Shown here piece after piece: positions 1 to 41,376 of a stretch of DNA of 41,376 nt. A program made the translations under genes and the position numbers. Each line of letters begins with the position of its first letter. The stretch's first letter is position 1. This DNA is from a virus. The stretch covers positions 1-41,376 of IMG/VR virus record IMGVR_UViG_3300025379_000764. One strand, written 5' to 3'. The notes under the pieces were generated by a model, which was not told the DNA's origin, ran no database searches, and worked only from the letters and a program-made list of their open reading frames with translations.

Positions 1-32
1 ATCTGGTGTCCGGCGCGGCCCCGCTGCGCTGC

Positions 33-109
33 GGGCGGCTAGCTCAGCTGGTTAGAGCATCTCGTTTACACCGAGAGGGTCGGGGGTTCGAAACCCTCAC
101 CGCCCACCA
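33..109 (+). tRNA. tRNA-Val (anticodon TAC)
   Basis: Cloverleaf read by eye: acceptor arm 33-39 with 99-105, D arm GCTC/GAGC (42-45, 55-58), anticodon stem TCTCG/CGAGA (60-64, 72-76) with loop TTTACAC giving anticodon TAC (67-69), T arm GGGGG/CCCTC with loop TTCGAAA, and an encoded CCA end (107-109). The last acceptor pair (C39-A99) is mismatched and one T-stem pair is G-T. Phages of this type often carry a few tRNAs that match their own codon use. The preceding 32 bases are GC-rich and unlike the rest of the window; no gene is visible in them. Confidence 0.93.
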
Positions 110-129
110 TTAAAAAGAAGGAAGAAAAG

Positions 130-360
130 ATGAAGAAGATACTTATGATTGTAAGTGCTTTAGCTTTTGTTGCTAGTGTTTCTGTTTCTGCTCCAGCCGT
201 TGCAGCTGAGCCTGCTACTAAGCACGTTTGCCACATTAAGAAGGGCAAGGAAGTTTGCAAGGATATCAAGGTACGTCCAAAGAGCGCACCTCTTGCAAAG
301 AAAGTAGAAAAAAAGCCTGTGGTTAAGAAACCAGTTAAAAAGAAGAAAATATCTAACTAA
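130..360 (+). CDS. Small secreted lysine-rich protein
   Basis: This 76-aa protein has a typical Sec signal peptide: MKK, a hydrophobic core at residues 4-20, and a likely signal peptidase I site after AVAA (residues 23-26). The mature part has a Cys pair (C34, C43) flanked by Lys and His, then a Lys/Pro/Val-rich tail (KKPVVKKPVKKKK). It begins 20 nt after the tRNA with a purine-rich GGAAG ribosome site, so it is probably co-transcribed with the tRNA, and it ends just before a strong terminator. The likely location is the host periplasm, where a cationic tail could bind envelope polymers; this is inference. No function is recognised. The minus-strand ORF over the same bases is a shadow. Confidence 0.75.
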   Translation: MKKILMIVSALAFVASVSVSAPAVAAEPATKHVCHIKKGKEVCKDIKVRPKSAPLAKKVEKKPVVKKPVKKKKISN

Positions 361-362
361 TT

Positions 363-394
363 AAAAATGGGAGCTTTTGGCTCCCATTTTTTTT
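363..394 (+). terminator. Rho-independent terminator
   Basis: Perfect stem ATGGGAGC/GCTCCCAT (367-374 with 380-387), loop TTTTG, extended by an A4/T4 pairing and followed by a run of T to 394. It closes the tRNA/secreted-protein unit. Confidence 0.9.
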
Positions 395-417
395 GGATTA
401 AGCACCAATATAAAAAC

Positions 418-455
418 TTGACTTTGCGATAAACTACTATATACTGATCATATAG
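418..455 (+). promoter_or_regulatory. Sigma70-like promoter with overlapping inverted repeat
   Basis: TTGACT (418-423), 16-nt spacer, TATACT (440-445). An inverted repeat CTATAT/ATATAG (437-442, 450-455) covers the -10 box and the probable transcription start. It serves the 415-aa gene at 470, which has a GAGGAG ribosome site. The repeat could be an operator. Confidence 0.65.
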
Positions 456-469
456 CAGAGGAGCAGACG

Positions 470-1717
470 ATGGCAAAAGCAGCAACCAAAAAGAAAGATA
501 CCGGCAAAATCAATCTAACGCCGAGGGCCAAGAAAGCACCTAAAGCCCGCAATCCACTTTTCCTAGATGAAAAGTACACAGGCCCCGAACCGACTTGGGA
601 AGGTTGGGAAAAGTGGAGTACTGAGAGATATTGGAAAGAAAAGCATCGCGGGCTTTACTATTATAATTATTTTAACACTTATAAGGACCTTGCTCCAAAC
701 CTCTTCAAGTGGATGGCTACTGCTGGGTATACTAAAGAGGATATCCGTGCTGTTAAGGAAATCCCAGATAGCCACATGACTATCACTGCTGCTGCATTGG
801 CTACGATGTTTTTGCGCGGTATGCCTGAGAACCGAGACGATATGGAACATCAGGATTCGGGCAAATGGGTGCGCAATGAGCTCGCCGGGCAGATTATTAA
901 AGGACAAGCGCTGGTAGATAAGAAAACAGCAGCTGATAAAAATTCTGTTAATACCCATCAACCCAGCATCCAAGAGCGCATCCGTGAAGCTACGTATGTG
1001 CATCTAGAAGCTATTGAGGAATGGTTGGAAGGATTCATCAAAAATCCGGAAAACTTTGATCCTAAGGGCTTCAATGTACTCAACCACTTTAAGAGCCAAG
1101 AAGTCAACCAAGCACACGCACGTTTAATCCGCGAGCAATACGCCTACAGCAAGCAAGACTACGACGAGCTACTAAGCAGCACTAAAGACAAGACAGACGC
1201 TTACACGCAGCTTGTAGACGGTTATAGCTGCTATACAAAAGCACAGCAGAAGAATATGCAAGCAGCACTAACAGAGATCATCGCAGCTTGCGATATGATC
1301 CTGCAGAAAGCCAAAGTGTCCCGCAAGACACGTGCCAAGAAAGCACCAAGCAAGGAAAAATTGGTTGCTAAGTTGAAATTCAAAGAAAGCGATGATCGCT
1401 ACAAGTTGGTTAGTATCAAACCCGAAGAAGCGCTACAATCTATGGAACTTTGGGTGTTCAATACCAAAACACGCAAGTTGGGTGTATATGTGGCTAGCGA
1501 TACAGCAGCGCTCAGCATCAAAGGCACAACGATCATCAACTACAACGAAGCAAAGAGTGTTGCTAGGACCGTACGCAAACCAGAGGAGTTCTTCCGAGAT
1601 GTGAAGAGCTTGCCAAAAACCAAGATGCGCAAACTCTATGAAACTATCAATGGTGTAGAAATCAAAATGAATGGAAGGATCAACGCAGATATCGTGTTGT
1701 TAAAAACCTTTAGTTAA
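470..1717 (+). CDS. Conserved phage protein of unknown function, 415 aa
   Basis: The start is supported by GAGGAG about 6 nt upstream. The first 28 residues are strongly basic (KKK and RAKKAPKAR), which suggests nucleic-acid contact. Residues 30-75 are rich in Trp and Tyr; a middle helical part follows, then a second basic stretch (SRKTRAKKAPSKEK) around residues 285-300. The C-terminal 110 residues contain ELWVFNTKTRKLGVY and KGTTIINYNEAKS, which I recall from unannotated proteins of aquatic T4-like phages. No enzyme motif is visible. It has its own sigma70-like promoter, not a late one, so expression before the late phase is likely. The minus-strand and +1 ORFs over it are shadows. Confidence 0.8.
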   Translation: MAKAATKKKDTGKINLTPRAKKAPKARNPLFLDEKYTGPEPTWEGWEKWSTERYWKEKHRGLYYYNYFNTYKDLAPNLFKWMATAGYTKEDIRAVKEIPDSHMTITAAALATMFLRGMPENRDDMEHQDSGKWVRNELAGQIIKGQALVDKKTAADKNSVNTHQPSIQERIREATYVHLEAIEEWLEGFIKNPENFDPKGFNVLNHFKSQEVNQAHARLIREQYAYSKQDYDELLSSTKDKTDAYTQLVDGYSCYTKAQQKNMQAALTEIIAACDMILQKAKVSRKTRAKKAPSKEKLVAKLKFKESDDRYKLVSIKPEEALQSMELWVFNTKTRKLGVYVASDTAALSIKGTTIINYNEAKSVARTVRKPEEFFRDVKSLPKTKMRKLYETINGVEIKMNGRINADIVLLKTFS

Positions 1718-1725
1718 AGTTGTTC

Positions 1726-1787
1726 TGGAATCCGAATAAATAACTAATAAAGAAAAGGAATGTCAAAATGGCATCAATCGGGTTCCA
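1726..1787 (+). promoter_or_regulatory. T4-type late promoter with translation-blocking inverted repeat
   Basis: The late -10 element AATAAATA is at 1735-1742, with expected start near 1748. TGGAATCCGA (1726-1735) can pair with TCGGGTTCCA (1778-1787), ten pairs including one G-U. The 3' arm lies in codons 4-7 of the fiber gene and the loop holds the ribosome site and ATG. RNA started at the late promoter lacks the 5' arm. Confidence 0.6.
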
Positions 1788-2988
1788 AAACAATCAAACT
1801 AATTCTCTACTATACAAGGATAATCCAAGTAGACTGTTTTCGGTTGTAGATATCGATCTGTTAACTGGAAACAGTTACTTAATAGATGGGATAGAAGTTT
1901 TAAATTCAAAAGCATTGGGATCAGCTATAACTGATTCTAAGTTAACAAAAGTTGGAATCTTAAAAAATCTACAGGTAAGCGGAAGCCTAAATGTAGCAGA
2001 TCATATATTTTATAATGATGCTACTGATAGGATTGGTATCGGTACTGATGCACCCAATGCTGCACTAAGCGTAGCTGAAAATGGTGTAGAGATCGTAATT
2101 GGTAGCCTAGCAGACGGAATCGCACACGTTGGAACATTCACTAGCAACGATCTAGCTATCGTTACTGATAATGTAGTGCGTATGAATATCTCAAGGACTG
2201 GTAAGATAGTAATTGGACATCCGGTAGCACAGAATGCAGATGTAGAAATACAAGGACGCTTGTTTGTGCGACAGTTAGTTGTTGATCAAGCTGATAACAA
2301 CAATAGTCCATTAGAATTTAAAGCACCAGACGGTGGTAGTAATTACGGTATGGGTATACTGTTTACTAGTAACAACACCACAGCTAAACAATTTATATTG
2401 AGTGCAAATCCTGACAGTTTCTATAGCACAGAACATATCAATCTAGAAAATACCAAGAGCTATTTAATAGCAGGATTTCCTGTAGTATCAGTCAATAGCC
2501 TAGGTCCAACTGTAACACAGAGCAATCTAACACGTCTAGGAACTCTTGTTAGCTTGGATGTAGCAGGTGCTACTAATTTAGCAGGAACTATTTCAGTTGA
2601 TAAGGGTGTGCTAACTATAACCGACGGGACTGTTATCAATACCAATAGTGTTTCTATGGGAAATACCCTGCAGAATGTCAGCATCTCTACAAAGAATATC
2701 TCATTCGGTACGAAAGAAGTTCCTACTACAGATGTAGTAGTAAATGGTACGCTGGCAGTAGGCATACAGAACATAAGTTCTGATGTAAATTTTGAAACAT
2801 CGGGTAATTTTAGATTTGCTAATAGATTATTCGCTGTGGGAGTGACTGTTCCATCTTCGGGATCCTTTAAAAAGGGAGACATAGTATGGAATTCAAATCC
2901 TGTAGAAACTGGGTATGTGGGTTGGATATGCGTAACTGACGGTACACCAGGTATATGGAGGAGTTTTGGACAAATTGGAGTTGAATAA
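1768..2988 (+). CDS. Fiber-like virion protein, 406 aa
   Basis: The composition is Asn/Ser/Thr/Gly/Val-rich with few Cys, typical of beta-structured fibers. Fiber motifs include RIGIGTDAPNAALSV (around residues 88-102), which matches the 'GIGTTSP' repeats of many phage fibers and recurs in the 2915-aa protein. There is an internal duplication: SYLIDGIEVL...SKLTKVGILKNL (residues 36-68) and SYLIAGFPVV...SNLTRLGTLVSL (around 230-265). The C-terminal 60 residues contain KKGDIVWNSNPVETGYVGWICV, the compact end domain often seen on phage adhesins. Ribosome site AAAGGAA lies upstream. It is late-expressed from the promoter at 1735. It is probably a short tail fiber or other appendage; the exact structure cannot be assigned. 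Confidence 0.8.
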   Translation: MASIGFQNNQTNSLLYKDNPSRLFSVVDIDLLTGNSYLIDGIEVLNSKALGSAITDSKLTKVGILKNLQVSGSLNVADHIFYNDATDRIGIGTDAPNAALSVAENGVEIVIGSLADGIAHVGTFTSNDLAIVTDNVVRMNISRTGKIVIGHPVAQNADVEIQGRLFVRQLVVDQADNNNSPLEFKAPDGGSNYGMGILFTSNNTTAKQFILSANPDSFYSTEHINLENTKSYLIAGFPVVSVNSLGPTVTQSNLTRLGTLVSLDVAGATNLAGTISVDKGVLTITDGTVINTNSVSMGNTLQNVSISTKNISFGTKEVPTTDVVVNGTLAVGIQNISSDVNFETSGNFRFANRLFAVGVTVPSSGSFKKGDIVWNSNPVETGYVGWICVTDGTPGIWRSFGQIGVE

Positions 2989-2994
2989 TTTCCG

Positions 2995-3291
2995 ATGGAT
3001 CCAAAATTTATTTTTTATCAAGCCACTCTATGGCAGACCTTTGCTAAAGTCATACCATTAATAATAGCTATCGTAGTAGCTATACTATATGCTGTTGGTT
3101 TTAGAGATTGGCCTTTAATAATAGATTCTCTGCTATCTCTAGCTTTTATCTTTTTTGTCACTTGGTGGTTCTGGGTTATATGGACCATAATGCTTATCGC
3201 CAGTGTATTAGAAAAATCCAAAGTAAACTTGCAAGATATCATCCAAGAAGTTAAATCATTTAAAGAAAATATCAAAGATCTTAAAAATTGA
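2995..3291 (+). CDS. Small membrane protein, 98 aa
   Basis: Two hydrophobic segments (about residues 16-36 and 44-68, the second with FFVTWWFWVIWTIMLIA) predict a two-pass inner-membrane hairpin. The C-terminal 28 residues are charged and helical (VNLQDIIQEVKSFKENIKDLK). It follows the fiber gene by 6 nt, so it is probably read from the same late transcript. Holins can look like this (small, two-pass, charged tail), but nothing else supports that and no endolysin is adjacent, so function is left open. A sigma70-like promoter for the next gene overlaps its 3' end. Confidence 0.65.
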   Translation: MDPKFIFYQATLWQTFAKVIPLIIAIVVAILYAVGFRDWPLIIDSLLSLAFIFFVTWWFWVIWTIMLIASVLEKSKVNLQDIIQEVKSFKENIKDLKN

Positions 3292-3393
3292 CTTGTGCTC
3301 AAAACCATGTTATTATAATTAAATACTACAGCGGCTCTTGGCTTCATTCCCGCTTTACAAATTCTGCAGCCTATGCTAATATAAACATAGGAG
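3288..3393 (+). promoter_or_regulatory. Sigma70-like promoter and structured leader of the QueD-like gene
   Basis: TTGACT (3288-3293), 17-nt spacer, extended -10 TGTTATTAT (box 3311-3316). The roughly 77-nt leader can form AGCGG/CCGCT (3330-3334, 3350-3354) and CCTATG/CATAGG (3370-3375, 3386-3391); the second stem covers the start of the AGGAGA ribosome site. It does not show the A-rich tail of a class I preQ1 riboswitch. Confidence 0.55.
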
Positions 3394-3399
3394 ATAAGC

Positions 3400-3906
3400 A
3401 TGATTCCAGTTACTTACAAATATACTAGCACTAAAGAATATCACGACGCTTTTCCTTGCGCTTACAGGCAATGGAGGGCAGATAGCCACTGTAATCTAAT
3501 CCACGGATACAGTTTTAGCATGAAGTTCTATTTTGGTACTAATGATCTAGACGTGCGCAACTGGGCTGCTGATTATGGTGGACTAAAAGAATTGAAGCGA
3601 TTCTTAGAAGACAAATTTGACCATACCCTTCTGGTCAGTTCTGATGACCCGGAACTTGAAACATACAAACTTCTACAAGAAAAGAAGATGGCTAAACTCA
3701 CTATCCTGCCTAAATTAGGTTGCGAGGGATTAAGCGATATGCTTTACAAATATGTAAATGCTGTCTATATTCCAGATATGTGGGGGCCCGGTGAAGCACA
3801 GAGACTTTGGTGCTATAGAGTCGAAGTCCGTGAAACCCAGTCAAATATGGCATTTAGAGAAGGTCATCGTGAATGGAACGAGGACTTATTTGAAGGTTTT
3901 GAGTAA
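3400..3906 (+). CDS. 6-carboxytetrahydropterin synthase (QueD/PTPS)-like protein with altered zinc site
   Basis: The QueD fold order can be traced through residues 18-39 (catalytic C31; HCNLIHGYSF), NWAADYGGLKELKRF (equivalent of 'WIIDFAELK'), FDHTLLV (equivalent of 'LDHHYLN'), CEGLSDMLYKYV (equivalent of the 'PTSEVLA' glutamate helix), and the C-terminal VRET. In bacterial QueD three His bind zinc, in the AAH and HGH motifs. Here the first is Tyr (CAY22) and HGH is HGY37, so only H35 remains. The length of 168 aa exceeds the usual 120 by a C-terminal extension ending in REGHREWNEDLFEGFE. QueD normally makes a 7-deazaguanine precursor; no other gene of that pathway is in the window. A second copy of its last 31 residues lies at 5340-5446. 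The fold is confident; the enzymatic activity is not. Confidence 0.75.
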   Translation: MIPVTYKYTSTKEYHDAFPCAYRQWRADSHCNLIHGYSFSMKFYFGTNDLDVRNWAADYGGLKELKRFLEDKFDHTLLVSSDDPELETYKLLQEKKMAKLTILPKLGCEGLSDMLYKYVNAVYIPDMWGPGEAQRLWCYRVEVRETQSNMAFREGHREWNEDLFEGFE

Positions 3907-3911
3907 GTTTG

Positions 3912-3951
3912 CATAAATACATAGTTAGTAGCAAAGGACGAACTATGTATT
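3912..3951 (+). promoter_or_regulatory. Late promoter nested in an 11-bp hairpin over the endonuclease start codon
   Basis: The late -10 element CATAAATA is at 3912-3919, with expected start near 3925. AATACATAGTT (3916-3926) pairs perfectly with AACTATGTATT (3941-3951). The 3' arm contains the ATG (3945-3947) and the 14-nt loop holds the AAAGGA ribosome site. A late transcript would lose the 5' arm. This is the arrangement known for T4 I-TevI. Confidence 0.8.
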
Positions 3952-4805
3952 ATGGATTTATTTACGAATGGACCAATATGCTTAACGGTAAAAAGTATAT
4001 TGGTTCACACGCCGGAACAACAGAAGATGGCTATATCGGGTCTGGTAAAGTTTTTCAAAGAGCTATAAAGAAGCACGGGATAGAAAACTTTACACGAACC
4101 ATTCTTGAGTATGTTGAAGTTGAAGATAGAAAGTATCTATTAGAGCGTGAAAAGTTACATTTAGATAAAGTCAATGCTTACTATTCAGATAACTTCTATA
4201 ATGTAGCCAAAGATGTAATAGGTGGAGATACTAAAGCGGGTTGGACAGAAGAACGCCGTCAGGAATTTAGTAATCAAATCAAACAAGTCTGGGCAAATAG
4301 GACAGAAGAAGAAAAGAAAGCATTATTAGATAATGTCCATAGCAAAACTAAAGAATGGTATCAGACCGAAGAGGGTCGGCAATTAAAAGAGAAGTTGCGA
4401 AACAATATACCCAAGATGGTAGAGGGTGTAAAGGCTCGTGACCCAGAAGATAGAAAGCGTAGTGCCCGTTTAGGTAAAGAGCGTATGGGTTCTGAACGCA
4501 GGAAAGAAGTAGCCCGTAAAGGGGTAGAGAATCGTGACCCCGAAACAGAAGCATTAGCAAGACTGAAGGCTCTAGAAACAAGAGCAAACTGGACAGAAGA
4601 AAAGCGTAAAGCAGTGTTTGAGAATAGTAGTCGTGGCAGAAAAGGCAAATGTGCTGGTAGTGAAAATGGTAGGGCAAGAAAGATTGTTGCCGAGTCCAGA
4701 ACATTTGACACTCTTAAACAGGCTATGTTAGAATTAAACATATCAGAATACAAACTACATAGTAGATTGAAAGACCCAGCCAACAAGGAATATTATTACC
4801 TATGA
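3945..4805 (+). CDS. GIY-YIG homing endonuclease
   Basis: The start is the ATG at 3945 after AAAGGA; an in-frame TTG at 3909 is less likely because it lies upstream of the late promoter's expected start. The GIY-YIG nuclease domain occupies residues 4-95: GFIY (4-7), KKYIGSH (16-22), the FQRAIKKHG helix with the catalytic Arg, EREKLHL with the metal-binding Glu, and DNFYN. Charged helical linker repeats follow (KTKEWYQTEEGR, RKSARLGKERMG, EVARKGVENRD), resembling the DNA-binding linkers of SegA/I-TevI-type enzymes. The C-terminal 60 residues (SENGRARKIV...FDTLKQAMLELNIS) fit a NUMOD-type or helix-turn-helix DNA-binding module. The 286-aa length fits free-standing phage Seg-type enzymes. It is not inside a visible intron. 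The flanking QueD scrap suggests arrival by homing. Confidence 0.88.
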   Translation: MYYGFIYEWTNMLNGKKYIGSHAGTTEDGYIGSGKVFQRAIKKHGIENFTRTILEYVEVEDRKYLLEREKLHLDKVNAYYSDNFYNVAKDVIGGDTKAGWTEERRQEFSNQIKQVWANRTEEEKKALLDNVHSKTKEWYQTEEGRQLKEKLRNNIPKMVEGVKARDPEDRKRSARLGKERMGSERRKEVARKGVENRDPETEALARLKALETRANWTEEKRKAVFENSSRGRKGKCAGSENGRARKIVAESRTFDTLKQAMLELNISEYKLHSRLKDPANKEYYYL

Positions 4806-5032
4806 ACGAACAGAAGATAAAACAACTTACTGAACAGGCTAACTTGTCTGCTGATAAGACATATCAATTTGATCCCGAAGACGGATTCAAAATTCAAGAA
4901 TGGGACAAGATCCGTTTGGCTAAGTTTGCTGAACTAATCATCAACGAATGTTTAGATGTTGCTAACGATACACAGTATGATGGCAAGGTTGTTGCCAACC
5001 GTATCAAGTTTGTTTTTGGAGTTGAAAAATGA
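4802..5032 (+). CDS. Small conserved phage ORF, 76 aa
   Basis: The ATGA overlap (4 nt) with the endonuclease stop indicates translational coupling. The protein is acidic and helical, with LAKFAELIINECLDVAND and a C-terminal VVANRIKFVFGVEK. Small proteins with the pattern 'KFAELIxxEC...GxE' are very common in aquatic T4-like phages and have no assigned role. It lies within the probable mobile segment between the two QueD ends. Confidence 0.65.
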   Translation: MNEQKIKQLTEQANLSADKTYQFDPEDGFKIQEWDKIRLAKFAELIINECLDVANDTQYDGKVVANRIKFVFGVEK

Positions 5033-5334
5033 TTGACTACTACGAAGCACTTAGAGAAATGCACAAAGGTAATGTCGTCAAATATGTTGGCACAGTGAAT
5101 GGCAATGTGATGAGCGATAACGGTGCCAGTTTCTGTATGTGTCGTGGTTGTATCTTTCTATTTGACAACGGAGTAATCAAATGGAACAAGTTGGGATATA
5201 TGGTCTACGATCCAGACTTTCGTTATGAACTCACAGGTGAAACAGTTGATCCAAGAGCGTGGAAACCAGAGAAGAAAAGCAGGGAACTCAAGTCAAAGTT
5301 AGGTTATAGTAGAATAGGATTAAAAAATGTTTAA
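5029..5334 (+). CDS. Small phage ORF of unknown function, 101 aa
   Basis: It overlaps the preceding gene by 4 nt (ATGA). The N-terminus YYEALREMHKGNVVKYVG has the '(Y/F)xEALxxMxxGxxV' pattern of several small phage folds, including DUF2829/Tad2-like proteins, but the rest does not allow that assignment. Cys39 and Cys42 (CMCRGC region) are close together. The C-terminal part is basic. It is cargo of the segment between the QueD gene and its duplicated end. Confidence 0.55.
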   Translation: MIDYYEALREMHKGNVVKYVGTVNGNVMSDNGASFCMCRGCIFLFDNGVIKWNKLGYMVYDPDFRYELTGETVDPRAWKPEKKSRELKSKLGYSRIGLKNV

Positions 5335-5446
5335 CGCAAGGTTAGAACAACGTCTTTGGTGCTATCGTGTCGAAGTACGTGAGACACAGGCTAATATGGC
5401 TTTCCGTGAAGGACATCGTGAATGGAATGAAGATCTATTTGCTTGA
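5327..5446 (+). pseudogene. Duplicated 3' end of the QueD-like gene
   Basis: An ATG at 5327 opens a 39-codon frame whose last 31 residues before the final Ala match residues 134-164 of the QueD-like protein at 30 of 31 positions (QRLWCYRVEVRET, then NMAFREGHREWNEDLF). The DNA is only about 80 percent identical (19 differences in 93 bases by eye, nearly all synonymous; AGA codons in one copy are CGT in the other). It therefore came from a diverged homologue, not from recent local copying. It is probably the displaced original gene end left behind by insertion of the endonuclease cassette. A promoter for the next gene overlaps its stop codon. Confidence 0.8.
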
Positions 5447-5470
5447 CATATATTTTAATTGTGCTATTAT
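5443..5470 (+). promoter_or_regulatory. Sigma70-like promoter of the UV endonuclease gene
   Basis: TTGACA (5443-5448), 16-nt spacer, extended -10 TGCTATTAT (box 5465-5470). The expected start is at or next to the ATG at 5477, so the mRNA would be nearly leaderless. No ribosome site is visible. Confidence 0.75.
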
Positions 5471-5476
5471 AATGCT

Positions 5477-6487
5477 ATGATTAAACGCATAGGTTTCGCT
5501 TGTAAATGGTCTGAACTAGGACCTAAAGGTATCATTAGTGTACCAGAACTCAATAATAGCACAACTACTGTAGCTTGGCTTAAGCGCCAAACTAAAGAAG
5601 TAGCTGAACAAAAGTTATGGGATCTCATGACCCATAACATCGATGCAGTACATAATCTTGTAAAGAAAGTTGGAGGATTAGATGAGCATTTTAGGATGGT
5701 GCGTCTTGGCAGCGATATTCTTCCTGTCTATACTGAGCCTAGTTGGAATTACTTTTGGCATAGAACAGACGTTAAAACATATGCAGAGCGAGGATTTAAA
5801 CGGATTGGAGAAATCAGCAGACACAATGATGTACGTCTGTCTTTTCATCCTGGCCAATTTACTGTTCTTGCAAGTGATCGAGAAGATGTTGTTGAACGCT
5901 CAATAGAAGAGTTTGAATATCATGTAGATATGATACGTTGGATGGGCTATGGCCAGAAATTCCAAGATTTTAAATGTAATGTGCATATCGCCGGCAGGCA
6001 AGGTCACGAAGGTATACGCAAGGTATTAGGCCGATTGAGTCCCGAGGCCCGCAATACCATAACGATCGAAAACGAGGAAAATACACATGGACTTGATGAT
6101 TGTCTCGCTATTAGTGATGTCGTTCCTATCGTTCTTGATATCCACCATCATTGGATCAAGACAGGGGAATACATTCAACACAAAGATGACCGCACGAGAA
6201 GGGTTTTGGACAGTTGGCGCGGTGTCAGGCCTACTCTACATTTTAGTGTCAGCCGTGAGACTGACTTGGTTGGGCATTCATTAATCGATCGTCCAGATAT
6301 GTCTCAGCTGTTGGCTGAGGGATACAAGAAACAAAAATTAAGAGCCCATTCTGACTACTACTGGAACACAGCAGTTAATCAGTGGGCTCTTGAGTTTCTA
6401 GATCAATTTGATATTATGTGCGAATCTAAAGCGAAAAACCTAGCTAGTAGGAAGATATACGAAGAGTATATTAAGCTGACTTCTTAG
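5477..6487 (+). CDS. uvsE: UV-damage endonuclease (UvdE/UVDE)
   Basis: This TIM-barrel repair nuclease nicks DNA 5' of UV photoproducts. All metal-site segments of the family are present in order: LSFHPGQFTVL, NVHIAGRQG, TIENEENTHGLDD, LDIHHHW, LHFSVSRE and LRAHSDYYW. The 336-aa length fits the family (about 300). I chose the ATG at 5477; an in-frame TTG at 5459 lies upstream of the expected transcript start. Sunlight-exposed phages need such repair, and T4 uses the unrelated DenV for the same job. The 3' end overlaps the convergent gene at 6471 by 17 nt. Two hydrophobic ORFs inside it in another frame are treated as shadows. Confidence 0.93.
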   Translation: MIKRIGFACKWSELGPKGIISVPELNNSTTTVAWLKRQTKEVAEQKLWDLMTHNIDAVHNLVKKVGGLDEHFRMVRLGSDILPVYTEPSWNYFWHRTDVKTYAERGFKRIGEISRHNDVRLSFHPGQFTVLASDREDVVERSIEEFEYHVDMIRWMGYGQKFQDFKCNVHIAGRQGHEGIRKVLGRLSPEARNTITIENEENTHGLDDCLAISDVVPIVLDIHHHWIKTGEYIQHKDDRTRRVLDSWRGVRPTLHFSVSRETDLVGHSLIDRPDMSQLLAEGYKKQKLRAHSDYYWNTAVNQWALEFLDQFDIMCESKAKNLASRKIYEEYIKLTS

Positions 6488-6794
6488 GACGTCCGCCCTT
6501 CTTAACAGCAGCTACGACTTCTTCAGCCTTAACCTTAACCGCTTTCTTTTCCTTAGCTACAGCAGTCTTGACCTTAGTAGCTGCCTTCTTGACTTCAGCA
6601 ACTGCGACTTCTTCAACCTTAGCTACTTCTGCTACGACGGCTGTCTTAGCTGCTTCTTCAACCTTAGCTACTTCTGCCTTGGCTTCTGTCTTTACTTCGG
6701 CAAGAGCTTCCTGCACTGTTTCTTTCTTAGTAACCATTTTATACAGGACATATCCTGCTACTGCTACTGCTATTACACCTATGATAGTTTCCAT
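6471..6794 (-). CDS. Membrane-anchored Ala/Lys/Glu-rich protein, 107 aa
   Basis: The N-terminal transmembrane segment (residues 2-19, IIGVIAVAVAGYVLYKM) is followed by about 75 residues of low-complexity helix with degenerate repeats of the type 'VAKVEEA' and 'EVKKAATKVKTAV'. It ends in GGRPKKSA, which contains an AT-hook-like GRP core. The composition resembles histone H1 tails. A good ribosome site (AAGGAGAAG) and a CTAAATA element lie upstream on the minus strand. The likely topology is a short anchor with a cationic cytoplasmic rod that could tether DNA to the membrane; this is inference. It is convergent with the UV endonuclease gene and overlaps its end. Confidence 0.75.
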   Translation of the reverse strand: METIIGVIAVAVAGYVLYKMVTKKETVQEALAEVKTEAKAEVAKVEEAAKTAVVAEVAKVEEVAVAEVKKAATKVKTAVAKEKKAVKVKAEEVVAAVKKGGRPKKSA

Positions 6795-6817
6795 TTATCT
6801 TCTCCTTTTAGGCATTT

Positions 6818-6824
6818 TATTTAG
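6818..6824 (-). promoter_or_regulatory. Possible late-type promoter (minus strand)
   Basis: CTAAATA on the minus strand, about 24 nt upstream of the start at 6794, is a one-base variant of the late core ATAAATA. It lies in a short palindrome, ATTTAG-CA-CTAAAT. Confidence 0.4.
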
Positions 6825-6867
6825 TGCTAAATATCGTGTGGTAAAAAAAATCTTTCCCTGCTCTTAG

Positions 6868-6886
6868 AATAAATATCATTATGATA
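6868..6886 (+). promoter_or_regulatory. Late promoter giving a nearly leaderless IscA-like mRNA
   Basis: AATAAATA lies at 6868-6875 and its expected start is at about 6881, which is the A of the ATG. TATCA (6874-6878) and TGATA (6882-6886) form a small stem over the start codon. No ribosome site is visible. Confidence 0.5.
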
Positions 6887-7222
6887 AAAATAACCGAATC
6901 AGCAAAGAATCATATAGTAAAAGTCCTTGAACAGATGGAAAAACCCTATCTAGTTTTCGGATTAAAAGGTGGCGGATGTGCCGGATTTGAATATTTTTGG
7001 GAACCAGCTGATCAAGATTTATATGAAAAGAATGGTGATCCCAAGAGAGATGAATTTATTGATTTGAACAACGAAAAAAAATTAATAGTAGATTGCACTA
7101 GCTTGCTTTATTTATTTGGCAGCACTATCGACTACAAGAGCGACTTTGTAAGCAGCAGTCTCGTAGTAGAAAACCCCAATGCTAAATCAAGTTGTGGGTG
7201 TGGCACTAGCATTGCTGTATAA
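6881..7222 (+). CDS. A-type iron-sulfur carrier (IscA/HesB family)
   Basis: IscA-type proteins hold and transfer Fe-S clusters. The family fold is complete: ITESAKNHI at the N-terminus, GLKGGGCAGFEY with Cys33, the DFVSSSLVVENPNAKSSCGCG end with Cys105 and Cys107. All three cluster-binding cysteines are conserved. The 113-aa length is normal, with a small insertion around residues 45-60. HesB-like genes are frequent in aquatic T4-like phages, where they may support Fe-S proteins during infection or, as some propose, virion assembly. It sits directly before the giant fiber gene (15 nt) and behind a late promoter, so the two may share a late transcript. Confidence 0.92.
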   Translation: MIKITESAKNHIVKVLEQMEKPYLVFGLKGGGCAGFEYFWEPADQDLYEKNGDPKRDEFIDLNNEKKLIVDCTSLLYLFGSTIDYKSDFVSSSLVVENPNAKSSCGCGTSIAV

Positions 7223-7237
7223 TAGGATGGAATTGAA

Positions 7238-10200
7238 ATGGTAAAAAAGATAATTGACGTAGGTATCGTAGGTAATGATGCTACAGGTGACCCAATTAGA
7301 GATGCGTTTTCTAAAACGAATGACAATTTCACTGAATTGTATGCGGCTCTTGGAAATTCCGGTGGATTGGCATTTACTGGATTAGTGCAAGCACCTAATC
7401 ATTTAATTGCAGATAACATACTAATTACCAATCATAATGGGACTTCTCTTTTACAAAAATCCCTCGTAGCTGGTTATGGTTTAGCGATAGACAATAGTGA
7501 TCCTACTAAAATAACTATCATCAATTCCGGAGCTAGGGTAGTATCAGATACCCAGCCAGCATTGGGAGGTAACCTAGATGCTAGAGGCAACATAATATAT
7601 AACTTGCCAGATCCTGCTGGCTATTCTATTATACAATCTAGTCTAGGTTTACCAAATCAAGATAGTTTTGCTATCTCTAAAAAATACGCTGCACAGAATT
7701 TCGTTCCATTAGCAGGAATGCCAGCTACAACAATCGCTAATCTCGTCATAGGACAGTTTTATGCTATCGCCAGCCTAGGCACAACGACTAATACACAGTG
7801 GAATATCATAGCAGGGACTGTTGGAATAACTTATGTAGTTGGCAGTAATTTCTATGCCGCCGTTACAGGCAGCGGATACGGTACAGGAACTGCTTACAAT
7901 AGTATGAGTGGGTTCTTAAGCGTTCCTCCCGGAGCCACGACTACCCAAGTTCCCCAGAGACAAGAAGTAATAGGTAAAGCAGGCGATACCATGACTGGTG
8001 CTTTGGTATTAGCAGCCGATCCTGATGCTAACAGCAGTCCTCTGCAAGCAGCTACTAAGAATTATGTAGATACTACTGCATTTGCTAGCCAAGCAGATTT
8101 TTTCGTAAGCTCCACAGGTGATGATTATCAACCAACTATTATCGAATCAAAAAAAGGTAGAGCTCTAGCTTATGCATTTAGGAGTCTAGCGAAAGCCTGC
8201 GCGGCAGCTGAAGCTGTACAGGCAGCAGCAGCGGAAGAATTAGGTCCGTATCAAAAGACTATAGTTTACACAGTGCAACAAGTAGCTACAGCTTCTACAG
8301 TAGCCGCTGTCACACAGATAGGCACGAGCAGCGGATATTATCTAGATATCACACACGGTGGGCTTGGAACAGATCCACGTGCTGGTGCGAACTATGTCAT
8401 AAGATCTGGTATATTACTGCAAGGTACTACTAGCGGTGCGTTGGCTATCATTGATTTTGTTGGCGACGTAACGACTGCACCAAATGTCGAGAGATATAAT
8501 ATACACTATATTAATAATATATCTTTTACTTTAGGTGAAAATTTAAGCTACGCCGATCCTGTCAAAAAGACACAGATTACCATACATATAGAAAGCGGTG
8601 AATACTACGAAGACTATCCAATAAGGATTCCGGAAAACGTATCTATAGTAGGCGACGAACTCCGTCGAGTTATCATACGACCAAAAGCAAATATAAGTGC
8701 CAGTAAATGGGCAAATACGTTCTTCCGCAGAGACATAACTATTGATTCAAGCAGCCCATTAACGCTGCTTACTCCGGTACCGGTGGGAGAATTTACTATC
8801 GGGTTCCCATATGTGATCACTTCACTAGGTTCAACAACTAATTCGCAATGGAACACAATAGCAGGTACTACTGGTGTTTTTTATGTCGTTGGCAGTAGTT
8901 TTGTAGCCGCAACTACGGGGAGTGTTTCAGGCAATGGAACAGCCTACAGTGTATATGGATATCATTATCTAACCGATCCCAGCAGGCCTATATATAGCAA
9001 AACCATATCCAATGCAGGTAGTTTCGCAAATGCACAAAAGATATTATATGCTAATAGGGCATTTATACAAGCAGAAACTATAGGTTATATTAACGACACA
9101 TATACTACTATCATAACTGGATCAGACTCACTCAGCAACAGTTTTACCTGCATATCAAACAGCAACCTTAATGTTGGTATGCCAATACGATTTGCCTCGC
9201 TATCAACTTATAGTACAGCGACAACTTCTGGCACCAATCGAATACAAGTTAAATCTACTAACGGAATGATAGAGGGTCAAACCGTACAGTTTAGCGGTAC
9301 TACTCTAGGTGGATTACTAACCGGATCTACATATTACATATTATCAGTAGTAGATAGCACAAATATCGTTGTAAGCACATCTTATCCAGGAGTAGCACTA
9401 TCATTAACTACTGATAGCGGCATAATGACTGTTACTGTAACGACTCCACTGATAGGAGGAGTAGATTCATCTACCACTTATTATGTCTTAGCTAAGATAG
9501 GATCAACACAGTTCACCATATCAAATACACTATCGGGATCGACTCCCGGAGCTATCTTTAACATAACTAGTTCAGATGTTGGCGCTGCTACTATGCAGAG
9601 CAATTTTTACTATAACCAATCTAATTATTCTCGTGATATAGGAATGCTAACCGATGCTATAGGCTTTGACCTCCTCTATGGAAAACAGACAAAAACATTA
9701 GAAGCAGCTATCTCATATTATTCAAGTGCTAGTGGGTTAGTAACTATTGGTGATCAATTACCTCAGACTAGCGCGGCGATAGCTTATATGGGAACACTAG
9801 TAGCATATGCTCTAGCAGAAAATGCTCCGCCAGCTTCTTACCAGCACACCCTAACACCAGTGCCGCAGGTTACATTCGCAAACATAAATTCAGAAGCGGG
9901 GGTATCTACAGCCGTTACCGGGCTAGTACAGCTCATGTTAGACATCGTAAACCAAGATGCTTCCTTCAATTTCCCCAAGAAAAACGATCAGATGGATGTT
10001 TTCTTGCTAAACAATGCTACCATACTTAGGATGTTTACTGGGCAAGGCCATGGCGGGTTTATGGGCGTGCTTGATCCTGAAGGACAGATACTTACTAAAT
10101 CACCGTTTATCGAAATCTGCGCTAGTTTCTCAAAAAGTATTAATGCACAGACATTCGCGGGCGGATTGTTTGTTGACGGGTTCGCTGGCAGCTTACCGTG

Positions 10201-13200
10201 TACCATTACTAGCCGTATCGATAATCAGACTTTAGTAGTATCATCTGCTGCTTTTACCATTAGGCCGCCGCAGACACCTTGTTCTTTCTATCTAAAAGGT
10301 ATAAGATTTGAAGTAGACTACGTAAGTGGATATGATTCCGTGGGTGGTACCCTAACTCTACACTTAAACAACAATACCCCAGATACGCTTGTCTATACAA
10401 ATTTATCAACCAGTTTATTAATAGCAAATACCTATCTAGACCTAATCACCGCTGGTAATAGATCCGTGGTCACTACACATTTTACTAATATCAATGACCT
10501 AGGTTACACCCTGATAGCAACCAACAATGCACTAATCGAAGCAGTTAGCTTGTTCACTTACTATAACTTCAGAGCATTCTACTCAACGAACGGAGCACAG
10601 ATACGAAGCCTTAACGGATCTAACTCTTATGGTATATATGGCATCACAGCTGAAGGTTCTGATCCAACAGAAGTACCTAGCCAAGCCTATCTCTACTATC
10701 CAATGACGCAGACTGCTGTCATCTATAAGCAGGGCATATATTCAGCTGTCGGTAATTCTGGAGACATAATATTTTATGTTACTAACTATTCGTATATTCC
10801 ATTCGCCCAGAGCGGATTAGAAATAGATCATAACGGTATTATAGTTGAATACGAAGTAAACAGTGTCACTACTGTAGATACTCCAGGTGTTATACAGCTA
10901 ACTCTAACTAGCAGTGCTAATAGTTCTATCTCAGTAGGTATAGCATCAAGCGGTCTGCTATATCCAGTTACAGATGGACAACCTGTAATCATAAGAGCTT
11001 TACAGAATTTCCGATTCAATAATGTATTAAATGTTAATCCAATTAGACCAAGTACTGCATTAGTATTTGATAACGATTTTGATGTTTATAGGGTATTACA
11101 ATACAACACCGTAAACTTACCTAGCCAAGAAGCTATATTAACTACTAGTACTTCTTATGGTTACGTAAAACTATTAGTTGATTTTACTGCGGGAACTGCA
11201 CCCGGCACTGGTCAGGCAGGCGATTATCAAATAAATGTGCAGCAGTTGCTCAGTAGCAACGACGTTAGCAGAGTGATAGGCAAGACCATAGCCTGGGGCA
11301 CGAGTGTACATACTGTAGTTGGTTACGAACCAAACACACTGACTGGCCAGAGTTATGCGCGATTGTTCCTCGATACTCCTCTGTCCAAGTCTCTATTAAA
11401 CAACACAGGATCTATAGTAATCACTAATTACGTGAGGAATACTAGCGGTGTAGTCACGATAACTGCTCCTAATCATGGACTTAGTTCTCTAAATTATGTC
11501 ACTATATCAAACACAGGTGTTGTAGGTATAGATACAGCAGGTCTATATGTAAAAGTAACTTATATTGATGCAAACAGTTTCAGTTATCAAAGCAGTTCGT
11601 TATCAGCATATGGTCCTTCATCGGGCGGTATAGTTGGTGGCATCAGCTTCGTTGGCGGTATCAGTGTTATAGATCTGAGAGCAGGTATGACCAACATACA
11701 GTACATACCAGTAACTACGATTTCTAGGACTAGTGGAATAGCCACCGTAGTCACCAAATATCCACATTATCTAGACAACACATCTACAGTTAATATAATT
11801 GGTTTGACTACTAGCACCGATAGCAATCCAGGATTCAATGCTACAAACGCAGCAGTAACATTCATAGATGAATATCGATTCACTTATACCAATGCAGGAT
11901 CCGATGTAGCCCCTACTACTGCCATAAGCGGTGTAGTGCAGCAGTCTACTTCGTTTGCTGTAACTTCGATATCAAGAAGCAATGGAATCGCGACAGTAAC
12001 TACGTCATCTGCGCACGGTTTGAGCCCAGGAGATGCTATAAGCATAGTTGATACTGATTTCAATCTAGTAATATACGGAACGTCTAGTTCCAATAATTCA
12101 ATAACTATCACACTTAATTATAGTGACGGCGGTGATAGATATTCTATCACTAATACCACCAGTGGGTTAGCAGTAGGCATGCCTATAGTATTCACAGGTG
12201 CCGGGTTAGTTGGCACCAATATCGTAAATGGTACTACTTATTATATTAAATCATTAGTTGGTACTACAGCTATCACTATAAGCACAACTCCTCCAACAGG
12301 TGCGTTTACTACGTTCATATTAGGTAATGTAGTTAATGCAGCAGCGACAGCAACGGCAGGTTACGGTTTTGGGATCTTAAATGTTAATCTGTTATCAGCG
12401 AGCGGTAACACGCTTACATATGAAAACCTAGCACCAAACCAAACAAGTGTAGGAACATTGACTCTAGCTAAGGCTATACCAATAAATCCAGTGATAGCTA
12501 GGATAACGCTTTATATTTCTCTCACAAGAGTAACTGGACACGATTTCTTATCTATTGGTACGGGCGGTTTCGCAGATACCAAATATCCAAACAATATATA
12601 TGGTGCTCCAAAGAATAGCTCTCAAACAGCAAACGAAGTTACAGAAATAGGCAATGGTAGATGTTTCTACGTTAGCACTGATCAAAATGGTAACTTTAGA
12701 GTAGGTCAATATTTCTCCGTAGATCAAGGAACAGGTGTTGTTAAGTTCGCGGCCAGTATAGTGCTCACTAATCTAGATGGTCTAGGATTTAAACGCGGTG
12801 TTGCTATATCATCATTTAGTGCAGACGATACTATGCTAGACGATGCTATCGACGAAGTGCCAACACAGTCTGCCGTAGTAGGATATGTAAATCGTCGATT
12901 AGGAATAAATCCAAGCGGCGTCGCGCTAACACTAGGACAGATAGGTCCTGGATTTATGCCATTAAATGGCGTAGTACCGATGGCTGCAAATCTAGATATC
13001 GGTAGCCATAGGATCGTTAATCTATCAGACCCCGTTTCTAATAGTGATGCCGCTACTAAAGCATTCGTTAACTCGTCAATAGCTAGCTTATTATCAACTG
13101 CTGGTGGTACAATGACCGGCAACTTAAATATGGGCGGTAAAAATATCACAAACGTTGGCGGATTAGACATGGCTAGTAACAAGATCACTAGCCTAGCTAC

Positions 13201-15985
13201 GCCCACTGCATCAACTGATGCTGCTAACAAATCATATGTAGATACTACTGTATCTTCTGTGAATACTCTGTATAAATTAAATGATACTGCCATAGAAGCT
13301 ACTCTAAGCTACACTGCATCTAGTGCAGCAGCACCAACGGGATCGGGACCTTATATCGTAGTGTTCGCTATTCCTACACAGTCTGTAGCACCGACTACAG
13401 GTATAGGATATACAGTATCTGGCAATAGCAATAGTTTATATAATATATCAGTTACAGCTACAGCAAGCACTGTTTCATCTATCACACTAAGCTATCCTAC
13501 AAATCCAGGAGCTTACGGAACAGGAACCACTACATTAACAACAAGTGGCTTAGCTAATGGAGATATTTTAGCTTGGAATGGCTCAGTTTGGGTGAATGCT
13601 GCACAATCAGGAAGCACTAGCTCAACATTCCAATCGATAGCTATAGCACAGATATCCAGAGCAAGCAATATAGCAACTGCGGTAACAGTTAGCGCACACG
13701 GATTAAACACAGGCGACAGAGTGACGATTGTTGGATTAGTCAGTAATAACAACACCGTTCCAGGTTTCAATGGCAGTTATGTTATAACTAGGGTCGATAC
13801 TGTTACCTTTACGTATCTAAATTATGGTTCTGATTTTGCTAATGCGACAGCAGTAACAGGCACAGCTTTAGCTACATCTGGAACTAATAATTTCGTATTA
13901 TTATCTTCTACGCTAAACATTTCTGTAAATTCTCCGATAGTCTTCACAGGTAGCACTATAGGAAATATCCTAGCTAAACAGCAGTATTGGGTGAAGAGCA
14001 TAACTACACAGACAGTTATACCTATAGCAGAAGTAGCTAAATCTGGATATACAGTTACTATCAATACAGGTGCAGTACCATTTACACTAAATTCGTTTAC
14101 TAGCAAGATACTACAAGGCGATAATACCTATAGAGTTACATTTGCGATTAACGTTAATCCGGCGCCGGCAGCCGGTGTTAGCTATCTAATCCTCGGTAAC
14201 AGTAACTCAAACTACAATGGTACTTTTGTAGCATACAGCGCAAGCACTGTTAGTATAACACTAACATATCCAACAGATCCTGGCGTCTACGGTGTAGGTA
14301 CTACTACAGCACAATATCTAGCACCACACGGATTAACGAATGGTCAGGTAGTCACTATAAGTGGAACGAGTATAGTTGACCAAACAAACGCTACTGTAAC
14401 TGTAATAAACGGAACACAATTTACTTACACACAGAGTACTTCTGCTACTATAACAGGTACTATTGTTACAGGTATCGCTACACCACAACCACAGATAACC
14501 TTATCGTCAACTCCTGGAGGAGCTGTAATAACACAAGTAGCAGCTAGCGGCACTATGTCTTTCACAGCTGTAGTTGATGGATTTGCACAGATATTCAGCA
14601 ATTCGATCAACAGTGGTGTGATAACCAACAGCATGATAAGTGCAATCGCTGCTATTGACCAAAGCAAGCTTAACCTTTCAAAGGCAACTGCGGGGTTAAA
14701 CACAGGACCGAGCCCAGTAACGTTTGGTATAGCTGCATTTAGCAGCAATAATTTCACTGCAAGCAGCGGATTTATCAGTCTAGCATCTAATGGTATAACT
14801 TTATCAAACCTAGCAGCTATAAACTCAGGAAACGTATTAGGTAACATCAGTGGATCGACAGGAAATGTTAATAGCGTACCAGTAGATACCGCATCAACTG
14901 CTAATACGCTAGTATTAAGAGATAGTAGTGGAAACTTCAGCGCAGGCATTATTACTGCTTCACTAAGTGGTAATGCTTCAACAGCCACTAATTTAGCTGG
15001 AACACAACAGCCAAATTATTTCTATGCAGGTCCAGCAAGCGGGACTACTCCTAATTCCGCTGGATGGAGGAGCATAGTAGCAGCCGATCTACCAACAGCT
15101 ATAGCAGGTACAAGCGGTACAGGGTCTAAGGGAGCAGTCATACCAGACGGTTCAACTATAACTATCACTAACGGTGTTATAAGTTCGATAACAGGAGCCG
15201 CTGCTGCTGGATCACTGACTGGTGCTACATTAGCAAGCAATGTATTGGCTTCTAGCTTAACTAGTGTCGGAACATTGAGCTCGGTATTAATAACGGGCAA
15301 TGTTGGTATTGGAACTACTTCTCCTCAGAGGAAAGTAGATATTGAACAACTTAGTACCGATTATCAAATGAGAATTGGAGATACTGGTGGAAATTATTAT
15401 GATATAGGTAGAAATACCACCGATGGGTTATTACATTTTTACGGTAACCAGGCCGCAGCAAGTGGATATGTGTTTGATACTGTGAATGGCGAACGTATGC
15501 GCATCAACTCCAGCGGTAGCGTTCTCCCTGGCGCAAACAATACACAAAATCTAGGTAGCAGTAGCCTCTCTTGGGGTACCGTTTATGGTAACGCAACTTC
15601 AGCTAACTACGCTGACTTGGCCGAAAATTACGAAGGCGACAAGTCTTATGAAGTAGGCACCGTAGTTATGATCGGTGGTGAGAAAGAAGTCACGCAGGCC
15701 ATAGGATTTGGTACTACAAAGGTAGCAGGTGTTGTTTCTGAAAATCCAGCACATTTAATGAACGCAAACTGTCCAGGTATAAAAGTTCCAGTCGCACTAA
15801 CAGGACGAGTACCTTGTAAGGTAGTTGGTAAGATTGCCAAGGGTGATCTACTAGTAGTAGGACTTGTGCCAGGAGTAGCACAGTCTAGCACTGATCCAAA
15901 ACCAGGCAGTATCATAGGTAAGGCATTGGCAGATTATGATAGCGATAGGATTGGATTAATTGAGGTGCTAGTAGGTAAGCATTGA
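7238..15985 (+). CDS. Giant modular tail fiber/adhesin, 2915 aa
   Basis: The start ATG follows AGGATGG. The N-terminal module (residues 3-37, DVGIVGNDATGDPIRDAF...NDNFTELY) recurs in the 434-aa fiber and is probably the virion-docking end. Further on are a fiber repeat GDTMTGALVLAADPD...AATKNYVD (about 249-280); a beta-helix-like region (about 283-520) with FVSSTGDD, YAFRSLAKA and IHIESGEYYEDYPIRIPENVSIVGD, like pectate-lyase-fold spikes; many beta modules (520-1890); a second fiber-repeat block with TMTGNLNMGG and AANKSYVD (about 1900-2007); more modules; NVGIGTTSPQRKVDI (about 2688); and a C-terminal domain (about 2788-2915) starting YADLAENYEGD that resembles the Peptidase_G2/intramolecular-chaperone type of end domain. 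It is almost free of Cys except near the C-terminus. It probably binds the host surface. Long minus-strand ORFs in it are shadows. Confidence 0.88.
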   Translation: MVKKIIDVGIVGNDATGDPIRDAFSKTNDNFTELYAALGNSGGLAFTGLVQAPNHLIADNILITNHNGTSLLQKSLVAGYGLAIDNSDPTKITIINSGARVVSDTQPALGGNLDARGNIIYNLPDPAGYSIIQSSLGLPNQDSFAISKKYAAQNFVPLAGMPATTIANLVIGQFYAIASLGTTTNTQWNIIAGTVGITYVVGSNFYAAVTGSGYGTGTAYNSMSGFLSVPPGATTTQVPQRQEVIGKAGDTMTGALVLAADPDANSSPLQAATKNYVDTTAFASQADFFVSSTGDDYQPTIIESKKGRALAYAFRSLAKACAAAEAVQAAAAEELGPYQKTIVYTVQQVATASTVAAVTQIGTSSGYYLDITHGGLGTDPRAGANYVIRSGILLQGTTSGALAIIDFVGDVTTAPNVERYNIHYINNISFTLGENLSYADPVKKTQITIHIESGEYYEDYPIRIPENVSIVGDELRRVIIRPKANISASKWANTFFRRDITIDSSSPLTLLTPVPVGEFTIGFPYVITSLGSTTNSQWNTIAGTTGVFYVVGSSFVAATTGSVSGNGTAYSVYGYHYLTDPSRPIYSKTISNAGSFANAQKILYANRAFIQAETIGYINDTYTTIITGSDSLSNSFTCISNSNLNVGMPIRFASLSTYSTATTSGTNRIQVKSTNGMIEGQTVQFSGTTLGGLLTGSTYYILSVVDSTNIVVSTSYPGVALSLTTDSGIMTVTVTTPLIGGVDSSTTYYVLAKIGSTQFTISNTLSGSTPGAIFNITSSDVGAATMQSNFYYNQSNYSRDIGMLTDAIGFDLLYGKQTKTLEAAISYYSSASGLVTIGDQLPQTSAAIAYMGTLVAYALAENAPPASYQHTLTPVPQVTFANINSEAGVSTAVTGLVQLMLDIVNQDASFNFPKKNDQMDVFLLNNATILRMFTGQGHGGFMGVLDPEGQILTKSPFIEICASFSKSINAQTFAGGLFVDGFAGSLPCTITSRIDNQTLVVSSAAFTIRPPQTPCSFYLKGIRFEVDYVSGYDSVGGTLTLHLNNNTPDTLVYTNLSTSLLIANTYLDLITAGNRSVVTTHFTNINDLGYTLIATNNALIEAVSLFTYYNFRAFYSTNGAQIRSLNGSNSYGIYGITAEGSDPTEVPSQAYLYYPMTQTAVIYKQGIYSAVGNSGDIIFYVTNYSYIPFAQSGLEIDHNGIIVEYEVNSVTTVDTPGVIQLTLTSSANSSISVGIASSGLLYPVTDGQPVIIRALQNFRFNNVLNVNPIRPSTALVFDNDFDVYRVLQYNTVNLPSQEAILTTSTSYGYVKLLVDFTAGTAPGTGQAGDYQINVQQLLSSNDVSRVIGKTIAWGTSVHTVVGYEPNTLTGQSYARLFLDTPLSKSLLNNTGSIVITNYVRNTSGVVTITAPNHGLSSLNYVTISNTGVVGIDTAGLYVKVTYIDANSFSYQSSSLSAYGPSSGGIVGGISFVGGISVIDLRAGMTNIQYIPVTTISRTSGIATVVTKYPHYLDNTSTVNIIGLTTSTDSNPGFNATNAAVTFIDEYRFTYTNAGSDVAPTTAISGVVQQSTSFAVTSISRSNGIATVTTSSAHGLSPGDAISIVDTDFNLVIYGTSSSNNSITITLNYSDGGDRYSITNTTSGLAVGMPIVFTGAGLVGTNIVNGTTYYIKSLVGTTAITISTTPPTGAFTTFILGNVVNAAATATAGYGFGILNVNLLSASGNTLTYENLAPNQTSVGTLTLAKAIPINPVIARITLYISLTRVTGHDFLSIGTGGFADTKYPNNIYGAPKNSSQTANEVTEIGNGRCFYVSTDQNGNFRVGQYFSVDQGTGVVKFAASIVLTNLDGLGFKRGVAISSFSADDTMLDDAIDEVPTQSAVVGYVNRRLGINPSGVALTLGQIGPGFMPLNGVVPMAANLDIGSHRIVNLSDPVSNSDAATKAFVNSSIASLLSTAGGTMTGNLNMGGKNITNVGGLDMASNKITSLATPTASTDAANKSYVDTTVSSVNTLYKLNDTAIEATLSYTASSAAAPTGSGPYIVVFAIPTQSVAPTTGIGYTVSGNSNSLYNISVTATASTVSSITLSYPTNPGAYGTGTTTLTTSGLANGDILAWNGSVWVNAAQSGSTSSTFQSIAIAQISRASNIATAVTVSAHGLNTGDRVTIVGLVSNNNTVPGFNGSYVITRVDTVTFTYLNYGSDFANATAVTGTALATSGTNNFVLLSSTLNISVNSPIVFTGSTIGNILAKQQYWVKSITTQTVIPIAEVAKSGYTVTINTGAVPFTLNSFTSKILQGDNTYRVTFAINVNPAPAAGVSYLILGNSNSNYNGTFVAYSASTVSITLTYPTDPGVYGVGTTTAQYLAPHGLTNGQVVTISGTSIVDQTNATVTVINGTQFTYTQSTSATITGTIVTGIATPQPQITLSSTPGGAVITQVAASGTMSFTAVVDGFAQIFSNSINSGVITNSMISAIAAIDQSKLNLSKATAGLNTGPSPVTFGIAAFSSNNFTASSGFISLASNGITLSNLAAINSGNVLGNISGSTGNVNSVPVDTASTANTLVLRDSSGNFSAGIITASLSGNASTATNLAGTQQPNYFYAGPASGTTPNSAGWRSIVAADLPTAIAGTSGTGSKGAVIPDGSTITITNGVISSITGAAAAGSLTGATLASNVLASSLTSVGTLSSVLITGNVGIGTTSPQRKVDIEQLSTDYQMRIGDTGGNYYDIGRNTTDGLLHFYGNQAAASGYVFDTVNGERMRINSSGSVLPGANNTQNLGSSSLSWGTVYGNATSANYADLAENYEGDKSYEVGTVVMIGGEKEVTQAIGFGTTKVAGVVSENPAHLMNANCPGIKVPVALTGRVPCKVVGKIAKGDLLVVGLVPGVAQSSTDPKPGSIIGKALADYDSDRIGLIEVLVGKH
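7741..8946 (+). repeat. Coding repeat A in the giant fiber (two copies)
   Basis: Copies at about 7741-7898 and 8788-8946 encode the same roughly 53-residue module with SLGTTTNTQWN or SLGSTTNSQWN, IAGT, Y-V-VGS-F and a closing GTAY. The second copy lies inside the beta-helix-like region, so the module was inserted or moved as a unit. Confidence 0.8.
11422..14440 (+). repeat. Coding repeat B, 'ISR..GIATV...HGL' modules (about five copies)
   Basis: Related beta modules start near 11422, 11708, 11953, 13636 and 14320. Shared features are 'SR-x-x-GIATV', 'HGL-x-x-G-D', 'V-x-IVG' and, in the longer copies, 'PGFN...FTY-N-GSD'. Copies are diverged, which argues for old duplication or exchange between phages. 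Confidence 0.7.
13330..14310 (+). repeat. Coding repeat C in the giant fiber (two copies)
   Basis: About 13330-13545 and 14115-14310 encode the same roughly 65-residue module: 'Y-V-FAI', 'GNSNS-YN', 'AS-V-SITL-YPT-PG-YG-GTTT'. Confidence 0.75.
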
Positions 15986-16020
15986 TCTACTATAAATATT
16001 AACAAGGAGATCGATCAATG
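15980..16020 (+). promoter_or_regulatory. Consensus T4 late promoter with inverted repeat over the start codon
   Basis: A perfect TATAAATA lies at 15991-15998, expected start about 16004. CATTGATC (15980-15987) pairs perfectly with GATCAATG (16013-16020), which contains the ATG of the 434-aa fiber gene. The 5' arm lies upstream of the promoter, in the stop region of the giant fiber gene, so read-through RNA contains it and late RNA does not. AAGGAG remains just inside the late transcript. Confidence 0.8.
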
Positions 16021-17322
16021 TCTTTAGAATTAGTAAATGTTGGAAATGTTGTAAATGATGGCACAGGTGACGATCTCTATGCCGCATTTACTAAAGTTAA
16101 CAACAATTTCCAACATTTGGATTTCGTTAACGCACAAAATAACACAGCTTCAAATTTAGGAGCTGGCGTAGGACTATATGCAACTAAACTAGGGAGTGAT
16201 CTCAGATTTAAAAGCCTAGTAGCCGATACTGGTATAACGATTACTGGTGAAGCCAACGATATAAAAATTCGAGGTACTAATAGCGTTGGCGTTATAGTAG
16301 GAGATACGGGAACATATACTGCTTCAGCTCCATTAAGCAGTATTAATTTCCGTGGTAGTGGTGGTATAACAGTTAGTGTTTCAGGAAATACTATAACATT
16401 TAATCAGTCATTGCGTGTATCTAGTGATCCCAATCCTAGCCTAGGTGGTAATCTAAATCTCAACAACCATAATATAAGTGGCACAGGTACTATAACTGCT
16501 AGCTCATTTACTGGAACGTTGACAGGAAATGTTACAGGTAATATTACAGGTAATGTTACAGGAAACCTAACTGGTTTAGTCAATAATATCAATGTAGCAC
16601 AGCTTGCTAAACAAACAAGAGATTTTGATTTTGGCCCTATTGCTCCATATAATATAAATCCCCAAGACGATTTCATCGATTGGTTGAAATACAATATAAA
16701 AATAGACTTAGGATCATTTAATGATCCAATGACTACTATAGGAAATGGTACAGGCGGCGGCAGTAGCACCCAAGTAAATGCAGATTGGAATGCAGTCTCA
16801 GGAGTAGCTGCTATCTTAAACAAACCATCTATACCTAGTCCATATTCTTTACCAACTGCAACACCTTCCACGCTAGGTGGAGTTAAGGTCGATAATAAAA
16901 CTATCGTGATAGATGGCGCGGGTATTATAAGCACTCCAGGATTAGGTTCTAGGACAACAGTTTCAGTAGTTACTAGTTCTCTCGCAGCGGGTGCAAGCAC
17001 TATTGCATACGTAACAGTTGGAAAAAGCTATGTTCTTTATAGCATAGGTACCTCTTCAGCAGCTTGGGTCGTAGTATATGCAAATACAGCTACGAGTTCG
17101 GCAGATAGTACTAGGATGATCACTACAGATCCTACACCAGGATCAGGTGTGATGGCAGAAGGTATCACTACATCAAATAGCACTCAATATTTTACCCCAG
17201 CGGTAGTATGTTACAATAACGAATCACCTGTAACGACTAGCATACCTCTGAAGATCTATAACAATGGAAATAGTCCAGCAGCTATCACAGTTACCTTGAC
17301 CTACATGGTATTAGAAATATAA
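16018..17322 (+). CDS. Fiber-like virion protein with docking module, 434 aa
   Basis: The N-terminal residues (VNVGNVVNDGTGDDLYAAF, then NNFQHLDF) match the first module of the 2915-aa fiber, so both probably attach to the virion at the same kind of site. The middle has GGNLNLNNHNISGTGTI and a Gly/Thr/Asn run of short repeats (TGNVTGNITGN around residues 165-190), typical of trimeric fiber shafts. The C-terminal 130 residues (about 300-434) look like a compact beta domain (SSLAAGASTIAYVTVGKSY...AAITVTLTYMVLEI) that could be the receptor-binding tip. It is a late gene with a gated start (see 15980). The peptidase gene follows after 1 nt. Confidence 0.82.
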   Translation: MSLELVNVGNVVNDGTGDDLYAAFTKVNNNFQHLDFVNAQNNTASNLGAGVGLYATKLGSDLRFKSLVADTGITITGEANDIKIRGTNSVGVIVGDTGTYTASAPLSSINFRGSGGITVSVSGNTITFNQSLRVSSDPNPSLGGNLNLNNHNISGTGTITASSFTGTLTGNVTGNITGNVTGNLTGLVNNINVAQLAKQTRDFDFGPIAPYNINPQDDFIDWLKYNIKIDLGSFNDPMTTIGNGTGGGSSTQVNADWNAVSGVAAILNKPSIPSPYSLPTATPSTLGGVKVDNKTIVIDGAGIISTPGLGSRTTVSVVTSSLAAGASTIAYVTVGKSYVLYSIGTSSAAWVVVYANTATSSADSTRMITTDPTPGSGVMAEGITTSNSTQYFTPAVVCYNNESPVTTSIPLKIYNNGNSPAAITVTLTYMVLEI

Positions 17323-17323
17323 T

Positions 17324-18547
17324 ATGGATTCTAACAGAACATTATTAAAACAAATAGAGTTAGCTGATCCTATAACAGGAGCGATACCTACTTCTATTCC
17401 ATATCCGGGACTGCTCACCCCGCCACAGATAGCTAAAGCATATAATCTACCTAACGCGACAGGTTACGGAGTAAAGATAGGTATCATTAGCCTAGGTGGT
17501 GGATTTTTACAGAACGATCTTAACTTGGCATTTAATGATTTACGTAATGCCGGATTGGTGAACGGAGCCACTCCTACTATAAAAAAAGTAGTATTAGATG
17601 GTGTGAGTGGAATATTTGATCCAAATGACGGAGCTAGTGGTGAAAATACTGTAGATATTTTTTGCACTGCTACTATGGCTCCTGCTGCTGATATTACCAT
17701 TTATATTGGAGGTTCGTGGGAAAGCCCAATAAATCAAGCGATAGCAGATGGTTGTCATATTTTAACTATCAGTTGGGCAACAAGCGAGTCTACATTTTTA
17801 GAATCTATATTTGAAACTGCTGCTGCTAACAAGATAGCAGTTTGTGTAGCGTCTGGTGACTGGGGTTCGATTTTTCCGTATACAGGTTCGCTATCTGTTT
17901 GTTATCCGTCGTCTAGTCCTAATGTTATATCGATCGGTGGAACAAAACTGTTATTAAACAGCAACAACACAAGGGCAAGCGAAATAGATGACGATCGAGA
18001 TCCAAACTTCGGTTCTACTTGGGGCGGTGGTGGTGGCATAAGCACGCTATTCTCACTACCTTCATGGCAAACAGGATTACACTACACACCAATAACGGGC
18101 GGAGTGACCGGTAGTCCTACTCCATTAACTATGAGAGGTCTACCAGATATCTCAGCACCTATGAGTGTTTATGCTTTGTATTTTAATGGGGGGTTAGCAG
18201 GCTTTGGCGGAACTAGCCTGGCGAGCCCAGTAGTAGCGGGCATACTTGCTCGATTCCAACAGCTAACTGGTGTGCAGAGATCTAGCAGCGAATATAATAC
18301 AATATTTTACTCTAATCCTAATGCATTTTATGATATAACAGTAGGAACTAATAATACGGAGATATCTGATGGATATGCAGGAACCGTAGGTTGGGATGCT
18401 GTCACTGGACTCGGAGCACCTACAGGATCCAGCATTTATAAAGCAATACATATAGGTAATACTTTTCCAAAATCAAATAGAGGATTCAGGCCAGCAGCTG
18501 GACAAGCATATCCTCGAATCAGAATGTTCGCAGGCGTATCTAGATAA
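17324..18547 (+). CDS. Sedolisin-type serine-carboxyl peptidase (family S53)
   Basis: S53 peptidases use a Glu-Asp-Ser site and usually work at low pH. All catalytic residues are visible: E107 and D111 (GENTVD), D179 (VASGDWGS, oxyanion Asp) and S298 (GFGGTSLASPV). The C-terminal calcium-site segments FYDIT and GWDAVTGLGAP are also present. The protein starts close to the mature catalytic domain (LTPPQIAKAYNLP at about residue 27), so the roughly 150-200-aa propeptide of cellular sedolisins is absent, and no signal peptide is seen. It begins 1 nt after the 434-aa fiber gene, so it is translated in the fiber operon. The inference is a virion-borne peptidase that degrades a surface protein or trims a fiber. 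The minus ORFs are shadows. Confidence 0.9.
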   Translation: MDSNRTLLKQIELADPITGAIPTSIPYPGLLTPPQIAKAYNLPNATGYGVKIGIISLGGGFLQNDLNLAFNDLRNAGLVNGATPTIKKVVLDGVSGIFDPNDGASGENTVDIFCTATMAPAADITIYIGGSWESPINQAIADGCHILTISWATSESTFLESIFETAAANKIAVCVASGDWGSIFPYTGSLSVCYPSSSPNVISIGGTKLLLNSNNTRASEIDDDRDPNFGSTWGGGGGISTLFSLPSWQTGLHYTPITGGVTGSPTPLTMRGLPDISAPMSVYALYFNGGLAGFGGTSLASPVVAGILARFQQLTGVQRSSSEYNTIFYSNPNAFYDITVGTNNTEISDGYAGTVGWDAVTGLGAPTGSSIYKAIHIGNTFPKSNRGFRPAAGQAYPRIRMFAGVSR

Positions 18548-18555
18548 GATATTAC

Positions 18556-18583
18556 GATAAATATTGCATAGGATAGCAATATG
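18556..18583 (+). promoter_or_regulatory. Late promoter with hairpin around ribosome site and start codon
   Basis: GATAAATA lies at 18556-18563, expected start about 18569. ATATTGC (18561-18567) pairs with GCAATAT (18576-18582); the loop ATAGGATA holds the ribosome site and the 3' arm includes the first bases of the ATG. Late RNA lacks the 5' arm. Confidence 0.72.
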
Positions 18584-21500
18584 ACAGATAAACCTTTATG
18601 GAACATTAAATCAGAAACAGTCTTGGCAACTATATATGCCGGAGTCGCAGTTAATTTACCTCTACCGGTAACTAATCCACCAGTAGAGCAAACAGCACCG
18701 TATCCTCCGCATAACGTACCTGTGGAAATTTACAAATTTACAGATTATAAAAATGCCAACATTGCATCTGCCCATACAAACAGATTCCAAGGAAATGCTA
18801 CAGCATTCGCTGACATTAATGATCTGTATGTGAGCAGCAACGGATTACCTGCAACTACACCAGCAAGCTCTAATTATAGTCTATATATTGCTACTGCTAC
18901 AAATTATGTTTTTCGAATCCCTAGACAGAGGAACATACAAGATACAAAAAATCCTATAATGACGCAACAGTCTATAGGAGTAGCTATCGACGGGGTTCCG
19001 TTTTGTGCTCCTAGGTCCGGAAAGACACACAATTTCAATAATGTTATCTATACAGAAAATGATATATTAAATCCTGTAAATTTCCCTACATCGGACGGAT
19101 CAGCGTTAGTAGGAGCAGATGGTGCGTATTTTTATAATTCAGATCCTAAATTACTCTACACTAAAAATCCAGAACAGCACAGTCCAATAATAGGATATGC
19201 ATTTGACGGGTGGCCTATTTACGGACCTTACGGATTTACTAATACTAACGGTACTGGTGGAATATCATTAATGACTTCCAGCTATCAATTGAAGACGAGT
19301 TTGAGATCAAACAACACTGATCCCGATGGCACTTATATAGAAGACTACCTATATGTAGAAGGGTCGGGTACACTTGATCGATATAACGGTAGAGATTGCA
19401 TAACTCCCGAATATCCAAACGGGGTATATGCATATTTTGTTACTGTTAATCCCTATAATACCAACGAACCTGTTTATCCATATATAATAGGACCTTATTA
19501 TAAAAGCAAGCCTGTTAAACCAAATGGCAATTTTACCTATCCCGGTAGTTTGACTATTTCGGTTATAAGTGCCGAGTTGCCCCCTGGGCTGAGGATAAGT
19601 GGAACTAATGTAGTCGGGACTGCTTATTCTATAAAAGTCGATACTAAATTCAAATTCGTTTTGAGGGCACAGAATAGCATAGGATTCTCAGATAAAACAC
19701 TGGTTATCGCTGTCACTGCTCAATCTGGTTTGCTTTGGGAAACCCCAGCAGGTTCTCTCCCAGTAGGTAATAACAAACTATTTCCCATACCTGTTCAATT
19801 TGATCCTAATAGATTAGGCCCTGATCTAAAATTAAGCAATTATAATCTAACTGTTTCTGCACCTAAGCCTATCACTGATGGTAGTGAACCTAGCGCACTA
19901 TGCACTTATAACATATTAAACGGTGTCAAGGTGATTTTTAGCGTCATAGTAGATAAAGCGGTTAAAGATGCATTTACTGGAATCGGTATAGCAGGAGCAG
20001 GAATGAATCTAACTACTTGGGTAGGTAATACTATCGATAGTTTTGGATTCTGGGACGATGGGTCCGCATACGGAAACGACAATAACATCTACTACCCAGC
20101 AGGAACTTTTCCTATCATATATGGAGGCGATATAGTTGACCTAGCAGTTGATAGGCAGAACAATCTCATCTGGATGAGGGTAAATGGTGGAAGTTGGAAT
20201 GGCGATGCTTCGCAAGATCCTGTAACGGCAACAGGTGGTATCGATATTTCGTTTATGACCGCGGCTGTTTTTTATCCAGCCGTTAGTCCATATAACAATG
20301 GATCAAGTGCAGGTCAGTTTACAGTAAAGCAATTACCTAGTTATAATATACCTTATGGATATATATTTGTCGGAAACGAAGTCATAGGTGACGTTTACTA
20401 TGTATTAGACAATGGATATGTTAATTATCAGCTATCAGCTGTTGACAAAAACCTAGCACTTTCGCAAGATCTAAAATTCTACATACCTCCCAACGGTGGT
20501 TATTTACCTGGCGGACTAACCTTGAGCTCGAGCGGAGTGATATCTGGATTTACTAAACCTGTATTTTCAGTTATATCAAGCAATGTCAACGGAAACTACG
20601 ACGAGAACTTTTATGATGTATCAGCGTATGATTACGGTATACCACCAAACAACGGGTTTGATAGCTTCATATATGATATTGAAAATTACGATTTTTATTA
20701 CAATATCAACATACCTAAAAAACTAAACAGATATTATCAATTTATAATCAGGGCAACTGATGGATATTATTACGAAGATAGAAAATTTAAGATATATGTA
20801 GTAGGCGACGATCATCTACGTGCAGATACTACATTAATACAAGCGGGTGCTAACATCTATAGAGCAGATGCCACTTATCTGAGGAAACCAATCTGGTTAA
20901 CTCCAAACTTCCTAGGAACTAGGCGAGCCAATAATTATGTAACTATACCTACTAACATTTACATATCTGATAGTATAGTGGGAGTAATAACCTATATTTT
21001 AGATCGTACTAACGACGACGGATCTATCAGCAGATTACCTCCCGGACTTGAGCTAGATGAACAGACAGGAACTATATACGGATCTATACCATATCAGCCT
21101 GCTATATCACAGACTTACAAATTCACCATAAGAGCATATAGGTATGATCCAATAAAGGGAGACACTGTAGATACTCCTAGGACATTTACCCTAGATGTGA
21201 TAGGTGAAGTAGAATCTATCATATCATTTACCACTAGCGGAGATATAGGTACGATAAATGCACAGTTGGTCAGCAATCTTAGTGTATCGGCGACTACTAA
21301 AATACAAAATACCACATTAGTTTATACATTAGTTAATGGTAAATTACCACCAGGATTAACATTATTCAATGATGGAACCATTCAAGGAAAAATAAATCAA
21401 TTTTATAATCCTTCGATCGGTCTTGGATTGACTACGATAGATATGGGAACTGCTACATTTGATCATAGCACTACTCGTTTAGATAGACAATTTATATTCA

Positions 21501-22432
21501 CTATAAAAGCTGCTGATCAATTAGGACTCAGTGCTACTACTAAAACATTTAGCATAGAAGTAGCTACACCCTATAAGCTAAACTATAGCAACATATATGT
21601 TAAGCCATTCTTAGATCAAAACACAAGAGTTAATGTGTTAGCTTTCTTGAACAATATCAATATCTTTACTCCTAATCTAATATATAGGCCCAGTGATAGT
21701 AAATTTGGTGTGCAAAAAACATTACAAATGTTACTTTATCCGGGCATAGAAACTACCGATGCTGCAAAATATGTAGCAGCATTTGGTAGGAGCTACAGGA
21801 AACAGTTTAGATTGGGAGATATTAAAAAAGCTATTGCTAAAACTCCAGGAACTAATACAGTAATTTATGAAGTAATATATATAGAAGTTTTTGACAACCA
21901 AGAAATCGGAACGACTTCTATGAAAAGCGTCGTAGATATAAACAATAGAAATTATCCTATCACTGTCAACCAAGGGCGTAGAGATGCGATCGATGACACA
22001 TTTGGATCTAATATAGCTACGATAGAATCAATGGATGTATATAAGCGATATCATCTATCAGATAGAGCTATGAGCGCAGATTATAACGGCCAAAGAGTGA
22101 GTGATAGAAATAAATCAACTATCTTTGGAAACAGTGTCACAAATATGAGGAATAATATCAGACAAGTAGGAGATAGCGAAAGGGATTATCTCCCCCTATG
22201 GATGCAGACTCCCCAGACGTTTAGCGGTATAGTACAGAGCTTTACTAAGGCTATACCTCTTTGTTATTGTGTTCCTGGCGGTGCGGATGCTGTGATCCTA
22301 AACATACAGCACAGCGGATTTGATTTCAAATCTATAAACTACACTATAGACAGAGCCATTATAGACAGTGTCACTGGTTATGTAGGTGATAAATATCTTA
22401 TGTTCCCAGCGAGAGAGGTTATAAATGGTTAG
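18581..22432 (+). CDS. YHYH-domain and Ig-like tail protein, 1283 aa
   Basis: Residues about 100-310 form a YHYH domain: IGVAIDGVPF, SPIIGYAFDGWPIYGPYG, LDRYNGRDCITPEYPNG, YAYFVTV and YPYIIGPYY. Several putative Ig (He_PIG-like) modules follow, marked by LPPGLRISG (about 335), GGLTLSSSGVISG (about 645), LPPGLELDEQTGTIYGSI (about 815) and LPPGLTLFNDGTIQG (about 925). A beta-sandwich/lectin-like segment lies at about 400-590. The last 290 residues (from about 990, PFLDQNTRVNVL) look like a distinct conserved end domain, with RRDAIDDTF and CYCVPGG. YHYH is known mainly from secreted proteins of bacteria and algae; its role is unknown. The protein is late-expressed and probably a large tail appendage that binds surface polymers. 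Confidence 0.82.
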   Translation: MTDKPLWNIKSETVLATIYAGVAVNLPLPVTNPPVEQTAPYPPHNVPVEIYKFTDYKNANIASAHTNRFQGNATAFADINDLYVSSNGLPATTPASSNYSLYIATATNYVFRIPRQRNIQDTKNPIMTQQSIGVAIDGVPFCAPRSGKTHNFNNVIYTENDILNPVNFPTSDGSALVGADGAYFYNSDPKLLYTKNPEQHSPIIGYAFDGWPIYGPYGFTNTNGTGGISLMTSSYQLKTSLRSNNTDPDGTYIEDYLYVEGSGTLDRYNGRDCITPEYPNGVYAYFVTVNPYNTNEPVYPYIIGPYYKSKPVKPNGNFTYPGSLTISVISAELPPGLRISGTNVVGTAYSIKVDTKFKFVLRAQNSIGFSDKTLVIAVTAQSGLLWETPAGSLPVGNNKLFPIPVQFDPNRLGPDLKLSNYNLTVSAPKPITDGSEPSALCTYNILNGVKVIFSVIVDKAVKDAFTGIGIAGAGMNLTTWVGNTIDSFGFWDDGSAYGNDNNIYYPAGTFPIIYGGDIVDLAVDRQNNLIWMRVNGGSWNGDASQDPVTATGGIDISFMTAAVFYPAVSPYNNGSSAGQFTVKQLPSYNIPYGYIFVGNEVIGDVYYVLDNGYVNYQLSAVDKNLALSQDLKFYIPPNGGYLPGGLTLSSSGVISGFTKPVFSVISSNVNGNYDENFYDVSAYDYGIPPNNGFDSFIYDIENYDFYYNINIPKKLNRYYQFIIRATDGYYYEDRKFKIYVVGDDHLRADTTLIQAGANIYRADATYLRKPIWLTPNFLGTRRANNYVTIPTNIYISDSIVGVITYILDRTNDDGSISRLPPGLELDEQTGTIYGSIPYQPAISQTYKFTIRAYRYDPIKGDTVDTPRTFTLDVIGEVESIISFTTSGDIGTINAQLVSNLSVSATTKIQNTTLVYTLVNGKLPPGLTLFNDGTIQGKINQFYNPSIGLGLTTIDMGTATFDHSTTRLDRQFIFTIKAADQLGLSATTKTFSIEVATPYKLNYSNIYVKPFLDQNTRVNVLAFLNNINIFTPNLIYRPSDSKFGVQKTLQMLLYPGIETTDAAKYVAAFGRSYRKQFRLGDIKKAIAKTPGTNTVIYEVIYIEVFDNQEIGTTSMKSVVDINNRNYPITVNQGRRDAIDDTFGSNIATIESMDVYKRYHLSDRAMSADYNGQRVSDRNKSTIFGNSVTNMRNNIRQVGDSERDYLPLWMQTPQTFSGIVQSFTKAIPLCYCVPGGADAVILNIQHSGFDFKSINYTIDRAIIDSVTGYVGDKYLMFPAREVING

Positions 22433-23312
22433 CCAGATTAATTATACTAGTATAGATGCAACATATCCAATAGCAGGTAAAGATAACGATAGCCAAGGAT
22501 TCCGTGATAATTTTGGATATATTAAGTCTGGACTAGAAGTAGCACAAGGTGAAATTACTGCACTACAGAATACTGCTGCGGTGACTTCCCAAAACAACGA
22601 TTTTGGAAATAATCAGATCACAGGTGCGGTATTCCGAAACAACAGCGATCTTTACTTTGATGGCGGAACTATCTCAGCTAATACGACAGTTACATATGCT
22701 AATGGTCCGTATCAAAAATTTGTAATCGGCGACGGTCCGCTAACATTGAGCCTAGGATTTCCTTCTACATCATCTCAAGTATACAAGATGCGAATAGAAT
22801 TAGTTGGCATAGATACAGCATATGCTGTAGGATTCGCAGGAACAGGATCTACAATAGTCACTAATAATATATCAAATCCTTTCTATATTACTAGCAGTAC
22901 TAATCCAAGGATATTTGACGTATGGACTACTGATGCTGGAACAAACATCCACATCTATCAAGTTAATAATGATGACGGATTTTATGACAACGGCGCGGTA
23001 TCAGGATCCGATACTTTTTCTTACACTAGCGGCAAATATCAAAGTTACACACTTGAAGGAACAACTGCTCTAACAGTGAGCGGGTTTCCTCCTACAGGAA
23101 ACACAGGTAAAATAATCCTAGAAATAAATAGCAGTGTTAGTTCTAGTTCATTTACGCTAGCAGCATTAAATACGGCAGGAACCGCAGGAACTATCAAATA
23201 CAGTCCTAATTTTCCCACAGCAGTGGCACAGGCAAATATGCTTATGTTAGAAATTTGGTCACACGATGGCGGAAATACTGTATATGCAAAAAGCCACGGA
23301 ACGTTTTCATAA
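22425..23312 (+). CDS. Fiber/structural protein, 295 aa
   Basis: It overlaps the preceding gene by 8 nt and has GAGAGG before its ATG. The N-terminus (INYTSIDATYPIAGKDND, SQGFRDNFGYIKSGLE) is a second type of virion-docking module that I recall from aquatic T4-like structural proteins; 'NDxxGFRxNF' is distantly like the module in the two larger fibers. Two similar beta domains follow (about residues 75-185 and 190-295), each with the pattern 'Y-x-(K/S)-(F/Y)-x-(I/L)-x-(G)-x-x-(P/A)-LT(L/V)S' (YQKFVIGDGPLTLSLGFP and YQSYTLEGTTALTVSGFP), so the protein contains an internal duplication. It is the last gene of the adhesin block. Confidence 0.75.
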   Translation: MVSQINYTSIDATYPIAGKDNDSQGFRDNFGYIKSGLEVAQGEITALQNTAAVTSQNNDFGNNQITGAVFRNNSDLYFDGGTISANTTVTYANGPYQKFVIGDGPLTLSLGFPSTSSQVYKMRIELVGIDTAYAVGFAGTGSTIVTNNISNPFYITSSTNPRIFDVWTTDAGTNIHIYQVNNDDGFYDNGAVSGSDTFSYTSGKYQSYTLEGTTALTVSGFPPTGNTGKIILEINSSVSSSSFTLAALNTAGTAGTIKYSPNFPTAVAQANMLMLEIWSHDGGNTVYAKSHGTFS

Positions 23313-23548
23313 TGCATCCGTTTAGTCCAGATCTAAGTGGATTATCTGATCAAGAACTAGACAACAAAATTATAGATCTTGGAAAAAAATATTTCCAAGC
23401 TATACGATTTAGTCCTAGCATTTCTCATCAAATTGTGTTACTATTAGAGAGTTATAAGTCTGAGCAGCAGAATAGATTTGCTGCAAAGATGATGAAATCT
23501 AAGATAGACGGAGATGATGAGCTAAATGAACTTATTAGGATCGATTAA
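23312..23548 (+). CDS. Small conserved phage protein, 78 aa
   Basis: The start is the ATG at 23312, overlapping the upstream stop by one base (TAATG); an upstream in-frame start would lie inside the fiber gene. The protein is helical and charged: HPFSPDLSGLSDQELDNKI, then HQIVLLLESYKSEQQNRFA and an acidic end DGDDELNELIRID. Small proteins of this pattern occur next to structural genes in aquatic T4-like phages. The size and acidic end would fit an adaptor or a late-transcription accessory protein such as gp33, but no diagnostic motif supports that. Confidence 0.65.
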   Translation: MHPFSPDLSGLSDQELDNKIIDLGKKYFQAIRFSPSISHQIVLLLESYKSEQQNRFAAKMMKSKIDGDDELNELIRID

Positions 23549-24191
23549 AGAGTCTAATTTTCCACAAACTATAAATTTTAAGGTAAATTGTTTAGTTTAC
23601 GTCGACGATGCGTTTATCGTAAACAGATTTAAGATAAAAGTTGGATTTTCTCGCACTGTTAAGAATCCAATCTTAAACGACATAGCATTAGATCAGATGG
23701 AATTATTCTTTAGTTTGCTGATGGATAATTGTGTGATAGTCAGCAAAGATGCATATGATGCTATGGAGCATCATCCAAAAAACAACTTCTTAATGACATA
23801 CGAAAAACCGGATGATCAGGCGATAGCTTGTATGCTATTATATAAACTTGTCAGCATCGTAGGGAATAATCTAGAAATAGAATATATTTCTTTATCTAGC
23901 ATACTAGGTGACAAGATAAAGTATACAATGACAAGGAGTTCAGAAGAAGTTAAGATGGTATTGCCCAATAAAGAAAATTGGTGGAATGATAAAAACATCG
24001 ACTTCAGTCCTTGGTGGTTACGTAACGATTCTGCGACTTATGATAGATTGATAAATCGAGATGAGATCTATGACGGAGAATTTACTTGGGATGATATGTT
24101 TGAAGAGCAGATAAAGGCAGCTGCTGAATTTGATCTTCCAAAATCCACAAAAGGATTTAAGGTAATCAACGGCGGCAAAGATGCAGATTGA
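23526..24191 (+). CDS. Phage protein of unknown function, 221 aa
   Basis: It overlaps the preceding gene by 23 nt. It is a mixed alpha/beta protein with GFSRTVKNPILNDIALDQMELFFSLLMDN, HHPKNNFLMTYEKPDDQAIACMLLYKL and a Trp-rich segment (NWWNDKNIDFSPWWLRND). There is an acidic part near 195 (DGEFTWDDMFEEQ). I recognise no catalytic motif. It is closely packed in a five-gene run (23312-25470), probably one operon continuing from the fiber genes. Confidence 0.65.
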   Translation: MNLLGSIKESNFPQTINFKVNCLVYVDDAFIVNRFKIKVGFSRTVKNPILNDIALDQMELFFSLLMDNCVIVSKDAYDAMEHHPKNNFLMTYEKPDDQAIACMLLYKLVSIVGNNLEIEYISLSSILGDKIKYTMTRSSEEVKMVLPNKENWWNDKNIDFSPWWLRNDSATYDRLINRDEIYDGEFTWDDMFEEQIKAAAEFDLPKSTKGFKVINGGKDAD

Positions 24192-24705
24192 TCAGCTAGG
24201 AAGGATTTCTTTTTCCAGCAAGAATCTTATAGAAGAAATCTATAAAGGAAACATTGATCTCCTTCCTAATGCTTTTGTATCCACAGACGAAGATTATGTT
24301 AAATATTTAGAATACTTAGAAGAAAAAGCTATAACTGATTGGCCTATTCCTCTGCCCGAAAACAAAGACGATATAGATATTGAGACTTTCGATAGGTCAA
24401 ATCAACATAGTTGGTTAATGCTTGCGGAATATAAGGATTTTCCAGTTGCATCCTATCTATTAAATCTATGTAAGACGGCAGAGGAAACAGCTAGAGTTAA
24501 ATTAGAATTAACGCTTTTCGAAGAACATAACATGATCGCCCTTCTGTGTTATCTAAAATTTTTGGTTGACACGATGCGATCAAATAATATATTATGGGGC
24601 GTAGGTAGAGGATCGAGCGTTGCAAGTTATTGCCTATACCTTTTAGGAATACACAAAATCGATTCGCTTAAATATAACTTAGATATAAGAGAATTCTTAA
24701 GATAG
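24181..24705 (+). CDS. Fragment-like DNA polymerase III alpha (DnaE) homologue, 174 aa
   Basis: Residues 100-174 match the start of the polymerase palm region of bacterial Pol III alpha: EEHNMIALLCYLKFLVDTMRSNNI corresponds to the 'gfxxYFLIVxDfIxxAkxxgI' helix, WGVGRGSSVASYCLYLLGI to 'GPGRGSAAGSLVAYxLGI', and DSLKYNLDIREFL to 'DPLxYxLLFERFL'. The protein stops exactly where the catalytic Asp motif (PDxDxDF) should begin. No PHP domain is present; the first 95 residues are unlike DnaE. It overlaps the upstream gene by 11 nt and has the same base composition, so it looks like a functional derived protein and not recent decay. It could act on the host replisome or as a DNA-binding module. Confidence 0.75.
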   Translation: MQIDQLGRISFSSKNLIEEIYKGNIDLLPNAFVSTDEDYVKYLEYLEEKAITDWPIPLPENKDDIDIETFDRSNQHSWLMLAEYKDFPVASYLLNLCKTAEETARVKLELTLFEEHNMIALLCYLKFLVDTMRSNNILWGVGRGSSVASYCLYLLGIHKIDSLKYNLDIREFLR

Positions 24706-24715
24706 GAGAACGATA

Positions 24716-25105
24716 ATGGCAACACGACAAGTTTATAGATCGATGCAGGGCAAAGTAGTTGATATGGGTCAGCTAATAGCCAAGAATGAATTAATACCAG
24801 CCGTTGGTAATTCGAAAGTTAATGCCCGAGGAGATGAGCTCGGACCTGGTGGCAAGATCGTGCGAACCAGAGAAGAAATAATGGCAGAATATTACAGAGA
24901 CACGAACAATTCCTTGCCAGATTCTGTACCAAGCAGAGCTAGGACTACTCCGGTGCCTAAGCAGCCTGATCCAGTAGCAGCGATCACAGCACCTACACAT
25001 ACTGCTATACTTGCAGTCAGTGACCTATCTCCGGATGAATTAGAATTCCATGATCCAGAACCATTACCTACAGAAATAACCAAGAGGAAGAGGACCGGCG
25101 AATAA
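24716..25105 (+). CDS. Conserved phage protein, 129 aa
   Basis: A clear AGGAG precedes the ATG. The conserved N-terminal half contains GKVVDMGQL, VNARGDELGPGGKI and TREEIMAEYY, a pattern I recall from unassigned proteins of aquatic T4-like phages. The C-terminal half is Pro/Thr/Ala-rich and probably disordered (RARTTPVPKQPDPVAA), ending in KRKRTGE. An ordered head with a flexible basic tail suits a minor virion or scaffold-type protein, but there is no direct evidence. Its stop overlaps the next start. Confidence 0.65.
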   Translation: MATRQVYRSMQGKVVDMGQLIAKNELIPAVGNSKVNARGDELGPGGKIVRTREEIMAEYYRDTNNSLPDSVPSRARTTPVPKQPDPVAAITAPTHTAILAVSDLSPDELEFHDPEPLPTEITKRKRTGE

Positions 25106-25470
25106 TGAGTGAAGATACACTTTTAGTAAGAGCTATACGAGATAGTATCATCGTCAGTGATATGTTCTTTGGAGATATGCGTACAACATTTGGTATCATT
25201 ATTCCAAACGACGATGGCAAGAGCTACGGAATCAAACCTCGCTGGGGCAAGGTATATTCCGTCGGTCCTGAACAAAAAGATGTAGTTATCGGAGATTGGG
25301 TATTAATAGAACATGGACGTTGGACTAGGGGGTTTGATTTCGATCTAGATGATGGATCAAAAATTACCTTGCGAAGGATAGATGCAGATGCTATACTCTT
25401 AATTAGTGATGAAAGACCTTCTGATGTGCAGGTCACGCCAGACAGAATCTTAGATTTACACACTAATTAA
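25105..25470 (+). CDS. GroES-like co-chaperonin (gp31 analogue)
   Basis: The 121-aa protein follows the GroES beta-barrel order: an N-terminal strand with RAIRDSIIVSDMFF, a mobile-loop-like stretch MRTTFGIIIPNDDGKS, then KPRWGKVYSVGPEQKDVVIGDWVLIEHGRWT, matching the 'GxVxxVGxG...GDxVL' core, and a final strand RIDADAILLI. T4 gp31 replaces GroES so that GroEL can fold the major capsid protein. Hydrophobic residues in the loop (FGIII) suit GroEL docking. Sequence distance is large, so the call rests on pattern. It overlaps the upstream gene by one base. Confidence 0.75.
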   Translation: MSEDTLLVRAIRDSIIVSDMFFGDMRTTFGIIIPNDDGKSYGIKPRWGKVYSVGPEQKDVVIGDWVLIEHGRWTRGFDFDLDDGSKITLRRIDADAILLISDERPSDVQVTPDRILDLHTN

Positions 25471-25481
25471 AAGGAAATTTT

Positions 25482-25907
25482 ATGTCAAATCAAATTGACC
25501 TACAGAAATATTCGTCATTCGTCGAATATGTGACTAGCGATACAAGCAAGTATGCATATGCGTTCCAAGAAAGGTTTGACAAACTCTGTCAAACACAAGA
25601 CGACGGGACTAATATCAATCCAACATTGTTGATCACTGCAGGTATCGGTCTTAGTAGCGAAACTGGAGAGTTCAACGAAATTATAAAAAAGATGCTGTTC
25701 CAGGGCAAGCCGCTCAACGAAGAGAATCGTTTCCATATGATGCGCGAACTAGGTGATATCATTTGGTATTGGACGAATGCTTGCCGCGCACTTGGGTATG
25801 ATCCTAATGAAGTTATCGCTGAAAATGTACGCAAGTTAGAAACACGCTACCCCGGTGGCAAGTTTGATGCGTGGTATAGTGAAAATCGAATAGATGGCGA
25901 TCTCTAA
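25482..25907 (+). CDS. MazG-like nucleotide pyrophosphohydrolase
   Basis: The all-alpha NTP-PPase motifs are present: GLSSETGEFNEIIKKM (the E-x-x-E metal site) and, about 40 residues on, MMRELGDIIWYWTNA (the E-x-x-D pair), followed by ENVRKLETRYPGGKFD with the basic 'K...RYP-G-F' end of the family. The 141-aa single-domain length is typical for phage MazG. The enzymes hydrolyse nucleoside triphosphates, including damaged or alarmone-related ones; in aquatic phages they are thought to alter the host nucleotide pool. A good AAGGA ribosome site precedes the ATG. Confidence 0.9.
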   Translation: MSNQIDLQKYSSFVEYVTSDTSKYAYAFQERFDKLCQTQDDGTNINPTLLITAGIGLSSETGEFNEIIKKMLFQGKPLNEENRFHMMRELGDIIWYWTNACRALGYDPNEVIAENVRKLETRYPGGKFDAWYSENRIDGDL

Positions 25908-27356
25908 GTGTCAACATATGACAGCACGAAAGAGCTATTAGAAAAAATTAGTCCTACAATGTGTGCTGCAAAGTGGAATCAACCCACTTTGCATCTACAT
26001 AATGGACAAACACATAGCTGTCATCATCCAAATACACATCCTATACATTTAGGAGAAATAAAAGACGATCCCGCAGCATTAGTTAATAGCGGATATCTAA
26101 AAACACAACGCAGAGAGATGGTCGAAGGTAAAAGGCCACAAGAATGCAATTACTGCTGGAACATAGAAAACACCAACGGAATTAGTGATAGAGTATTAAA
26201 AAGCAAATACGATACTCCTCTAGACAAATTAAATGAACTAGTTAACACAGATCCAGAACAATTATATACAAAGAATTTTAATCCTACTTACATAGAAATT
26301 AGTTTCGATTATACTTGTAATTTAAAATGTGCATATTGCGGACCCACTATAAGCAGTGCTTGGCATCAAGAGATATTAGAACACGGTGGCTACCCTACAA
26401 CTATTCCTCACTATGATCTAGAATCTTACAAATCAAAACTTCCAATACTCAAGAGAGATCATAACCCTTATGTGGATGCTTTTTGGAAATGGTTTCCAGA
26501 ATTAAAAAATGATCTCAAGATACTTAGAGTAACAGGCGGCGAACCTCTGTTAAGCAAAGATATGTGGAAACTGTTTGATAACCTAATAGAAGGATCAAAC
26601 ACAGATATGACTTTTGCTGTTAATACTAATCTAATGCAAGATCGAGATATCATAGATAAACTAATCAATAGGATCAATAAATTAGAAGGTAAAGTAAGAA
26701 ACTTTGAATTGTATACTTCTATAGATACAGGTATAGCCAAACACGCAGAATATATTAGATACGGACTGGATTATAATATCTTTCAATCAAATCTAGAGAG
26801 AGTACTAGATGAAGTTAAATGGCCCATAAAAGTTTCCAATATGTGTACTGTAACTAATCTAAGTTCTGTTGGGTTAAAAGACATCATAAGATATTTTTTC
26901 CTGCTGAGGGGCGAATATGCTGGAACACACAAAGTAGCTAATCACAATTCATATCTACGATATCCTAATTGGTTAGATCTGCGAGTAGGTAGAGATACAT
27001 CTATACATTATCTAGAAAAAACTAAAAAATACTACGAAAAGATAATGATAGAAAACAAAGCTAGAGACATAAAAAGTCTCAAGATAGACTTCTTAAACGG
27101 AAAGAGTGTGACGTTCCCAGGAAATGAAGATTATGACTTGTCTAATATTTTCCCCTATTGGAGCAAAAACGATATGTCTAAGCAGATTGATAGACTGATA
27201 GGATTTGCTAAGATTCCGTTACCCGAATCGCAAGAAACTGTTATGCATCGAGATTTTTATAAATTCTGGACAGAATACGATCGACGCAAAGGAACGGACT
27301 TCTGTAAAACTTTTCCGGAGTTTGCAGACTTTTATCATAAATGCAAGCAATTATAG
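25908..27356 (+). CDS. Radical SAM protein (twitch/SPASM type), 482 aa
   Basis: It starts with GTG directly after the MazG stop. The radical SAM cluster motif is C137-NLK-C141-AY-C144 in SFDYTCNLKCAYCG, followed by RVTGGEPLLSKD (SAM-binding GGEP, about residue 210). Before it, a Cys/His-rich region (SCHHPNTHPIHLG and QECNYCW) resembles the auxiliary-cluster end of twitch/SPASM proteins, here placed N-terminally. Such 'twitch domain-containing radical SAM' proteins are widespread in aquatic T4-like phages; the substrate is unknown. The nearby IscA-like protein could supply clusters. The C-terminal 130 residues show no recognised domain. Confidence 0.88.
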   Translation: MSTYDSTKELLEKISPTMCAAKWNQPTLHLHNGQTHSCHHPNTHPIHLGEIKDDPAALVNSGYLKTQRREMVEGKRPQECNYCWNIENTNGISDRVLKSKYDTPLDKLNELVNTDPEQLYTKNFNPTYIEISFDYTCNLKCAYCGPTISSAWHQEILEHGGYPTTIPHYDLESYKSKLPILKRDHNPYVDAFWKWFPELKNDLKILRVTGGEPLLSKDMWKLFDNLIEGSNTDMTFAVNTNLMQDRDIIDKLINRINKLEGKVRNFELYTSIDTGIAKHAEYIRYGLDYNIFQSNLERVLDEVKWPIKVSNMCTVTNLSSVGLKDIIRYFFLLRGEYAGTHKVANHNSYLRYPNWLDLRVGRDTSIHYLEKTKKYYEKIMIENKARDIKSLKIDFLNGKSVTFPGNEDYDLSNIFPYWSKNDMSKQIDRLIGFAKIPLPESQETVMHRDFYKFWTEYDRRKGTDFCKTFPEFADFYHKCKQL

Positions 27357-27385
27357 TTGACCACTAGATCTAATTATGCTATTAT
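27357..27385 (+). promoter_or_regulatory. Sigma70-like promoter of the clamp-loader operon
   Basis: TTGACC (27357-27362), 17-nt spacer, extended -10 TGCTATTAT (box 27380-27385). It drives the run of four overlapping genes from 27407 to 29059. Confidence 0.8.
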
Positions 27386-27406
27386 AAGAATTATTTAGGA
27401 GCATCT

Positions 27407-27565
27407 ATGAAATTTAGCAATGCTAGTTCTGGCGTAGGAACTATGGGGTTAGCTGGTATATCTCTTATGATATTACATATCACAAATCAATTAACCGGAT
27501 GGGCTTGGCCTTTATTGTATGTGCTAATGATAATGATGGCGATAGGACAGGAAAATCGAAAATGA
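27407..27565 (+). CDS. Very small two-pass membrane protein, 52 aa
   Basis: The ATG follows TTAGGAGC and lies about 20 nt after the promoter's expected start. The 52 residues hold two hydrophobic stretches (about 9-25, VGTMGLAGISLMILHI, and 31-47, GWAWPLLYVLMIMMAIG) and a charged end QENRK. Its stop overlaps the next ATG (ATGA). The position as first gene after a strong promoter and the good ribosome site support a real gene. Function unknown. Confidence 0.7.
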   Translation: MKFSNASSGVGTMGLAGISLMILHITNQLTGWAWPLLYVLMIMMAIGQENRK

Positions 27566-27918
27566 GTGGACCTTACGTAACAGGAGCAGAAGCGCCTGGT
27601 ATATATTATAATAAGAAGGAACCTAAGAAATTGAACTTTTTACAGCGTTGGTTTGATCAAAAGTGTAGAGAGGCTTGGAATCGTGCTCAGTGCGAGCCTG
27701 CTAGTCCTTCTAGACTTATACCAATGGAAGATCCTGGAATTAATTCGATTGATGGATTGCAAATACGACTCTACGGAGCTACAGGTGGTCATATTGTAGA
27801 ATTCCGAAAATATGATAGACATAAAGACCGCACTGATTGTAGAATGTATGTTATTCATTCTGAAAAGAACTTTAGTGAAGAACTAGCTAAAGTCGTGAGT
27901 TTGGAGATATTAAGATGA
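27562..27918 (+). CDS. Conserved phage protein, 118 aa
   Basis: I place the start at the ATG at 27562 (ATGA overlap with the membrane protein); the same frame is open further upstream but inside that gene. Features: LNFLQRWFDQKCREAWNRA, SIDGLQIRLYGATGGHIVEFRKYD, and CRMYVIHSEKNFSEELAKVVSLEILR. This arrangement is familiar from unassigned proteins beside the replication genes of aquatic T4-like phages. There is no enzymatic motif. It overlaps the next gene by 4 nt. Confidence 0.7.
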   Translation: MSGPYVTGAEAPGIYYNKKEPKKLNFLQRWFDQKCREAWNRAQCEPASPSRLIPMEDPGINSIDGLQIRLYGATGGHIVEFRKYDRHKDRTDCRMYVIHSEKNFSEELAKVVSLEILR

Positions 27919-28139
27919 CGACTGATATTGAAATAGAAGATGTCTATACAAAAATGCAGAATTTTTCTATAGAATTAGCACTAGATTCGTCTATAATAGC
28001 TGTTGCAGGCGTGATGATGGCACAGGCATTAACTATCTATAAAACTATATTATCGCCCGAAGAATACGAAATGATGTGCGCAAGCATTTACGAATCTCGT
28101 GGCAAAGTAAAGAAGCTAACAGGACCAACACTACAATGA
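27915..28139 (+). CDS. Small conserved phage protein, 74 aa
   Basis: The 74-aa helical protein starts in an ATGA overlap and ends 4 nt into the clamp-loader gene. It has a central hydrophobic helix (IELALDSSIIAVAGVMMAQALTIYKTI in part) and an end with YEMMCASIYESRGKVKKL. The central segment may be amphipathic and not membrane-spanning. Its placement directly before gp44 suggests co-expression with replication proteins. Function unknown. Confidence 0.65.
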   Translation: MTTDIEIEDVYTKMQNFSIELALDSSIIAVAGVMMAQALTIYKTILSPEEYEMMCASIYESRGKVKKLTGPTLQ

Positions 28140-29059
28140 AACAACTATGGGTAGAAAAGTATCGGCCAAACACTGTTGCTGACTATGTTTTTAGAGATGA
28201 GAATCAAAAGGCACAGGTTGAGCAATGGATCAAGGATAAGTCTATTCCGCATTTATTGTTAAGCGGTAGCCCGGGTATTGGTAAGACTACTCTCGCTAAG
28301 ATGCTGCTGAATGAGATGGGCATCAATGATTTTGATGTGTTAACAGCTAACGGATCTAAAGAAGGTCGTAAGATCGAATGGGTAGACAAGCTGATTAGTT
28401 TCTGTCAGATAATCCCGTTTGGACCTTTTAAGGTTGTGCTTATCGATGAAGCTGATTATCTTAATCCTAATTCTACACAACCGGCGTTGCGTAATCTAAT
28501 GGAAGATTATAGTCATAGTGTTCGTTTTATTATGACCTGCAACTATCCCAACAAGATCATTCCTGCGCTACACAGTAGATGCCAAGGTTTCCATATAGAG
28601 ACCGTGGATAGAGATGAATTTACAGCCCGCGTAGCAACTATCTTGCTTAAAGAGCTCATCGATATCGATATCGATACGCTAGATACCTATGTCAAGGCTA
28701 CATACCCAGATATGCGCAAGTGCATCAATCTAGTGCAGATGAATAGCGGAACTGGAGTTCTAGTGTCTCCAGATAAGGATGATAAATCTCAATCAGATTG
28801 GCGGCTTTCTATGGTACAGTTATTCAAGCAGGGCAAGATAAGCGAAGCTAGGAAACTTGTTTGTAAAAATGCGCGGCCAGAAGAAATGGAAGAAATCTAT
28901 CGATGGTTATATGATAACCTAGAGCTGATCAGCAAGGATGAAGCTGTACAAGATAAAATCGTCCTCGTGATCAAACAAGGTTTGGTAGATCATGTCAGCG
29001 TAGCCGATGCTGAAATTAATCTAGCGGCTACGCTGATACGAATAGCTAATCTAGTCTAG
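28136..29059 (+). CDS. 44: Sliding-clamp loader ATPase, T4 gp44 type
   Basis: An AAA+ subunit that opens and loads the sliding clamp for the phage replisome. Motifs: KYRP (8-11), Walker A GSPGIGKT (44-51), Walker B VVLIDEAD (100-107), sensor 1 TCNY (134-137) and the RFC-type arginine-finger motif SRC (147-149). The 307-aa length is close to T4 gp44 (319). The start is the ATG at 28136, overlapping the upstream stop. The expected partner gp62 and the clamp are not recognisable in this window. The gene converges on phoH with a 4-nt overlap of stops. Confidence 0.95.
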   Translation: MKQLWVEKYRPNTVADYVFRDENQKAQVEQWIKDKSIPHLLLSGSPGIGKTTLAKMLLNEMGINDFDVLTANGSKEGRKIEWVDKLISFCQIIPFGPFKVVLIDEADYLNPNSTQPALRNLMEDYSHSVRFIMTCNYPNKIIPALHSRCQGFHIETVDRDEFTARVATILLKELIDIDIDTLDTYVKATYPDMRKCINLVQMNSGTGVLVSPDKDDKSQSDWRLSMVQLFKQGKISEARKLVCKNARPEEMEEIYRWLYDNLELISKDEAVQDKIVLVIKQGLVDHVSVADAEINLAATLIRIANLV

Positions 29060-29781
29060 TCTCCGTATATTTCCAATATCTCTTTGACTGCAGGATGCCT
29101 TTCGATATCCTTTTGTCCAAAGTTGACTATGTCAACGTGCTTGAGATTTCCGTTGGTATTTTTAAGACGATTGATAAATTCTATTAATCCGTTGTCTTCT
29201 AGACGATCGGCTTGTCTTAGATCTCCAGTTATAACCATGCGGCTGTTATCTCCTATTCTTGTCAGCAGCATTTTCATTTGGTTTGGTGTAGCATTTTGCA
29301 TTTCATCTGCTAATATAAAAGCATTCTTGAACGTTCTCCCCCTCATATAAGCTAATGGACTTACTTCTATTATGCCTTCTAATAGCATATTTTGTATTTC
29401 CTTAGCAAAATAATATTCAGCAAACACATCAAATATTGGACGTGTCCATGGTTCCATCTTTTTTTCTAAAGTGCCAGGTAAAAATCCGTGTTGTTCATCA
29501 ACACTCACTGCTGGCCTAGTGATAATGATTTTTTCTATCTCTCCTTCTTTCAATAATTTGATAGCTATTTGCGTGGCCAGTAGAGTTTTACCTGTACCTG
29601 CTGGTCCAACTGCAAATATCATAGTTTTTGTGGAATCTTGTAGTTTGAGAAAATAAGACTCTTGTGATCTGTTCCTTGGTATTATTTTTACCTGAGTCTT
29701 CTTTTTAGGCTGATATTCTTGGAAATTTATTACATTATCGTTAAAACGTTGTTGCTTTTTAGCTGATCGTTGTCTAGACAA
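29056..29781 (-). CDS. phoH: PhoH-like ATPase
   Basis: P-loop NTPase of the PhoH family: Walker A GPAGTGKT (residues 59-66), IITRPAVSVDEQHGFLPG, EVSPLAYMRGRTF, Walker B AFILADEMQNA and ITGDLRQADR. The 241-aa length is typical. The first 50 residues are basic. The start is a TTG with GGAG 8 nt upstream; an in-frame stop lies directly before it. phoH is one of the most frequent host-like genes in aquatic phages; an RNA-helicase/nuclease-associated role is suspected but its job in infection is unsettled. Confidence 0.93.
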   Translation of the reverse strand: MSRQRSAKKQQRFNDNVINFQEYQPKKKTQVKIIPRNRSQESYFLKLQDSTKTMIFAVGPAGTGKTLLATQIAIKLLKEGEIEKIIITRPAVSVDEQHGFLPGTLEKKMEPWTRPIFDVFAEYYFAKEIQNMLLEGIIEVSPLAYMRGRTFKNAFILADEMQNATPNQMKMLLTRIGDNSRMVITGDLRQADRLEDNGLIEFINRLKNTNGNLKHVDIVNFGQKDIERHPAVKEILEIYGD

Positions 29782-29803
29782 ATGCTATGCTCCTTCTTTG
29801 CTG

Positions 29804-29840
29804 GAAGGACACTGTCCAAAAACGAGGACCATTGTCCTTC
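29804..29840. promoter_or_regulatory. Imperfect inverted repeat between divergent genes
   Basis: GAAGGACA (29804-29811) pairs with TGTCCTTC (29833-29840), with an inner GTCC/GGAC stem and loop AAAAACGA. It lies in the 143-nt gap between phoH (minus) and the gene at 29925 (plus). It could be an operator, a stabilising structure in the phoH leader, or a bidirectional terminator without T run. Confidence 0.5.
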
Positions 29841-29895
29841 ATAATTATTTAAGGCCAAATGCAAAATCATAACTGGTTATAATGTGTTTTTAGTC

Positions 29896-29903
29896 GATAA
29901 ATA
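29896..29903 (+). promoter_or_regulatory. Late promoter (GATAAATA)
   Basis: GATAAATA, expected start about 29909, 16 nt before the ATG at 29925 with AAGAGAG as ribosome site. A TATAAT box (29878-29883) without a clear -35 lies just upstream. Unlike other late promoters in this window, I find no inverted repeat here. Confidence 0.6.
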
Positions 29904-29924
29904 CTTTCATAAGAGAGATATCAA

Positions 29925-30497
29925 ATGCGTGACGAAGTTGACATAATCAAGAACATTTCTACCATATATGATAGCAACAATAGCCTCAGAATCCTAAAAG
30001 ATTTTGAAAGGGTTATTGATACGTTAGACATATACGTATTTAAAAACTGGGAAGATGGAGAATTAGTTGAAGGTCCATTTGTCAGTCGCCATTGGGTAGA
30101 ATGCAAGTTCTTATGGCACAAGGAAAAGATGCCAGACCCCATGGGGGGCAAACGCCTGCTGGATTATGGTTGCAAAGTTGGATATAAAAAAGATGTCCTA
30201 AAGAAACCACGCAAGATTAAAGAACCGAGTGATTTTCGACCAAACAGCAAAAAAGGCAAAATGGAAGAATTACCAGTATGGATCGTTACGGTAAAGATGC
30301 CTAAGAAATTGATATTTGATATTTTCAAGGGCACAGTGAGGAACGCTAAAGATAATCAAATTGATCTAGAATCAATCTATCAGTACACTGACACTGAAGC
30401 CAATACTCCATCTACTATGGAAGCGGATTCAAATGCAGCGCAGCAGGAAACACCTGCAGCACCAACTGTAGGAGGCGCTAATGCCCCAGCTGCATGA
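29925..30497 (+). CDS. Conserved phage protein, 190 aa
   Basis: The N-terminal half (IYDSNNSLRILKDFERVIDTLDIYVFKNWEDGELVEGP in part) and the segment HKEKMPDPMGGKRLLDYGCKV match my memory of unassigned proteins shared by aquatic T4-like phages. FRPNSKKGKMEELPVWIVTVKMPKKLIFDIFKG is the second conserved block. The last 35 residues are Ala/Thr/Pro/Gln-rich and likely disordered. No enzyme motif is seen. It is late-expressed and overlaps the next gene by 17 nt, so the two products may act together, plausibly as minor virion or assembly proteins. Confidence 0.7.
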   Translation: MRDEVDIIKNISTIYDSNNSLRILKDFERVIDTLDIYVFKNWEDGELVEGPFVSRHWVECKFLWHKEKMPDPMGGKRLLDYGCKVGYKKDVLKKPRKIKEPSDFRPNSKKGKMEELPVWIVTVKMPKKLIFDIFKGTVRNAKDNQIDLESIYQYTDTEANTPSTMEADSNAAQQETPAAPTVGGANAPAA

Positions 30498-31212
30498 AGA
30501 CCTTAGGAGCGGCGATCTAGAAGATCTCGTCAAGCCAGTAATACACATCGATACCTATAAAGCGACTATGGGCAAAGATGAGGATGTTGCTACCGTAAGT
30601 TTTGAAGTCATAGGCAAAGATGCTGCTAATGATCTAGTGAATTTTATAGAGAATGGTTATGATTTTATCATGGACGCTAAAGCTAGCGAAGGTGAAGGTA
30701 AAAATCATACGTTCACTGTATTCATAGAAATAGAAAGAGGCAGGAAACTGGCTAATCATATAGAAGATATGATCTACGGTGTGGGAGAATTAGCTAAGAT
30801 AACCGATTGGCGTTTCCGTTATTATAAAGACCTACAGAGCAAACCTATAGAAGATATAAAACATCTAGTTCCTACTGATCCGGCAAAATATAAATCAAAG
30901 ATAGAAAAAATATTTGAAGATGATATGAATTTTTTCTTCCGCAAGAGTCCTCTAGATTATATCGATATAGAAGAGAACAAACTTACATTCAAGAGATTCT
31001 CTAACAGCCCTGTAAAAATGGAATTAATGGATTATGGCACACGCACAGATATACTGGGCAACTTAGATGCTGTCATAAGGATAGACGAGAATAGTACTAG
31101 CCAATCTCTTTGGTTAACAAAGTATTTTGGAGATTACAATATCACCAAATACGACGAATATTTTGTTTTTGAAGACGGAAACAATGTACTAATGCTTAAA
31201 CTCATTTCTTGA
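30481..31212 (+). CDS. Phage protein of unknown function, 243 aa
   Basis: It is an acidic alpha/beta protein: an N-terminal region with KPVIHIDTYKATMGKDEDVATVSFEV, then DLVNFIENGYDFIMDA, a strand HTFTVFIEIERGRKLANHIEDMIYGV, and a C-terminal part with YGTRTDILGNLDAVIRIDE, ending EYFVFEDGNNVLMLKLIS. The overlap with the preceding gene implies coupling. No similarity to a known enzyme is visible; the alternating strand/helix pattern could be a two-domain structural protein. The DnaJ promoter overlaps its stop. Confidence 0.65.
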   Translation: MPQLHEDLRSGDLEDLVKPVIHIDTYKATMGKDEDVATVSFEVIGKDAANDLVNFIENGYDFIMDAKASEGEGKNHTFTVFIEIERGRKLANHIEDMIYGVGELAKITDWRFRYYKDLQSKPIEDIKHLVPTDPAKYKSKIEKIFEDDMNFFFRKSPLDYIDIEENKLTFKRFSNSPVKMELMDYGTRTDILGNLDAVIRIDENSTSQSLWLTKYFGDYNITKYDEYFVFEDGNNVLMLKLIS

Positions 31213-31237
31213 CTTTTCGTCTAAAATAATTTATAAG
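31209..31237 (+). promoter_or_regulatory. Sigma70-like promoter of dnaJ
   Basis: TTGACT (31209-31214), 17-nt spacer, TATAAG (31232-31237). The expected start is at about 31244, against the ATG at 31245, so the mRNA would be leaderless; no ribosome site is present. Confidence 0.7.
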
Positions 31238-31244
31238 TAAAAGC

Positions 31245-32120
31245 ATGGACCACTATTCAACACTCGGCGTAGATAAGACTGCATCAGCAGATGATATACA
31301 GAAAGCCTTTCGCAAGGCAGCAATGAAGCATCATCCCGATCGAGGGGGCGATGCAGCTAAATTCCAAGAACTTAACGAAGCATATAGCACACTAAGCGAT
31401 CCGCAGAAGCGTGCAGAATATGATATGGGTGGACAGAATCCGTTTGGGCAACAGGGTCATCCTTTTGCTAATGGTTTCCATTTTACTACCGGAAATCCTT
31501 TCCAGGGAGGCGGTTTTGCTGGAAATCCTTTCCAGGATGTATTCAATCAATTTGGTTTCCAATTCCATCAAGGACAGCAACAGGTAAGAAATAGAGATCT
31601 AAACATACGCTGCAAGATAGGACTAAAGGATGTTTATCTAGGCAAACAGATGAACGTATCTTATAGGATGCCAAGCGGACGAGAAGAATCAGTAACCATA
31701 GACGTTCCGCCGGGTATAGAGCACGGACAGATATTAAAGCTATCCGGATATGGCGATGATTCTATGAAGCAATTCCCTAGAGGCGATCTAACCATATCGA
31801 TAGAAGTTGAAGGTATGCCAAACTTCCATAGAGAAGATATCAATGTAGTCACTAGCATAGATCTAGATATCTTTGATGCTATGCTAGGAACTACTGTAAC
31901 CGTAAAACACATAGATGGAACAGATGTCGACCTAGCTGTTCCTGCAGGATCTCTACATGGCCAGAGATTGAGCTGCAAGGGCCTAGGATTTAAACATATG
32001 AAGTTTACTAACGTGCGAGGAGATCTACACGTGATACTGAACATAAAAACTCCTAGAGTTACAGATCCTAAACTAATCGAAGAAATTAAATCTCTAGCTG
32101 CTAAACTCAAAAGAAAATAA
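31245..32120 (+). CDS. dnaJ: DnaJ/CbpA-type co-chaperone
   Basis: Hsp40 proteins deliver clients to DnaK and trigger its ATPase. The J domain is residues 1-65 with the HPD motif at 30-32, followed by a Gly/Phe-rich linker (about 66-125: PFGQQGHPF, GGFAGNPF). The zinc-finger region of classical DnaJ is absent, so it is a type II (CbpA-like) form. The two C-terminal beta domains follow (IDVPPGIEHGQILKLSGYG; LDIFDAMLGTTVTVKHIDG; VPAGSLHGQRLSCKGLGF). The 291-aa length fits. It probably redirects host DnaK; no DnaK is in the window. It is followed by the Clp ATPase. Confidence 0.93.
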   Translation: MDHYSTLGVDKTASADDIQKAFRKAAMKHHPDRGGDAAKFQELNEAYSTLSDPQKRAEYDMGGQNPFGQQGHPFANGFHFTTGNPFQGGGFAGNPFQDVFNQFGFQFHQGQQQVRNRDLNIRCKIGLKDVYLGKQMNVSYRMPSGREESVTIDVPPGIEHGQILKLSGYGDDSMKQFPRGDLTISIEVEGMPNFHREDINVVTSIDLDIFDAMLGTTVTVKHIDGTDVDLAVPAGSLHGQRLSCKGLGFKHMKFTNVRGDLHVILNIKTPRVTDPKLIEEIKSLAAKLKRK

Positions 32121-32129
32121 ATTATACTC

Positions 32130-32167
32130 TTGATCTTTATCTATTATCATAGTATAATGTTATACTA
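32130..32167 (+). promoter_or_regulatory. Sigma70-like promoter with 18-bp palindrome over the -10 box
   Basis: TTGATC (32130-32135), 17-nt spacer, TATAAT (32153-32158). A perfect palindrome TAGTATAA-TG-TTATACTA (32150-32167) covers the -10 box and the expected start (about 32165). This is a typical operator position. GGAG follows at 32170. Confidence 0.7.
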
Positions 32168-32182
32168 TTGGAGAAAAAAAGT

Positions 32183-34390
32183 ATGATGTTAGAACCCAGT
32201 GAGAGCTTGCAGACTGTATTCGAGCAAGCAATTTCTATTGCTGAAGATTTAAACCACGAGTACGTAACACTAGAACATATAACTTTAGCGATATTCACTG
32301 ATGAAAAGTTTTCAGAATTCCTAGAAGAATATGACGGATCTCCGGATCTAGTACGTACTAATGTTGATTTCTATATCAAAAATAACTTAACTGATATAGT
32401 ATCTGATGAAGAAACAAAACCTCAAAAAACACAAACTGTAGAAAGATGTTTCAACAGAGCATTTACCCAGGCATTATTTAATGGTCGCCAAAAGATAGAG
32501 ACTACTGATCTATTGCTGAGTATCTTGTCTGAAAAAAAGACACACGCAGTCTATATCCTGAACAAAGCAGGATTTACCAAGGATAAATTTAGTGAATATA
32601 TCGATACAGAAACGATAAACGTGGACGAAGAAACATTTAATAGTAGCCAGTTTGATAAACTGTTATCACAATATACTACCAATCTAAATCATCAAGCACA
32701 GAAGAATAAGATCGATCCTGTAATTGGAAGAGATTCTGAGATCGAAAGCATGGTGCTTGCACTGGGTCGTCGTAATAAAGCAAACATAATCATGGTAGGA
32801 GATCCCGGTGTTGGTAAGACTGCTATCGCGGAAGGTCTAGCTTATAAAATCGTCAATAACGAAGTTCCGGATTTCCTAAAGGATCACACGCTTTATAATC
32901 TAGATATAGGTGCTCTATTAGCAGGTTCTAAATATCGCGGCGAATTTGAAGAGCGGCTAAAGGCTGTGCTAAAGGCTGTAGAAAAGAAGGGCAAAAGCAT
33001 CGTGTTTATCGACGAAGCCCATATGATGAACGGTGCGGGTGCAGGGAACAATAGTCCAAACGACATGGCTAATATGCTAAAGCCTGCGCTCAGCAAAGGC
33101 ACTATCAAAGTCATCGCTTCAACTACTTGGGAAGAATATCGCAAGCACTTTGAAAAGGATCGTGCGCTAATGCGTCGATTCCAGCGTGTGACCGTTGACG
33201 AACCTACGACAGAAGTCACTATGGATATCTTACGCGGTATCAAGAAGTATTACGAAGACTTCCATAAAGCCGTGATCAATGACGATGCGATCGATGCTGC
33301 TGTTAAGTTAAGTGTGAAATATCAAAGCGATAAGAAACTCCCAGATAAGGCTATCGATCTAATCGATCTTGCCTGTGCTAGATTTAAGCTCGATACAAAT
33401 GCTGCACGAGTAGTTGGGAAAAGCAACATAGAATTTGAACTTGGTAAAATGATCAAGATGCCTGTCGAGAGTATAAGCGAAACTGAAAGCAATGTATTGC
33501 ATCAATTAGAAGGCAATATGAAATCAAATGTGTTTGGACAAGATTCTGCTATCGATAATATTCTCGATAAGATCTTTATCGCACACGCAGGATTGAAAAG
33601 TCCTAACAAGCCCGTGGGCAGTTTCTTATTTGTTGGTCCTACAGGTTGTGGTAAAACTGAAACGGCTAAGCAGCTAGCAGAAAATCTCTCAATCAAGTTG
33701 ATAAGATTTGATATGAGCGAGTATCAGGAAAAACACAGTGTTGCTAAGTTCATCGGAGCACCTCCCGGATATGTAGGCTTCGATGATAATGCCGGACAGC
33801 TTATCACTAAGATACAGGAAAATCCAAACTGTGTGCTATTGCTCGACGAGATTGAAAAAGCGCATCCAGACGTTAGCAATGTTTTATTGCAGCTCATGGA
33901 TAACGGGCAGGTTACAGGATCTAATGGTAAGGTAGCCGATTGTCGCAATATTATCTTGATCCTAACATCTAATCTAGGTGCTAAGGATGCAGAACGCCCA
34001 ATTATTGGTTTTGGTCAAGAGGATAGATATAACGACGGCGATGATGCAGTTAAGGAGTTCTTTGCTCCGGAATTCCGCAACAGATTAGATGCTGTGGTTA
34101 GATTTAATAGACTATCCAAAACTAATATGGAAATGATTGTGATTAAGTTTGTCGCAGAGCTACAGGGGTTGATAAAGGATAAAACCGTTAATATAACAGT
34201 AAGTCCTTTGGCTATGGATCTATTGATTACACAGGGATTTGATCCTAAGATGGGCGCACGTCCTTTGAGTCGCATAATTGATAATAAGATCAAAAAGCCT
34301 TTGAGCCGAGAGATGCTGTTTGGTAGACTCAAAAATGGCGGCAACGTAGTAGTTGACGTGCAAGATAGAGATGTTATACTTACAATATGA
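32183..34390 (+). CDS. clpA: ClpA-like AAA+ unfoldase with ClpP-docking loop
   Basis: Two-domain Hsp100 unfoldase, 735 aa from the ATG at 32183 (GGAG 9 nt upstream; an in-frame TTG at 32168 is unlikely). The N-domain has LNHEYVTLEHITLAIF. D1 Walker A is GDPGVGKT (206-213), with FIDEAH as Walker B; D2 Walker A is GPTGCGKT (485-492), with LLDEIEKAHPDV. There is no long coiled-coil M-domain, so it is ClpA- and not ClpB-like. The D2 loop contains I608-G609-F610 where E. coli ClpA has IGL, the tripeptide that docks on ClpP. A phage unfoldase could thus steer the host ClpP. No ClpP or ClpS is encoded here. It overlaps the next gene by 4 nt. Confidence 0.9.
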   Translation: MMLEPSESLQTVFEQAISIAEDLNHEYVTLEHITLAIFTDEKFSEFLEEYDGSPDLVRTNVDFYIKNNLTDIVSDEETKPQKTQTVERCFNRAFTQALFNGRQKIETTDLLLSILSEKKTHAVYILNKAGFTKDKFSEYIDTETINVDEETFNSSQFDKLLSQYTTNLNHQAQKNKIDPVIGRDSEIESMVLALGRRNKANIIMVGDPGVGKTAIAEGLAYKIVNNEVPDFLKDHTLYNLDIGALLAGSKYRGEFEERLKAVLKAVEKKGKSIVFIDEAHMMNGAGAGNNSPNDMANMLKPALSKGTIKVIASTTWEEYRKHFEKDRALMRRFQRVTVDEPTTEVTMDILRGIKKYYEDFHKAVINDDAIDAAVKLSVKYQSDKKLPDKAIDLIDLACARFKLDTNAARVVGKSNIEFELGKMIKMPVESISETESNVLHQLEGNMKSNVFGQDSAIDNILDKIFIAHAGLKSPNKPVGSFLFVGPTGCGKTETAKQLAENLSIKLIRFDMSEYQEKHSVAKFIGAPPGYVGFDDNAGQLITKIQENPNCVLLLDEIEKAHPDVSNVLLQLMDNGQVTGSNGKVADCRNIILILTSNLGAKDAERPIIGFGQEDRYNDGDDAVKEFFAPEFRNRLDAVVRFNRLSKTNMEMIVIKFVAELQGLIKDKTVNITVSPLAMDLLITQGFDPKMGARPLSRIIDNKIKKPLSREMLFGRLKNGGNVVVDVQDRDVILTI

Positions 34391-35064
34391 GATCTATACG
34401 TATCATAAACACATCTAAACTTTTTTGGAAAAAGTTTCCATATAAAGCTGTGCTGTATGCAGATTGGACTGTCTGTATACGGCGCTATAGTCTCGATGAT
34501 TTAATCTCTGAAGCATATCCTAGTGTAAAGAGAGTATTCCAAAGAAACGAATCCAAGGTCAAAAAACTTTTGGCCTTGATTTCAAGCGTAGATAAAAAAG
34601 AAATAAAAATACGTTCTGAGCACTATAGCTTATCAATATACTTTAAAGATCGTTCTTTCGTAGATGCACTGCAAAAGGATTTTTTTAAAGAATTCGTAGA
34701 GTTACACGAACCCAAAGATCCTGCAACTTTGGACTATCTGTTGAATAATTTCAAAACAGAAATCAAACCAGAATTACCGCACGGTTGCAGATACAAAGTG
34801 ATACTGTCATATGATACAAAATCACCGCAGCAACATCGAGATAATTTCATAGAAATGTCTAAGAGGAATAGTGATTATTTCTATGTAACACCTATCGTAG
34901 CAAGCCTGATAAAAGTAGATAGGCCTTGGTATAGCCAGCGTTATATTTTCGTAAAGGACGATCGCCATCTTTTAATGACACAGATGATGCTACAGCACAA
35001 CATACGCTCCATAGTGGAGATAAAAACACAAGACGAAATAAAGGAAAGCGAAATCAATGAGTAA
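34387..35064 (+). CDS. Phage protein of unknown function, 225 aa
   Basis: Basic alpha/beta protein, coupled to the Clp gene by an ATGA overlap. Visible segments: SIRIINTSKLFWKKFPYKAV, VKRVFQRNESKVKKLLALISSV, a repeated strand/helix part (IKIRSEHYSLSIYFKDRSFV), YKVILSYDTKSPQQHRDNF and YSQRYIFVKDDRHLLMTQMM. I recognise no motif. Coupling to the unfoldase suggests an adaptor or a late regulator; this is inference from position only. It also overlaps the next gene by 8 nt. Confidence 0.6.
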   Translation: MRSIRIINTSKLFWKKFPYKAVLYADWTVCIRRYSLDDLISEAYPSVKRVFQRNESKVKKLLALISSVDKKEIKIRSEHYSLSIYFKDRSFVDALQKDFFKEFVELHEPKDPATLDYLLNNFKTEIKPELPHGCRYKVILSYDTKSPQQHRDNFIEMSKRNSDYFYVTPIVASLIKVDRPWYSQRYIFVKDDRHLLMTQMMLQHNIRSIVEIKTQDEIKESEINE

Positions 35065-35338
35065 TATGTTGGACCTCACAAAGATCTTAGTAGACAAGAA
35101 ACTTATCACTAGAGGTACAAATATCAGTGCTAGGATCTCTCTCAGCGGATTTGGTTATGCTCCTATCAACGTAGAAAAAGAAGGTAGGGTAAACTCTATC
35201 GATGAAACTGGTTTGAGAGTCATCTTTGATGATAAGCAGAGGCATACTAAATTTGAAGATATTACCAGCATCGAAGGCATGGATATCTCACGCTTTGCCC
35301 AAGCTTATAAAGTCAAAGTTAAAAACAAGAAAAAATAA
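35057..35338 (+). CDS. Small phage protein, 93 aa
   Basis: It overlaps the upstream gene by 8 nt. The central part (GFGYAPINVEKEGRVNSIDETGLRVIFDDKQRHTKFEDITSIEGMD, in pieces) resembles a small SH3-like or Sm-like beta barrel: 'EGRVxxIDExGLRVxFDDxxRxxKFxDIxxIEG' is a common pattern in RNA- or protein-binding barrels. The end is highly basic (KVKVKNKKK), suggesting nucleic-acid contact. It is the last gene of the clp operon. No terminator is seen before the next late promoter. Confidence 0.6.
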   Translation: MSNMLDLTKILVDKKLITRGTNISARISLSGFGYAPINVEKEGRVNSIDETGLRVIFDDKQRHTKFEDITSIEGMDISRFAQAYKVKVKNKKK

Positions 35339-35349
35339 ACACTATTTGT

Positions 35350-35402
35350 GGTAAATATTATAAGGAAAAAAAAATGCCAGCAAGCAGCCAAATAATATTA
35401 CC
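35350..35402 (+). promoter_or_regulatory. Late promoter with bulged inverted repeat
   Basis: GTAAATA (35351-35357), expected start about 35363. GGTAA-A-TATT (35350-35359, one bulged A) can pair with AATATTACC (35394-35402) inside codons 7-10; the loop carries the AAGGA site and the ATG at 35374. It is the weakest of the six gated sites. Confidence 0.45.
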
Positions 35403-35730
35403 TAGCACAACACACGATCCTTTAAATCTACTTCCAGTAACAGTGACCAGCGATCCTTTCAAGGGCGCTGGTTATTACGGATTTGGATATGGATTACATA
35501 CTGTAAGTTATCAAGGAACTGGGTTCGAAGGTGTTATCAGTATGCAGGCAACACTAGCTGCAACTCCTGCCGAAGAGGACTGGTTTACAGTTCCAGAAAC
35601 TACACAAGATAATACAGACTCTCCTTATACAGGAGTGAGCATATATAATTTTACAGGAAATTTTGTTTGGGTTAGAGCTACTGTAACTTATACGATCGGA
35701 ACTATCAATAATATAACATATAACTATTGA
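35374..35730 (+). CDS. Small virion-like beta protein, 118 aa
   Basis: Rich in Thr, Gly, Tyr and Phe and low in charge, with a repeated beta pattern: AGYYGFGYGLHTVSYQGTGFEGVISMQATLA (in parts), then DWFTVPETTQ, YNFTGNFVWVRATVTYTIGTINNITYNY. The last segment matches the end strands of carbohydrate-binding-like or decoration proteins found beside fibers and capsid genes. It is late-expressed. The likely role is a small head decoration or fiber accessory protein. The TTGACA of the next promoter overlaps its stop region. Confidence 0.65.
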   Translation: MPASSQIILPSTTHDPLNLLPVTVTSDPFKGAGYYGFGYGLHTVSYQGTGFEGVISMQATLAATPAEEDWFTVPETTQDNTDSPYTGVSIYNFTGNFVWVRATVTYTIGTINNITYNY

Positions 35731-35755
35731 CACATTTAATTTTCAATGTTATAAT
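35727..35755 (+). promoter_or_regulatory. Sigma70-like promoter
   Basis: TTGACA (35727-35732), 17-nt spacer, extended -10 TGTTATAAT (box 35750-35755). This is the closest to consensus in the window. It drives the 71-aa gene at 35778, which has GGAG upstream, and read-through would reach the late operon at 36019. Confidence 0.85.
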
Positions 35756-35777
35756 TGCTTTAACATGGAGAAGTTAG

Positions 35778-35993
35778 ATGAAGAATGTCAAGGGCGCAAA
35801 TAAGACCAAGTGTACGCTGATCCACCCAGAAACTGGACAAAAAGTTTCAGCTGATATCCTAAGCAAAGATAAAATGCGTATGACTGTACGTCCGCAAGGT
35901 ACTAGGATCGAAATCAACATGGTACGTGCTGACGAGACTATTCCATACCGTGGAGCCTTCAACGGACAATACTTCACTGCTCACATAGATTGA
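35778..35993 (+). CDS. Small basic phage protein, 71 aa
   Basis: The protein is basic and beta-rich: KTKCTLIHPETGQKVSADIL, KDKMRMTVRPQGTRIEINMVRAD, GAFNGQYFTAHID. It has a strong sigma70-like promoter and good ribosome site, so it should be highly expressed before the late phase. Such small basic early products often bind host nucleic acid or polymerase, but no motif is recognisable. The minus-strand ORF on the same bases is a shadow. Confidence 0.65.
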   Translation: MKNVKGANKTKCTLIHPETGQKVSADILSKDKMRMTVRPQGTRIEINMVRADETIPYRGAFNGQYFTAHID

Positions 35994-36016
35994 TAAATAT
36001 CCTAAAGAGGATATTT
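35992..36016 (+). promoter_or_regulatory. Late promoter nested in a 9-bp hairpin over the ribosome site
   Basis: GATAAATA lies at 35992-35999, expected start about 36005. AAATATCCT (35995-36003) pairs perfectly with AGGATATTT (36008-36016) around loop AAAG; the AGAGGA ribosome site is in the 3' arm. Late RNA begins after the 5' arm and leaves the site free. Read-through from the strong promoter at 35727 would be silenced. Confidence 0.78.
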
Positions 36017-36018
36017 TT

Positions 36019-36621
36019 ATGGCCGAAATACGAGATCTAATTAAAAGGCTGGATCATATAGAAAATCTCAAAGAAGATGTTACTGGTGATGCAGCAGAAG
36101 TTGGTGCTAAGGCGATCGGCAAACACTTACCAGGTGTAGGTTTAGTATTTGGCGGAGCTGATGCTGCTTATAGGGTATATAATGGTGATTATCTCGGAGC
36201 CGGTATATCTTTACTTTCAGGTATCGTATCATTAGAACCAGGGCCAGGTACTGCTGCGAGCATAGCATTAGATGCAGCGAACATTGCTAGAGATCATTTA
36301 GCAGTCGCGGATAAGACACCAAATATAGTTGCAGATCCGGAAGCAGCCAAAGAAGTTGCTTCTGCACCAACTCCACCATCGGATAAAGATATAGCTACAA
36401 TAGTTGGAGATAATTTGTCACCAGAAGCTATTTCAAAATTAGCTGCGGCTGCAGAACAATACGCTTTACCAGCGGCTGCTATAGTAGCATTATTATATGG
36501 GGGTAAGGTACTATATGATTATTTAACGGCAAAAACTAAGGAAAAAATTTCACCTAAAACTTCTATAAGAGAAATGATGGAGATAGTTAGAGCAGAACAG
36601 ATAATAAGAGAGATGCTGTAA
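36019..36621 (+). CDS. Putative internal virion, membrane-active protein, 200 aa
   Basis: The N-terminus MAEIRDLIKRLDHIENLKED is amphipathic and similar in pattern to the starts of the next two proteins. Residues 25-95 are Gly/Ala-rich with small-residue spacing (KHLPGVGLVFGGADAAYRVY, GAGISLLSGIVSLEPGPGTAA), like glycine-zipper segments that insert into membranes. A Pro/Ala linker (about 100-130) leads to a second hydrophobic stretch (ALPAAAIVALLYGGKVLY, about 155-172) and a basic helical end. It is the first gene of the hairpin-gated late operon. A role in DNA or protein delivery through the host envelope fits but is inferred. Confidence 0.65.
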   Translation: MAEIRDLIKRLDHIENLKEDVTGDAAEVGAKAIGKHLPGVGLVFGGADAAYRVYNGDYLGAGISLLSGIVSLEPGPGTAASIALDAANIARDHLAVADKTPNIVADPEAAKEVASAPTPPSDKDIATIVGDNLSPEAISKLAAAAEQYALPAAAIVALLYGGKVLYDYLTAKTKEKISPKTSIREMMEIVRAEQIIREML

Positions 36622-37766
36622 TGTTATTAAATGAACTGTTTAGCAATCTCAAAGAAGCAGCTCCTGCAGTAGGTAGGAAATATCAACATATAGAAGATCT
36701 AGTGTTTACAAATGGATCAAATGGCGGATTACACGCTGTCGAACGTTTAAAACATATGGGAACGAAGGGCGGTAACATAGAACTAAAATGGGATGGAAGT
36801 CCTGTCGTCTATTGGGGAAGAGATGATCAAGGCCGCTTTAGCCTCATACCTAAAAATGCTTGGGAGTATCTAAAGCGTGGTAAGACACAGCTAGATAACG
36901 GTGCTCCGACGGTTATGTACAAACCACAAGATATAAGTGATTTCATCTTAAATACCGGCAAAGCAGAACCCGATAAAGAAAAGGCTAGAAAAGCCTATGC
37001 TCAACAGCTATCTGGACTTTGGAAATATTTTGAAAAAGTTAGTCCAGAAAGAGGTTACCTAGAAGGAGGATTGCTTTTCTATCCTGGAGCGGAACCTCAA
37101 TATAACGCAAATACAGGTGAATACGAATTCCAACCAAATCTAACTACGTTCCACATACCGGGCAATAGCGCTCTTGGAATGCGTATTAAAAATGCTGCTG
37201 TAATGGTAGCAGCTACCGGATACTATCCTACATTAGGTAGTAGCGAAGAAAGCCGTTATCCTGATGCAGAAAAACTTTCTACACCAGATGTTATAGTACA
37301 AGGCACTACTTACGTTGAACAGGCGCCAGGTGCAGACGAAACAGGATTAAATGCTGCGGCTAAATTTATCTCATCCAATGCACAAGCCATAGATAATTTC
37401 TTAGCACCGAAGCCGGGATTAAGCAAACCTGGTGATATATTATATAAGTTCTTCAATCAAAATTTACGCATAGCAGGTGTGAAGAAAAAATTCCAAGAAT
37501 GGGCTATGCAAAATCTATCAGCAGGACAAGCAGGTAAAGTCGTTAATGATCCAGGATTAGATGTCGTATTAACTGCCGTAGAAATGCTCACAAAAGAAAA
37601 AATGAAACTGATAGATTCATTAAGTAAAGGTACACACGGTGATATAAGGCAAACTAAACCCGAAGGATATGTCCAGGCACACCCCGGTGGTAAGTTTGCT
37701 AACGATATTCCGGGACAGTTTGTAAAGACCATAGATCAAAAAAATTGGTCTCCGAGGAAAGATTAA
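36621..37766 (+). CDS. ATP-dependent ligase-like nucleotidyltransferase, 381 aa
   Basis: Coupled to the previous gene (TAATG). Residues 21-47 (YQHIEDLVFTNG, then LHAVERLKHM) and IELKWDGSPVVYWGRDDQGRF (51-72) match a phage family I know as DUF6267, which has the covalent nucleotidyltransferase core: K56-W-D-G59 as motif I (the Lys would carry AMP), the 'YWGRDDQGRF' strand pair, and LEGGLLFYP (E148) where DNA/RNA ligases have motif III/IV. A later MRIKNAAVM could serve as motif V but is not clear. The segment LKE-A (residues 10-13) fits the T4 prohead-protease cleavage rule. It could ligate, cap or otherwise modify nucleic acid after injection. Activity is unproven. Confidence 0.7.
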   Translation: MLLNELFSNLKEAAPAVGRKYQHIEDLVFTNGSNGGLHAVERLKHMGTKGGNIELKWDGSPVVYWGRDDQGRFSLIPKNAWEYLKRGKTQLDNGAPTVMYKPQDISDFILNTGKAEPDKEKARKAYAQQLSGLWKYFEKVSPERGYLEGGLLFYPGAEPQYNANTGEYEFQPNLTTFHIPGNSALGMRIKNAAVMVAATGYYPTLGSSEESRYPDAEKLSTPDVIVQGTTYVEQAPGADETGLNAAAKFISSNAQAIDNFLAPKPGLSKPGDILYKFFNQNLRIAGVKKKFQEWAMQNLSAGQAGKVVNDPGLDVVLTAVEMLTKEKMKLIDSLSKGTHGDIRQTKPEGYVQAHPGGKFANDIPGQFVKTIDQKNWSPRKD

Positions 37767-40700
37767 TGTTTTTACGTGAGCTATTAAACGAAACCCTAAC
37801 TAGGACAGGACACGGAAGCACTGCCGTTGTTGGTTGGGGGCGCGGTATGGGACATAAAGGTCATATGTATCTAGCTAGCGCAGTCATACACAAGGCACAG
37901 GAAGTAGGCGGAGATCCCTACTTCGTGGTGAGCAGGACTGTAGGAAAAGATGATCCTATCAATCCGGAAGAGAAGATGGCTATCTATAAGAAGGTATTTC
38001 CAGACAGCAGCCATATATTCCAAACTGCTACAGATGAGATGCCGGACCTAACTCGTGTGCTATCAAATTTAAATCAACAAGGCTATACTAATGCTATCGT
38101 AGTAGTCGGTGCTGATCAAGTTAAGGCTCTCGCATATGTTAAGAACTACAACAACACACCTGACAAGACAGGCAAGATACACTACAAGTTTGATAATCTA
38201 GAAGTTATCAGCAGGCAAGAAACTAGCGCTCCGGATGCGCAAGAAGAAGGCCCACGTGCTACTCCTATGCGCCAAATACTATTAGATCCAAATGCTAGCG
38301 AAGAACAAAAATTTGCAGTTTGGCGCGATGCTATGAATCCCGAGATAGACGATGCTCAAGTTATGGATCTAATGCGTAAAGCGGAACAGCGTATGAAAGC
38401 TATGCCTTCTAAGAAAGTTAAAGAAGGATTGCCTAATAGTAATCCGGAAGATAACCTACAGGCAAGCCAAATAAAAGATATGCTAAACAGAGGTATGGCT
38501 AAGTTAAATCCTCGTGAACAATTTGTGGTTTACAATGTAGCAATTAAAGGTCAGTCTTTTGCTAAGGTTGCTTTGGCTATAGGAAAATCAAAGCAGATGG
38601 CTAGTAATATTTACTATACTGCTATTGATAAACTCCGGAATGATAGATACAAAAATCAAGTGAGACCTACTGAGCTAATGAAGAATGTGGATAAAACTGA
38701 TCTAGATTTATTAGAAGGCGTCTTTATGCAAAAGATGAAGAATAACTTCGGTATGGATCAATCTGCTTATGATACTAAGAATCCAGGTACCAGTCCTGAT
38801 TACGTAGATAGCAACATCACAGTACAGCTTCTCAAGAATATCGATCGACATGGTGGATATCCAATACAGTTTAAAAACGGAACAGAACTACACGTTAGTA
38901 GCTCATTATCACAAAAAATATTATTTAAGATACAGGACCTACTACCTAAAGAACGCCACGCTGTTATAAATCATATAATACAGTCTAGTGATAACTTTAA
39001 AAGTTTTGCACAAGGTCTATCAGAAGCCATGATGCCAAAAAAAAACTTCGCGGGCTCAAGTAAGAACAAGCTAGGTCCTGCAGGTCATCTAAAAGGTAAA
39101 ATGAAACGAGCTGCTAAAGCAGGCGATCTTGTTGGTGCTATGGAAGCATTTGATAGTGGTAGTCCGGTAGGTGGCAAACGTGGTAGTGGAGAACCACATG
39201 CAGGATACGATATGGACGCTATGCGTAAAGCTACTGGCACTATGGAAGATACCGACGATTTTGAAGTACACGGGTACCATCATCTAGACGAGCTGTTAGC
39301 AGAACTCTGCAGGCTGGTAGTAGAAGGTCAAAAGCAAGACCCAGATCGTAACGGTATGGTAGCTGCTGGTATTAAAACTAAATTATATCCGTTTATGGCT
39401 CGTGTAGGATATATGGGCAAGCATGGCCACGTACACGCAGAACGTGCTGTATTAGAAGCATTCACTAGCAAACACGGCGAAGTTCCTGAAGGCAGCATAA
39501 TGTTAGTCACACTAAGCCCTTGCAACAGACACGATGATAAAACTGCAAGTGAGCGTGTTGGTGAACCCTGTAGCGAATTAGTAGCAGCGCACGGTATCGA
39601 AAAAGTCTATTGCGGATTAATCGATCCAAGCCAAGCACACGGCGGACACGATCATAGGCATTATACACTAATAGAAACAGAAAATTCTAAGATAAGAGAT
39701 CTCTGCGAACAGTTTGCAAATACTTTTTTGCACGGAAAAGAAAGGCTATATGAATCAACTAGTTTCACAGGAGCATTAAGGAACCAACTAAACAGATGGA
39801 TGGACAAGGACCAAAAATTTAAAGATCCTTCCCAAAGGATACAGTTCCAAGAAGAGATTTGGCCACAGATAGAAAAATATCTAGTTTACATCCTAGAAGA
39901 TAGAGGCCCAAAGGGCGACGGCGATTATCCTAGCAGTCCATTTGCTGCTTGGTTACTTGTACAGCATATGGATGCGTTTCCTAATAGGCAACGTGAGTTT
40001 TTAAATGCCTTGGAACAGTATATACCCAATCATCCCAAGATACAGTTTTTGAGAGATAGATTAGCTGTGAATGAATGGGTCTTGGAGCATTATACAGAAA
40101 AGAATTTTTATCATAATGGTAAACCGCTACCAAATCCCACAGTCAATATACGCAATCCTGCATATTTCAAAGATGCAGGTATAAAAGCAGGATCTAGATC
40201 CGAAGCATTAGCTAATGCTGAGAAGGCGGGAAATGTGCTGTTGGTTGCTGCGGTTAATGCTACTGGTGCAGAGACGCAACCAAGTTACACACAGACTAGC
40301 GAGAGTGTAAACGAAGTTTCTAAAGTTAGCCTAAGCACAGACCCAGATAACTTCGGAGCATGGGTCCGAGACGGTGGAACACCTGAGAAGACAGTCGTAA
40401 TCCCGACTAGCAAGATACACGTATTCGAACCTGATTCTAAATTCGACGATCCTCAACATGCTAAGAATCTCGCTAACATAGTTAAGGCAATTAAAGCAGG
40501 TAAGAAGTTACCGCCAATACTAGTGCGCAGGCACGGTATAGATCGATTCCAAGTAGTTGACGGGCATCATCGCTTTATGGCCTATAGGATGGCAGGGGCG
40601 AAATCAATCCCTGCTAGGGTAGTTGATGCTAAAAATATCTCAGGCGACATAGACGAGTCGTTGGATTCTGCCTATAAATTTAAGTATGCAGGAATGGATG

Positions 40701-41376
40701 GAGATAATGTCACCATCTATAGTTTTACCCCCAGTGGAGGATCTAAAATCAATGTCTCTATATTTTATGAGGAAAGAACAGGTACAGGTCATGTGACATT
40801 TTACAGAGCCAGCGATGATTCTGAAGAGATGACCGGTGAGCATCCTTTTGATGCAGCAAAAGTATTAGGAACAGTGAAGGCTATTGTCGTCTATCATACG
40901 AAACGCCATCCTGAGATCAAGAACATCTCATTCCAAGCTGCTAAGAAAGATTTAGGTCGACTTAGGGCATATAACGCTATAGCAAAGCGTTTTGGTGGTA
41001 GCAGTAATCCCGATTATCACAAGAAATATGCTTCTTATGAATTCCCAAATGTTGCGATGGCCGAGGAAGACCAAACAAAACAAAAAGATAGATTATGGAA
41101 AATTGCAAATAGACACGATACTCCCATCCATATATTTTCTGCACCTAACTACAAAACAGCAGAAGAATATGCAGAACATTGGGTAAATTCACATTATGAC
41201 GAATTAGGGGATAAATTAGGTAAAAATAGAGGATACCTGGTGCGACCTCATAGAGAAAATTATTTTTATACTAATTTACATACTGCCACTAAACTCGGAG
41301 GGCCATTATACAAGGATCAAAAAACCGACGAAGAGGCTGCAGGTGTTGGAATCGTAACAAAGCAAAACAGCACAGC
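37766..41376 (+). CDS. Multidomain 'polyvalent' protein: nucleotidyltransferase, HTH, RibD-like deaminase, ParB-like (partial, no stop)
   Basis: The ATG at 37766 overlaps the upstream stop (TAATG). The frame stays open to the window end, at least 1203 aa. Residues 15-130 are an HxGH-type nucleotidyltransferase: RGMGHKGHMYLA (H30, H33), SRTVGKDDPINPEEK, VVVGADQVKAL, as in NMN- or cytidylyl-transferases. Residues 239-293 are a sigma-region-4-like HTH: LNPREQFVVYN, SFAKVALAIGKSKQMASNI. Residues about 540-650 are a RibD-like deaminase: H557-A-E559, SPC586, EPC602, then AAHGIEKVYCGLIDP. Residues about 875-945 are ParB-like: PPILVRR, VVDGHHRFMAYRMAG (D932-R936). The parts between and after are unrecognised. 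The start MFLRELLNE resembles those of its two operon partners. It is probably a packaged, injected protein acting on nucleotides and DNA. Confidence 0.82.
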   Translation, partial: MFLRELLNETLTRTGHGSTAVVGWGRGMGHKGHMYLASAVIHKAQEVGGDPYFVVSRTVGKDDPINPEEKMAIYKKVFPDSSHIFQTATDEMPDLTRVLSNLNQQGYTNAIVVVGADQVKALAYVKNYNNTPDKTGKIHYKFDNLEVISRQETSAPDAQEEGPRATPMRQILLDPNASEEQKFAVWRDAMNPEIDDAQVMDLMRKAEQRMKAMPSKKVKEGLPNSNPEDNLQASQIKDMLNRGMAKLNPREQFVVYNVAIKGQSFAKVALAIGKSKQMASNIYYTAIDKLRNDRYKNQVRPTELMKNVDKTDLDLLEGVFMQKMKNNFGMDQSAYDTKNPGTSPDYVDSNITVQLLKNIDRHGGYPIQFKNGTELHVSSSLSQKILFKIQDLLPKERHAVINHIIQSSDNFKSFAQGLSEAMMPKKNFAGSSKNKLGPAGHLKGKMKRAAKAGDLVGAMEAFDSGSPVGGKRGSGEPHAGYDMDAMRKATGTMEDTDDFEVHGYHHLDELLAELCRLVVEGQKQDPDRNGMVAAGIKTKLYPFMARVGYMGKHGHVHAERAVLEAFTSKHGEVPEGSIMLVTLSPCNRHDDKTASERVGEPCSELVAAHGIEKVYCGLIDPSQAHGGHDHRHYTLIETENSKIRDLCEQFANTFLHGKERLYESTSFTGALRNQLNRWMDKDQKFKDPSQRIQFQEEIWPQIEKYLVYILEDRGPKGDGDYPSSPFAAWLLVQHMDAFPNRQREFLNALEQYIPNHPKIQFLRDRLAVNEWVLEHYTEKNFYHNGKPLPNPTVNIRNPAYFKDAGIKAGSRSEALANAEKAGNVLLVAAVNATGAETQPSYTQTSESVNEVSKVSLSTDPDNFGAWVRDGGTPEKTVVIPTSKIHVFEPDSKFDDPQHAKNLANIVKAIKAGKKLPPILVRRHGIDRFQVVDGHHRFMAYRMAGAKSIPARVVDAKNISGDIDESLDSAYKFKYAGMDGDNVTIYSFTPSGGSKINVSIFYEERTGTGHVTFYRASDDSEEMTGEHPFDAAKVLGTVKAIVVYHTKRHPEIKNISFQAAKKDLGRLRAYNAIAKRFGGSSNPDYHKKYASYEFPNVAMAEEDQTKQKDRLWKIANRHDTPIHIFSAPNYKTAEEYAEHWVNSHYDELGDKLGKNRGYLVRPHRENYFYTNLHTATKLGGPLYKDQKTDEEAAGVGIVTKQNST

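Follow-up and report, generated by a model that had tools for sequence, protein, structure and literature searches.

The window analysed here, the whole 41,376-nucleotide stretch of IMG/VR virus record IMGVR_UViG_3300025379_000764, carries on its plus strand a fiber gene of 434 aa (16018..17322), a gene encoding a sedolisin (S53) peptidase of 407 aa without a propeptide (17324..18547), and a gene encoding a 1283-aa protein with YHYH and He_PIG (Ig-like) domains (18581..22432). A single nucleotide separates the stop codon of the fiber ORF from the protease gene, as stated in the preliminary description of this DNA. The fiber gene was assigned from PHROG matches at both ends of its product, whose N-terminal ~34 aa are similar to T4-like baseplate wedge or tail fiber connectors (phrog_677, 2.8e-4, and phrog_958, 4.8e-4, both over aa 1-34) and whose C-terminus matches phrog_9627 (1.6e-27), with a middle part that varies among relatives. 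The N-terminal ~100 aa of another fiber-like protein of the window (ORF 7238-15985, 2915 aa) are 34% identical to those of this fiber, which suggests that the two share an attachment site.

The protease matched kumamolisin (1gt9, E 7.7e-34) and Pseudomonas sedolisin (1ga1, E 1.6e-16) in a phmmer search of the PDB, its sole Pfam entry being the broad clan model PF00082 (1.1e-10). Alignment with 1gt9 places the catalytic domain at aa 28-375 (17405..18448). An AlphaFold model (pLDDT 82, pTM 0.86) has the sedolisin-type subtilisin-like fold and matches kumamolisin-As 1zvk with an E value of 9.5e-25 and a TMt of 0.85; the best 17 PDB structure matches are all S53 proteins (TMt <=0.85), and subtilisins score lower. 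The viral structures in the BFVD that the model matches best are S53-like and come from giant viruses (Homavirus, Barrevirus) rather than tailed phages. The Ser-Glu-Asp triad and the oxyanion Asp are represented by S298 (18215-18217), E107 (17642-17644), D111 (17654-17656) and D179 (17858-17860), corresponding to S278, E78, D82 and D164 of kumamolisin, so that the alignment of the catalytic residues, proposed earlier as a structural check, was borne out. The Asp-His-Ser triad of S8 peptidases was not found, the residues aligning with the S53 Glu/Asp/Ser set instead. All four catalytic residues are unchanged across 23 aligned phage sequences, and they are also invariant in eight forms that carry a propeptide (pro-forms).

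The earlier observation that the catalytic residues and the calcium-site segments are kept is correct apart from two minor departures. Of the five residues of the calcium site near the C-terminus, D337, I338, G356 and D358 are kept, but the position of kumamolisin G334 is occupied by T354; since G334 presumably binds calcium through its backbone carbonyl, the side chain at T354 may matter little. Among second-shell residues, kumamolisin E32 is replaced by S56, and W129 is kept as W151. The dN/dS values between protease relatives (0.03-0.25, with synonymous sites near saturation in the wider pairs) show, at the level of coding sequence, that the gene is under purifying selection. Judged from the alignments and the predicted fold, ORF 17324-18547 is a genuine S53 sedolisin, beyond chance.

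The absence of a propeptide, also noted previously, was confirmed in that the catalytic domain begins after only ~27 residues and no match to Pro-kuma_activ (PF09286) was found in the protein; likewise, no hydrophobic N-terminal signal for secretion is apparent, as judged by eye only. The sedolisins of this genomic slot occur in two forms, which differ in where the catalytic core begins, at residue 1-29 or at residue 127-177. Pro-kuma_activ matches of 1e-10 to 1e-14 were obtained in same-slot relatives, and all seven long forms scanned carry this domain. A tree of 67 sequences groups the short forms in one clade (100/99), with the long forms as its sister (92/88). A single loss of the propeptide would be the simplest reading, with a root that is not firm, the cellular outgroup being distant and its placement unsure. 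The missing propeptide is thus true of the clade of this gene but not of phage sedolisins in general, as the sister clade keeps Pro-kuma_activ, and the enzyme can be compared between the two clades in naturally occurring forms that have the propeptide or lack it.

A single-sequence search of IMG/VR rendered 18 sedolisin loci, and a search with an alignment of relatives rendered 41; with a pro-sedolisin alignment, 147 stretches were confirmed and 78 loci were kept. All sedolisin loci are uncultivated contigs of up to 354 kb, and two of them (L001 and L002) come from the phage of the window itself (100%) and are not independent. Among 50,697 records of isolated phages no S53 protein of either form was found. 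A close cellular source of the phage sedolisin was also sought, but the best cellular relatives in genome_contigs are just 27-29% identical, with the top ones in Ktedonobacteria. In L018 (9971-11237) the sedolisin frame is split in two and in L037 (6885-7925) it is shortened, while close relatives are intact; either sequencing error or real decay could account for these frames. The pro-sedolisins of L205 (3989-6571) and L222 (3812-7210) have long extra parts and neither of the two elements, socket and plug, described below; that of L205 seems to have a ~200-aa insertion ahead of the last calcium-site segment.

A search of phage genomes for S53 genes beside fibers had been suggested. At these 41 loci, the sedolisin is nearly always preceded immediately by a gene whose product ends in the same C-terminal domain of ~120 aa, which we call the socket (aa 310-434 of the fiber, 16945..17319), and the two genes remain adjacent although other neighbours change. 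The loci departing from this pattern are L038-L040 and L014/L016, the latter having a sedolisin joined to an Ig-domain protein. The socket was delimited from conservation across loci and from an AlphaFold model of a 158-aa fragment (16846-17319), in which a confident beta-sandwich has a pLDDT >90 over most of fragment aa 37-155; a known fold was sought for it, but a PDB structure search gave no match at E<=1e-3. The socket is present in 48 INPHARED records, nearly all of Synechococcus phages, and a search of IMG/VR with its profile gave no fewer than 581 loci. Of the 80 best, a sample biased toward sockets resembling that of the window, 72 have a protease gene downstream (S8 in 57, S53 in 15) and eight have neither. 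The intergenic distance is exactly 1 nt at 142 of 179 socket-protease junctions. By its distribution the socket is, in our reading, a general fiber domain, because it is also found with no downstream protease (L050, L051, L052 and the first copy of L056) and in one case (L069) within a longer fiber; the latter case was considered as a natural socket-protease fusion and rejected for that reason. A second type of protein stands behind the socket fibers of cyanophages in L050 (3802-6099), L052 (3986-6316) and L056 (391-2694); these proteins have 765-776 aa, no protease match and no plug, and end in ARTT or ARIS.

A virion-mounted protease had been described as an unusual tail enzyme. The slot itself is not unique to this phage: in isolated Synechococcus phages it holds subtilisins (S8) that bear a plug and usually start 1 nt after the socket gene. 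An S8 gene directly follows the socket gene in S-CREM1, S-WAM2, S-RSM4, S-H38, S-H9-1, ACG-2014e, ACG-2014h and S-CAM1. These cyanophage subtilisins are annotated (phrog_9158 and others) with no function assigned. A relative in S-SCSM1 (S-SCSM1_228), consisting of an S8 domain and laminin-G domains with neither plug nor socket, was flagged "(virion protein)" by the depositors. There are 48 such flags in the S-SCSM1 record, and they probably track detection in virions, because the terminases and several hub genes are unflagged; 45 proteins of S-SCSM1 were detected by mass spectrometry (PMC9602691), which is not in exact agreement with the 48 flags.

What we call the plug is the C-terminal tail of the protease (aa 382-407, 18467..18544), which contains the motif R389-P-A-A-G-Q-A-Y-P-R398 (18488-18517) and in the AlphaFold model has low confidence at aa 384-386 and 392-407. 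The consensus RP[TS][TS]G[QA][VT][YWF]PR is found behind the catalytic domain in both S53 and S8 proteins. Plug sequences were picked by the G, aromatic, P and R positions, and the Arg, Pro and two Thr/Ser positions outside these selection criteria also agree between the two families. Counting distinct proteins, with near-copies removed at 90% and L015, L023, L198 and L208 taken as plug-bearing from their sequences, the plug was present in 57 of 58 S53 proteins with a socket and in none of five without it (Fisher p 9e-7, a value that is indicative, as kinship was only partly removed). Among S8 proteins with a socket it was found in 30 of 32, and it is absent from the S8 relatives in P-SSM2, S-SCSM1 and S-TIM54; the gene upstream has another terminal domain in P-SSM2 and S-SCSM1. 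None of 664 other ORF ends contains the motif G..[YFW]PR. As for departures, YAR replaces YPR in L189 and L206, and L070 and L135 have no plug though the socket is present. A terminal IFPR in L014 was considered as a plug without a socket and rejected as chance, as it sits at the end of a fused baseplate-type part. Because plug and socket co-occur in two protease families, we strongly infer that the protease would dock physically, through its plug, on the socket of the fiber.

The gene that follows the protease matches PF14240 (YHYH, 5.1e-39), He_PIG and phrog_2885, a baseplate wedge subunit (9.8e-44). Its YHYH domain is common to cyanophage baseplate-wedge proteins, and by this region the product appears baseplate-wedge-like. 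The fusion partners of the sedolisins of L014/L016 (1413 aa in all) and L219 are homologous to the C-terminal half of this protein (blastp E 2e-45 and 2e-34). Fused sedolisins with no socket occur both without the propeptide (L014) and with it (L219). Since the partners of L014 and L219 are 38% identical, the two may come from one fusion event or from two.

We give a probability of about 0.6 to the reading that the protease is an active S53 enzyme and a lasting part of the virion, docked by its plug on the fiber socket and cutting host surface protein. The endopeptidase, predicted to be active, would be made together with the preceding fiber; docking of the RPxxGxxYPR plug on the beta-sandwich at the fiber C-terminus would bring the enzyme to the end of a fiber that is attached to the baseplate, where at cell contact it would cut a host surface protein (S-layer, outer-membrane or appendage) and so open a path to the receptor. 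A surface substrate is suggested by the position of the enzyme. Weighing against this reading, the analysis turned up no virion proteome of a phage with an S53 gene, the socket also occurs with no protease behind it, a few proteases beside a socket have an altered plug or none, and the flagged S-SCSM1 protein has neither element. The preliminary description had proposed a virion-mounted protease that either removes host surface protein or matures fibers; mounting on the fiber is well supported by the co-occurrence of plug and socket and by the baseplate-type fusions, but the choice between the two roles is left to preference, and host-surface digestion is the one that we favour. Sedolisins are acid, calcium-bound enzymes, and it may be therefore, as a conjecture, that the enzyme without a propeptide is kept in check by the neutral pH and low calcium inside the cell, becoming active outside. 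Somewhat short of even odds, and thus tentative, is the broader proposal of an interchangeable enzyme mount, in which the socket and a ~10-residue RPxxGxx[YWF]PR plug would carry a subtilisin, a pro-sedolisin or a propeptide-free sedolisin as cargo, the last of these being silenced by neutral pH and low calcium instead of a zymogen domain.

It could also be the case that, in a single event during assembly, the protease cleaves a virion protein, either the neighbouring fiber or a different one, its tail being a handle for recognition of the fiber. The tight coupling of the protease to the fiber gene would fit such a maturation role, and one-step fiber cleavage by dedicated domains is known from the S74 peptidases. 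We consider it unlikely, however, as the socket is conserved to the very end of the fiber with no conserved cleavage site seen, the slot is common to two different protease families, many slot proteases bear long extra C-terminal domains, and the baseplate-type fusion suggests a lasting part; moreover, an acid protease would perform poorly in the cytoplasm.

Host-surface digestion at adsorption has also to be weighed against the protease riding on the virion and acting after entry or at lysis, for example on envelope or cytoplasmic proteins. The acid optimum of the sedolisin family counts against this, attachment to a fiber on the outside would keep the protease outside the cell, and no secretion or entry signal was seen in it, all of which makes such a role quite improbable, even though phage virions can bring enzymes for the host cell, as discussed in PMC9602691 and PMC10665884. 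Very improbable, in turn, is that the S53 domain is a dormant fold, namely a receptor-binding head that no longer cuts, given the invariance of the four catalytic residues in both short and pro-forms and the fact that the S8 proteins of the slot are full-length peptidase matches. In its favour, enzyme folds are often redeployed as binding domains at phage tips, and the propeptide, which normally assists the folding of sedolisins, is absent here.

The phage protease shares with kumamolisin and sedolisin (MEROPS S53) the fold, the Glu/Asp/Ser set with the oxyanion Asp, and most of the calcium site, with ~36% identity to kumamolisin over aligned residues; in contrast, it has neither the propeptide nor a visible secretion signal, and the C-terminal plug and the fiber operon are phage features. 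The T4-like cyanophage subtilisins (phrog_9158, phrog_15006) have the same slot, fiber domain, usual 1-nt spacing and plug, but they are S8 rather than S53 and carry an extension at the N-terminus resembling an I9-type propeptide, without Pfam confirmation. The IMG/VR pro-sedolisins are alike in socket, plug and the kind of their catalytic residues, and differ in their propeptide and in forming the sister clade. Phage depolymerases have polysaccharide as their substrate and in most cases belong to the spike, and gp38 only binds. The genes of tail depolymerases and gp38-type adhesins also adjoin fiber genes, the resemblance to gp38 being purely positional: its gene follows the fiber gene and the protein is at the fiber tip (PMC12892980). 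A literature search outside most subscription journals turned up no description of tailed-phage sedolisins, of phrog_9158 or of the plug and socket pair.

Should the tail indeed carry the protease, these phages would digest host protein, not sugar, in adsorption, a possibility that has seen little testing to date; the presence of the module in the isolated Synechococcus phages S-H38, S-CREM1 and S-WAM2 makes laboratory testing possible. The plug, if docking is true, would be a short portable means to attach proteins to a phage fiber.

The window is a fragment of a T4-like phage. At its left end there is a tRNA-Val gene (anticodon tac, 33-109), and upstream of the fiber genes are those for a PTPS-type enzyme (3400-3906), a UvdE UV endonuclease (5459-6487) and an A-type iron-sulphur carrier (6881-7222). 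A radical SAM protein of 482 aa (PF04055, 5e-7) is encoded at 25908-27356. Three products are chaperone-like: one with a weak Cpn10 match (25105-25470; 4.3e-4, just under the Pfam cut-off), a full DnaJ with J domain and C-terminal domain (31245-32120), and a ClpA/B-type double AAA+ ATPase (32168-34390, phrog_4871).
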